DNA of 37,642 bases, from positions 1 to 37,642 of the IMG/VR virus record IMGVR_UViG_3300041403_001188; one strand, 5' to 3'. Position 1 is the stretch's first letter; every line of letters starts with the position of its first letter. The DNA is from a virus. Shown piece by piece: positions 1-37,642 of this stretch. The position numbers and the translations under genes were made by a program. The notes under the pieces were generated by a model. The model was given only the letters and a program-made list of their open reading frames with translations, did no database searches and had not been told where the DNA came from.

Positions 1-571
1 TGGTTTCTATCATAACACTCTTATCAATCTTCTCTGCTATTTGTTTACTGAATCCATAGATGCCAATATGCCGTCTTATGTAATTACTGGTCATAAATAT
101 AGGGCTACGAGTAAATGCCTTTATATTGCCATCTTCAATGAATGCTTTAACTGTACTACGATCTTTCATTTGCTCTTTAGTAAGAAAACCTACTAGCGTT
201 GATATACACCGCCTATCATTCTTAAGAGTGTTTATTAATCCATTAAGATCATCTTGGTTAATCACAGGTTCATCGCCCTGGACGTTAATGACATAATCAT
301 ATCTATCCTTAAACATTTCGTAGGCCTCTAATACTCTATCGGTTCCAGTCTGATGCTTACTACTGGTCATTAAAACATTACCATCAAATTCCTTAACAGC
401 ATTAAAGATTCTTTCGTCATCGGTTGCTATAAGAACTTCATCAACATCTGATTTTTTAACAGCTTCCCATACCCATTGAATCATAGGCTTACCATTAATA
501 TCAGCGAGAGGTTTTCCAGGAAGTCTAGTTGAACCCCACCTGGCTGGGATAATTGCAATTACTTTACTCAT
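1..571 (-). CDS. kdsB: 3-deoxy-manno-octulosonate cytidylyltransferase (CMP-Kdo synthetase), 3' end cut by window
   Basis: The reading frame starts with ATG at 571 and stays open to the left edge, giving the first 190 residues of a family usually about 250 long. The N-terminus has the nucleotide-binding signature IIPARWGSTRLPGKPL (residues 7-22) followed by INGKPMIQWVWE. ATDDERI, TGTDRV and VINVQGDEP follow in the order typical of KdsB. The family joins CTP and Kdo to make CMP-Kdo, the activated sugar for lipopolysaccharide inner core. It is the last visible gene of a sugar and glycosyltransferase cluster transcribed leftward, 55 bp downstream of the oxygenase gene. A phage copy could supply an activated acidic sugar for virion or host-surface glycans; that role is inferred. 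The fold and family are clear; strict Kdo specificity is not proven. Confidence 0.93.
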   Translation of the reverse strand, partial: MSKVIAIIPARWGSTRLPGKPLADINGKPMIQWVWEAVKKSDVDEVLIATDDERIFNAVKEFDGNVLMTSSKHQTGTDRVLEAYEMFKDRYDYVINVQGDEPVINQDDLNGLINTLKNDRRCISTLVGFLTKEQMKDRSTVKAFIEDGNIKAFTRSPIFMTSNYIRRHIGIYGFSKQIAEKIDKSVMIET

Positions 572-626
572 TCTTCTCTACTTTTCTGACCAAGATATCC
601 ACTATAATGTCTTTTTGAATATTCTA

Positions 627-1481
627 TCATTTATTATTGTTTTTAATTTCATTAAAATATTCCCACTTAGGTGTGGATTTGGTTAATGATTCTTTATACC
701 ATAAATTACCGTATAATTGTGTCCGTTGTGTAAGTAAATGATTATATGTAGCTTTAACTGCATGTAATGTGGAGTCGCTAGGCGAAAATATTACAATAGA
801 ATTATTTTCAGTTTGCCTAAAAACAGTTTCACACCAATTCCAAGGAACCCAACATCTATCAACCTCTTTATTGTTTTTCCAGAATTCTTCAACATATTTA
901 AAGTCATTTACAAACTTCATATAGTGTGTATGATAATCTATCAGTTCAGTTTCTTCACCTGGGTTTATATTAACCATAAAAGTGGTGGCCTTTTTTCTTA
1001 TATCTGGATGAGGGCTTATTTCATAACCATCTAAATATTTTTGAATACCTGCATCTGCATTACATAGATTAATATCGATCTTAAATTTATCTGCAATAAT
1101 TTGATTAAATTCAGGCCCTATTAGATATTCATTTATTGAAGAAAGTAAAGGGTGTTGAAATGTAGTAAGTCTAAAAACCATTCCAAAACCTTCATTGCTT
1201 GTACTCTGTAAATGAGATACCTTTTTATCCTTGTGCCATTTTAAATATTCTTCTTTATTTGTAATGCAACCTGGGAAAGATATTATTTTATACCCTGATG
1301 ATAATATCCTATCAATAAGATCTCTATCATCTTTAGATTCCTTTAAATCAATTTGTGAGCATTTAACCAACTCTTCAAAATGTTCATTTGAAAAAAAGTT
1401 TTCTATGTATATATGATCAAATGGAAATTTTCTTATTTCTGCATTAGCAATTTTTTCAGTAAGATATTTAAAGTTATACAT
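627..1481 (-). CDS. 2-oxoglutarate/Fe(II)-dependent oxygenase-like protein
   Basis: This 284-residue protein shows the facial-triad pattern of 2OG-Fe(II) oxygenases. H158 and D160 sit in an HPD motif after a run of acidic and aromatic residues, the distal histidine is H240 in TLHAV, and R253 lies 13 residues later, where the family binds the 2-oxoglutarate carboxylate. FDHIYIENFFSNEHFEELVK near the N-terminus resembles the start of prolyl-4-hydroxylase-like proteins. Such enzymes hydroxylate proteins, sugars or lipids; the substrate cannot be read from the sequence. It lies inside the glycan cluster between gmd and kdsB, so a role in modifying a sugar or a glycosylated virion protein is possible but inferred. 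The start is ATG at 1481; I see no Shine-Dalgarno sequence. Confidence 0.7.
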   Translation of the reverse strand: MYNFKYLTEKIANAEIRKFPFDHIYIENFFSNEHFEELVKCSQIDLKESKDDRDLIDRILSSGYKIISFPGCITNKEEYLKWHKDKKVSHLQSTSNEGFGMVFRLTTFQHPLLSSINEYLIGPEFNQIIADKFKIDINLCNADAGIQKYLDGYEISPHPDIRKKATTFMVNINPGEETELIDYHTHYMKFVNDFKYVEEFWKNNKEVDRCWVPWNWCETVFRQTENNSIVIFSPSDSTLHAVKATYNHLLTQRTQLYGNLWYKESLTKSTPKWEYFNEIKNNNK

Positions 1482-1521
1482 TTCTTTTATGTGTTTTTAT
1501 TTTTTAAATAGGCAGGCAACA

Positions 1522-2514
1522 TTATCTCTCGGATACCTTTCCTTGTAAAACATCCATCCAATGATCACACATTTCATGTAACATTGATTCAAATGTATAT
1601 TCTGGTTTCCATCCTAAAGTTTCTCTAATCTTAGTAGAGTCACCCTTAAGATAAGGTAATTCTTCAGGTCTTAAAAATTTAGGATTTTGTACAACATAAT
1701 CTTTATAATCCAATCCTAAGTGAGTAAATACAATATCACACATCTCACGAACTGAATGGGTTTCCATTGTTGATACCACAAAGTCATCTGCTTCTTCATG
1801 ATTCATTATTGCATGCATGGCTTTTACATAATCTTTAGAATGACCCCAATCGCGGTAAGAATCCATATTACCCAATTCTAATTTGTCTTGTAAACCTAAT
1901 TTTATGGAGCATGCAGCTTTAACAACTTTATTAGTTACAAAATTACTTCCTCTTCTTGGGGACTCATGGTTAAATAAAATTCCATTGACTGCATGTAGTC
2001 CGTGTGCTCTTCGATAATGTCTAACAATATTATACCCAAATACTTTTGAACACCCATAAGGTGAAACAGGATTCATAACACTAGTCTCTCTTTGAAAACC
2101 ATCTTCTTCAACAGTTAATCCAAACATTTCAGAAGAACTTGCTTGATAGAATTTTGCATTAGGGCAAGTCCTACGATAGGCTTCTAAAATATTTAGAACA
2201 CCTAGTGCATTAGTCTGTACTGTATATTGAGGTACATCAAAGCTAATCCTAACATGAGACTGTGCAGCTATGTTATAGATTTCATCAGGTCGAATTTCAC
2301 TTAAGAGCCTTTCAATACTTCCTTGGTCTGTAAGATCACCGTAATGAGTATGAAGGTTACCTGCTCTATATGCTTTGTTTAGACGGGCGGATTGATTTTC
2401 TGCAGTTGAATTTCTCCTAACCATACCATGTACTTCATAACCTAATTCTAAAAGGTATTCAGCTAAGTACGATCCATCTTGACCGTTAATTCCAGTAATA
2501 AATGCTTTTTTCAT
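1522..2514 (-). CDS. gmd: GDP-mannose 4,6-dehydratase
   Basis: A 330-residue short-chain dehydrogenase/reductase that converts GDP-D-mannose to GDP-4-keto-6-deoxy-D-mannose, the precursor of GDP-fucose, GDP-rhamnose and GDP-perosamine. The NADP-binding motif TGINGQDGSYLAE is at residues 7-19. The catalytic set is SSSE (126-129) with Y153 and K157 in the YGCSK motif. The substrate loop FNHESPRRG is at 181-189 and RDWG at 221-224. The length is slightly shorter than bacterial Gmd (about 345-370). It lies 5 bp downstream of the aminotransferase-like gene, which could act on its product. No GDP-fucose synthase is visible in the window. Identity is very secure. Confidence 0.97.
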   Translation of the reverse strand: MKKAFITGINGQDGSYLAEYLLELGYEVHGMVRRNSTAENQSARLNKAYRAGNLHTHYGDLTDQGSIERLLSEIRPDEIYNIAAQSHVRISFDVPQYTVQTNALGVLNILEAYRRTCPNAKFYQASSSEMFGLTVEEDGFQRETSVMNPVSPYGCSKVFGYNIVRHYRRAHGLHAVNGILFNHESPRRGSNFVTNKVVKAACSIKLGLQDKLELGNMDSYRDWGHSKDYVKAMHAIMNHEEADDFVVSTMETHSVREMCDIVFTHLGLDYKDYVVQNPKFLRPEELPYLKGDSTKIRETLGWKPEYTFESMLHEMCDHWMDVLQGKVSER

Positions 2515-2519
2515 ATTGT

Positions 2520-3152
2520 TTATCTTGTTTGTAAATACGGATCAACTCCGCTAGGTTTATTAAATACTTTCATTTTTGTTAAATCTGGCCAATCGGTAAT
2601 CAACCATTTCTTAGGTTCGGTTTTTATAGCATCATCTAATTTATCTAATCCTAATTGAGCAGTTTCAGGTGTCATATAATAATGACACCCATAAGTATCA
2701 ATATCTTGGTCTCTCCATGGAATATTAGGTAAGCGACCGTCATAGGACATTTTCTTTAGATTAATTGCATCTTCTTTATTATCACATAAAATAATTCCAC
2801 CTCTACCTAAACTTAAATGTTTTTGATATTGGAAACTTATGCACATAAAAGAGCCTGGGATATAACTATTCTTTTTCCACAAAACTGCTGCATCATAAAT
2901 AGGTTTGAAATTATCGTTAACTTTATAATAGTCTTGCCAGTCTTCATCTCTCCACTCAAGAGCTATCTTTAATTTATTTGCAAGAAAAGGTACAGAGAGA
3001 TAGGTTCTTTTTGGAACTGAAATAGTTCCAATGTTTTGGTATCTTAAACAAAGTTCAATACCATGGGTACATGCATCTACTGCGATTGCATAAGGAGAAC
3101 CAAAAAACTCGGCTACCTTTTTTTCAAATTTGGTTACTACTTCAAAACTCAT
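2520..3152 (-). CDS. Minimal DegT/DnrJ/EryC1/StrS-type sugar aminotransferase
   Basis: A 210-residue protein with the core of the PLP-dependent sugar aminotransferase family. FEKKVAEFFGSPYAIAVDACTHGIEL (residues 9-34) matches the region where normal enzymes read VAVNSGTAAL. D87 in YDAAVL corresponds to the cofactor-contacting aspartate. K111 in FQYQKHLSLGRGGII corresponds to the Schiff-base lysine before the usual GEGG. MTPETAQLGLDKLDD matches the MSELQAAIG segment. Full family members have about 370-400 residues. This one lacks the first 40 or so residues, has a shortened middle and lacks the C-terminal small domain. It precedes gmd, whose product is the substrate of GDP-perosamine synthase, so amination of that keto-sugar is a reasonable guess. 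A binding-only protein is also possible. Confidence 0.75.
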   Translation of the reverse strand: MSFEVVTKFEKKVAEFFGSPYAIAVDACTHGIELCLRYQNIGTISVPKRTYLSVPFLANKLKIALEWRDEDWQDYYKVNDNFKPIYDAAVLWKKNSYIPGSFMCISFQYQKHLSLGRGGIILCDNKEDAINLKKMSYDGRLPNIPWRDQDIDTYGCHYYMTPETAQLGLDKLDDAIKTEPKKWLITDWPDLTKMKVFNKPSGVDPYLQTR

Positions 3153-3200
3153 AGATAACTTTACTATTTATTATTATATGTAATAATAGGAGATTGTTTA

Positions 3201-3623
3201 TTATAAGAATCGTTTCATTGCAATATTATTAACCGCAAATTCGTTCTTGGAATAAAATCCAATAAGTTCTTCTTTACAAAATAATGTTATTCTGTAACAG
3301 TCTTTGGATTTTGCAATTTTAACTAATTCTTCGATAAGTCTTACACCTACGTTCTTCCCTCTTATTTTCTTATCTACGACTATATCTTCAATATGACCGG
3401 CAGATTCACCTCTAATCTTGTTTTCTATAACAACACTACCATAAGCCACAATCTCATCTTCATATAATCCTACTATAGAATTAGCTGATGTATTAGAAAT
3501 GAATTTATTCCAACACTCTCCTAAATTCCTATCTGAATAATCTATTTCTGTTAGTTGCTGTAATAAAAGAAAAACTTTTTCTAAATCTTTTCTTTCTACT
3601 TTTCTAAATACTATTTTATTCAT
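3201..3623 (-). CDS. GNAT-family N-acetyltransferase, GNA1-like
   Basis: This 140-residue protein is a single GNAT domain. The acetyl-CoA site is GHIEDIVVDKKIRGKNVG (residues 76-93), close to the glucosamine-6-phosphate N-acetyltransferase (GNA1) version of motif A. A C-terminal strand-helix CYRITLFCKEELIGFYSKNEF (109-129) also matches that family. Known relatives acetylate amino sugars. The gene lies between the cupin gene (8-bp overlap, 3616-3623) and the sugar aminotransferase gene, so it plausibly acetylates an amino sugar made by this cluster. That substrate is inferred from neighbours only. The short AT-only palindrome at 3169-3188 lies between this gene's stop and the next start. Confidence 0.85.
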   Translation of the reverse strand: MNKIVFRKVERKDLEKVFLLLQQLTEIDYSDRNLGECWNKFISNTSANSIVGLYEDEIVAYGSVVIENKIRGESAGHIEDIVVDKKIRGKNVGVRLIEELVKIAKSKDCYRITLFCKEELIGFYSKNEFAVNNIAMKRFL

Positions 3624-4032
3624 CTAAAAATGTTTTATCCAATTTCTGCCCTTCATAAGGTCCTGTTTTGTATTCATAGACGATAGTATCATCTTCTAAA
3701 ATTTCATATGTATGTCCACCTTCTAAAGTAAACGAGGCATCACCTGGATATAAGATAGGTGTTGCTATAAGATTATCGTCAAGATCATAAAAATAACATT
3801 TCACTGAACCTTTTATAACTATCCATGATTCTTGAGCAATAACATCTCTAGTTCTATTTTTCCAAATATGCTTATGTGGCTTAAACGTTTTTCCCTTTTC
3901 CATCTTAAGTGTAGAACATTGTATAAAATGTTCTTCAGGAATAAGATCCTTTCTAGGCTCAGATATCTTATCTAATCTTTGGATTAAATGTAAAAGTTTA
4001 TCAGGATTAATCTTTGAATAAATAGTTTCCAT
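3616..4032 (-). CDS. Cupin-fold protein in sugar cluster
   Basis: A 138-residue single-domain cupin. Candidate metal ligands are H53 and H55 (KPHKH), E68 (QESW) and H107 (EGGHTYE), spaced as in cupin motifs 1 and 2. IVIKGSVKCYFYDLD and ILYPGDASFTLEGG give the two beta-strand blocks. Small cupins in O-antigen clusters include sugar epimerases and ketoisomerases (RmlC, FdtA) and WbuC-like proteins; I cannot assign it to one of these. Its stop overlaps the start of the acetyltransferase gene by 8 bp, implying translational coupling. A role in making or editing a nucleotide sugar is inferred. Confidence 0.7.
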   Translation of the reverse strand: METIYSKINPDKLLHLIQRLDKISEPRKDLIPEEHFIQCSTLKMEKGKTFKPHKHIWKNRTRDVIAQESWIVIKGSVKCYFYDLDDNLIATPILYPGDASFTLEGGHTYEILEDDTIVYEYKTGPYEGQKLDKTFLDE

Positions 4033-4046
4033 ATTTTATTATATGT

Positions 4047-4676
4047 TTATTTTTCTTTTTGTTTCCACCCTTCCCACACAAATTCAAAATCGTATTCTAG
4101 GTTAAAAGATTCGGATAAAGCTTCTCGTATCTTCTGTTTTCTTTCAACTGAATTTTCCATAAATGAATGAAATTGTATCTTTATATTAGAAAACTTACTT
4201 AATTCATTTTTTTCTATTAAATATTCCAGTAATGGAAATTCTTCTCCTTCAATATTTAGCTTAAGAAGATCAACAGATAATACATTATGAGTATGCATAA
4301 ATTCACTAATGTTTACTATTTCAACGGATTCAGTATTAAGATTACCTGAGATTAATGGATCACTACTGTCTCTATGAATAGAACTGCCATCATTACATAA
4401 TGCTATATCCGTTATATAACTTTTTGTACCTAAGCCTATGTTAAATACCTTTATCTTATCGTTATTTTTAAACTTTTCTTTAATAATATTGTAAAAATGT
4501 TTAACTGGTTCAAAGACATAAATTGTACAATTATACTTATCATAGATTTGTTCTGCCCACCCGCCAGCATATCCGCCTACGTCAAAAACTATTGAATCTT
4601 CAGATAAATTGCAATTTAAATTATGAGTGTAATCGCCACGTTCTTCATACCATCTTTTTAGTGCTTCTTTGTTCAT
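4047..4676 (-). CDS. FkbM-family methyltransferase
   Basis: This 209-residue protein has the S-adenosylmethionine motif VFDVGGYAGGWAEQIY (residues 30-45), the acidic end of the second strand VFEP (54-57), and the FkbM hallmark LLKLNIEGEE at 137-146. FkbM enzymes O-methylate sugars or polyketides. In phage and capsule gene clusters they usually methylate hydroxyl groups on glycans. Here it sits between a GT11 fucosyltransferase-like gene and the cupin gene, consistent with capping or decorating a sugar chain. The acceptor is unknown. The start at 4676 is the only ATG before motif I and leaves a normal N-terminal helix. Confidence 0.88.
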   Translation of the reverse strand: MNKEALKRWYEERGDYTHNLNCNLSEDSIVFDVGGYAGGWAEQIYDKYNCTIYVFEPVKHFYNIIKEKFKNNDKIKVFNIGLGTKSYITDIALCNDGSSIHRDSSDPLISGNLNTESVEIVNISEFMHTHNVLSVDLLKLNIEGEEFPLLEYLIEKNELSKFSNIKIQFHSFMENSVERKQKIREALSESFNLEYDFEFVWEGWKQKEK

Positions 4677-4705
4677 TATTGTATATTTTTAATTTGTATT
4701 TGTTG

Positions 4706-5485
4706 CTATATAGTTATCCATGAGTCAGGTATTATATCATTTTTCTTTTCGTAAGTAAACCATTGCTTAGGGCCAACAACCCTTTTATTAGAATTAGTAT
4801 TAAGATATGCACCCCACCATGAAAATGAAGAACTGCTTATGATATTATGAGTACATTTAGACTGTAAAAATAATTCTACATAATCTTTTTCATTTTCTAT
4901 GAAATGAAATTTATCTCCAACAAAATTTTCCTTACACCATTTTATGTCATCACTAAAGATTAAATACTTATCCACATCACCTACAATACCCATTCCTTTA
5001 TTAAAATAATCCATTTCTCTTATAGCATGTAAACCGTAATTTAAATAATCCCCTCGTCTTACATGTATAGAGCAAGTTACACCGTTTAGAATTTCTTTAT
5101 ATTTTTCCAATCGTTGATTTACAAAATCAGAAGGTTTAAATAATTCTAAAATGAAACTTCTATTAGGAAAATATTTTTCTGATTGAAAAAACCCATCATA
5201 TAAAGTATTATCGGTTATTTTAAAAGGTTCCCAATGGAAGGGAACATTAACTTTGCAAATAGGTGGTTTATTAATTTTATGCCACTTAAAATTATGAAAC
5301 ATTTCTAAGTATTCTTCTGCATGCTTAAGAGGAGGATTATGGACTGAATCATTATTTAATTTTTTAATCTGAGAGTCAACATTCCAATATCCTGTTTCAA
5401 ATCTATTCATTTTACCTTCATACTCAATAAAAGCAATCTGAAACATCATATTTCCAATACCTCCTTTTAGTCTACATGATATCAT
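4706..5485 (-). CDS. Glycosyltransferase family 11 (alpha-1,2-fucosyltransferase-like)
   Basis: A 259-residue GT11 protein. RLKGGIGNMMFQIAF (residues 5-19) is the family's N-terminal glycine-rich motif, HVRRGDY (141-147) is the highly conserved GDP-fucose site, YLIFSDDIKWCKENF (174-188) is motif II, and SSSFSWWGAYLN (218-229) is motif III. Members transfer fucose from GDP-fucose to galactose or related residues. The gene overlaps the GT25 gene by 4 bp (ATGA). Gmd, encoded downstream, makes the precursor of the donor sugar, but the second step (GDP-fucose synthase) is not in the window, so the donor may come from the host or be another 6-deoxy sugar. Confidence 0.9.
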   Translation of the reverse strand: MISCRLKGGIGNMMFQIAFIEYEGKMNRFETGYWNVDSQIKKLNNDSVHNPPLKHAEEYLEMFHNFKWHKINKPPICKVNVPFHWEPFKITDNTLYDGFFQSEKYFPNRSFILELFKPSDFVNQRLEKYKEILNGVTCSIHVRRGDYLNYGLHAIREMDYFNKGMGIVGDVDKYLIFSDDIKWCKENFVGDKFHFIENEKDYVELFLQSKCTHNIISSSSFSWWGAYLNTNSNKRVVGPKQWFTYEKKNDIIPDSWITI

Positions 5486-6156
5486 TTGATGTTATCTTTT
5501 TTCATCATATTAGAATAATCTCGATGTGCATTTTGAATATCACTATGACTAGCTCTTTGCCATGCAATGGGGAGGTGATATGCATATGTAGTAATATTCG
5601 GTTGTATATAAGCACCTAGATACGTATCAATCGGGCAATCAAAGTATGGTTTATTTTTTAATACAGTATCTAGTATCACATCATAAACAGTATTATTTAC
5701 TGCATAACACGTAGTAGTTATAATTCTTTTTGCTTTTACAAAATATTCATTAAATTTTTCAGGAATAAATTTACCGTTTTTAGTTTCATGCACTCCTCCA
5801 AAATATAATAAATCCCAGTCATCAGGTAGTGTTTCTATTGATTTTTCAAATATTTCATTTAAATTTTCAATAAAATCACAATCATCTTCAATAATTAAAA
5901 CATTCTTCCAACCGTTTTCTTTTGCTAATTGATATACTTCAGTGTGACTTGCTATACAACCCATAGCTCCATTCAATGAGGTTCTCTTTCCTGCGAAATT
6001 TTCACTATCCCAACCCATTGGATTACCATCAACTGCACTATATCTTTTTACTTTAATATTATGCTTAGAAAATTGTAATTGAGATTCTTCCCACCTATCT
6101 TTTCTCCGATCTAAATTAATACATATAATCTGATCAAAATAATCATTTAGTTTCAT
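5482..6156 (-). CDS. Glycosyltransferase family 25 (LPS-type beta-glycosyltransferase)
   Basis: A 224-residue GT25 domain. ICINLDRRKDRWEE (residues 11-24) is the family start motif, GAMGCIASHTEVY (63-75) is the conserved acceptor/donor motif, and VLIIEDDCDF (86-95) carries the acidic metal-site motif. ITTTCYAVN and PIDTYL occur further on, as in the family. GT25 proteins add galactose or glucose to lipooligosaccharide or to hydroxylysine in proteins. The start ATG (6154-6156) is directly preceded by TATAAATA. It is 2 bp downstream of the fusion glycosyltransferase gene and overlaps the GT11 gene by 4 bp, so the three are probably co-translated. Confidence 0.9.
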   Translation of the reverse strand: MKLNDYFDQIICINLDRRKDRWEESQLQFSKHNIKVKRYSAVDGNPMGWDSENFAGKRTSLNGAMGCIASHTEVYQLAKENGWKNVLIIEDDCDFIENLNEIFEKSIETLPDDWDLLYFGGVHETKNGKFIPEKFNEYFVKAKRIITTTCYAVNNTVYDVILDTVLKNKPYFDCPIDTYLGAYIQPNITTYAYHLPIAWQRASHSDIQNAHRDYSNMMKKDNIK

Positions 6157-6158
6157 AT

Positions 6159-7607
6159 TTATACTTTATTTCTTAGTTTTCTACTTGCTTGAAAATGTTC
6201 AATAACCGGGTTAATGTTAGGATACATAGCTCTCATGCTATCAAATATCATAGTGTATTCTGGTGGAAGGTTACCGTCTTTAACCTTTCCTTCTCTCCGC
6301 ATATCTTCAATAACCTTACCTAGATTCCACTGTTCAAACGTTTTTGCACCTGGCCCTTCGGAAACATTAACACCTTCCCATCTTTTACACAGTTCTCTAG
6401 TTGCTTGATTGTTTGCCATAAATATAGTTCCACTCAAACATTCATTTTTTCTCCATCTAAAATCTTGCCACCTAACAGCAATATCATACGGATAATTATC
6501 AAAAAGGATTGGGTATTGGTGTATTACTGCATCACTATCAACATATACAAGATTTTTACCTTTATGTTTATCTAGCATATCCTGCATAAATCTAGCTTTA
6601 AATCTGGTATTTGCTTGCCAATTACCTAAATTCTCTACACCTACAATATCATAAGACACTTTAAGTTTATCTAATGAAGCTTTTAGTTTATTTGCTTCTT
6701 GTTCATAAGGAGTATTTATTGTGTAATATGCTACTATAATAAAGTTAGATTTACTTTTAGTTTCTTTCCTTGGTATTTCCATAACCTTTCTTAAATTTAT
6801 TTGTGGAATATAAGTTTCAAGTGGAGATGATGTAATAGTTTTTATGATAGGCTTTCTCTTATTGATAGAATATAGTCGCATAGCAGACATAAGAACATTT
6901 TTATAGTCTACTATTTTGGACTTAAGATTACTCTTATCACCGTACCATGAATGAAAATGAGATTCTCCACCTTTTCCTAAACCTAAATCAAATCCAATTA
7001 AATAGACTTCTTCATAGCCTAATAGTAAACCTAATTGAATTGCAGAAAATCCACTATTGTTACCGTTGATGAAAGAGTCTATATTTTTTCCAAATCCTAT
7101 AGGATCAGTATCAACTTTTGATGTTATGACTTTAGTAAACTTATTTAAATGCTCGTATTTAAAATTATGACGAGTATCAGTAACAATTCCATCTATTTCT
7201 TTAAGGTTAGGATTATTTTCTTTAAGAATAAAAAAGCTTTCACCGGTAATTTTACGATTAATTGAATCTATAGTGCTAACACCTTTGGATAAGTAACTAT
7301 AGTCTAAAGTTACAAAGTGAGTAGGATTAGGAACAACCTCAACAGCAGCATTAACGCAAAGAGTATCCTCGTCTTTAAGAAGAGATAAGTCTAAAGTTTT
7401 AATTGAAGGGCCACCTGCAATAATGAACAGTCTATTAGAATTTCTTTTAGGTAAGATAAATTTAGTAAACTTATCTGTGATAGGTTTTACATTCTGTACC
7501 CTAGATTTAATAGGCCTAATAGTTTTCTTTGGTTGCCTACTAACACCAGATGTTTTTTCAACTTCTCTAGGTTTAATTAAAATTTTAGGGATTCTTCTCT
7601 TTCTCAC
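6159..7607 (-). CDS. Two-domain protein: DUF115/MptE-like Rossmann domain fused to a nucleotide-diphospho-sugar transferase
   Basis: A 482-residue protein with two recognisable halves. Residues 1-55 are a basic, proline-rich linker. Residues 58-225 resemble DUF115 and related proteins: FIIAGGPSIKTLDL (61-74), a run ending in CVNAAVEVVPNPTHFVTLDY, then NSGFSAIQLGLLLGYEEVYL (184-203) and GFDLG. Residues 288-480 form a GT-A-like domain with FIIVAYYT, a basic acceptor region (FKARFMQDML) and the metal-site motif LVYVDSDAV (353-361; DSD at 357-359). The initiation codon is GTG (no ATG occurs in the first 230 codons), with no clear Shine-Dalgarno sequence. It is the first gene of the glycan unit. 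The DUF115 half could make or transfer an unusual sugar and the second half could transfer it; the chemistry of both is unproven. Confidence 0.65.
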   Translation of the reverse strand: MRKRRIPKILIKPREVEKTSGVSRQPKKTIRPIKSRVQNVKPITDKFTKFILPKRNSNRLFIIAGGPSIKTLDLSLLKDEDTLCVNAAVEVVPNPTHFVTLDYSYLSKGVSTIDSINRKITGESFFILKENNPNLKEIDGIVTDTRHNFKYEHLNKFTKVITSKVDTDPIGFGKNIDSFINGNNSGFSAIQLGLLLGYEEVYLIGFDLGLGKGGESHFHSWYGDKSNLKSKIVDYKNVLMSAMRLYSINKRKPIIKTITSSPLETYIPQINLRKVMEIPRKETKSKSNFIIVAYYTINTPYEQEANKLKASLDKLKVSYDIVGVENLGNWQANTRFKARFMQDMLDKHKGKNLVYVDSDAVIHQYPILFDNYPYDIAVRWQDFRWRKNECLSGTIFMANNQATRELCKRWEGVNVSEGPGAKTFEQWNLGKVIEDMRREGKVKDGNLPPEYTMIFDSMRAMYPNINPVIEHFQASRKLRNKV

Positions 7608-7623
7608 CTGTAGGTATTTATTT

Positions 7624-7631
7624 TATTTATA
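7624..7631 (-). promoter_or_regulatory. TATAAATA box before the glycan unit (possible late promoter)
   Basis: On the minus strand an exact TATAAATA, the T4 late-promoter consensus, lies 16 nt before the GTG at 7607 and just after the terminator hairpin at 7641-7664. That position is right for the start of a new transcription unit. The same octamer also lies so close to other starts (6156, 10377, 13499) that it may instead be part of an A/T-rich translation-initiation region. Confidence 0.4.
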
Positions 7632-7636
7632 CGACT

Positions 7637-7664
7637 AAAAAAGGGGAGGGCTTCCCCTCCCCTT
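7637..7664 (-). terminator. Rho-independent terminator after the Hsp20 unit
   Basis: A perfect 10-bp stem (arms 7641-7650 and 7655-7664, AAGGGGAGGG with its complement) has a 4-nt loop. On the minus strand it is followed by a T-run at 7642-7637. It lies 24 bp past the stop of the small acidic-protein gene and separates it from the glycan unit. Confidence 0.93.
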
Positions 7665-7687
7665 AATAATCTAAGAAGTAAGTCTAA

Positions 7688-7915
7688 TTAAACTTTTGCA
7701 ATCACAGGTTCGGTTGCAGCTTCTTCATTAACCACAGGGTCTGCTTCAGTTTCAGTTTCTTCTGTTGGTGGTACAAAAACTTTAATAGCCTTTGATACTA
7801 ATTCAGCATCCTCCAGTGTAAATGCTCCTTTTGCTTGTGCAATTCTTGCAGCTTGAATAAGAACGTTTACTGCTTGTCCTTGATTCATTTCTTCTGTTTT
7901 GTTTTCAGTACTCAT
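7688..7915 (-). CDS. Small acidic hypothetical protein
   Basis: A 75-residue protein of unknown function. The middle (about residues 14-50, AVNVLIQAARIAQAKGAF followed by TLEDAELVSKAIKVFV) looks like a compact helical unit. The tail from residue 51 is rich in Glu, Thr, Pro and Ala (PPTEETETEADPVVNEEAA) and is probably disordered. No membrane segment, cysteine or catalytic motif is seen. It follows the Hsp20 gene by 46 bp and is the last gene before the terminator at 7641-7664, so the two are likely co-transcribed. Confidence 0.75.
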   Translation of the reverse strand: MSTENKTEEMNQGQAVNVLIQAARIAQAKGAFTLEDAELVSKAIKVFVPPTEETETEADPVVNEEAATEPVIAKV

Positions 7916-7961
7916 GATTTAAATCGATTTTATTATTATATACAATTTCTTAGATTTAGTT

Positions 7962-8315
7962 TCAGAGTACTTCAACAATTTTTTCGGCATCTTCCCTAGT
8001 TGGAATGTTTACAGTAAGAACACCATTTTCAACAGTTGCTTTAATCTTCTTTGTATCGGATTCTTCCGGTAAGATGAAGGTTTTATCAAAGGGTGTAAGC
8101 CACTTAGTTTCTACATCTGTTTTAATGTTAAGACGCCCTTTTACTATTTTTACTGAAAGGTCCTTCTTACCTAAACCAGGCACAGACATTTCCAAAAGAT
8201 AACCATCATCAGTTTTTTCTGAATGGTATCCCTTAAAAGTTGTTGTTACGTTATCCAATTCATCCCAAATTGAATCGTCAAAAATTGATTTGAAAGGTTT
8301 TGTTGTTAAAAACAT
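7962..8315 (-). CDS. Hsp20/alpha-crystallin small heat-shock chaperone
   Basis: This 117-residue protein is an alpha-crystallin domain. GYLLEMSVPGLGKKDLSVKI (residues 38-57) matches the conserved start of the domain. KTFILPEESDTKKIKATVENG ends in the hallmark A-x-x-x-N-G-V-L pattern (ATVENGVLTVNIP). Small Hsps hold unfolding proteins in an ATP-independent way. T4-like phages of several bacterial groups carry them, and they are thought to help folding during virion production. It is the first gene after the terminator at 8374-8408, so it needs its own promoter in 8316-8373; I cannot point to an exact box there. Confidence 0.95.
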   Translation of the reverse strand: MFLTTKPFKSIFDDSIWDELDNVTTTFKGYHSEKTDDGYLLEMSVPGLGKKDLSVKIVKGRLNIKTDVETKWLTPFDKTFILPEESDTKKIKATVENGVLTVNIPTREDAEKIVEVL

Positions 8316-8373
8316 AATTTAAATTTTTTTAAGTTAAACATTTTAGGGTTTCCCCTATTTGTTTAATATACTG

Positions 8374-8408
8374 AAAAAACCGTGCCAAAGTTAATTTTAG
8401 CACGGTTT
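8374..8408 (-). terminator. Rho-independent terminator after the lysis/nuclease unit
   Basis: A 9-bp perfect stem (8377-8385, AAACCGTGC, with 8400-8408) surrounds a 14-nt loop. On the minus strand it runs into six Ts (8379-8374, three shared with the stem). It lies 43 bp beyond the stop of the nuclease gene. Confidence 0.88.
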
Positions 8409-8451
8409 CTACAAAACTTGTCATGGTTTACTTTAACTTAGTGTCATACTG

Positions 8452-8838
8452 TCATTTAAACTCTTTTCTTTTGCCACCATCATATTCATGAGCATGACCT
8501 TCAGTAATAAGAGTTTGGTTTACATTTACAACATTCCCATCTTTATCCATAATGAATAGCTCAGCTAGTACCCTACCGTATTTACCTTCTCCGTATGATT
8601 TAATTCTAAAGAATCCTGGTTTTGAACTAACCTCAGTTAAGAGTTCTTTAACCCTAGCTTTTGCTGCTAGCCCTAAAGCTTTTTCTTCAAGGTTTCGTGT
8701 ACGGCTTTCCCATGCATTCATTCCTTTGAATCTTATTCTTCTCTTAATCCAAATATCAAACCCAACATCAATCATTGCATCAACAGTATCACCATCAATT
8801 ACACGATCCAATTTTGCTCTGTAAATATACTTTTCCAT
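8452..8838 (-). CDS. Staphylococcal-nuclease-like (SNase) endonuclease
   Basis: A 128-residue SNase/thermonuclease domain. VIDGDTVDA (residues 13-21) supplies the calcium-binding D17, the first arginine of the active site is R36 in IRFKGMNAWE, E44 matches the general-base glutamate, and R89 in KYGRVLAEL matches the second catalytic arginine. The position of staphylococcal D40 is N41 here, a change in a metal ligand that may alter activity. There is no signal peptide, so it acts inside the cell or is released at lysis. Its start overlaps the stop of the endolysin gene (TAATG at 8836-8840). Host-DNA breakdown or DNA repair are plausible roles; neither is proven. Confidence 0.9.
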   Translation of the reverse strand: MEKYIYRAKLDRVIDGDTVDAMIDVGFDIWIKRRIRFKGMNAWESRTRNLEEKALGLAAKARVKELLTEVSSKPGFFRIKSYGEGKYGRVLAELFIMDKDGNVVNVNQTLITEGHAHEYDGGKRKEFK

Positions 8839-9713
8839 TATAGACTAGTTAACATATCCATTAATTCAGGTTGTGGGAACATATCCACTTTAGTTTTACG
8901 AACATTGGTGTGAGTCCATAACCCTTTATGTTTTCCTTCCAAAACTTCTTGGTTAAATTCAAAGGCATCAGCACCCTTTTCTTTAATAAGAGCAGGGAGA
9001 CCAGCTCTTACATCAATGTTATCCCTTTCACCAACCCAAAGTGCCCAATCTCTTAGAACTTCAATTTGCTTATCAGAATAACGGTGCCATGTAGAATAAC
9101 CTCTAAAAGGTTTAGATAAAACAACTATTTGGCTAGAATCAACTCTTGTACCTGCATATGTTTTTCCATCTTTCACCCATCCAAAATTATTTACTTCAAT
9201 ACCAACAGAGTTTTTATGCATGTGACTTCTTCCAGTTCCTAAGTGCCAACCCCAACCGCCTTGCGGCATACATTGTACTAGAACACCATCATAACGATCA
9301 TCATTTCCTCTAACAGATTGACCACCTAAAACAAATTCTGTAGCAACCTTTCCTCTGCTATCACCTGCCCAATGCTCAATTGTTTTGTATGGATTATGCC
9401 AACCTGCAGTGTGATGAAAAAATACATATTCAGGTTTACTTCCTGTCATATACTCATCTTCTGGTAAATAATGTTTATGAATTACTAATCCATTTTCCAA
9501 CGATTCAGTAAGTTCCGAATTATCAGTACTAGCAAGACCCATAGCATTCCAAGTGGCAGGGCCAACAATACCATCAACCACCAATTGGTTTTCATGTTGC
9601 CATTCACAAACTTTGTTATGTGTCTTCGGACCAAATATACCATCTGCATAGATACCTAAAAACTTTTGTATTTCTTTAACTTCTATTCCATGAGATCCTT
9701 GTTTTAAAATCAT
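8838..9713 (-). CDS. Endolysin: peptidoglycan-binding domain plus N-acetylmuramoyl-L-alanine amidase
   Basis: A 291-residue lysis enzyme. Residues 3-60 are a PG_binding_1 repeat (GSHGIEVKEIQKFLG, then the repeated ADGIFGPKT and VDGIVGPATW). Residues 93-285 are an Amidase_2/PGRP domain: FFHHTAG with H100 and H101, WHLGTGRSH, NSVGIEVNNFG, and WTHTNVRKTKVDMFP, where H268 and D277 complete the expected zinc site. It cleaves the amide between muramic acid and L-alanine in peptidoglycan. No signal peptide is seen, so a holin would be needed; the two-TM coiled-coil protein just upstream is one possible candidate, without direct evidence. The ATG at 9713 follows an A/T-rich block with several AATAAATA-like copies. 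Confidence 0.95.
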   Translation of the reverse strand: MILKQGSHGIEVKEIQKFLGIYADGIFGPKTHNKVCEWQHENQLVVDGIVGPATWNAMGLASTDNSELTESLENGLVIHKHYLPEDEYMTGSKPEYVFFHHTAGWHNPYKTIEHWAGDSRGKVATEFVLGGQSVRGNDDRYDGVLVQCMPQGGWGWHLGTGRSHMHKNSVGIEVNNFGWVKDGKTYAGTRVDSSQIVVLSKPFRGYSTWHRYSDKQIEVLRDWALWVGERDNIDVRAGLPALIKEKGADAFEFNQEVLEGKHKGLWTHTNVRKTKVDMFPQPELMDMLTSL

Positions 9714-9765
9714 ATCCTAATATTTATTTGTTTATTTATTTGGTGATCTTTTTTAAGTAACATAA

Positions 9766-10377
9766 TTATTCGTTATTTTTTTCAGATGCATACTTAACAC
9801 CCATAATTGTTCCAACGATAGAGAATGCATTAGTAAGAAGTATACCAAACATATTAGACCATGTGGATCCAATGATCTGCGTTTCCTTATCGTTTATGAT
9901 AGCTAAACCATACATAACTGTTGTAAGTATACCTACACCTATTATAACAAAGAGAGCAACCTTTACAATTGTACCTATTAATTCAAATTGAGATTTCTTT
10001 TGCATTAAATCTAAATCACCTAATGCAGTTTCCATTGCCTTTTCAGCTTCTGCTCTAGCAACCACAGCTTCCTTTTCAGCAACACGAGCTTCTTCGGCCG
10101 CAGTGCTTGCTTCATCTAACGCTTTTGATAGTTGTTTGTTTATTCTTTCATTTTCAACAGCAGCTGCCTCAAGTTGTTTATTCTGTTCTTGGACTTGCTT
10201 GGTTATCTGTAATCTTTTTCTCCTAGCAGTAGTATCTTTTTGTTTTGCAATCTTAAGATATTCTTTGAATTCGGAATTAGAAGACTTAAGTATTTTTAGA
10301 ATGTTACCCTCAAGATAGATCTTTTTGCTCTTAACAAGAGAGATAAAGAGGCTTTCTATTTCTTTTCCTAACTCCAT
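9766..10377 (-). CDS. Coiled-coil protein with two C-terminal membrane segments
   Basis: A 203-residue protein of unknown function. Residues 48-130 form a long, charged coiled coil rich in Ala, Glu, Lys and Gln. Two hydrophobic segments follow, about 134-161 and 175-196, with a short loop between and a charged tail. The layout resembles a membrane-anchored spacer or scaffold. It directly follows the response-regulator gene (6 bp between stop and start), in the same unit as the histidine kinase, so it could be the output or accessory part of that signalling pair. It also precedes the endolysin, so a holin or spanin-like role cannot be excluded, although the long coil is unlike a simple holin. 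Confidence 0.8.
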   Translation of the reverse strand: MELGKEIESLFISLVKSKKIYLEGNILKILKSSNSEFKEYLKIAKQKDTTARRKRLQITKQVQEQNKQLEAAAVENERINKQLSKALDEASTAAEEARVAEKEAVVARAEAEKAMETALGDLDLMQKKSQFELIGTIVKVALFVIIGVGILTTVMYGLAIINDKETQIIGSTWSNMFGILLTNAFSIVGTIMGVKYASEKNNE

Positions 10378-10383
10378 ATAGAT

Positions 10384-10821
10384 TTATTTATATATCTTAA
10401 AAGGTGCAGTATGGCTCTTGTACCCTTCATAGTCTTTCTTAAACTCTTCCAATCTAGGTTCAATGTCATCTGATTTAATTATCCAAAACTGGGCACCGAC
10501 AGCTTTAGCCTTTTCTATTTCAGTCTTGTCTTGTGAGGATGAGATGATTCCAATCACACAACCGTTTCCATATTCATGGTTAATTTTTCTAATCATCTCA
10601 ATTCCATCAAATGAAGATCCAATAATATTAAGATCAACAAATACACATTCAGGTCTTTCGTGATCTGGGTCATCAGGGAACCATTTTTTAAAGAGCTTGT
10701 CCGCCTCGTCTGAACTGTCCAAAGCTTCTATTGAAAGAGCCATGTCCAAAAGTGAACATGCATCTTCAAATACCAAGTGGAATAAGTTCTCATCATCAAT
10801 AAGCATTAATGTATCAATCAT
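10384..10821 (-). CDS. Stand-alone response regulator receiver domain
   Basis: A 145-residue protein that is only a receiver domain. The acidic pocket is D9/D10 in LMLIDDEN, the phospho-acceptor is D63 in CVFVDLNI, the switch Ser/Thr is in GIISSSQD (93-98), and the conserved lysine is K116 in WIIKSDD. No DNA-binding or enzymatic output domain follows (the protein ends at KIYK), so it must act through protein contacts, as CheY- or Spo0F-type proteins do. It overlaps the histidine-kinase gene by 8 bp, a strong sign that the two form a cognate pair. The loop at 47-58 (FPDDPDHERPEC) is longer than in CheY. Confidence 0.92.
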   Translation of the reverse strand: MIDTLMLIDDENLFHLVFEDACSLLDMALSIEALDSSDEADKLFKKWFPDDPDHERPECVFVDLNIIGSSFDGIEMIRKINHEYGNGCVIGIISSSQDKTEIEKAKAVGAQFWIIKSDDIEPRLEEFKKDYEGYKSHTAPFKIYK

Positions 10822-11707
10822 CAGTAAGTTTTATTTTTAGTTTTGATCCTTTTTCTAATTTTTCGCAGGTTATTTTAAACCCGTGTTCTTTTAATATTGC
10901 TATACATATATTTAATCCTAGTCCTGTACCTTCTTCTTTTTGGTCGCTTTTTCTGGTATAAGGTTTAGACAATTCAATAAATTCTTCAGGTGTCATACCT
11001 CTACCATTATCCTCAACACAGATAAAGTTATCTTCAAGATATATCTTTACATATTTTGTTGGGCTGTCATTATACTTTAAACCATTTCTAATTAAATTAT
11101 CCAGTGCTGTACAAAACAAAGGTTCATTTAACTCTAATTCGGTATTAAGATTATCATTGATAATAACCTGGTTCTTATATGCAGTTAGCTTTAGATAGTC
11201 ATTTAGAATTTCTTTAATATTTACCGCCCCCATTGACATTTGAGCATTTTGCTTTACTAGGTTGGTGAATTCATATACGCCTGAATAAACTTTTTGTGCA
11301 TGGTGGAGTCCATCCTCAATAAGCCTAAGAGGTGAATGGATTTTTAGTTCTTTTATTTGATCATTATCCAGTCTTCTCTTTAATGATTTAATACCTCTAG
11401 GTAAATAAGTATTAATTCCACTATGCATATCATGTCTAATAATTTTTGCAGCGTGCTCAAGATAAATGTTTTTCTTATCAAGGTCTTTAATTATGAATGC
11501 TTTTTGTTTAAGAAATTCTCTAATAACAATGAAAAACGGTGGCATAAAGGCAATGACACACCCATAACCGAATTCAGCCAATTCGTATGATGCTTCGCAA
11601 ATACCAAAAACTATACAGGTTTGTACTACAAAGAATGTAAGCATAATTAAACCTGCAATAAGTAAAGATATCCTGCTACCTTTTGATATGCCTGCCAATG
11701 CCCCCAT
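10814..11707 (-). CDS. Membrane sensor histidine kinase
   Basis: A 297-residue kinase. Two hydrophobic segments (about 14-37 and 47-64) with a very short loop leave almost nothing outside the membrane. The likely phospho-acceptor is H92 in IIRHDMHSGI. The HATPase_c domain has the N box ALDNLIRNGLKY (201-212), G1 VEDNGRGM (231-238), an F-box-like KPYTRK and G2 GTGLGLNIC (260-268). All ATP-binding motifs are intact. It starts inside the stop of the DUF2892-like gene (TAATG) and overlaps the response-regulator gene. Sensing must occur in the membrane, through the small partner proteins, or in the cytoplasm. Function in infection is unknown. Confidence 0.92.
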   Translation of the reverse strand: MGALAGISKGSRISLLIAGLIMLTFFVVQTCIVFGICEASYELAEFGYGCVIAFMPPFFIVIREFLKQKAFIIKDLDKKNIYLEHAAKIIRHDMHSGINTYLPRGIKSLKRRLDNDQIKELKIHSPLRLIEDGLHHAQKVYSGVYEFTNLVKQNAQMSMGAVNIKEILNDYLKLTAYKNQVIINDNLNTELELNEPLFCTALDNLIRNGLKYNDSPTKYVKIYLEDNFICVEDNGRGMTPEEFIELSKPYTRKSDQKEEGTGLGLNICIAILKEHGFKITCEKLEKGSKLKIKLTDD

Positions 11708-11895
11708 TAGAGTTCGCTCTTTTTTAGTCCTAGTTTTTCAAACAACCATTTACTTGGGCAAAACTTAGTCCAGGTACCAATTTGTAACATAACTATTACA
11801 AAAAGAATAACTCCCCAGCTTTCCAAAATTAAACCAGTTGCTAACACAACTGACATAAGCAGATATACTGCTCTTACTGATGTCCACTTTTTCAT
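11707..11895 (-). CDS. Small DUF2892-like membrane protein
   Basis: A 62-residue protein with two membrane helices (about 8-25 and 27-42) followed by TWTKFCPSKWLFEKLGL. That C-terminal pattern of Cys-Pro after the second helix and a short amphipathic end fits the DUF2892/YgaP-type inner-membrane family. The family's role is poorly known. Its stop codon overlaps the histidine-kinase start (TAATG, 11705-11709), so it is translationally coupled to the kinase and may be its membrane sensor or stabiliser; that is inferred. It is the first secure gene after the terminator at 11930-11983. Confidence 0.7.
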   Translation of the reverse strand: MKKWTSVRAVYLLMSVVLATGLILESWGVILFVIVMLQIGTWTKFCPSKWLFEKLGLKKSEL

Positions 11896-11908
11896 ATCAT
11901 TATCTTTT

Positions 11909-12028
11909 TTAGTGCATTGAGATTGAGATAAAAAAAGCTACCTTTAAACGGATCCATACTCGTCTCCAAAAAGGTAGCTTTTTAAATTCCTCGAGCTCAA
12001 AAATATCTTCTGGCTCTTTAATTTCCAT
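11909..12028 (-). CDS. Possible 39-residue protein overlapping a terminator
   Basis: An ATG at 12028 opens a 39-codon frame ending at TAA 11909-11911. The product has an acidic N-terminal third (EIKEPEDIFELEE), then a basic, tryptophan-containing middle (FKKLPFWRRVWIRLKVAFF) and a short hydrophobic end. The charge layout looks like a real small peptide that could bind the membrane surface. The two arms of the strong 14-bp hairpin at 11932-11983 lie inside the frame, encoding FKKLPF and KVAFF. If the hairpin works as a terminator, the full message would often not be completed. I recognise no family. Confidence 0.42.
   Translation of the reverse strand: MEIKEPEDIFELEEFKKLPFWRRVWIRLKVAFFISISMH
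11930..11983 (-). terminator. Strong bidirectional terminator-like hairpin after phoH
   Basis: A perfect 14-bp stem (11932-11945, AAAAAGCTACCTTT, with 11970-11983) has a 24-nt loop and runs into seven Ts on the minus strand (11936-11930). The other strand also ends in Ts, so it could stop transcription both ways. It closes the long unit that runs from the promoter at 17321-17354 to phoH. Confidence 0.85.
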
Positions 12029-12046
12029 AATAGCTACATATTTAAT

Positions 12047-12760
12047 CTATTTATTAGATTCACGGCCATTTCTCTTTGCGTTTTCTTCTATATACATATC
12101 AATAAGTTCATCTACGATAGGATCTCTATGATTTTTGAGTAATGTTATTGACACAAGATTCTTTACTTTACCACCTAGGTCATATAAGAATCTAAAACCT
12201 GAGTCTTTTCTATTTTTAAGATCTACTTGTGCATCATCTCCACACACTATCATTTTAGATCTTAGTCCTATTCTTGTGGCAATCATTTCCATCTGTGTCA
12301 TTGTAACATTCTGTGCTTCATCAACTATGATGCAACTATCTAAAAATGTTCGCCCTCTCATAAATGCTACAGGTACAATTTCAATTTTACCTTCTTTGAT
12401 ATAAGGATCAATCTTTTCTTTACCGTATAAGGAATACATATTCTGATAAATTGGTTGTACCCAAGGATCCATCTTTTGGTGAAGATCTCCTGGTAAAAAA
12501 CCGATCTCTTCTTTTGATACGGTAGGTCTAGTAATTATGATTTTTTCATAGTGCCTTCTAAAGAGACCATCTAATGCAACTTGACATGCCAATAATGTTT
12601 TACCACTGCCTGCTTTTCCGGCTAATACCGAGATGGTGTTATCTAATATTTGTTGTTTGGCAATCTTTTGCTCTTCATTAAGAGGTATTTTAAAAGTAAT
12701 AGGGTTTTTGATAATTCTTTTTTGACGAAAGACTTCGTCCTCGTAGGTTCTAGCTGGCAT
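12047..12760 (-). CDS. phoH: PhoH-like ATPase
   Basis: A 237-residue P-loop ATPase of the PhoH family, common in marine T4-like phages. The Walker A motif is GKAGSGKT (residues 48-55), Walker B is CIIVDEAQN (about 143-151), and RPTVSKEEIGFLPGD and ICGDDAQVDL-like segments (VCGDDAQVDL in this protein) match the superfamily-1-like helicase core. The biochemical role in infection is unsettled (RNA metabolism or phosphate-starvation response have been suggested). I start at ATG 12760: the longer frame begins only with a TTG at 12833-12835 inside the upstream gene, and no conserved motif lies in the extra 25 residues. If the TTG is used, the genes overlap by 38 bp. Confidence 0.93.
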   Translation of the reverse strand: MPARTYEDEVFRQKRIIKNPITFKIPLNEEQKIAKQQILDNTISVLAGKAGSGKTLLACQVALDGLFRRHYEKIIITRPTVSKEEIGFLPGDLHQKMDPWVQPIYQNMYSLYGKEKIDPYIKEGKIEIVPVAFMRGRTFLDSCIIVDEAQNVTMTQMEMIATRIGLRSKMIVCGDDAQVDLKNRKDSGFRFLYDLGGKVKNLVSITLLKNHRDPIVDELIDMYIEENAKRNGRESNK

Positions 12761-12797
12761 TGCGAAGAATTTTTTTTTGCCTAAAGAATCTTTATTC

Positions 12798-13499
12798 TTA
12801 AGGTTTTGAAATGTAATGCTTTCGCTCAGTTCCAACTGGCTCTACTGCAGAATAATCATCTTTCTTCTTAGGGACTTCCTCAACATAATGGACATTAGTC
12901 TTACTTACTCTAGAGTTATCAATAACTGCTTCATCTACAGTAGGTAATACATTATGATCGGATTCCACAACTTCATTGGATGATTCATTCTCCACTTTTT
13001 CCAATTGTTCTAATGGTTGATCATTGATCTCTTCGGTTGCATTTTCCGAAGTTACGGTTATCTCATCGTTAGGTCTAATGTAATCCACTAATGACTTAAT
13101 AAATCCTAAAGCCACTAAAGGTAGTACAGCTCCACTAACAATAGAGAGTATTCTTTTTTGGAAAATAGGCTCCTCTTCTTCTAATCCAAAGAGCTCTATC
13201 CAAGGCATATAATTTTCTAAGTTTACAAATGCATGGAATGAATTTGCCATCATTTGGAATCCGGTAAGAAGTAAAAATAAACTCCAAACCATTGTCTTAT
13301 TTGTCTTATCTAAAATGATTATTGCAGCAAGAGATGCAGCTGCGCCTAATTCAAATCCTATAGCCAAAGCCCAGTTCATAATACCTTCGTGAGTTAAATC
13401 AAAAAAGGCTACAGAATTAATCATTGATATTGTAGCTACTAAAAAGTATAAGCTACAGAATATTCCAATAATAAAATAATGAACTAATTTATTTTTCAT
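12798..13499 (-). CDS. Four-helix membrane protein with acidic cytoplasmic-type tail
   Basis: A 233-residue protein not matched to a known family. Four hydrophobic segments lie at about 7-30, 40-63, 70-92 and 116-140. The tail (145-233) is hydrophilic, rich in Glu, Asp, Asn and Ser and probably disordered, ending in KHYISKP. The gene is 12 bp downstream of the Cys-rich protein gene and just upstream of phoH. On the minus strand a TATAAATA lies at 13516-13509, 9 nt before the ATG. A role in remodelling or marking the host membrane is conceivable but not supported by any motif. Confidence 0.8.
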   Translation of the reverse strand: MKNKLVHYFIIGIFCSLYFLVATISMINSVAFFDLTHEGIMNWALAIGFELGAAASLAAIIILDKTNKTMVWSLFLLLTGFQMMANSFHAFVNLENYMPWIELFGLEEEEPIFQKRILSIVSGAVLPLVALGFIKSLVDYIRPNDEITVTSENATEEINDQPLEQLEKVENESSNEVVESDHNVLPTVDEAVIDNSRVSKTNVHYVEEVPKKKDDYSAVEPVGTERKHYISKP

Positions 13500-13511
13500 A
13501 TTTCAATTTAT

Positions 13512-14096
13512 TTATACAACCCCCGTCACAAATCCACTGCTTCCACAACCTGAATCTCCACCATTTTTATAGATTTTAGATTCAAGAATAGTGGCCACCC
13601 ACAAACAAGGTATCCCAAATACCTCTGCTGTACCGGTTGGAAATGCACCAGTTGGACCTACACCGGTTACTCCAGTCTCTCCTGTATTTCCAGAACACTC
13701 TGTTAATAAGATTTCTGCAAATACATTACCTGGTGATACTTTTGTACAATCGGCTGATAAACATATTCTGATTAATCCTTCATTATGAATTTTACCAGAT
13801 GTATCGGTGAATTGCAATATGTCTATGTAAAAACCTTTACTGCCTGAAGGAATATCAGGCCACCAAAAGTTTGCTACGACACAATCTAATTCGTTTGTTA
13901 GCTGTAAATGAATATCACAAAAATTATCTAGGTTAAGTGGTAATTCATCAGAGCCAAATAGCTGAATATCAATGCATGCAGTAGTACCTTGCATTATCCA
14001 TTTAATACAATCTACTTGTGCAATGATTCTACCGCAGTAAGTTAATGCACATTGCGGATCACTAGGTGTAGGTACTCCTGGTATGATATTAGCCAT
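13512..14096 (-). CDS. Cysteine-rich probable structural protein with a short collagen-like stretch
   Basis: A 194-residue protein with 11 cysteines, unusual for this gene set. Residues 30-130 look like an all-beta domain (ACIDIQLFGSDELPLNL, then IHLQLTNELDC, GFYIDILQFTDTSGKI and GLIRICLSADCT), somewhat like the Ig-like N-terminal domain of baseplate BppU proteins; that resemblance is weak. Residues 136-155 carry Gly-x-Thr collagen-like triplets (GNTGETGVTGVGPTG), a feature of phage fibres and decoration proteins. The end (SGCGSSGFVTGVV) is glycine-rich. I infer a virion surface or fibre-associated part. It starts 3 bp past the stop of the next upstream gene. Confidence 0.75.
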   Translation of the reverse strand: MANIIPGVPTPSDPQCALTYCGRIIAQVDCIKWIMQGTTACIDIQLFGSDELPLNLDNFCDIHLQLTNELDCVVANFWWPDIPSGSKGFYIDILQFTDTSGKIHNEGLIRICLSADCTKVSPGNVFAEILLTECSGNTGETGVTGVGPTGAFPTGTAEVFGIPCLWVATILESKIYKNGGDSGCGSSGFVTGVV

Positions 14097-14099
14097 TCA

Positions 14100-14387
14100 T
14101 TAGTCTTCTTTTTCCTCTAAAGCATTGATAGAAATTCTTTCCTTATCTGAGATCTCTTCAATTCTTAAAGTTTTCCAAGCAGGTACTGTTTTAATTAACT
14201 CAATCATTTCTGTTTCATTAACTAATTCAGATGCCAGTGTATCAATTTCTTCGGTTAATACTCTCTGCTCTTTTTTGATTCTTTCAACTTCAGAATCTAT
14301 ACTGCATGATTTAAAGTAGCTTAGTACCAATAATACTACAACTAACTTAATACCATGATCTGCAAAAAATTTGTTAAACTTGTTCAT
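14100..14387 (-). CDS. Small single-pass membrane protein with a coiled-coil
   Basis: A 95-residue protein with one hydrophobic helix (about residues 13-26, IKLVVVLLVLSYFK), then a cysteine (C28) and a charged coiled-coil stretch, SEVERIKKEQRVLTEEIDTL and on to about residue 62. The basic, short N-terminus suggests N-in, C-out or an anchored cytoplasmic coil. No family recognised. The gene sits 3 bp before the Cys-rich structural gene in the same unit. It could be a spanin- or chaperone-like membrane factor; the sequence does not decide. Confidence 0.78.
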   Translation of the reverse strand: MNKFNKFFADHGIKLVVVLLVLSYFKSCSIDSEVERIKKEQRVLTEEIDTLASELVNETEMIELIKTVPAWKTLRIEEISDKERISINALEEKED

Positions 14388-14390
14388 ATC

Positions 14391-14678
14391 TTATTTTTTA
14401 AATTCTTGTTTTGGTTTTGATTTCTTTTCTTCTCCTTTAGGAACTCTATGATAGTTTTGAGTTGACCATGGATCTTGCTCTTCACATTTACAATCATCAG
14501 GGTGCTCACCACATCTAGGACATTCCTCTGCTACTTTATCCATGTACTCCTCGGCTTTTTTCTCAGCTTCTTTATTGTTACCGTCTTTGGTATCAATATC
14601 TTCTACATGATTTACTTTCTTATGTCTTACTTGACCTAAGCCTTCATTTACAAAATCTTTAAATGATTTTATTGACAT
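14391..14678 (-). CDS. Small zinc-ribbon-like protein with capsid-targeting-like N-terminus
   Basis: A 95-residue hydrophilic protein. The start MSIKSFKDFVNEG resembles the capsid-targeting sequence of T4 internal proteins (MKTYQEFI-x-E), where the gp21 protease cuts after the glutamate; here E12 could be the cut site. A four-cysteine cluster, CPRCGEHPDDCKC (C53, C56, C63, C65), could bind one zinc. The rest is Lys/Glu-rich with a basic tail (KKSKPKQEFKK). Packaging into the capsid and injection with DNA is an inference from the N-terminus only. It is 3 bp from the next gene downstream, and the start is preceded by an ATATATAAAAAAATAA block. Confidence 0.75.
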   Translation of the reverse strand: MSIKSFKDFVNEGLGQVRHKKVNHVEDIDTKDGNNKEAEKKAEEYMDKVAEECPRCGEHPDDCKCEEQDPWSTQNYHRVPKGEEKKSKPKQEFKK

Positions 14679-14694
14679 GGATAAACTTATTTTT

Positions 14695-15444
14695 TTATAT
14701 ATTCTCAGGTAATGGATGCTTTTCGTGAAACGCTTTTACCATTTCTAAAAACTTCTTTCCGTAAAAAGTAATGTCTTCAAAGGACATTTCAAATATTTGT
14801 GGAAACCCATCGGCTTCATTACTTATCCAAATTTCTCCGCCCTGTGGTTTTACACCGTTCATTTCCCAGTATGCTAAAGAGTATGCAGCAATTTGTAATT
14901 TGTAGTTTTCAATCCACTCTTCTTTCTTAGGTTTCTTAGATGATTTAAAATCTAAGACGATTAAATGAGCTTTATTATTCTCATAAATAATATCTACTCT
15001 ACCTGCGTATCCTCCCATTACAGGTGAGTATAGAGTGTCTTCAATAGATACTACTTTAGATATCCTGTTAAAGCAATCATTATTATAGAAATTAAAGAAA
15101 AGCTTTCGCCCTACATTTACTTCTTCTTCAGTAAAGCCGTTTTCCTCGGCAAAAGGAATGATAAGTTTTTGTGCTTCGAGTAATCTTTCACGAGTACTCT
15201 CTTTTTCAGATCCTAAAAAGTATTCATTGAGTTGATGCATAACCGTACCTCGGTTTGCAGAGAATTTTGAAATTCTATCAGCTTCTTTGTCTCCTACTCT
15301 TTTTCTCCACTTATCTAAACCAGACTTATCAGTCATGGCCCCTAAGATTGTTGTAACTGATGGATATTTTTTACCTTCACCTACATTGTAGTATCTTTTA
15401 CCGTTTATTGTTTCAGTTGTTGCTAATGATTCAGCTGTTGCCAT
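14695..15444 (-). CDS. PD-(D/E)XK nuclease, RecB/MGME1-like
   Basis: A 249-residue nuclease-fold protein. It has the typical set: an N-terminal YPSVTTILGAM segment, H70 in RGTVMHQLNE, D151 in GYAGRVDIIY, the core LDFKSSKKP with D165 and K167, and the motif IV helix YKLQIAAYSLAY with Q184. This arrangement is that of RecB-like and mitochondrial MGME1-like single-strand exonucleases. It likely processes DNA ends during phage replication or recombination. Its start overlaps the stop of the zinc-type small protein by 14 bp. All expected catalytic residues are present. Confidence 0.9.
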   Translation of the reverse strand: MATAESLATTETINGKRYYNVGEGKKYPSVTTILGAMTDKSGLDKWRKRVGDKEADRISKFSANRGTVMHQLNEYFLGSEKESTRERLLEAQKLIIPFAEENGFTEEEVNVGRKLFFNFYNNDCFNRISKVVSIEDTLYSPVMGGYAGRVDIIYENNKAHLIVLDFKSSKKPKKEEWIENYKLQIAAYSLAYWEMNGVKPQGGEIWISNEADGFPQIFEMSFEDITFYGKKFLEMVKAFHEKHPLPENI

Positions 15445-15682
15445 TTTCTTTTATATTACCTAAGAATTTATCTTGCTCTTCTTTTGAAGGATATCCTAGT
15501 TCCCTTCTACAAGTGGAGCAGTATTTTTTCATAGAATTAGTTTCATCAAATGCTACATAAGTTTCTCCCTTATGTTTACATTCAGTTTGTATTGCCTCTT
15601 TTTCTTTTTCAAGGACTTTAACTTCTTTTTCAATTTTGTCAATTTGACTTCTTAAAATATCAGATTCGTCAGTTTGTTCCAT
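15431..15682 (-). CDS. Small coiled-coil/zinc-ribbon protein
   Basis: An 83-residue protein. Residues 8-33 form a heptad-like, Lys/Glu-rich coiled coil (LRSQIDKIEKEVKVLEKEKE). A possible zinc site follows: C35 and H37 in TECKHKG and C55 and C58 in YCSTCRRELG. Small helix-plus-ribbon proteins of this size in phages often bind nucleic acid or RNA polymerase, but no specific family is recognised. It overlaps the nuclease gene by 14 bp and the upstream 150-residue gene by 31 bp, so the block is tightly packed and probably co-translated. Confidence 0.78.
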   Translation of the reverse strand: MEQTDESDILRSQIDKIEKEVKVLEKEKEAIQTECKHKGETYVAFDETNSMKKYCSTCRRELGYPSKEEQDKFLGNIKENGNS

Positions 15683-16104
15683 ACCTCAGCAATTTTTTCC
15701 TGGTTATTAGAAATTACAACATAAAGTAATCTTAGACCTAAAAGAATAAGAGATGTCCTAAATACAGATTTTGTAAAAGGCCATAACCTAAGTTGATCTC
15801 TATCTGGTGACAAGACTAGTAAAAAGGAGTCGGTACCTTCAATTCTATTAAATTCTGGTGATACATAATCTGCAATACCCATTTGCAATAAGAATTGATC
15901 ATGCTCTCTTAGTTTCATTAAAACATATCCTTCTTGTGAAATTGGCGCAGTTGCAACTTCCTCAGGGAGATTAATGACTGTGTAAATTCTACCAACCCAG
16001 TCAACCCTAAATCCTTTTTTATTTAGTTCTTCTTCATTTTCTTTGGCAATGTTTCTTATTTTTCGCCAAATGTTAATTTCTCTTAATAGCTTTTTTGCGT
16101 ACAT
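15652..16104 (-). CDS. Conserved-looking phage protein with a hydrophobic C-terminal segment
   Basis: A 150-residue protein of unknown function. The N-terminal 35 residues are helical and basic (MYAKKLLREINIWRKIRNIA). A mixed alpha/beta core follows (FRVDWVGRIYTVINLPEEV, GYVLMKLREHDQFLLQMGI). SPDRDQLRLWPF (about 99-110) leads to a hydrophobic helix at about 115-131 (TSLILLGLRLLYVVI). It lies directly after the sigma-factor gene (21 bp) and is followed by a 31-bp overlap with the coiled-coil gene. It might be a membrane-associated virion or replication protein; nothing fixes this. Confidence 0.8.
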   Translation of the reverse strand: MYAKKLLREINIWRKIRNIAKENEEELNKKGFRVDWVGRIYTVINLPEEVATAPISQEGYVLMKLREHDQFLLQMGIADYVSPEFNRIEGTDSFLLVLSPDRDQLRLWPFTKSVFRTSLILLGLRLLYVVISNNQEKIAEVWNKLTNLIF

Positions 16105-16125
16105 AGTTATCTGTTTATTATGTAT

Positions 16126-16758
16126 TTAGGCTTCAGAAAAAAGTTTCATCCCTTCGAGCTGTTTTTTAACTATTTTCCTTCCCCTAAATATGCGGTTCTT
16201 AACTGTTTGTAAATTTATTCCTTTTTCAAACTCTTTCATAATATCTAAGATATCTGAATATGATTTATGATTAAGGAACCTTTCTACCATGTATCTTTTA
16301 TACATAGGAGGTAATGCATTTATTGCTTCATGTGTTAGTCTAACCTGTTCATCTAATATAGATTCTTCTTCTTCCCAGTCACTATCAGTCTTAGGTAAAA
16401 ACCCATCGGTTGTGGTAAAAGAATCATTCATAGGAGGTTCAACACCAGCATCTGTAAATACATTCATACTTACTTTCTTGTTTCTAAATCTAATCCAACC
16501 TATACATTCATTATAAGCAATACGATATGCCCATGTTGTAATTTGATAGTCTTCATTGTACTGATCTATTTTTAGATAGACTGTTGTTAATGTTGTAGAA
16601 ACAATGTCATCAGCAATAGTAGGATCCTTTACAATATTATTAACATAAGACCAGAGCCCAGGGCGCATCTTATGATAAAGTTCATTGTAAGTTTTTTCAG
16701 ATCTTGTCTTTTTAAATTCTAATGCCAGTTCTTTGTAAGTCTTTTTAGTTTTTGTCAT
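16126..16758 (-). CDS. ECF-like RNA polymerase sigma factor (possible late-gene sigma)
   Basis: A 210-residue sigma-70-family protein with the two-domain ECF layout. Region 2 spans about 28-95: PTIADDIVSTTLTTVYLKID is the polymerase-binding helix and ITTWAYRIAYNECIGWIR the -10 recognition helix. Region 4 spans about 141-200: INALPPMYKRYMVERF, then the helix-turn-helix SYSDILDIMKEFEKGINLQT and VKNRIFRGRKIVKK. A long acidic linker (103-137) separates them. It would direct host polymerase to phage promoters, the job of gp55 in T4. The gene overlaps the metallophosphoesterase gene by 14 bp and is the second gene after the Bacteroidetes-type promoter at 17321-17354, a logical place for a middle-stage regulator. 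Confidence 0.88.
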   Translation of the reverse strand: MTKTKKTYKELALEFKKTRSEKTYNELYHKMRPGLWSYVNNIVKDPTIADDIVSTTLTTVYLKIDQYNEDYQITTWAYRIAYNECIGWIRFRNKKVSMNVFTDAGVEPPMNDSFTTTDGFLPKTDSDWEEEESILDEQVRLTHEAINALPPMYKRYMVERFLNHKSYSDILDIMKEFEKGINLQTVKNRIFRGRKIVKKQLEGMKLFSEA

Positions 16759-17287
16759 TTATAAAATCTTTAATCGTTGAATACTTAATAGGTGAATAAT
16801 TCCAAAAGTCCGTACATACATTAACACGGTTCATTTTAGATAAATCTGTCTTGTGAGAAAATACGGTATGGCCATGAAAGTGGATTGTACCAGAATCTTT
16901 ACCGTTCCATACCTCTAATGGATAGTGACAAATAACAGAATCGTATTGTGGAAATTCTGCAATTTGAGACTCTATAATATTTACATTGCTAAATTCATCG
17001 GCCACATCTAATAATGCCTGGTCGGTATTACCTCGTAAAAAGTAAATCTCGCCCTTTAGCTTTTTAAGGGTCTGCCTTGCAGTTTGAGGATCCCATGCGA
17101 AATTACCTAGATGGAATACGATGTCAGTTTTCTTTACTACCTTATTCCAGTTTTTAATTAACTGGTTATTCATATCATCTATGTCTTTAAATGATATGCG
17201 ATTTGCTATTTGCAAAATCTGTGGCCTACCGAACCATGTATCAGACGTTATGAAAAAGTCTGATGGAAATTCTGTTGTTTTGTGCAT
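16745..17287 (-). CDS. Degenerate calcineurin-like metallophosphoesterase
   Basis: A 180-residue protein with the fold motifs of the YfcE/MPE family, but with several metal ligands replaced. The usual D-x-H is D16-T-W18, the G-D motif is G61-N62 (HLGNFAW), GNHD is GNTD (N87, T88), and GHTH is GHTV (H140, V142). D16, N87, H121 (ICHYPLEVW), H138 and H140 remain. Four substitutions at the dinuclear metal site suggest loss of phosphatase activity or a changed chemistry, perhaps a binding role. It is the first gene after the repeated promoter element and overlaps the sigma-factor gene by 14 bp, so it may be an early protein. Confidence 0.85.
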   Translation of the reverse strand: MHKTTEFPSDFFITSDTWFGRPQILQIANRISFKDIDDMNNQLIKNWNKVVKKTDIVFHLGNFAWDPQTARQTLKKLKGEIYFLRGNTDQALLDVADEFSNVNIIESQIAEFPQYDSVICHYPLEVWNGKDSGTIHFHGHTVFSHKTDLSKMNRVNVCTDFWNYSPIKYSTIKDFINDKN

Positions 17288-17320
17288 ATTCTATTCTTTA
17301 CAGTTTGTACTGTTATACTA

Positions 17321-17354
17321 CAAATATAATACAAAAAGTTGGGAATTGAAAATT
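17321..17354 (-). promoter_or_regulatory. Bacteroidetes-type promoter, copy 1 of a repeated bipartite element
   Basis: On the minus strand AATTTTCAATTCCCAAC is followed, 7 nt later, by ATTATATTTG. TTTC, 19 nt, TATATTTG fits the Bacteroidetes promoter form (TTTG, about 19 nt, TAnnTTTG). The conserved parts occur again at 28582-28614 with the same 7-nt spacer. The box ends about 33 nt before the ATG of the phosphoesterase gene. Confidence 0.8.
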
Positions 17355-17370
17355 ATTGATGAAATTTTTT

Positions 17371-18309
17371 CTATTTAATTGAAAATCTTTTGCCTCCGTC
17401 TTTCTTAAGAGTTTTTTCAACCATAGTTTTTGCATATTCATCTAATTTAGTTAAACTATCTTTATCTAAAGGTTTACCGTAAAAATCCTCATAGATCTTT
17501 TTATAAGCCTCAACCGTAGAATCAAAAGGTACACCTGGTTGTGCATTTGACTCAATTACATAAACCTTACCATCTTTTGATTTCATCATATCAAAACACA
17601 TATAGGGAAGGTCTTCATATATCTTACAAAACTTTTCCAAAACTTTTTTATAGTCTTTTGGAATGTCTTTTACATTTCTCTTAGCATATCCAAACTCCAT
17701 TTCTTCTTTAGCGTCGCCCTTGCCACTTTTAGCCTTTTCATTAAGTGGTGTTCTTTCCATCCAAAAAATAGGTTCACCTTTAAAATTAATAAATCTATGC
17801 TCTTCGGCTTTATCAACGTATTCAGAAAAAGTATCAAAAATCTTTTCATCTACATCTTCCATTAAATCCGGTTTATCAATAATCTGAATACCTATTCCGC
17901 TGTGTCCCTTAGAGGGTTTTGCAATAATTGGGAAATTGAGTTTTTCTAATGCATCGTTTTTAGAATATACTGTCTTAGGAATATTTTCGTCTTCTCCTAC
18001 AAGTTTATGAAATTCTTCTTTAGATCCAGATTTTGAAATATGTTTAGATTGATTATAAACATTTTCTTCTTTGATTCTCTTTTCCTTTAAAAGCTGATCT
18101 ATGATAGAACTATGATAATTAAGAATAGGATAGTCAGGATTTATATCAATCTTATCGATGTTATTTTCAGTAACTTGAATGAAAAAGTTATCACCAGCAA
18201 ATCCTTTATAAGACCACCATCTTTGACCACTGTCTCTACGAGTAGCGAGATAAACTTTCTTTAGCGCAGAGTCATTAGAAAATTCTTCAAATAACTTTAG
18301 ATATTTCAT
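17371..18309 (-). CDS. ATP-grasp ligase-like protein with capsid-targeting-like N-terminus
   Basis: A 312-residue protein from the second in-frame ATG (18309; another ATG is at 18315). It contains an ATP-grasp domain: FPIIAKPSKGHSGIGIQI (about 126-143) is the phosphate-binding loop and CFDMMKSKDGKVYVIESNAQ (238-257) the metal-binding strand pair, with N255 the usual Mg ligand. The family forms acid-amine or acid-thiol bonds using ATP (RimK, glutathione synthetase, tubulin-ligase types); the substrate is unknown. The N-terminus MKYLKLFEEFSND resembles the T4 capsid-targeting sequence (MKTYQEFI-x-E), so it could be packaged. A peptide- or amino-acid-ligase role on a host or virion protein is one possibility. 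Confidence 0.85.
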   Translation of the reverse strand: MKYLKLFEEFSNDSALKKVYLATRRDSGQRWWSYKGFAGDNFFIQVTENNIDKIDINPDYPILNYHSSIIDQLLKEKRIKEENVYNQSKHISKSGSKEEFHKLVGEDENIPKTVYSKNDALEKLNFPIIAKPSKGHSGIGIQIIDKPDLMEDVDEKIFDTFSEYVDKAEEHRFINFKGEPIFWMERTPLNEKAKSGKGDAKEEMEFGYAKRNVKDIPKDYKKVLEKFCKIYEDLPYMCFDMMKSKDGKVYVIESNAQPGVPFDSTVEAYKKIYEDFYGKPLDKDSLTKLDEYAKTMVEKTLKKDGGKRFSIK

Positions 18310-18326
18310 AAACATTGGATATTTGT

Positions 18327-19229
18327 TTATATATCCAGGAAAATTGCATCACTTATCCATTGGTGTAAAAGATCGTCTTTAGGTGTAGGAGTAAACTCAC
18401 TTGTATTAATTACATCGTTACATTGAATCATTTCATCTTCTATTTCTTTGATTCCTGATAATGCTTGACCTTGTGGATCAATTAGGAATTCTCTCATTTC
18501 TGGAAATGATGTTGGATTAAATGATTTCATTAACATTTCACTTACAAGATCAAAGTGTCTTTCATATAAATGAAGTGAATGAGCAATATGAGTATATGTA
18601 CCTAACTCTAATTCAGGATAATACTTTCTTAAATGTTCTAACATTTGCATTTGGAGCAAACAGAAGAATGCTACATCAGTAGGAGTACCTAAGATAAGAT
18701 CATTAGACCTCATATCAATAGTAAAGTTAAGTTTATTATCTCTTATTTGAAATATTCCATTAAGAGTACAAACAAAATCTTTATTACCATTCCATTGATG
18801 CGAAGGTTTATTAAAATGTAAAATTGCCTGGCGACTATCTTTATCTTTAATAAGAGACTCTAATGCCCATTGATATTGATTGTAATAATGTTCATTACTT
18901 TCAGAAAAGATAAGATTACCATAAGCAGAGTTAACTGAGCCATCTTTGTTTGCTATTTGATTCCAAAACTTAGCATAGGGAGTAATAAAGTTAGCATCCT
19001 TGCGACCTGTAAAATACCAAACTAATTCAGCTGCAATATATTTAAATTGACTACTCCTACGATCATTCTCATATAGACAAAATGTAGGATCCTCGATAAC
19101 CAATGCAGCATCGGTAACTTCAAAAATTTTCATACCTCTTGGTGATGAGGTATATTCTGGGTTATGAATAACACTATTTAATGCCAATTCATATGCCTCA
19201 GCAAACGTTTCACCTTTGTATATTCTCAT
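18327..19229 (-). CDS. Thymidylate synthase-fold enzyme with dCMP hydroxymethylase-like residues
   Basis: A 300-residue member of the thymidylate synthase/dCMP hydroxymethylase superfamily. The catalytic cysteine is C154 in KDFVCTLNG, where thymidylate synthases have PCH and, as I recall it, T4 gp42 has DFMCT. IRDNKLNFTIDMRSND (162-177) also matches the T4 gp42 pattern. The residue that reads the pyrimidine C4 group, Asn in thymidylate synthase (LPFNIAS), is D185 here (TPTDVAF). Asp at this place is the hallmark of dCMP specificity. DSRQ (131-134) and HLYERH (220-225) complete the dNMP phosphate and sugar contacts. The gene is followed upstream by thymidylate- and guanylate-kinase-like genes. 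It may make 5-hydroxymethyl-dCMP (or 5-methyl-dCMP) rather than dTMP. Confidence 0.85.
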   Translation of the reverse strand: MRIYKGETFAEAYELALNSVIHNPEYTSSPRGMKIFEVTDAALVIEDPTFCLYENDRRSSQFKYIAAELVWYFTGRKDANFITPYAKFWNQIANKDGSVNSAYGNLIFSESNEHYYNQYQWALESLIKDKDSRQAILHFNKPSHQWNGNKDFVCTLNGIFQIRDNKLNFTIDMRSNDLILGTPTDVAFFCLLQMQMLEHLRKYYPELELGTYTHIAHSLHLYERHFDLVSEMLMKSFNPTSFPEMREFLIDPQGQALSGIKEIEDEMIQCNDVINTSEFTPTPKDDLLHQWISDAIFLDI

Positions 19230-19398
19230 GTTTCTTTATAGCTTTTTCATAACATTTTTCCATACGAGTAAAAAACTCGGATCTTGGATACTTTGTATTA
19301 GATTTTTTTATTTCCTTTTCGTATATAGCTTTAAGTTCTGGATCAGAGCTTAAATGACCCATTACTTCATACATACGGTCTTCTCTCCACTTAGACAT
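19210..19398 (-). CDS. Small hypothetical protein
   Basis: A 62-residue charged protein from ATG 19398; two codons upstream is only a TTG. It looks all-helical (WREDRMYEVMGHLSSDPELK, then AIYEKEIKK, ending RMEKCYEKAIKKHENIQR) and has one cysteine. It overlaps the thymidylate-kinase gene stop by 8 bp and the next gene start by 20 bp. No family is recognised. Its position between the kinase and the synthase-like gene suggests a small partner in nucleotide metabolism, which is inferred from location only. Confidence 0.7.
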   Translation of the reverse strand: MSKWREDRMYEVMGHLSSDPELKAIYEKEIKKSNTKYPRSEFFTRMEKCYEKAIKKHENIQR

Positions 19399-19990
19399 TT
19401 CCAAACAGTTCTAATTGGCGCGGATCGCCAGTGATAGTATTTTCGTGACTAAGAAAATCAATAATAATTTTTGATACATCCTCAGCACTCATGGTGCCAA
19501 TGTTTACTAATAACTTATTCTTAATCTTACTTAAGCGGTGGGCTCTATTAAATCCATCAACCTCGGCTTTAACTTCTTCTTCATTACCATAAAATGATTT
19601 ACCATCATCTCTACTCATAATGATTTGAGGATCATTAGTAAGTGTAATAAGATAAAGATTTTCTCTTAACTTATTTACATATTCTTTTTCAATATCAAAT
19701 ACATAATCTCCAGAGTAACCTCGGTAAAGTGGAGAGTAAACAGATTCACCTAAATGAGAGCGATTAAAGATAATGTTAATATCCTTATCTTTACATTCAT
19801 TCATCATTCTAAACATATCAGTGTACATCTGTTTTGAATATGATGTATGTTTATCTACGTCATTTTTAAATGGAAGAGATGAATAATGAACCTTATGAAA
19901 GATTAGATTGTTTAGTTTTTCTATAATAAGATTCTGTTGTGTATCTTTACCTGTGTTATCGGTACCTTCTATGATGATGAATTTACTCAT
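19391..19990 (-). CDS. Thymidylate kinase-like deoxynucleoside monophosphate kinase
   Basis: A 199-residue P-loop kinase. FIIIEGTDNTGKDTQQNLI (residues 4-22) holds the Walker A motif (GTDNTGKDT, 9-17). IIFNRSHLGESVYSPLYRGY (73-92) is the DRY/DRS-like substrate motif of the thymidylate-kinase family as seen in phage versions. It phosphorylates dTMP or, if the neighbouring enzyme is a dCMP hydroxymethylase, possibly a modified dCMP, as gp1 does in T4. The start is preceded by ATATAAAAATAAAA. It lies between the guanylate-kinase-like gene and a small overlapping gene. Confidence 0.88.
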   Translation of the reverse strand: MSKFIIIEGTDNTGKDTQQNLIIEKLNNLIFHKVHYSSLPFKNDVDKHTSYSKQMYTDMFRMMNECKDKDINIIFNRSHLGESVYSPLYRGYSGDYVFDIEKEYVNKLRENLYLITLTNDPQIIMSRDDGKSFYGNEEEVKAEVDGFNRAHRLSKIKNKLLVNIGTMSAEDVSKIIIDFLSHENTITGDPRQLELFGNV

Positions 19991-20004
19991 TTTATTTTTA
20001 TATG

Positions 20005-20484
20005 TTAAAAGTTATCATTGTTTATCTCAATATCAAAATCCGTAAAATCAGCAAAGTCTAATTCATCAGCCTCCATTCTACGTTCAATTGAATCACCTGG
20101 CATATCCCTTTCCTCCAATCGCTTTCTTCGAACTTCTTGAGGAATGTTAAGATATATGATAGTACATTCTTTACGGTCCACCGGATCAATATGACTTATA
20201 CCTTTAGGTGTCATTATGAATAGGTTACATGAATGTGTAAACTGTCTATGGCTTGTACCGTAATACCAACCATTGAATTCTATCCATTCATACCAATAAT
20301 CATCCTTAATCTTTTTCTTAAATTCACCTTCACTAAGAAAGAAGTAATCTTTGCCATCAAATTCGCCTTCTCTAGGAGGTCTTGTTGTATAGGATATACC
20401 ATACTCAAAACCACGACCACATAAAATCTTTCTCATATGATCTTTACCTGCAGCTGCCTTGCCAACTAAAATTACTTTATTCAT
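20005..20484 (-). CDS. Guanylate kinase-like NMP kinase
   Basis: A 159-residue kinase. The P-loop GKAAAGKD (8-15) is followed by SYTTRPPREGEFDGKDYFF (31-49), the GMP-binding signature of guanylate kinases, and by WYEWIEFNGWYYGT (about 63-76), which matches their substrate loop. YLNIPQEVRRKRLEERDMPG (about 110-129) is the lid region. Guanylate kinases make GDP or dGDP; in phages the enzyme supports dNTP supply. At 159 residues it is shorter than E. coli Gmk (207), missing C-terminal helices. The gene is 14 bp upstream of the thymidylate-kinase gene. Confidence 0.9.
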   Translation of the reverse strand: MNKVILVGKAAAGKDHMRKILCGRGFEYGISYTTRPPREGEFDGKDYFFLSEGEFKKKIKDDYWYEWIEFNGWYYGTSHRQFTHSCNLFIMTPKGISHIDPVDRKECTIIYLNIPQEVRRKRLEERDMPGDSIERRMEADELDFADFTDFDIEINNDNF

Positions 20485-20528
20485 TCTCTATGTAAATGTA
20501 ATTAATGATTAAATCGTCTGACCAACTA

Positions 20529-20771
20529 TTACTCTGCGTCCACATTGCCATTTTCTCCTTTCACTTCAAAAGTTTTTGCAAGAATCTCTAGACAGCCTTC
20601 GGCATCTGCAATGTTTCTAGTTAATTTCTCCATCTCATCAATGATTTGTGGATGTTCACCAATTCCAACTGGGCTAGAAAGATATACAGTTAAGGTTGCG
20701 ATTGCTTTTTGTTTCTGTGCCTCAAATTGAGCTTTGAGTGCATCATACATTACGTTTGCTGTTGTTGCCAT
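20529..20771 (-). CDS. Small helical hypothetical protein
   Basis: An 80-residue, probably helical protein of unknown function. Residues 6-30 (NVMYDALKAQFEAQKQKAI) and 42-68 (IIDEMEKLTRNIADAEGCLE) look like two helices joined by a loop around SSPVGIGEHP, as in a short hairpin. One cysteine and no metal motif are present. The gene lies 4 bp after the KTSC-domain gene stop, in the run of replication and nucleotide genes. It may be a small structural or accessory protein. Confidence 0.75.
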   Translation of the reverse strand: MATTANVMYDALKAQFEAQKQKAIATLTVYLSSPVGIGEHPQIIDEMEKLTRNIADAEGCLEILAKTFEVKGENGNVDAE

Positions 20772-20775
20772 AAAT

Positions 20776-21003
20776 TTAGTTAATTAAGAGTTGTGTATGT
20801 TCGTAGTTATGTTTAATTTGCTCGTTAAAGAATTTTCCTTGAGACTCTGCTTTACAAAGTTGGTCATATACATCAGGTTCTACATTATTATATTCATATA
20901 GAGCACCTGAATTAAACTCAATCTTAAGAGTCTTATTAGGAAAATTGTAAATGACTCTATTAATCATTGAAGAGTCAACTGAGGATGTTTGTTCAATCAT
21001 CAT
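20776..21003 (-). CDS. KTSC-domain protein
   Basis: A 75-residue protein matching the KTSC domain. INRVIYNFPNKTLKIEFNSG (14-33) gives the small beta-sheet, ALYEYNNVEPDVYDQLCKAE (34-53) the conserved Y-x-Y-x-x-V-P-like turn, and SQGKFFNEQIKHNYEH the ending S-x-G-x-F-N-x-x-I-x-x-x-Y. KTSC is named for a lysyl-tRNA synthetase C-terminal association and occurs as a stand-alone protein in many phages; its role is not established. The gene overlaps the end of the upstream 53-codon frame by 11 bp. Confidence 0.9.
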   Translation of the reverse strand: MMIEQTSSVDSSMINRVIYNFPNKTLKIEFNSGALYEYNNVEPDVYDQLCKAESQGKFFNEQIKHNYEHTQLLIN

Positions 21004-21154
21004 TATTTATCTTTTTTATGTTATACAATTCTTTTACTTGATCTAAAGTAAGTTGTTTAGTTTTCGCTATCCACTCCCATGCATTTTCTATAGACTCAGA
21101 AATACATGTGGTTAACTTTACTCCTGTCTTTGTTTCAAAACTAAATTTAGGCAT
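20993..21154 (-). CDS. 53-residue small protein between topoisomerase and KTSC genes
   Basis: ATG at 21154 opens a 53-codon frame to TGA at 20993-20995. The product (MPKFSFETKTGVKLTTCISE through YNIKKINNDD) has two beta-like stretches, then WEWIAKTKQLTLDQVKELYN (27-46), an amphipathic helix with two tryptophans. It fills what would otherwise be a 190-bp gap, starts after an ATATAAAAATAAA block like its neighbours and overlaps the KTSC start by 11 bp, all supporting a real gene. No family is recognised. Confidence 0.68.
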   Translation of the reverse strand: MPKFSFETKTGVKLTTCISESIENAWEWIAKTKQLTLDQVKELYNIKKINNDD

Positions 21155-21192
21155 AATAGTATTTATTTTTATATTGCTTTTTATTAAAAGGT

Positions 21193-22536
21193 TTACTTAA
21201 TTGCTTTCTTTAATGCTTCTAAATCAGAGAGATACATATCTTTAGGATCGGTACCTTCAATAACTTTCTTTTCCTTTTTCTTATCTGCTTCTTGATTTAA
21301 CAATTCATTAAACCTTTCCTTGGTTAATGAATAGATAGGCATATTTAAAAGATAGTTGTATGAACCATCCACCTCATCATAATTAGCAGTTTCTAAATAA
21401 AGAATAATATCCTTTTTTGGTACATTATTTACTTTAAGTTTACCATCAATAATATCTTTAATGAATCTTGCCTTATTGGAAATGATAAGTAATTCTCTTT
21501 CTAATTTTGCAATTAAATAAGCCTTTCTTTTATCATACCATACTAACCTTACTTCTACAAAATGTTTAACAATTTCTTCTACCTTATTAAAGATTTTTAA
21601 TTTACCGGTTTCATCTATAGTGGTAAGGTTTTCAGTTTCTTGAGTATTAAGTTTTAGTAAAGCCTCAAGTTTATCTTTAGTTATGTATTCTTTAAGAATT
21701 GCTCTTTGGAATTTAATTACATATTCTACCTTTCCTGAAGAATTATCATCATAGCTTGTAATGATTCTTTTTTCAATTAGATTATTTAAATGTTCTTCAT
21801 ACCTTTCATAAGTAAATCCTGGGGGTATTTCAGATACCTTGACTGTTGTGGTGTTTAGCACCTCATGTACACCACTTATTTTCCATGTTTTAGGATTAAC
21901 TGTATCTCTAGTAAAAGTGCCTGAGAACTCCTTTAACCAAGGTGGAAGTCCAGGTAGTCTTTTACCTTTTAGTACGGCGATACATGCATCAGTAACATCC
22001 TTAGGATTTCGATTTAATATATTAGTTGCAAACCCTACAGCAATACCAGAAGAACCGTTTAAGATAACTGTTGGTATGATAGGTAGGAAATACTCAGGTT
22101 CAATTTTCTCACCTTCTTCAATCTTATTTTCTAATAATTCAAAATCCTTATAGAGAAGTCTAAAGTTAGGATGGAGTTTACCACTGATGTATCGTGGCGC
22201 ACCAGCAGAAGGAGATCTTAAAGATCCAAATTGGCCAATACCTTCCAATAAAGGTAAAGAATTTTTAAACTCTTGTGCCATACCAACCATCGCAGATTCT
22301 AATGAAGTATTACCGTGATGATAATATGCTTCAGCTGCTACTCTACCGGCAAGTTGAAAAAGCTTCATTGGTTTTTCATTTCCACTTTTCCATATTTTAT
22401 TTGCAATGTGGACAACCTTTCTTTGTGTAGGTTTTAACCCATCAATGCAACTTGGAATTGCCCGGTTTTCTACAACATACTTAGCATATTCTAGATACTC
22501 TTTATCAAAAAAATCTGTTACTGTTCTTCTACTCAT
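21193..22536 (-). CDS. 52: T4-type DNA topoisomerase II, medium subunit (gp52/GyrA-like)
   Basis: A 447-residue breakage-and-reunion subunit. RTVTDFFDKEYLEYAKYVVE (4-23) and IDGLKPTQRKVVHIANKIW (31-49) are the GyrA/ParC start. The catalytic tyrosine is Y116 in AGAPRYISGKLHP, and IIPTVILNGSSGIAVGFATN (about 151-170) follows as in type IIA enzymes. There is no C-terminal DNA-wrapping domain, as in T4 gp52. I start at ATG 22536; the longer frame begins with TTG at 22572 inside gp39. The stop of gp39 (TAA 22538-22540) and this ATG are arranged TAA-T-ATG. With gp39 it forms the phage topoisomerase for replication. Confidence 0.95.
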   Translation of the reverse strand: MSRRTVTDFFDKEYLEYAKYVVENRAIPSCIDGLKPTQRKVVHIANKIWKSGNEKPMKLFQLAGRVAAEAYYHHGNTSLESAMVGMAQEFKNSLPLLEGIGQFGSLRSPSAGAPRYISGKLHPNFRLLYKDFELLENKIEEGEKIEPEYFLPIIPTVILNGSSGIAVGFATNILNRNPKDVTDACIAVLKGKRLPGLPPWLKEFSGTFTRDTVNPKTWKISGVHEVLNTTTVKVSEIPPGFTYERYEEHLNNLIEKRIITSYDDNSSGKVEYVIKFQRAILKEYITKDKLEALLKLNTQETENLTTIDETGKLKIFNKVEEIVKHFVEVRLVWYDKRKAYLIAKLERELLIISNKARFIKDIIDGKLKVNNVPKKDIILYLETANYDEVDGSYNYLLNMPIYSLTKERFNELLNQEADKKKEKKVIEGTDPKDMYLSDLEALKKAIK

Positions 22537-22537
22537 A

Positions 22538-24415
22538 TTAAAACAATGATTTACCTTTTGGTTTGACTTCAAGTTCTTCTCCTAAGATCTTTTTCTTTCT
22601 TGGTTCAGAATCTTTTGAAAACCAAACATTCAAGGTATGTTCAAAATTATTATCTTTAGTTAGTGTAAAGGTTTTAGGATTACTTATTATTTCCTGATAC
22701 TCTTCATTTTCCAATGCAGCAAGACCTTTCTTATATTCAATATTCCATGAAGATAGCGACCTTTGTTTTGATTCCCATTGCTTATACTCTTCATCAGAAT
22801 AAAAGCTTAAGGTTTGGTTACCTTTCTTGGCAACCATAAGAGGTGTCTCTACTTTAAGTACTCTACCTTGTTCAAATAGTTCAGGCCAATACTTGCCTAA
22901 GAAGTTTATTAACAATGCAGAAATTGAATTACCATCAACATCAGCATCGGTATACAATAAGATCTTGCCATATCTTAAATCTTCTGGTTCATGTCCTATC
23001 TTTAGACCTAAGGCTGCCATCAGAGATTGTACTTCTTTGTTTTGTACAACCTTTGAAGCCGTGGATTCTCTTACATTAACAAACTTACCCCTAAGTGGAA
23101 ATGCGCCTTGCATAGTAGGATTGCGATATTGCCTAAAGGCAGAAGATGCAGAATCACCTTCAAATATTGCCAAAGTACAATTACTACGATCTCCGCTTTT
23201 CTTAGCATCAATAAGTTTTACGACCTTCTTTTTATCTAATCCTTTATTTAGTTTTCTAAGTTTGGCTCTCTCCTCAGCGGCTTTCTTTCTTTCAATCCAA
23301 TCCAAAACAGATTGAATTATTTCAGAGTTAAGAACTTGTCTTAGAGTCCTTTCTGAAAGTTCATGTATAGATCCAAAATCTTTAGGTTCAGTAATTAACT
23401 TTTCTTTAGTCTGCGAAGAGAATGCTGGATTAATTACAGTACAATTGATAAAAAGATATAAGTGATTTTTAAGTTCGGATGGTTTAACATCAACCCTGTA
23501 CTTTCTCTTAATCTTTTCCCTAAGATACTGGGTGATTTGCCAAACTATGTTATTTACGTGTGTACCACCATCTTTGGTTTCAACTGAATTAACAAAAGAA
23601 ACTGCCTTAAATCCAGATTCACTATGACCTATACCTATTTGCCAATTTTCTGATTGCTCATAAAAAACTGGAGTAGTGTAAAGTTCAGAATATTCTTTAA
23701 ATGACTTAAAGGAAATAACCTCATCATTTAACCATATCTTTAGCTTAGGATTACATGCAGCAATATCATATAACCTTTTTTCAATCATTTGGAGAGAAGG
23801 CTTATCAATCTTTTTCATACCAAACCTTTCAAAGTCTGCTACATAAGATATTTCAGTAAAGCCCTTTCTTTGTGATTTAACATTAGGTTTAGTTTTCTTT
23901 GCCATGTTATCTGAAAAGACTTGAGTAAATCTTTTCTTACCATCACAAGTATCAATTTTAAACTCTTTACTAAAAATGTTAGTAAGAGTACTACCTACAC
24001 CATTTGTACCTACGACTGTTCTCTGTTCGGTATCATCAAAATTACTCCCAGTCTTAAGGTTACTAAAAATCATTTCAGGTACCCATTCATTATACTCTTT
24101 ATGAATTTCTACAGGTATACCTCCGTTATCCCAAATGGATATGCGATTAGAATCTAAATCTACCGTTACCTTTATCTGATTAAGTTTAGGATTTCTTTTA
24201 TGTTCATCAACAGAGTTTGATACAATTTCATCAAACAGTTTTAAGAAACCTGGATTATAAGTAATTTCTTTTGGTGTAAGTTTCCAACTCCTGCGGTCCA
24301 AAAGATATACTTCCTCGGTATGTGGTTTGACTGAACCTATATACATACCAGGTCTAAGGAGTACGTGTTCCGTATCCGTAAGTTTCTGATATCTCTTTTC
24401 TATACTCACTCCCAT
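22538..24415 (-). CDS. 39: T4-type DNA topoisomerase II, large subunit (gp39/GyrB-like, unsplit)
   Basis: A 625-residue ATPase plus Toprim subunit. The GHKL site is present: MYIGS (24-28), E63 and N67 in FDEIVSNSVDEH, D96 in IWDNGGIPV, and VVGTNGVGSTLTN (134-146). The K-loop QTK is at 335-337. The Toprim site is E419 in FEGDSASSAF and D490, D492 and D494 in YTDADVDGNS. In T4 itself this region is split into gp39 and gp60; here it is one frame. It powers strand passage with gp52. The end (KKKILGEELEVKPKGKSLF) reaches the gp52 start. Confidence 0.95.
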   Translation of the reverse strand: MGVSIEKRYQKLTDTEHVLLRPGMYIGSVKPHTEEVYLLDRRSWKLTPKEITYNPGFLKLFDEIVSNSVDEHKRNPKLNQIKVTVDLDSNRISIWDNGGIPVEIHKEYNEWVPEMIFSNLKTGSNFDDTEQRTVVGTNGVGSTLTNIFSKEFKIDTCDGKKRFTQVFSDNMAKKTKPNVKSQRKGFTEISYVADFERFGMKKIDKPSLQMIEKRLYDIAACNPKLKIWLNDEVISFKSFKEYSELYTTPVFYEQSENWQIGIGHSESGFKAVSFVNSVETKDGGTHVNNIVWQITQYLREKIKRKYRVDVKPSELKNHLYLFINCTVINPAFSSQTKEKLITEPKDFGSIHELSERTLRQVLNSEIIQSVLDWIERKKAAEERAKLRKLNKGLDKKKVVKLIDAKKSGDRSNCTLAIFEGDSASSAFRQYRNPTMQGAFPLRGKFVNVRESTASKVVQNKEVQSLMAALGLKIGHEPEDLRYGKILLYTDADVDGNSISALLINFLGKYWPELFEQGRVLKVETPLMVAKKGNQTLSFYSDEEYKQWESKQRSLSSWNIEYKKGLAALENEEYQEIISNPKTFTLTKDNNFEHTLNVWFSKDSEPRKKKILGEELEVKPKGKSLF

Positions 24416-24449
24416 ATTTTTATTTTTATATTGCTAAATCCTTAAAGGT

Positions 24450-24668
24450 TTATTCTTCATGGAATTCAAACCTAAGCTTTAGCTTAAGATAATTTACATA
24501 TGACCAATACAAATCTGGATGTTCTTTTTTAATATGAGACCATTTTTTACTAAATAGGATGGTTAATCTTTCTAGTGATTTATAGTGGACTGTTTTATTT
24601 TCTGGGTTAGAAATTATTTTTCTAAGCCATTCAAAATCTTTTTTCATTTTAGGTATCATTACTATCAT
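24450..24668 (-). CDS. Small basic hypothetical protein
   Basis: A 72-residue basic, probably helical protein (MKKDFEWLRKIISNPENK, then VHYKSLERLTILFSKKWSHI, ending YVNYLKLKLRFEFHEE). ATG codons also occur at residues 4 and 8, so the start may be a few codons later; 24668 is adjacent to the upstream stop in TAATATG form. The tryptophan and lysine content suggests it may bind nucleic acid, without a known motif. It lies between the topoisomerase large subunit and a block of unknown phage genes. Confidence 0.7.
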   Translation of the reverse strand: MIVMIPKMKKDFEWLRKIISNPENKTVHYKSLERLTILFSKKWSHIKKEHPDLYWSYVNYLKLKLRFEFHEE

Positions 24669-24669
24669 A

Positions 24670-25164
24670 TTAATCCCACCAATTGCGGATGTTATGTTGT
24701 ATGTATGTCCAGAGAATTCTCTCTGCCTTCTTTTGTTTTTCTCGTGAAGCTTTTACCAATTCAGATTTCTTGGCTTCTACTTCTTCGGCATTATCCCACT
24801 TCTCATATACATATCTTAGGTAAGATGAACCATCGCCTCTTCCCATATCTTCAAACCACCAATCTAAAACACTAGGACCGTAAATCTCTTGGAGTTGATC
24901 CATCCATTCCATGTCATACTCATCTTCATACACCCTTTTCATAAGATCAATAGCGGTCCTAATTTTTCTAGCATGCATATCCGCATTGACAGTGTAAGAC
25001 CTATCGGACTCAAGATGATCAGCTGTTCTGGTTAACTGATATGAAAATAGGTCAACTGCATAGCGATAGTCAAAATCGTACCCTCGCCAAACGTGAGGTA
25101 AAAAATCCCATACTCGCTTTAGCTTACGAAAGTACCATGTAATGTTATTCCACATTTTTTTCAT
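24670..25164 (-). CDS. Hypothetical protein, Trp/Tyr-rich
   Basis: A 164-residue protein rich in Trp, Tyr, Arg and Glu. A basic, aromatic start (MWNNITWYFRKLKRVWDFLP) is followed by YRYAVDLFSYQLTRTADHLE (about 35-54), acidic DEYDMEWMDQLQEIYG (83-98) and a long C-terminal helix (EEVEAKKSELVKASREKQKK). I have an impression of similar proteins in T4-like phages of marine bacteria, but no function is known to me. Its start overlaps the upstream gene's stop (ATGA, 25161-25164), so translation is coupled. Confidence 0.8.
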   Translation of the reverse strand: MKKMWNNITWYFRKLKRVWDFLPHVWRGYDFDYRYAVDLFSYQLTRTADHLESDRSYTVNADMHARKIRTAIDLMKRVYEDEYDMEWMDQLQEIYGPSVLDWWFEDMGRGDGSSYLRYVYEKWDNAEEVEAKKSELVKASREKQKKAERILWTYIQHNIRNWWD

Positions 25165-25391
25165 AAGTCTAAGTTTATACCATTATCAAACATTATCTCT
25201 CTAAGCCGTTCTCGACACTTCTCATAAGTCTCATACTTGTCCTTACTATATTCTTCATCGGACATATATTTATACTGTGATCTTAACCATTGATCCATTT
25301 CCCAAAGGACTGAATACATATTTGAACCTTGTGTTGCAAATTGAAATTCAGTATGATCTTCTGGTAAGTTAAACTTTAAGATAGCTTCCAT
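25161..25391 (-). CDS. Small hypothetical phage protein
   Basis: A 76-residue protein of a type often seen in phages: an N-terminal strand AILKFNLPEDHTEFQFAT (3-20), SVLWEMDQWLRSQYKYM (about 27-43), then a charged helix to GINLDL. This start-plus-WxMDQWLR arrangement is the only recognisable signature; the function is unknown. It overlaps its neighbours at both ends (16 bp with the gene before it, 4 bp with the one after). Confidence 0.78.
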   Translation of the reverse strand: MEAILKFNLPEDHTEFQFATQGSNMYSVLWEMDQWLRSQYKYMSDEEYSKDKYETYEKCRERLREIMFDNGINLDL

Positions 25392-25735
25392 AATTCGTAT
25401 GTTGAGTTTTTGGTATGAAATTTCACGTAGTCTTCTCTTTCCTCTACAATCTCAGTAATGCCTGTCGTTTGCCAAGTAAAGAACTGATTAAAGGGAGACA
25501 TAATAAGTGAACGCCCAATTGCAGGTTTATCGTGTTTGGCTTTAAACTTTCCTTCTTCATTCCATTCAAGCCACATCACTTCGGCTGATTGATTAGTTAG
25601 ACCATCTCGTTCACGAACAAGTTTCCAATTCTTTTCAGGATCTCCAAATAAGAGCTTACCCTGTTCATCATTCATCTTAAGATTACCGTTCTCGTCTTGA
25701 GTAAGTAAAATCTTTGGTTGTTCTCCAGTTATCAT
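25376..25735 (-). CDS. Hypothetical protein with a beta-rich core
   Basis: A 119-residue protein without a recognised family. The first 35 residues are repetitive and polar (ILLTQDENGNLKMNDEQGKL). The rest contains several predicted beta segments and three Trp, e.g. NWKLVRERDGL, VMWLEWNEEGKFKAK and YVKFHTKNSTYELWKLS. FNQFFTWQTTGITEIVEE (about 82-99) resembles small beta-sheet phage proteins. It overlaps the next gene upstream by 4 bp (25732-25735). No catalytic pattern is seen. Confidence 0.75.
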   Translation of the reverse strand: MITGEQPKILLTQDENGNLKMNDEQGKLLFGDPEKNWKLVRERDGLTNQSAEVMWLEWNEEGKFKAKHDKPAIGRSLIMSPFNQFFTWQTTGITEIVEEREDYVKFHTKNSTYELWKLS

Positions 25736-26319
25736 AAGTATTTCTCCTTTAATATTTTATTGTAATAATTGACCTTTGTTTTAGTTTCACCATCAGATAC
25801 AGTATAGTCAAGAGGAAAGCCTTCTTTACATTGTTCTATACGTTCTTTTGGTGTTCCTTTGGTATCATTATTATAATACAACCATGCTTCCCAATAGTGA
25901 TGCTGTTCTGGTGCTATTATAATCACAGCAATTTGCCATTTAAAAAATACGAATGAGATAAGAGGAGCCCACTCAAACCTATAGTCAATATCAGCCCATT
26001 TGGTTTTCCATCCTAATCCAACAAAATCAAAACCTATCTTTTTAGGAACCGGGAATTTATAATTCTTTTTCTCTTCACATAGTTCCTCGATTGATGGAAT
26101 TGTTTTAGGAGTGTTACCGTACTTTTCGTTGGCTTCATTCCATCTTTTTCTTTCCTCTATTTCTTTTTTAGCATTATCAATCAACATTTGCTGAGTTGGT
26201 TTTACCCATCTTCGTGGATAAAAGTAAGGAGTACCAATTGCAATCTTACCAAAGTACCACTTTAGTTTCGGCCGCTTAAATGGCGAGTTAAATGCTTTTA
26301 TGTATTCAAATCTTTTCAT
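25732..26319 (-). CDS. Hypothetical protein, conserved-type in T4-like phages
   Basis: A 195-residue protein. FKRPKLKWYFGKIAIGTPYF (14-33) with PRRWV is followed by a charged helix (KKEIEERKRWNEAN). Then FDFVGLGWKTKWADIDYRFE (97-116) leads to a hydrophobic, aromatic segment FVFFKWQIAVIIIAP (123-137) and a final HHYWEAWLYYNND. The sequence style, with Trp/Tyr repeats, is seen in proteins of unknown role in large marine phages. The hydrophobic part is flanked by charges and may be a buried strand pair rather than a membrane helix. It overlaps the upstream gene by 4 bp (ATGA). Confidence 0.8.
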   Translation of the reverse strand: MKRFEYIKAFNSPFKRPKLKWYFGKIAIGTPYFYPRRWVKPTQQMLIDNAKKEIEERKRWNEANEKYGNTPKTIPSIEELCEEKKNYKFPVPKKIGFDFVGLGWKTKWADIDYRFEWAPLISFVFFKWQIAVIIIAPEQHHYWEAWLYYNNDTKGTPKERIEQCKEGFPLDYTVSDGETKTKVNYYNKILKEKYL

Positions 26320-26804
26320 TCTGATGTATTAATGATTCCACCTATAATCTTAGTATCTGCAAGGTGATCATATTTGCCATAGGTTCCAATCCTAAAACCA
26401 GTATCTATAGGTACAAGACTACCTACACATAGACCTTTAAACTCTTCGCTTAACCATGAAAGATCTTGGTGGAGAGTAATGTAAGGACCGCCGCTAGGAT
26501 CTACCATATCAATAGTATCTTTATCAGAATAAACTAATGATCCGTATTTTTTTGCAATAGGTCCTGGTCCTACATAGCTTTCGTTTTCATCATAAACTGA
26601 TTCATGAACAGCTTCTTTAAATGAATCTATGTACATAGGGCGTTCTCCTTTAGATCCTACATCTTTACAGTATGCTTGGTAGGCTTCTTTATAAACATTA
26701 GGCCATCCTGTGCGGTAGTATTTAAAATCACCTTCCCATAGGATACTACCGTCTTCTTGAAGGGTAAAGGTATAAATGTCGTTGTATCTATTCTTGTATT
26801 CCAT
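26316..26804 (-). CDS. Hypothetical protein
   Basis: A 162-residue acidic, Tyr- and Gly-rich protein with no known motif. The start YNDIYTFTLQEDGSILWEGD (8-27) looks like a beta-sandwich entry. GPGPIAKKYGSLVYSDKDTI and GLCVGSLVPIDTGFRIGTYG are later glycine-rich segments. Repeated small beta motifs suggest a compact beta domain. The ATG overlaps the end of the 49-residue frame that precedes it (17 bp). Function unknown. Confidence 0.75.
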   Translation of the reverse strand: MEYKNRYNDIYTFTLQEDGSILWEGDFKYYRTGWPNVYKEAYQAYCKDVGSKGERPMYIDSFKEAVHESVYDENESYVGPGPIAKKYGSLVYSDKDTIDMVDPSGGPYITLHQDLSWLSEEFKGLCVGSLVPIDTGFRIGTYGKYDHLADTKIIGGIINTSE

Positions 26805-26937
26805 ACGCTATTTCTATTCCCCATTTCCACCACCAAAGTTCAATGTTCATATGCCCATATAAGTATTTATCATATGTCCACTTAATAGTAGGCAAAACAT
26901 AAACTTGTGCATAAACGGAGGTTAAACTAATCTTCAT
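26788..26937 (-). CDS. 49-residue tryptophan-rich small protein
   Basis: ATG at 26937 opens a 49-codon frame to TAG at 26788-26790. It has SLTSVYAQVYVLPTIKWTYD at the start and, near the C-terminus, NIELWWWKWGIEIAYGIQE, where four of five residues in the core are tryptophans. The ATG lies within the last codons of the gene before it (11-bp overlap) and its end overlaps the next start by 17 bp, the packing expected of real genes here. No family is recognised. The tryptophan cluster suggests membrane-interface binding. Confidence 0.6.
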   Translation of the reverse strand: MKISLTSVYAQVYVLPTIKWTYDKYLYGHMNIELWWWKWGIEIAYGIQE

Positions 26938-27091
26938 CTTTTTTCTTATGCTTTTTCTTACGGTTATATTTCCTTTTGTCAGGAATAGTTTGCTGTGTCA
27001 TCTTCTTACCAATATGATGAGCGGCTTCTCCCATGGACCATCCACCGTTGAAGTCTAATTCATCTTTTGTATTTTTTTCTTTTGATGACAT
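26927..27091 (-). CDS. 54-residue basic small protein
   Basis: ATG at 27091 opens a 54-codon frame ending in TAG at 26927-26929. The product begins MSSKEKNTKDELDFNGGW and continues SMGEAAHHIGKKMTQQTI. It ends in a strongly basic run (KRKYNRKKKHKKKDED), likely to bind nucleic acid. It lies 6 bp after the stop of the 57-codon gene and fits the spacing of neighbouring genes. No known family. Confidence 0.65.
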   Translation of the reverse strand: MSSKEKNTKDELDFNGGWSMGEAAHHIGKKMTQQTIPDKRKYNRKKKHKKKDED

Positions 27092-27097
27092 TACAAT

Positions 27098-27271
27098 TTA
27101 TTTAATCCATTCTTGATATGCTAAAGTGTACGCATCCAAGATGTTCATTTCCGAGGATTCTTCCATTAACTTATCAGCCCATTCACATACTTCATGCCGG
27201 AGGCCGTATGCTTTAGCTTCTTCAAGTATTTCTTGAATTTGAATCTGTTCATCTAATGTTGGTACGGCCAT
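27098..27271 (-). CDS. 57-residue acidic helical small protein
   Basis: ATG at 27271 opens a 57-codon frame to TAA at 27098-27100. The acidic protein is probably two helices (DEQIQIQEILEEAKAYG, then EVCEWADKLMEESSEMNILD) with one cysteine and two tryptophans. The ATG is 3 bp from the stop of the upstream gene. A small helical regulator is plausible; no family is recognised. Confidence 0.68.
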   Translation of the reverse strand: MAVPTLDEQIQIQEILEEAKAYGLRHEVCEWADKLMEESSEMNILDAYTLAYQEWIK

Positions 27272-27274
27272 GTC

Positions 27275-27508
27275 TTATTTATGTAAGGTTACAAATTCTC
27301 CGAAGTGCTTATCAAAGACTTCCAATAAGTTATCATAATCACCACCCATCATTTCGGTTGTAAGTTCGCCTCGCTCATCTGGTTGGTAATGTAATTGCTT
27401 AGCCAATTTCTGAGCCAAGCCAATTAATGCAAATGCATTTCCATCAGGTCCTTTTAAGTCAATGTGAATTTTTTCGGAGCCTGGCATAGGTTGTGTCGTT
27501 ATAGCCAT
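27275..27508 (-). CDS. Small hypothetical protein, phage-conserved type
   Basis: A 77-residue protein. HIDLKGPDGNAFALIGLAQK (15-34) with LAKQLHYQPDERGE forms a short strand-turn followed by a helix. The pattern DLKGPxGNAF-(hydrophobic)-AQKLAKQL looks familiar from small proteins of T4-like phages, but I know no function. The C-terminal part is acidic (DNLLEVFDKHFGEF). Its ATG overlaps the upstream stop (TAATG, 27506-27510). Confidence 0.78.
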   Translation of the reverse strand: MAITTQPMPGSEKIHIDLKGPDGNAFALIGLAQKLAKQLHYQPDERGELTTEMMGGDYDNLLEVFDKHFGEFVTLHK

Positions 27509-27804
27509 TATCTACTTTTTACAGATTCAATTTTTGATGTACCGGTGTTGATCATCCTTACAACTTGTTTCCACATACCTTCATCGGCAGTCCATTCAAT
27601 GTCATGCGGTGGATGATTCATTTGCCAATTAGAAAGAGAAAATCCACCGCCGGACATTTTAAAGTCGCCTTCAGCGTTTTTCTTAAATTTAATGTAATGT
27701 ACGTTATCACACATACAGCTTACCGTTTTAAAAATTACCTCTCGTGGATTTTTCTTTACCTTGATCTCTGGAGGATTTTGGATTAGTTGTTGATATACAC
27801 TCAT
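27508..27804 (-). CDS. Hypothetical protein with Cys-x-Cys
   Basis: A 98-residue protein with one C-M-C pair (residues 30-32) next to VHYIKFKKNAEGDF, a glycine-rich SGGGFSLSNWQMNHPPHDIE (51-70) and a C-terminal helix (DEGMWKQVVRMIN). The CxC pair might bind metal with H36 or H67, but the pattern is not diagnostic. It is the first gene after the terminator at 27834-27869, so it would need its own promoter or be reached by read-through. Confidence 0.75.
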   Translation of the reverse strand: MSVYQQLIQNPPEIKVKKNPREVIFKTVSCMCDNVHYIKFKKNAEGDFKMSGGGFSLSNWQMNHPPHDIEWTADEGMWKQVVRMINTGTSKIESVKSR

Positions 27805-27833
27805 CAGTTCTTTATTTAAATTAATTATAAAAC

Positions 27834-27869
27834 ATAAAAAGAAAATCTGAAAGATTACTTTTCAGATTT
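27834..27869 (-). terminator. Hairpin terminator at the end of the 28.5-kb small-gene unit
   Basis: A perfect 10-bp stem (27843-27852 with 27860-27869, AAATCTGAAA on the minus strand) has a 7-nt loop. On the minus strand the T-rich tail (T-C-TTTTT) is at 27842-27836. The 5' arm overlaps the last codons and the stop of the 97-residue gene. Confidence 0.75.
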
Positions 27870-28148
27870 CCACTTTTCCATTTGTTCTTTTCGTCTTTCT
27901 TGAATCTGGTCCCACTCCCATTTTTCATAAAGTGTATAAGAGTATTTCCATCCACAGTCGTCATCATAGATATCATCCTCGACAACCACAATTGACGGTG
28001 CCATAATTGCCTGGAGTACTCCAAGGTCTACTGGTCTCCAGTAACCGAAGCGGAAGTAGTTATGATTACCATTTCCCATGATACGGCCAACTTCAAATTG
28101 ACCAAATGCTTTTTCAACTTCTTTAAGTTTTGAGATATCTATTTTCAT
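27855..28148 (-). CDS. Hypothetical protein, acidic middle
   Basis: A 97-residue protein. KLKEVEKAFGQFEVGRIMG (7-25), YFRFGYWRPVDLGVLQAIMA (31-50) and VVVEDDIYDDDCGWKYSYTL (54-73) can be seen, followed by a charged helix (WEWDQIQERRKEQMEKWK). The acidic cluster could bind metal, but no family is recognised. Its start shares a TAATG with the upstream stop (28146-28150). The last codons contribute one arm of a terminator hairpin. Confidence 0.77.
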   Translation of the reverse strand: MKIDISKLKEVEKAFGQFEVGRIMGNGNHNYFRFGYWRPVDLGVLQAIMAPSIVVVEDDIYDDDCGWKYSYTLYEKWEWDQIQERRKEQMEKWKSEK

Positions 28149-28342
28149 TACATTGACATATAAGTTTCAGAATTAGTCCAGTATTCGTTGAATTCTTCAG
28201 CAGCCTCGGTAACTTCAGACTTTGGAATTCCTTTCCAGTAAATGTGATTACCGAAGACAGCTCCTAGATTAACTGTGTTTTTAGTTTCACGAGTAATGCG
28301 ATAGAAACCGCCATCATACTTTACGATAGTTCCTTTTTCCAT
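28148..28342 (-). CDS. Small beta-rich hypothetical protein
   Basis: A 64-residue protein. GTIVKYDGGFYRITRETKNT (4-23) and VNLGAVFGNHIYWKGIPK (24-41) look like a small SH3/KOW-type barrel as found in RNA- or protein-binding phage proteins; this is inferred only. The C-terminal part is acidic (EVTEAAEEFNEYWTN). It is 2 bp from its neighbour on one side and overlaps the other by 1 bp. Confidence 0.7.
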   Translation of the reverse strand: MEKGTIVKYDGGFYRITRETKNTVNLGAVFGNHIYWKGIPKSEVTEAAEEFNEYWTNSETYMSM

Positions 28343-28344
28343 GA

Positions 28345-28557
28345 TTAGATGTAGTTAAGGTGAGAGTTAAATTCCTTTTCTTCTTGTGCCCATTGGCGTT
28401 GAAGAGATTGAACAGTCTTACTGATGAAGACCATATCCTCGCAGGTAAGTTCACCATAGCGAGCAATTTGGCGTTCAGTAAAGTGGTCTACCGATGCATG
28501 GTTATTAGTTGCCATGTGGTAGGCGATTTTTGGAAGGTATCCGTTTTGGTATTTCAT
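28345..28557 (-). CDS. Small hypothetical protein, first gene after the second promoter
   Basis: A 70-residue protein from ATG 28557. The longer reading frame starts only with TTG at 28591-28593, inside the promoter box, so I reject it. The sequence (MKYQNGYLPKIAYHMATNNH, then FTERQIARYGELTCEDMVFI, ending SLQRQWAQEEKEFNSH) is mainly helical with one cysteine. The leader from the promoter box to this ATG is about 25 nt. No family recognised; its early position suggests an early protein. Confidence 0.75.
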   Translation of the reverse strand: MKYQNGYLPKIAYHMATNNHASVDHFTERQIARYGELTCEDMVFISKTVQSLQRQWAQEEKEFNSHLNYI

Positions 28558-28580
28558 ATTCCGTTTAAATTTGTATATTA

Positions 28581-28614
28581 TAAATATAATCAAAATTGTT
28601 GGGAATTGAAAATT
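28581..28614 (-). promoter_or_regulatory. Bacteroidetes-type promoter, copy 2 of a repeated bipartite element
   Basis: On the minus strand AATTTTCAATTCCCAAC (28614-28598) is followed after 7 nt by ATTATATTTA, identical to the copy at 17321-17354 in both conserved parts and in spacing. TTTC, 19 nt, TATATTTA resembles the Bacteroidetes promoter. It lies after the exonuclease gene stop and before the 70-residue gene. Confidence 0.8.
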
Positions 28615-28650
28615 TTTCCTAGACTTTTTTCAAAAAGTTATTAACAATTT

Positions 28651-29445
28651 TTAGAATGGTGCTTCGGACTCAGCTCTCATTTTTTCCATAAGTTTACGGG
28701 CAATGATTTTGGTTTCCTTTGAGAACTCACCTTTATCAATCATCCATTCAATGTAACGAGAATCAGCTTCATATACTTCACGAAATGGTTTTCCACTCCA
28801 CTTACCAAAGTTAAATACGATTTCTTTCTTTCCGTTAATTTCAGCAAATTTAAACTTACCGCTTAGGTCAACTTGAGTCTGGCGAGATTCGTTAACTACT
28901 TTATCAATTTCTTCAACTGTTTGTGGCATATCATAGAGTTCACGTTGAGCCTGGAAGATTTCCATTGTTGCACGAATATCATTCTCTGCACGGTGTGCGT
29001 CTTCTAAAGTCTTACCTGTGTATTTAGTGTATGCTGTGCTTAAGTCTCTTCTTTCATATTTTGAATAGATAAGGAAAGGATCAATAACAGCTCGGCTGCG
29101 ATGGTTAAACACGATACCGGCTCTCATAAGTTCCTCGGTAAGCATTGGGATATCAAAGTAAAGTGCATTATAACCACCAAGGTCAGAATCACCTACAAAG
29201 TCTACAACATCTTTCGCAATATATTCAAACATCGGTTGATCAATAAGTGTGTCTGGTGTGATTCCATGTTTATCAATCGCCTCTTGTCGCCATTCTACAT
29301 TACTCCCAGGATTTACAAGTGAATAAAATCTATCTGTTTCATTTCCATCAAGATCGGTCTTTATCATACAAATCTCAATAATACGATCTGTTGCTGTGTT
29401 TACTCCAGTGGTTTCCAAATCAAACCATACAATACTCTTAGCCAT
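28651..29445 (-). CDS. DEDDh 3'-5' exonuclease (DnaQ-like) with ExoX-like C-terminal domain
   Basis: A 264-residue exonuclease. Catalytic residues are D9 and E11 in VWFDLETTG, D98 in YNALYFDIPML, H151 and D156 in AHRAENDIRAT, the complete DEDDh set. The C-terminal part (about 208-256, FNFGKWSGKPFREV, then YIEWMIDKGEFSKET) is the small domain often linked to DnaQ/ExoX-type nucleases. It degrades or proofreads DNA from 3' ends. In T4 the comparable enzyme is DexA. It sits between the tape-measure gene and the second promoter. Confidence 0.92.
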   Translation of the reverse strand: MAKSIVWFDLETTGVNTATDRIIEICMIKTDLDGNETDRFYSLVNPGSNVEWRQEAIDKHGITPDTLIDQPMFEYIAKDVVDFVGDSDLGGYNALYFDIPMLTEELMRAGIVFNHRSRAVIDPFLIYSKYERRDLSTAYTKYTGKTLEDAHRAENDIRATMEIFQAQRELYDMPQTVEEIDKVVNESRQTQVDLSGKFKFAEINGKKEIVFNFGKWSGKPFREVYEADSRYIEWMIDKGEFSKETKIIARKLMEKMRAESEAPF

Positions 29446-29510
29446 AATATACTATTTTCGTTAACTCTCTGTTAATTTTATATAGTAGAGTATTGACTTA
29501 GTTTTAAGAT

Positions 29511-32500
29511 TTAATCAGGAATTTCTATCTTAATAGATTGAATAGCTGCAGGTAGAGAACTCATTGTAGAATTAAGTCTGCTAAGTGTGCTATTAAGTTT
29601 TGTGAATGCAGCAGAATTTCCAGAATCTTTTGGAGGAGTTCCTTCACCGCCACCATCAGGTACACCTTCACCGCCACCGCCACCAGATTTTGCCAAGAGA
29701 TCGCGGATGTCTTCAACCGCTCTATATAAATCGTTGTATGCACGACGATTTCTACTTAGTTCACCTGCACCCTTAAATAAGTTTCCTAAAGCTTCAGCTT
29801 TGTAAATATCTGTAGAATTAATAGCATTTACAAGCTCTTGCATATCATCAGCAGCCTTTGCCAATGAATTGTCTTTGGCTGCATCAGTCAAATTAGTTAT
29901 CCAAACTCTAAAATGACTCATTCTTGATCTTGTGTCTTCAGGGTTATAAAGATTTTGGAATGTATCTGCGATATTATTAAATATTGAAGATATACTTTTT
30001 GCAACTTTAGCTGGATTCTTTATACCTGCAAAAGCCTCAATACCTTTTGCAATGTTTATTAATTCTTCCCCAGCACCCTTAACGGCATCTATCCCTTCCT
30101 CTACTAAATTCTCATCCCATGTTATTAAACCAAAGAAAGAACTATCAGTTTCTTTCATTCCACCAACAGCAGAAAAGGCATCTCCTACAAAGGTTACTGA
30201 ATTTACAATTGATGTTTTTAACTTATCCCAATCTACCTTTTGATCTATTAGTTTTTGGAATGTCTCTAATCCTGTTGCAATGTTCATAAGTTCTTCTCCT
30301 GCACCCTGAACTGCATCAACACCTTTTTCAACAAGGTTTTCATCCCAACTAAATATAAACCATCCGTCTTCTTCTTCCTTACCACCAATTACGGCAAAGG
30401 CATCACCAACAAAAGTTAATGAATTTGTAACGGCTTGTTCTAATGCGCCACCTTTACTAAAATCAACTTTTGCTTTAACTAATTCTTGGAACTTAGAAAG
30501 ACCTTCTGCAATGTTCATAAGTTCTTTACCTGCACCGCTTACTGCATCAATACCTTTTTCTACCTTATTCTCATCCCATCTAAATGGACCCCATGAATCT
30601 TCAGTTTCTTCTCCACCTATAGTAGCAAAAGCCTTACTAATAAAACCTAATGAATCTGTAACGGCTGTGTATAAGAACCCACCTTCCATGAATGATTCAG
30701 AAGTTAGCCCGTAATTGTTCTTAAGATCTAAAAATCCTTTAAGACCCTCTGTTATGTCTTTTAGTGCTTTACCTGATCCTTTAACTGCATCAATACCTTT
30801 TTCAACATTGTTCTCGTCCCAGCTAAATATTCCCCAAGAATCTGACGTTTCATTAGTACCGATTGCGGCAAAAGCAGAGTTTAGGAAACCTAGAGTTTCA
30901 GTTATAGCAGTGTTAAGATAACCGCCTTCTTTAAATGCATCACCGTCTAATTTGTATTTCTTTTTAAGATCTAAGAATGCACCTAAACCTTTAGTGATTT
31001 CCATAAGAGCCTTACCTGAATCCATTACTGAGTCAATACCGCGCTCAGTAGCATTAGGGCTAAATGTATTTCCAAATATTGCACCAAATAATCCACCTGG
31101 ACTGGCAGGTTCCCCACCAGCCTGAGCAAATGCTCCACTAACAGATCCTAATGCTATTGCTAATTCTTTTGAATTCTCTTCTGTAAAACCGATTGCTTTA
31201 AAATCAGCTAACCCTTTTGATAATTCTTGTAATGCTTTACCTGCACTAATATACATGGCCGCGGCACTACCTCCTCCAATACTTTGTCCTATTCTACTAA
31301 ATACATTACCAACATTCTTCATGAACCCTGCCTCAGGATCCACGCCAGAAAATGCTGCAGCAACAGCACCTAACACTGTTGCAAGATCTTTAGAATCCTG
31401 TTCGGAGTACTCTAAATCTTTCATGGCCTTAAGCCCTGGTGCTAATTCTTGTAATGCCAAACCAGCCGCACCATAGAGAGCAGGTCCTAGTAATACAGTT
31501 CCTGCTGATGCCGCAACAGCTAACCCAGCTAATGCCATTATTCCACCAACTGCTATCAGTACTCCACTTTGTATTCCAACATCCCCTAATGACATTCCTT
31601 TAGTTGCATCGGCAAAAGGAACATAACCCATATTAAATACAAGCAATGCTAATCCGTTAAGAGCTAATGATAATGCGCCTAATGCAATATTCGTCAATCC
31701 AAATTTTCCTACTATTGCAGTAGCAATTCCTATACCTGCTATAGCAGCAGCTTGTATTAAAACATCTGTAAAACCTACATTCTTAGGAAACGCGGCAGCA
31801 AAAATTCCATACCCTATACCAAAGACACCTACGGCTGCCCCCATAATAAGTAAGTTAAGAGAGCCTCTCCTTACCTTTTTACTCATTGCTTTAGTACCTA
31901 GTAAAGCAACAGCTCCACCTATAAGTACTAATGATAAAACCATTCCTAGCAAAATTGCAGGCTGTTTAAGGATAAAGTATGTAGTAAGAGCAAATGCAGC
32001 CATCCCAATACCAAAGGAAAGAATAGCATCACCCATTCTATCAACAGATCTAGCACCCTTTCTAATGTTCTTTGAAAACTTTTTATTACCAAAAAGAGAA
32101 AAGACACCACCCATAATAAACAGAGTAGGTATAAGAATAGGTAAGCCTACAAGACCTATTAGGATAAGAGGTGTTGCTAAAGCCAAACCTCCAGCAAACT
32201 TTATAATAGCATCTCCCATAGAATCCAATGCATCAACCCCTTTCTGTACTTTCTTTGTATTGAAGGATTCAAATCTTTCAAATGAATTAACTATAAAATC
32301 CAGGAATTTTTTGATAGCCTTTTTAGGAACAATTCTCCACAATAACATCGCCTTACCTGTAAGTAAAGCGCCGTATCCTAAATCCTCTAATGCTGCAGCA
32401 GCTTTGCCATCAATCTTTCCACTGCTCTTCTTATTAGCAGTCTTATCTTTACCTGAACTTTTATTAGCAGCGTTTTTTGCAAGTATTTGTAAGTTTTTAG

Positions 32501-32813
32501 AATCTCTATTACCTAAAATTCTATCTCTTAACGCTTGTCTTATACTATCACCAGCAAATGTTCTAGCATTTTCTTCATGCCTCATTGCCACACTAAGATG
32601 TTGGCCTATCAGTGATCTAATATTTTGTAATACTGATAATTGTTGTTGTGAGACTGAAAGTATAGCAGCAGATGTGGCATCAGCACTACCTGCTGAACCC
32701 ATACCCTTAACGATAAAATCTTCAATTCTTTTAACGCTTTCGCTAGTTTCTTTTGAATAAGCCTCTATCTTAGATAGAGGGCTCATCAAGTCTTTTAAGG
32801 TTACTGCTGCCAT
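29511..32813 (-). CDS. Probable tail tape-measure/baseplate hub protein with five repeats
   Basis: An 1100-residue protein, the largest complete one here. Residues 1-135 are helical, Lys- and Ser-rich. Residues about 200-460 contain several long hydrophobic segments (e.g. 205-241, 262-307, 320-395, 413-455), as in tape-measure proteins that enter the host membrane. Residues 584-930 hold five related units of about 76-81 residues, each with GIDAVxGxGxxLxxI, four with a WDEN motif (665, 746, 823, 899). The end has a Gly-rich acidic linker (1044-1065) and a coiled tail. It lies after gp26- and gp51-like genes, where T4 has gp27, gp29 and gp28. The identification rests on position, size and hydrophobicity. 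Confidence 0.7.
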   Translation of the reverse strand: MAAVTLKDLMSPLSKIEAYSKETSESVKRIEDFIVKGMGSAGSADATSAAILSVSQQQLSVLQNIRSLIGQHLSVAMRHEENARTFAGDSIRQALRDRILGNRDSKNLQILAKNAANKSSGKDKTANKKSSGKIDGKAAAALEDLGYGALLTGKAMLLWRIVPKKAIKKFLDFIVNSFERFESFNTKKVQKGVDALDSMGDAIIKFAGGLALATPLILIGLVGLPILIPTLFIMGGVFSLFGNKKFSKNIRKGARSVDRMGDAILSFGIGMAAFALTTYFILKQPAILLGMVLSLVLIGGAVALLGTKAMSKKVRRGSLNLLIMGAAVGVFGIGYGIFAAAFPKNVGFTDVLIQAAAIAGIGIATAIVGKFGLTNIALGALSLALNGLALLVFNMGYVPFADATKGMSLGDVGIQSGVLIAVGGIMALAGLAVAASAGTVLLGPALYGAAGLALQELAPGLKAMKDLEYSEQDSKDLATVLGAVAAAFSGVDPEAGFMKNVGNVFSRIGQSIGGGSAAAMYISAGKALQELSKGLADFKAIGFTEENSKELAIALGSVSGAFAQAGGEPASPGGLFGAIFGNTFSPNATERGIDSVMDSGKALMEITKGLGAFLDLKKKYKLDGDAFKEGGYLNTAITETLGFLNSAFAAIGTNETSDSWGIFSWDENNVEKGIDAVKGSGKALKDITEGLKGFLDLKNNYGLTSESFMEGGFLYTAVTDSLGFISKAFATIGGEETEDSWGPFRWDENKVEKGIDAVSGAGKELMNIAEGLSKFQELVKAKVDFSKGGALEQAVTNSLTFVGDAFAVIGGKEEEDGWFIFSWDENLVEKGVDAVQGAGEELMNIATGLETFQKLIDQKVDWDKLKTSIVNSVTFVGDAFSAVGGMKETDSSFFGLITWDENLVEEGIDAVKGAGEELINIAKGIEAFAGIKNPAKVAKSISSIFNNIADTFQNLYNPEDTRSRMSHFRVWITNLTDAAKDNSLAKAADDMQELVNAINSTDIYKAEALGNLFKGAGELSRNRRAYNDLYRAVEDIRDLLAKSGGGGGEGVPDGGGEGTPPKDSGNSAAFTKLNSTLSRLNSTMSSLPAAIQSIKIEIPD
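30024..31064 (-). repeat. Five tandem protein repeats in the tape-measure-like gene
   Basis: The units share EKGIDAVxGAGxELMNIAxGL followed by a Leu/Phe-rich segment and the linker AFAxIGGxExxDSWGxFxWDEN. Their WDEN motifs are 81, 77 and 76 residues apart. The first unit lacks WDEN (NTFSPNATERGID instead) and the last decays into IEAFAGIKNPAKV. They are in-frame duplications at the protein level. Confidence 0.75.
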
Positions 32814-32823
32814 ACTATATTTA

Positions 32824-33054
32824 TTAGAACTTAGGCATGCTTATTTTCGGCATTGATGGAGTTTTATATGATGACATGTTTTTCATCTGTTTTTTCATAC
32901 CTCCCATATCATATTTATCCTCATACGACGCCTGTTGCTTGCGCTCATCATCGTTACGCTCTTTCATTATGTCATTAAACATTTCAAGAGTGTACTCATA
33001 TTCATAGAAAGGAAGCAAATCCAGCTCAGATGGCTGGAGATGCAACTTTTCCAA
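32824..33054 (-). CDS. 51: Probable gp51-like baseplate hub assembly protein
   Basis: A 76-residue protein with a proposed TTG start at 33054, 19 nt past the gp26 stop. LHLQPSELDLLPFYEYEYTL and EMFNDIMKERNDDERKQQAS (with a LPFYEYE motif) followed by a Lys/Met/Pro-rich tail (MGGMKKQMKNMSSYKTPSM, SMPKF) match my recollection of the short gp51-type proteins in T4-like phages. The frame could be read from an ATG at 33246, but the extra 64 residues overlap gp26 out of frame and look random (basic, Phe/Ser-rich). T4 gp51 is longer and needed for hub assembly. The start codon is the least certain part. Confidence 0.6.
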   Translation of the reverse strand: MEKLHLQPSELDLLPFYEYEYTLEMFNDIMKERNDDERKQQASYEDKYDMGGMKKQMKNMSSYKTPSMPKISMPKF

Positions 33055-33070
33055 TAATAAGACCCTAACC

Positions 33071-34075
33071 TTAAAGAAGTTCAGAAGTGATATCTTGAAT
33101 AATAAAGAGAGCCTTGATGCCGCCGGGAAAGGAAAGCGGAACTGTGACCTCCGCGCCACAGGATTCACATGGATAGATAAACTCAGGTTTAACTCCAATT
33201 TTCGCTTTTTCCACAAGTCTGTAAATGATTGAAAATTTACTAGCATCCCAGCCTTGGAAATTTGTTATTGCAGAAAAGATTTCTTTATCATTAAAACCTC
33301 TCCATTCTCTTTGTACATAAGGTAATATAGTAAGTGATGATCTATCCCAAGATTTACCTTCTTCTTCACGTTTTCTAATCCATGATGTAATTGCTCGCAT
33401 AACACCAATTGTAGGCGGTGCTAATGTAATCTCTCCATGGTTTTTTGTTGGAATAGTAAAACATTTGTTCTGATAATCGTAATACTTTTCCAATAACTCA
33501 TCACCTTCTTGGAATTGAAGATTAGTAGTTTTAAGTTCTACAGAATCCTGAGATTTACATGCACCAGTTGGACATGCCTTTTTACCTACTGGCATCATAA
33601 GTTTATTTTCACCGCTCTTAAATGTTAATTCACGGATTGCCAAAATTAGAAAGATTCTATCTTCTTCTAAAACATCTCTGTATGAACCTCTTTGTGTACC
33701 ATACATTATCTTAGTACAGTTAACAAGAATAGAATTTAATTTTTCATCTACATCTAAAATATTATCTTCATCTAATGTAGAGAATTCTCTAATCTCACCA
33801 ACTCTTGCGGCTCTAATATGAATTTCAAAATCTTCTCTATAGAATTTACCTTTTGATGGGAAGTTACCTAAATCTAATTTTACATAACCTGCTAAAGCTT
33901 GAATTCTCTGTATTTCAGGATCGTCTGGTGATGTAATTCCACTACCCCTGGTGGTATCAACCTTACCCAGTTCAGTAACTACACCATCCTCATTAGTCTT
34001 AACAGTGGCTTCAGTATCTTGTATACCTTCAGCTGCTTCAAACTCTTTTTTAATGTTGTCTTCGTGACTACTCAT
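33071..34075 (-). CDS. 26: T4 gp26-family baseplate hub protein
   Basis: A 334-residue protein. LDLGNFPSKGKFYREDFEIH (about 67-86) matches the FPSxGxxY start of the gp26 family. FSTLDEDNILDVDEKLNSIL (98-117) and VNCTKIMYG follow. Two cysteine pairs, C168/C173 (ACPTGACK) and C303/C306 (YPCESCGAEV), suggest a zinc site. The end VPLSFPGGIKALF is typical. T4 gp26 is shorter (208 residues); other T4-like phages have longer ones. An acidic N-terminal 50 residues is extra. It acts in assembling the baseplate hub. Its start follows the endonuclease gene by 7 bp, and its stop precedes the gp51-like start. Confidence 0.82.
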   Translation of the reverse strand: MSSHEDNIKKEFEAAEGIQDTEATVKTNEDGVVTELGKVDTTRGSGITSPDDPEIQRIQALAGYVKLDLGNFPSKGKFYREDFEIHIRAARVGEIREFSTLDEDNILDVDEKLNSILVNCTKIMYGTQRGSYRDVLEEDRIFLILAIRELTFKSGENKLMMPVGKKACPTGACKSQDSVELKTTNLQFQEGDELLEKYYDYQNKCFTIPTKNHGEITLAPPTIGVMRAITSWIRKREEEGKSWDRSSLTILPYVQREWRGFNDKEIFSAITNFQGWDASKFSIIYRLVEKAKIGVKPEFIYPCESCGAEVTVPLSFPGGIKALFIIQDITSELL

Positions 34076-34082
34076 AATTTAC

Positions 34083-34550
34083 TTAATTTTTTGTTAATTG
34101 TTTTTCTGGTGATGTCTCCTCTACTATATGCTCAACAATAAGTTGTCTAACATACCTAGAAACTGGCATCGGTTTTGTTTTTGTTTCCATTGATTTTTGA
34201 ATGATGATAGTATTAAGGTTATCTTCATCTTCAGGAGTTAAAAGAACTTGTAATTTTTTTGTAAGTCTTTTCTTTTGTGGAATCATTTCCTGTACGCTTT
34301 CGTTGTAACCATATTTAGGATTGTCGGCTTTGTATTTTTTAATCCAAAACTCTACCCTATCCATAATATGACCCAATGACTCGTCTGTTTCAAATTCTTC
34401 AAGAATGGTTTTAGTAAAAGACTTTGTACCAAAATCCTTCACTGCCCTCTTAATGTATTTCCCAGAACCTAAGTTATTAGGATTGTCATTAACTGAATAA
34501 CCTACATAAACTTTCCCATCTGTTTGATTTTCTACTTTAAATATCTTCAT
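34083..34550 (-). CDS. GIY-YIG endonuclease with C-terminal ribbon-helix-helix-like domain
   Basis: A 155-residue protein. The nuclease half has KVYVGYS (13-19, the YIG part), GSGKYIKRAVKDFGTKSFTK (28-47), and E67 in MDRVEFWIKKY, the catalytic glutamate. The first GIY element is degenerate (IFKV at 3-6). The C-terminal part (98-144), QVLLTPEDEDNLNTIIIQKS plus MPVSRYVRQLIVEHI, looks like a ribbon-helix-helix domain that would give DNA specificity. Such free-standing endonucleases in T4-like phages (Seg/Mob type) spread by cutting alleles that lack them. It is wedged between tail-tube and gp26 genes, after the terminator at 34594-34620. Confidence 0.8.
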   Translation of the reverse strand: MKIFKVENQTDGKVYVGYSVNDNPNNLGSGKYIKRAVKDFGTKSFTKTILEEFETDESLGHIMDRVEFWIKKYKADNPKYGYNESVQEMIPQKKRLTKKLQVLLTPEDEDNLNTIIIQKSMETKTKPMPVSRYVRQLIVEHIVEETSPEKQLTKN

Positions 34551-34593
34551 GATTTTAGATTATGTATTCTATATTATATATTAGAGTAATGAC

Positions 34594-34620
34594 AAAAAAA
34601 CTGGCCCTAAGGCCAGTTTT
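34594..34620 (-). terminator. Rho-independent terminator after the tail tube gene
   Basis: A perfect 10-bp stem (34597-34606, AAAACTGGCC, with 34611-34620) has a 4-nt loop and a run of seven Ts on the minus strand (34600-34594). It lies 19 bp past the tail tube stop and upstream of the endonuclease gene. Confidence 0.93.
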
Positions 34621-34638
34621 ATATAAGTTTAATTTGAA

Positions 34639-35199
34639 TTAGGTTCCAGCACCAACGTTCTCCTCAACCCAATGATCACAACGATAAGTCATTGTTAAAT
34701 CAACAGCATCTGGAGTTTCATAACTCAATTCATCTACAAAATCAGGTTGTCCTGTTGGGAATACATCTTTACAAGTAATCTTTCTAAAAATATCACCTGC
34801 TCTGTTGTACTGTACAATAATCATACTTCCAACATAGTCCTTCTTCAATCCCATTTCGCCAGTCAATGGATCGTAAACTAATTTATACCAGTTACGGAAG
34901 GTATTGTAAATGTAGTTTTCGTTTGCTTCGTTTAAGTTCAAACTGAAGTTAACAGTGAGATCCATGAATGTCTGTCCTGGCATACTTGCAAACGAACGAT
35001 CAGCAAATTTATATTTCTGACCTATTGCATCTACAGAAGGGTTAAGGTTATTTAATCCTCCGATTGTTTTAACCTGTTCCAAGATTAATCCAGTATCATC
35101 ACCTAGTGGCGTAAACACAGTCACCTCAAATAAATTAGGTTGGATAGGTTCATATCTCTGACTGCTAGCCCTTGATTGTGTATAATGTGGTAATGGCAT
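34639..35199 (-). CDS. 19: T4 gp19-family tail tube protein
   Basis: A 186-residue protein of the gp19 family. RYEPIQPNLFEVTVFTPLG (15-33) is the N-terminal strand, SFASMPGQTFMDLTVNFSLN (69-88) the hallmark strand pair, and YNTFRNWYKLVYDPLTGEMG followed by a KDYVGSMIIVQYN strand and VDLTMTYRCDHWVEEN finish the domain. It polymerises as rings inside the sheath and guides DNA. It is 38 bp downstream of the sheath gene and ends at a strong terminator, consistent with heavy late expression. The start is preceded by an ATATATAAAAAAATAAG block. Confidence 0.95.
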   Translation of the reverse strand: MPLPHYTQSRASSQRYEPIQPNLFEVTVFTPLGDDTGLILEQVKTIGGLNNLNPSVDAIGQKYKFADRSFASMPGQTFMDLTVNFSLNLNEANENYIYNTFRNWYKLVYDPLTGEMGLKKDYVGSMIIVQYNRAGDIFRKITCKDVFPTGQPDFVDELSYETPDAVDLTMTYRCDHWVEENVGAGT

Positions 35200-35237
35200 A
35201 ACTTATCTTATTTTTTTATATATTCATCTTTCTTTTC

Positions 35238-37642
35238 TTATTGGAAGTTACCTGAGCTTATTGCACCTGTCTTAAGAATTGTAGTTCTTTGGACGAGTAT
35301 TTCCATTCCTCTTACCGGCTCAATATAGGTATCTAAGATACCAACATTTTGATCAATAACTTCTGGTGTATTATTGGTTTCATCCATAATATTTCTGAAG
35401 TCATATACACCGTCATCATTCTGAACAGTTGATAAGAAGTTATCAGCAAGTGTTTTAATTTCCAATCTTGTTTGAGCTGTATTAAATTCAAACAAGTAGT
35501 TTTTAAGAATTGCATCAATACCATCTTGGATGTAAATTACAACCTCTCTAACGTTAATTGAACTTAATGCAGATTTTGTAGTCTGCTGTGCAGTTTTGTT
35601 AGCAAAGATTGTTGGACCAGTTCCACTTTGGAATACAATCGGATTCAATCCAAATGGCTCCAAGTATTCTCTGTCCTCTTTTCCAAGATTTAATTCTAAG
35701 CCGACAACGCCAGTTCCACCAACAACACCTCTACGAACACCTGCAACTAATGACCATGGTAAAGCATTTTCATATTTTGCAATAAAGTTATTAGAAATAT
35801 ATGCAGCAGGTGGTACATTGATATTCTTTCCAAGATCTCTTACAGTAATGTAAGGATAATAGAATGCTCCCCAACTCGCACCTTGTGTTTGAGATGGTAA
35901 TGAATATCTTACAGTTGGATTTTTACTAAGATCTCCACCAGTAGAAATAAATCTAGATGAAAGAGTTCCAGTAGCATCCAAGAATGTAGGATCAGTATTA
36001 GCCTTAAAGTCCTTAGCAGAAGGTGCATTCAGAATAGCAAATGCATTCTTTCTAGTAGAACAGAGGTTTGTATAGATTGCTTTAGATCCACTTTCAATAC
36101 CGTTTCCAAAAGTATCAACGACATAACGGAAGTTAATAACATCTCTATCAGTTAATGCTTTAAATAGATTAGTTCCGTTAAGAGTACCATTTAATATAGC
36201 ATTTTGTCTTTGGTTTGATCCATCAGGAACATGTTTAGTGTTATCTAATTTAAATCCATCTAAAGTGAATACATTTAAGTAATCAACCCATGCATCAATT
36301 GGATAGTACAATTCTACCTTTTTAACTCCACCTGCAGTAGAAGTTGAAATTTCACTTTGGCAAGTTACTAATAATGCAGTTTTTCCTGCAGGAATTGTGC
36401 TGTATTCAGAATTAGTTAATCCTCCTTGTACAACATTAATTCTTGTTAACCTTGAGTGAGGAGTATTAACATCACCTTCAAAGTGTACTAAGTAATTTCC
36501 TACAACTACATCAGCAGCATCAGGATTAGCAGCATCAATTAATATTTGATTAGGTCTAAGAGCAGTTTCGGTTAACGAATCAGCCAAGATATCAATTGAA
36601 AGGTTATTTGCACCTTTTAGTGTTTGAATTCCAAAAACGTTTGCCCCGTATGCAACAGCATCAGAGTTTAAGAAAACACCTGCACCATCTAAAGTAAATT
36701 GTGAGTGTGGGGTTAAAGTATTAAATGCATCTTCCTGGTAAGCAAGAACCTGAACAGAAGGTAAGCTATATGCCGGGTCAGATATTGCAACAGTATCAAC
36801 AGCAGTTGTTGGAGTTCCTACGTGAATAAAGCCATAATCAACAGCATTAAATACTAAGTATGAAGTATATTGGGTTCCACTATCTAAGTATACTGCTTCA
36901 TCACCATCAGTAAGTGTACCGTTAGCAAATTGGCTATATAACATAGATCCATAAGAACCGATAATACCTGCAGTTGGATTAGCTAGCGGAAGTTCATCAG
37001 CAACAAACCCAAAGTCACTTTCATTAATATAGGTATATGTTGCACCAGAAGTAGGGAAGTCAGTATCAGTAACTCCACCAACAGATGATAACAATAATGT
37101 AACTGTATTTCCAACAACTTGGTGAGATATTACAGGAACATATTTTGAAATAACAGAATCAAAGATATAGGTACCTACAACAGTTGAACTATTTGCAGTC
37201 ATATTAGCAAATGCATCAAAGAATGAATCACCTGCAGTTCCTTGTACTTGGATTTGAATATCTCCACTAGTAACAGTTGCTGCAGAAATTACAGTTCCAG
37301 TAGATTGTGTAATAACATTAGGTATAGTTGCAGCCCTGTTATAACTTAAATCAGAAACAATAGCTCCACTGTATGATAAGAAATTAACATCATCCTGGAT
37401 TGAAGTAGCTTGAGTATATTCAAGGTTGTGTCCAATCAGATCAATACCACCAGCAACACCGTCAATTAAAAAGTCTCCACTAAAGAGGTCCTCATTAACA
37501 GTTACAAATAATCCAGTAGATGCAGTGTCTGCATTAACAACTTTTTCTACGAAAAGGTTATTTCCAATTAAATCCACAAAATCAGGAATTAATGATGCAG
37601 TATAGGTTGCAATAACATTAACTTCACTTTCATTAAAGAATT
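35238..37642 (-). CDS. 18: T4 gp18-family contractile tail sheath protein, 5' end cut by window
   Basis: At least 800 codons, open to the right edge. An internal GTG at 37577 begins a 779-residue frame, but 21 further in-frame codons (FFNESEVNVIATYTASL, then IPDF) lead off the edge, so the real start is outside. The C-terminal third matches gp18: YYPYITVRDLGKNINVPPAA, SLVAGVRRGVVGGTGVVGLE, then NIMDETNNTPEVIDQNVG and the terminal strand TYIEPVRGMEILVQRTTILK. The sheath contracts to drive the tube through the cell envelope. T4 gp18 has 659 residues; this one is longer, with an extended N-terminal/central region of many short beta repeats (e.g. SGDIQIQVQGTAGDSF), probably surface insertions. 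Confidence 0.93.
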   Translation of the reverse strand, partial: FFNESEVNVIATYTASLIPDFVDLIGNNLFVEKVVNADTASTGLFVTVNEDLFSGDFLIDGVAGGIDLIGHNLEYTQATSIQDDVNFLSYSGAIVSDLSYNRAATIPNVITQSTGTVISAATVTSGDIQIQVQGTAGDSFFDAFANMTANSSTVVGTYIFDSVISKYVPVISHQVVGNTVTLLLSSVGGVTDTDFPTSGATYTYINESDFGFVADELPLANPTAGIIGSYGSMLYSQFANGTLTDGDEAVYLDSGTQYTSYLVFNAVDYGFIHVGTPTTAVDTVAISDPAYSLPSVQVLAYQEDAFNTLTPHSQFTLDGAGVFLNSDAVAYGANVFGIQTLKGANNLSIDILADSLTETALRPNQILIDAANPDAADVVVGNYLVHFEGDVNTPHSRLTRINVVQGGLTNSEYSTIPAGKTALLVTCQSEISTSTAGGVKKVELYYPIDAWVDYLNVFTLDGFKLDNTKHVPDGSNQRQNAILNGTLNGTNLFKALTDRDVINFRYVVDTFGNGIESGSKAIYTNLCSTRKNAFAILNAPSAKDFKANTDPTFLDATGTLSSRFISTGGDLSKNPTVRYSLPSQTQGASWGAFYYPYITVRDLGKNINVPPAAYISNNFIAKYENALPWSLVAGVRRGVVGGTGVVGLELNLGKEDREYLEPFGLNPIVFQSGTGPTIFANKTAQQTTKSALSSINVREVVIYIQDGIDAILKNYLFEFNTAQTRLEIKTLADNFLSTVQNDDGVYDFRNIMDETNNTPEVIDQNVGILDTYIEPVRGMEILVQRTTILKTGAISSGNFQ

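Follow-up and report, generated by a model that had tools for sequence, protein, structure and literature searches.

The window, a 37,642-nucleotide stretch of viral DNA (IMG/VR record IMGVR_UViG_3300041403_001188, positions 1 to 37,642), carries at positions 9766-11895 of its minus strand a cassette encoding a sensor histidine kinase, a stand-alone receiver, a small membrane protein and a coiled-coil protein. We propose that it is a two-component system owned by the phage and equipped with its own membrane output, which most likely tunes lysis; we give this reading a probability of about 0.5. The first-pass annotation had described the same four genes, and its central claim of a complete and intact phage-owned kinase-receiver pair is supported by the motifs of the two proteins and by a recurring gene order. 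The same order was found in nearly every relative examined, which disfavours a chance arrangement.

Organization of the cassette

The genes of the cassette and the features around it in the window are as follows.

11922..11990, both strands: strong bidirectional terminator-like hairpin (RNA fold -23.8 kcal/mol; z -4.6 minus, z -5.2 plus)
11707..11895, minus strand: 62-aa membrane protein, putative YgaP-like TM (PF11127) relative (ORF call)
11854-11833: weaker terminator-like site inside the small membrane gene (terminator scan)
10814..11707, minus strand: sensor histidine kinase, 297 aa (ORF call, Pfam, PDB profile match)
10384..10821, minus strand: stand-alone receiver, 145 aa (ORF call, Pfam, structure model)
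9766..10377, minus strand: coiled-coil protein, 203 aa, proposed output (ORF call, structure model)
8838..9713, minus strand: endolysin, 291 aa, PG_binding_1 and Amidase_2 (ORF call, Pfam)
7641..7664, minus strand: next terminator-like hairpin on the cassette strand outside the cassette genes (terminator scan)

The two gene couplings first described are both present: the kinase and receiver genes overlap by 8 bp (ORF coordinates), and the small gene is joined to the kinase gene by TAATG, the last A of its TAA being the first base of the kinase ATG. The endolysin gene lies on the same strand as the coiled-coil gene, 52 bases beyond its end. The hairpin at 11922..11990 separates a PhoH-like ORF (by eye) from the cassette, which suggests that the cassette begins its own transcription unit. 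Between the endolysin gene and the hairpin at 7641..7664 are three ORFs: by eye, one resembles a nuclease and another Hsp20, and the third is small. The scan found 6 terminator-like sites against 2.0 expected from shuffles. Scanning for sigma-70 promoters gave 19 sites where shuffles predict 20.3, no more than chance.

The histidine kinase

The kinase matches HATPase_c in Pfam (6e-16) and sensor kinases in the PDB by profile (1.2e-13), and its N, G1 and G2 boxes are present. Pfam HisKA gave no match in the window kinase; its DHp phospho-acceptor region is a conserved type of its own (RHDMHSGIN) carrying H92. In the alignment of relatives, H92 is invariant (152/152 rows), N204 is found in 151/152 rows, and the G1 residues D233, G235 and G237 and two G2 glycines are found in 152/152; the third G2 glycine, G260, is kept in 138 of 151 rows. 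The H, N, G1 and G2 motifs are thus intact, as initially reported. The membrane part of the window kinase is a two-helix hairpin. The statement that the kinase has almost no extracellular part holds for the window copy but not for the family, whose inputs vary between loci: a bare hairpin, PAS, GAF or a periplasmic part. Some loci have two kinases, the second often with a putative periplasmic domain. This variation sits at one place, and the tree calls for no fewer than 12 gains or losses of a long input region (more than 80 residues of PAS, GAF or periplasmic sequence ahead of the DHp).

Among the matches listed, a kinase of this type lies directly upstream of the receiver in 151 of the 156 loci with enough flank. 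In 91 of these 151 the kinase gene ends within or directly against the receiver gene, whose start is taken from the profile match. At one locus (L198) the receiver and the coiled-coil protein occur with no such kinase within 6 kb upstream.

The receiver

The receiver matches Response_reg in Pfam (1.4e-7) and has the catalytic set D9/D10/D63/S94/K116. Its structure model (pLDDT 91.9, pTM 0.86) places D63 at the end of strand 3 and closes, at 145 aa, in a short extra C-terminal strand; there is no output domain, in agreement with the original description. The best fold match in the PDB was the EutV receiver (3.4e-7), and matches to stand-alone receivers, namely the phytochrome response regulators RPA3017, DrRR, RcpA and Rcp1 as well as CheY, had E values of about 6e-7 to 2e-5. 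The nearest natural PDB sequence is 3ilh, annotated only as two component response regulator. Two PDB profile hits to designed proteins were uninformative and were set aside.

The catalytic residues of the receiver never vary across the at least 171 de-duplicated phage loci of our set. Counting all rows with a letter at the position, D9, D10 and D63 are found in 172/172, S94 in 171/171 and K116 in 170/170. From H92 of the kinase, the phosphate would presumably pass to D63. The receiver is 81-96% identical to that of the window in 125 of 130 close loci. In helix 1, the canonical kinase-binding face, 11 of 13 positions are invariant, and the edge formed by strand 5 and helix 5, the canonical output face, is also conserved. 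Such conservation is expected of a protein with fixed protein partners.

The coiled-coil membrane protein

The protein encoded after the receiver consists of a conserved N-terminal region (about residues 1-75), a long coiled coil and a two-helix membrane hairpin with the motif STWSNxFGILLTNxFSIxGTIMGVKYA. In the structure model (pLDDT 88.9, but pTM 0.43) a helix spanning residues 35-161 is followed by a turn and a helix at 167-201, the turn between the two membrane helices being very short. This model agrees with the coiled coil and two membrane helices first noted. Among the matches listed, the gene comes after that of the receiver in all 157 loci whose flank is long enough, a set distance placing it there in 152 and inspection in the other 5. 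The model had no match in the PDB at E<=0.001 and one among viral models at that threshold, the uncharacterised A0A6J5PRT3, so that the label of membrane effector that we propose comes from anatomy. No recognised catalytic domain was found by Pfam, relatives included. A holin identity was considered and rejected: the window copy had no PHROG holin match, a single relative of 39 hit Phage_holin_9, weakly (0.005), and 47 of 171 loci have a holin-type cluster of their own, distinct from this gene, no more than 4 kb away.

A bacterial locus, L137, bears on the partner of the receiver. It has the same kinase type and a receiver with 63% identity, and its third gene fuses the N-terminal region and coiled coil of the coiled-coil protein to HisKA-HATPase, which replaces the membrane hairpin. 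The N-terminal region was matched at E 4.8e-24 with a model built without L137. This fusion to a second kinase points to the N-terminus as what the receiver binds, an argument that rests on a single bacterial genome. In draws of bacterial genomes, the N-terminal region was found in 1/395 at phylum, 1/395 at class, 1/295 at family and 1/62 at genus level, and every positive draw was G026, the genome of L137 itself. Judging from these sequences, the most likely partner of the receiver would be the coiled-coil membrane protein encoded next to it, and not some unspecified protein of host or phage. The initial proposal that the pair signals to host or phage proteins is corrected to this extent, a phage-encoded neighbour now being favoured.

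Two other assignments of the receiver and its neighbour were weighed. The receiver could be aimed mainly at the host, acting on its two-component proteins or on other targets as a phosphate sink or by hijack, with the membrane protein serving a separate function. A conserved host partner could account for the very high conservation of the receiver, and phiCDHM1, a Clostridium difficile phage with agrDBC, is a precedent for a phage kinase without a receiver of its own, no response regulator having been found in the phage according to the available text of PMC3901668. Such host targeting is nevertheless unlikely, given that the coiled-coil gene follows the receiver wherever enough flank is present and that L137 keeps the N-terminal region after its receiver with a different output module.

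Alternatively, the coiled-coil protein could be an extra input or a scaffold for the pair, with the true output elsewhere in phage or host. Signalling toward kinases is a frequent task of long coiled coils, and a protein with no recognised catalytic domain would suit this role. On the other side stand the varied sensors that the kinases themselves carry and the L137 arrangement, in which the N-terminal region and coiled coil precede HisKA-HATPase in an input-like position, although this kinase might in turn supply the receiver. We consider an input or scaffold role distinctly improbable.

Conservation and distribution

Kinase, receiver and coiled-coil protein are conserved together, but the small protein is not, so that the four-gene set first described reduces to a core of three. 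The first-pass annotation had named loss of joint conservation in relatives as refuting; the pair and the coiled-coil protein withstood this check. The small protein was detected in 119 of 134 first-round loci (that of the window left out), whereas of the 133 loci L140-L272 just 7 yielded it; it is an accessory of the window's subclade, outside the core. Of 29 relatives, 14 match PF11127 (YgaP-like_TM, formerly DUF2892) with E<=0.1, the best at 2.3e-5, in keeping with the DUF2892-like label, but the window copy alone had no Pfam hit at E<=1. Among the same 29 relatives, DUF4395 is hit by 8 (best 0.0011) and Phage_holin_2_2, a family that the window copy does not match, by 4 (best 0.0025).

Median dN/dS, from pairs with pS 0.2-0.6, is 0.09 for the receiver, 0.21 for the kinase, 0.25 for the coiled-coil protein and 0.26 for the small protein. 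The cassette genes are under purifying selection. Decayed or passenger genes were rejected in view of dN/dS values well below 1 and the invariant catalytic residues. A recently captured host system, carried as a passenger with no role for the phage, would agree with the bacterial origin of kinases and receivers as proteins. It is extremely unlikely in view of the purifying selection, the hundreds of viral copies and the bacterial search, which yielded just 2 loci from 84,980 species genomes, and of these 2 one looks like a phage contig. With the L137 receiver, none was found in 72,556 plasmids at E<=1e-5.

A search of 50,697 phage records with the receiver gave no match at E<=0.01, records very near the window being possibly excluded. 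The coiled-coil protein matched no phage record, and the kinase matched 4, each over no more than the ATPase domain, or 26-27% of the query. A known anti-phage defence system was rejected as the identity of the cassette, since six proteins compared with PADLOC gave a sole, weak hit (coiled-coil protein, 0.0039). No paper on the cassette was found in the open-licence PMC literature (main texts, supplements apart). No kinase-receiver pair is described in the available parts of PMC9723584 or PMC7824862; the latter ties a divergent Rec domain to NAD systems and says that it never occurs in histidine-kinase systems. The main text of PMC7162821 does not mention histidine kinase, two-component, response regulator or sensor.

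Association with lysis genes

The first-pass annotation had suggested a role in timing lysis. Neighbourhood statistics favour the idea. Among the matches listed, 90 of 171 loci have a lysis-type gene no more than 4 kb away. PF01471 lies within 6 kb of the cassette in 16 of the 33 contigs having one above the cut-off, compared with a chance mean of 4.0, and 0 of 20,000 random draws was as high. Lysis-type clusters occur in the flanks of 11/20 contigs and in 0/20 control stretches, a control biased by models built from cassette neighbours. On the other hand, all four lysis-type clusters are missing from the 4 kb around 81 of 171 loci, and of the 12 viral loci that make up one basal group of the tree, just 1 has a lysis-type gene nearby. 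PF01471 is farther than 6 kb in 17/33 contigs and absent above the cut-off from 16/49, and the PF05105 holin is found in only 2/49 large contigs. Lysis control would be the leading, if unproven, function of the cassette.

The same signalling chain could instead end in a membrane output that guards against superinfection or envelope stress, similar to Imm/Sp-like exclusion. The very short turn between the two membrane helices of the output would fit, as would the putative periplasmic sensors of second kinases, which could sense secondary adsorption, and the absence of a recognised lysis gene near about half of the loci and 11 of the 12 viral loci of the basal group. However, the cassette is enriched beside endolysins and holins, and no named exclusion family was matched in the Pfam and PHROGs listings. 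We regard a guarding function as somewhat unlikely.

Proposed mechanism

In the lysis model, the kinase would read the state of the membrane, cytoplasm or periplasm, through an input that differs between phages, autophosphorylate on H92 and hand the phosphate to D63. The receiver, having no DNA-binding domain, would then bind its neighbour, the coiled-coil protein, at the cytoplasmic N-terminal region, and binding would be relayed along the coiled coil to the membrane hairpin. The hairpin would most likely advance or delay membrane permeabilisation, and hence lysis, via or with the holin/endolysin apparatus. We infer the phosphotransfer, the binding, the direction of the effect and the lysis outcome alike. 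Tentatively, the carriers may be large lytic T4-like phages, probably of Bacteroidota, in which swappable cytoplasmic, membrane or periplasmic sensors on one or two kinases feed a near-invariant receiver and, through it, a dedicated membrane protein that sets when, or even whether, the cell lyses.

Comparison with known systems

The cassette shares the H-N-G1-G2 kinase and the receiver D/D/D/S/K set with single-domain response regulator systems of the Rcp1/CheY type. It differs from bacterial two-component systems in being phage-encoded, in its own DHp type with no Pfam HisKA match, in a fixed coiled-coil membrane gene and in pairing each receiver with a single kinase or with two. phiCDHM1 likewise has a phage histidine kinase, and an endolysin gene is implied beside its agr cassette (PMC3901668, available text); the present cassette has kinase, receiver and membrane partner. 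Uncultivated marine pelagiphages also carry a histidine kinase, sometimes two, but these precede curli secretion genes, and no receiver is reported in the available text of PMC9599517.

T4 lysis inhibition, which uses the holin T and the antiholins RI and RIII, resembles the proposed scheme in that T4-like phages convert an envelope or periplasmic signal into control of permeabilisation and endolysin release. It works by direct protein binding, the available text of PMC6832632 not mentioning phosphotransfer, and the likeness would be one of function. No T, RI or RIII family was among the Pfam/PHROGs matches of the four cassette proteins. If the lysis model is true, the cassette would be a phosphorelay-run counterpart of T4 lysis inhibition.

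Significance

Repressors, peptides and antiholins are known means by which phages make decisions. A complete two-component circuit that phages own and keep widely, whose sensors can be exchanged and whose membrane output is its own, would add a new layer to these decisions. The gene set is small and defined, so that signal, switch and output can be separated for testing, which offers a route to what a phage senses inside the cell. The set can also supply markers for a large, uncultured phage group that is missing from the phage records searched. Phages with the cassette may sense conditions and choose the timing of their action on the host membrane.

Organization of the cassette locus

The window (a virus record of 37,642 bases) carries tail genes of the myovirus kind. 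The closest relative of its tail sheath belongs to a huge uncultured phage, and Flavobacterium and Tenacibaculum phages are among the next rows; the host is therefore likely to be a member of the Bacteroidota. The cassette and its surroundings are arranged as follows.

Features of the cassette locus
11922-11990: strong terminator-like hairpin (minus-strand z -4.6, plus-strand z -5.2), between an upstream PhoH-like ORF (recognized by eye) and the cassette
From 11895 downward, minus strand, first gene: small membrane protein, 62 aa
Minus strand, second gene, after the small membrane protein: histidine kinase, 297 aa
Minus strand, third gene, after the kinase: receiver, 145 aa
Minus strand, fourth gene, after the receiver: coiled-coil membrane protein, 203 aa
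Minus strand, fifth gene, after the coiled-coil gene: endolysin, PG-binding/amidase
7664-7641, cassette strand: next terminator-like hairpin

Since no further hairpin of this kind occurs on the cassette strand before 7664-7641, apart from a weaker one within the gene for the small membrane protein, the cassette and the endolysin may share one transcription unit. Elsewhere in the window, ORFs recognized by eye from their translations as dehydratase-, aminotransferase-, methyltransferase- and glycosyltransferase-like form a run (627-7607) resembling a set for sugar and surface modification, and an adjoining ORF pair (21193-24415) resembles, also by eye, both subunits of a type II topoisomerase.

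Distribution of the cassette

Scanning IMG/VR with the window kinase and receiver gave 126 and 186 relatives, respectively; scans with more distant receivers gave 283, and 503 of 508 candidate stretches. These sets overlap, and the best 80 matches of each scan (126, 186, 283, 503) were used, so that all locus counts below are among the matches listed. Cassette-bearing contigs reach 430 kb. Whole-contig searches covered 49 contigs of more than 60 kb, at least four others of that size being left out (L160, L164, L225, L227); a T4-type Gp23 capsid gene was above cut-off in 18 of the 49, many of which are fragments. The receiver had no match among 50,697 phage records or 72,556 plasmids, and a single scan of species genomes (84,980, bacterial and archaeal) returned only two loci. 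One, L136, reads as a phage contig within a bin and has ORFs that look, by eye, like PhoH and terminase; the other, L137, reads as a bacterial contig. The nearest published phage case that we encountered is phiCDHM1, which is reported to have agrC, with no response regulator found (PMC3901668).

Conservation of the core set

The kinase, receiver and coiled-coil membrane protein constitute a conserved, selected and phage-resident set with varied sensors. Among the first 135 loci, counting the window's own, the kinase was found in 135, the receiver in 131, the coiled-coil protein in 130 and the small protein in 120; an endolysin similar to that of the window was present in 36. Of 130 other loci, 125 have a receiver with 81-96% best-segment identity to that of the window, and the remaining five (L045, L052, L054, L062, L080) one with 68-70%; the corresponding ranges are 54-76% for the kinase and 44-65% for the coiled-coil protein. 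Across 38 diverse rows, 67 of 145 receiver positions are invariant. Median dN/dS values were 0.093 (receiver), 0.213 (kinase), 0.252 (coiled-coil protein) and 0.26 (small protein).

Residues were counted in the window and in 171 phage loci that differ from one another in receiver DNA (L136 included, L137 excluded), and the catalytic set is intact across them. Receiver residues D9, D10 and D63 are kept in 172/172, S94 in 171/171 and K116 in 170/170; kinase residues H92, N204 and G260 are kept in 152/152, 151/152 and 138/151, respectively. In 151 of the 156 loci with enough flank, the end of a kinase gene of the cassette DHp type is no more than 300 bases upstream of the receiver; in four of the remaining five, such a kinase lies further upstream. 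The coiled-coil gene is downstream of the receiver in all 157 loci with enough sequence (152 by a set distance, 5 by inspection); two of those inspected, L143 and L245, have it some 1.5-1.7 kb further downstream, with two other ORFs intervening in L143. The fifth kinase exception, L198 (5998-7115, on a 242-kb contig), has a receiver and coiled-coil protein with no cassette-type kinase within 6 kb upstream; a kinase encoded far away or by the host may drive this pair.

The first-pass annotation had proposed a four-gene set. Its kinase, receiver and coiled-coil protein stand as the core, one or more kinases being present, but the small DUF2892-like gene, which turned up in just 7 of the 133 loci L140-L272, belongs to the window's subclade as an accessory.

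Kinase inputs

The input part of the window kinase is a two-helix hairpin only. In relatives, a PAS domain is inserted directly after the hairpin (L068, L070), GAF and PAS domains are present (L160, L186, L223), or the hairpin is missing. A tree with 99 rows, built on the receiver and the kinase core, shows at least 12 changes in whether a long input region (more than 80 residues of any kind before the DHp) is present, and at least 3 in whether there is a second kinase. The 22 two-kinase loci were typed by profile and a simple hydropathy rule. By this typing, 14 of the first kinases are hairpin-type, 7 are soluble and 1 is of another kind. Among the second kinases, 12 have two hydrophobic stretches flanking a large putative periplasmic part, 6 have a single hydrophobic stretch and 4 have a hairpin. 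One type of receiver is thus fed by several kinds of signal, which probably converge on one output. Between the two kinases of L145 (3327-3944) lies the gene for a 205-aa protein that begins like a signal peptide and matches nothing in Pfam; this protein may act in the periplasm as a partner of the second kinase, the one with the periplasmic domain.

The coiled-coil protein as the likely receiver partner

The receiver is without an output domain, and its constant neighbour is the coiled-coil membrane protein. In that protein, a conserved N-terminal region leads into a long coiled coil, followed by a hairpin whose second helix hardly varies. In canonical receivers, helix 1 faces the kinase and the strand-5/helix-5 edge is the output face. 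Here 11 of 13 helix 1 positions are invariant and the strand-5/helix-5 edge is highly conserved, helices 2 and 4 being the least conserved of its helices.

L137 encodes a bacterial version (5709-9090): a three-PAS kinase with the cassette DHp, then the receiver, then a 349-aa protein. The first ~75 residues of the latter match the phage coiled-coil protein (E 4.8e-24, with a model built without L137), and 11 positions of the shared region are invariant across 28 rows. The protein continues into HisKA (25.4 bits, just below the Pfam cut-off) and HATPase_c. Because this N-terminal region immediately follows the same receiver in phage and bacterial loci alike, yet is joined to a different output module in each, it is likely to be the receiver-responsive part of the coiled-coil protein, on the evidence of this one bacterial genome. 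We infer with fair confidence that phosphotransfer takes place and that the receiver passes its signal to the coiled-coil protein.

In L137, the lone bacterial version, a second kinase replaces the membrane hairpin. No second such genome was found among 395 phylum, 395 class, 295 family and 62 genus genomes, drawn as overlapping sets. As L137 groups with one viral row (SH-aLRT 97, quick unrooted tree), transfer from phage to bacterium is possible, and L137 may be a case of a bacterium having adopted a signalling cassette from a phage.

Link with lysis genes

The first-pass annotation had also suggested that the cassette might time lysis. Lysis-type genes, in neighbour clusters each named from a single representative, are found no more than 4 kb from the cassette in 90 of 171 loci: an endolysin cluster in 64, an M15 endolysin cluster in 10, a holin cluster (representative matching PF05105) in 47, and a cluster with an unknown-function PHROG and a weaker endolysin match in 20, without which the total is 88. 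Where at least 4 kb was available on both sides, the proportion was 33/69. In an independent whole-contig search, PF01471 was above cut-off in 33 of 49 contigs and within 6 kb of the cassette in 16 of these, against 4.0 expected from random cassette positions (0 of 20,000 draws reached 16). Removal of five near-duplicate contigs gave 12/28 against 3.44 expected (0 of 20,000 draws). Lysis-type clusters also occurred in 11/20 contig flanks (197,026 bases) and 0/20 same-contig control stretches (340,020 bases), a comparison biased by the use of models built on the neighbours of the cassette. However, PF05105 was found in only 2 of the 49 large contigs, and of the 12 viral loci in one basal tree group only 1 shows a lysis-type gene. 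The link between cassette and lysis genes is therefore real but partial.

Other neighbours recur. Two unnamed small membrane protein clusters, whose representatives have no Pfam match, lie near the cassette in 52/171 (e.g. L121 4896-5150) and 18/171 loci (e.g. L034 10074-10421), with 4/20 flanks versus 0/20 controls and 2/20 versus 1/20, respectively. A DnaK-like gene (by eye; e.g. L168 10148-12025) is near it in 14/171 loci, with 5/20 flanks versus 0/20 controls.

In T4, a secondary-adsorption signal, perhaps periplasmic DNA, is reported to block the holin via antiholins (PMC6832632). Such lysis inhibition is a functional analogy to the cassette, with no claim of homology. That the membrane output of the cassette governs lysis is less certain.
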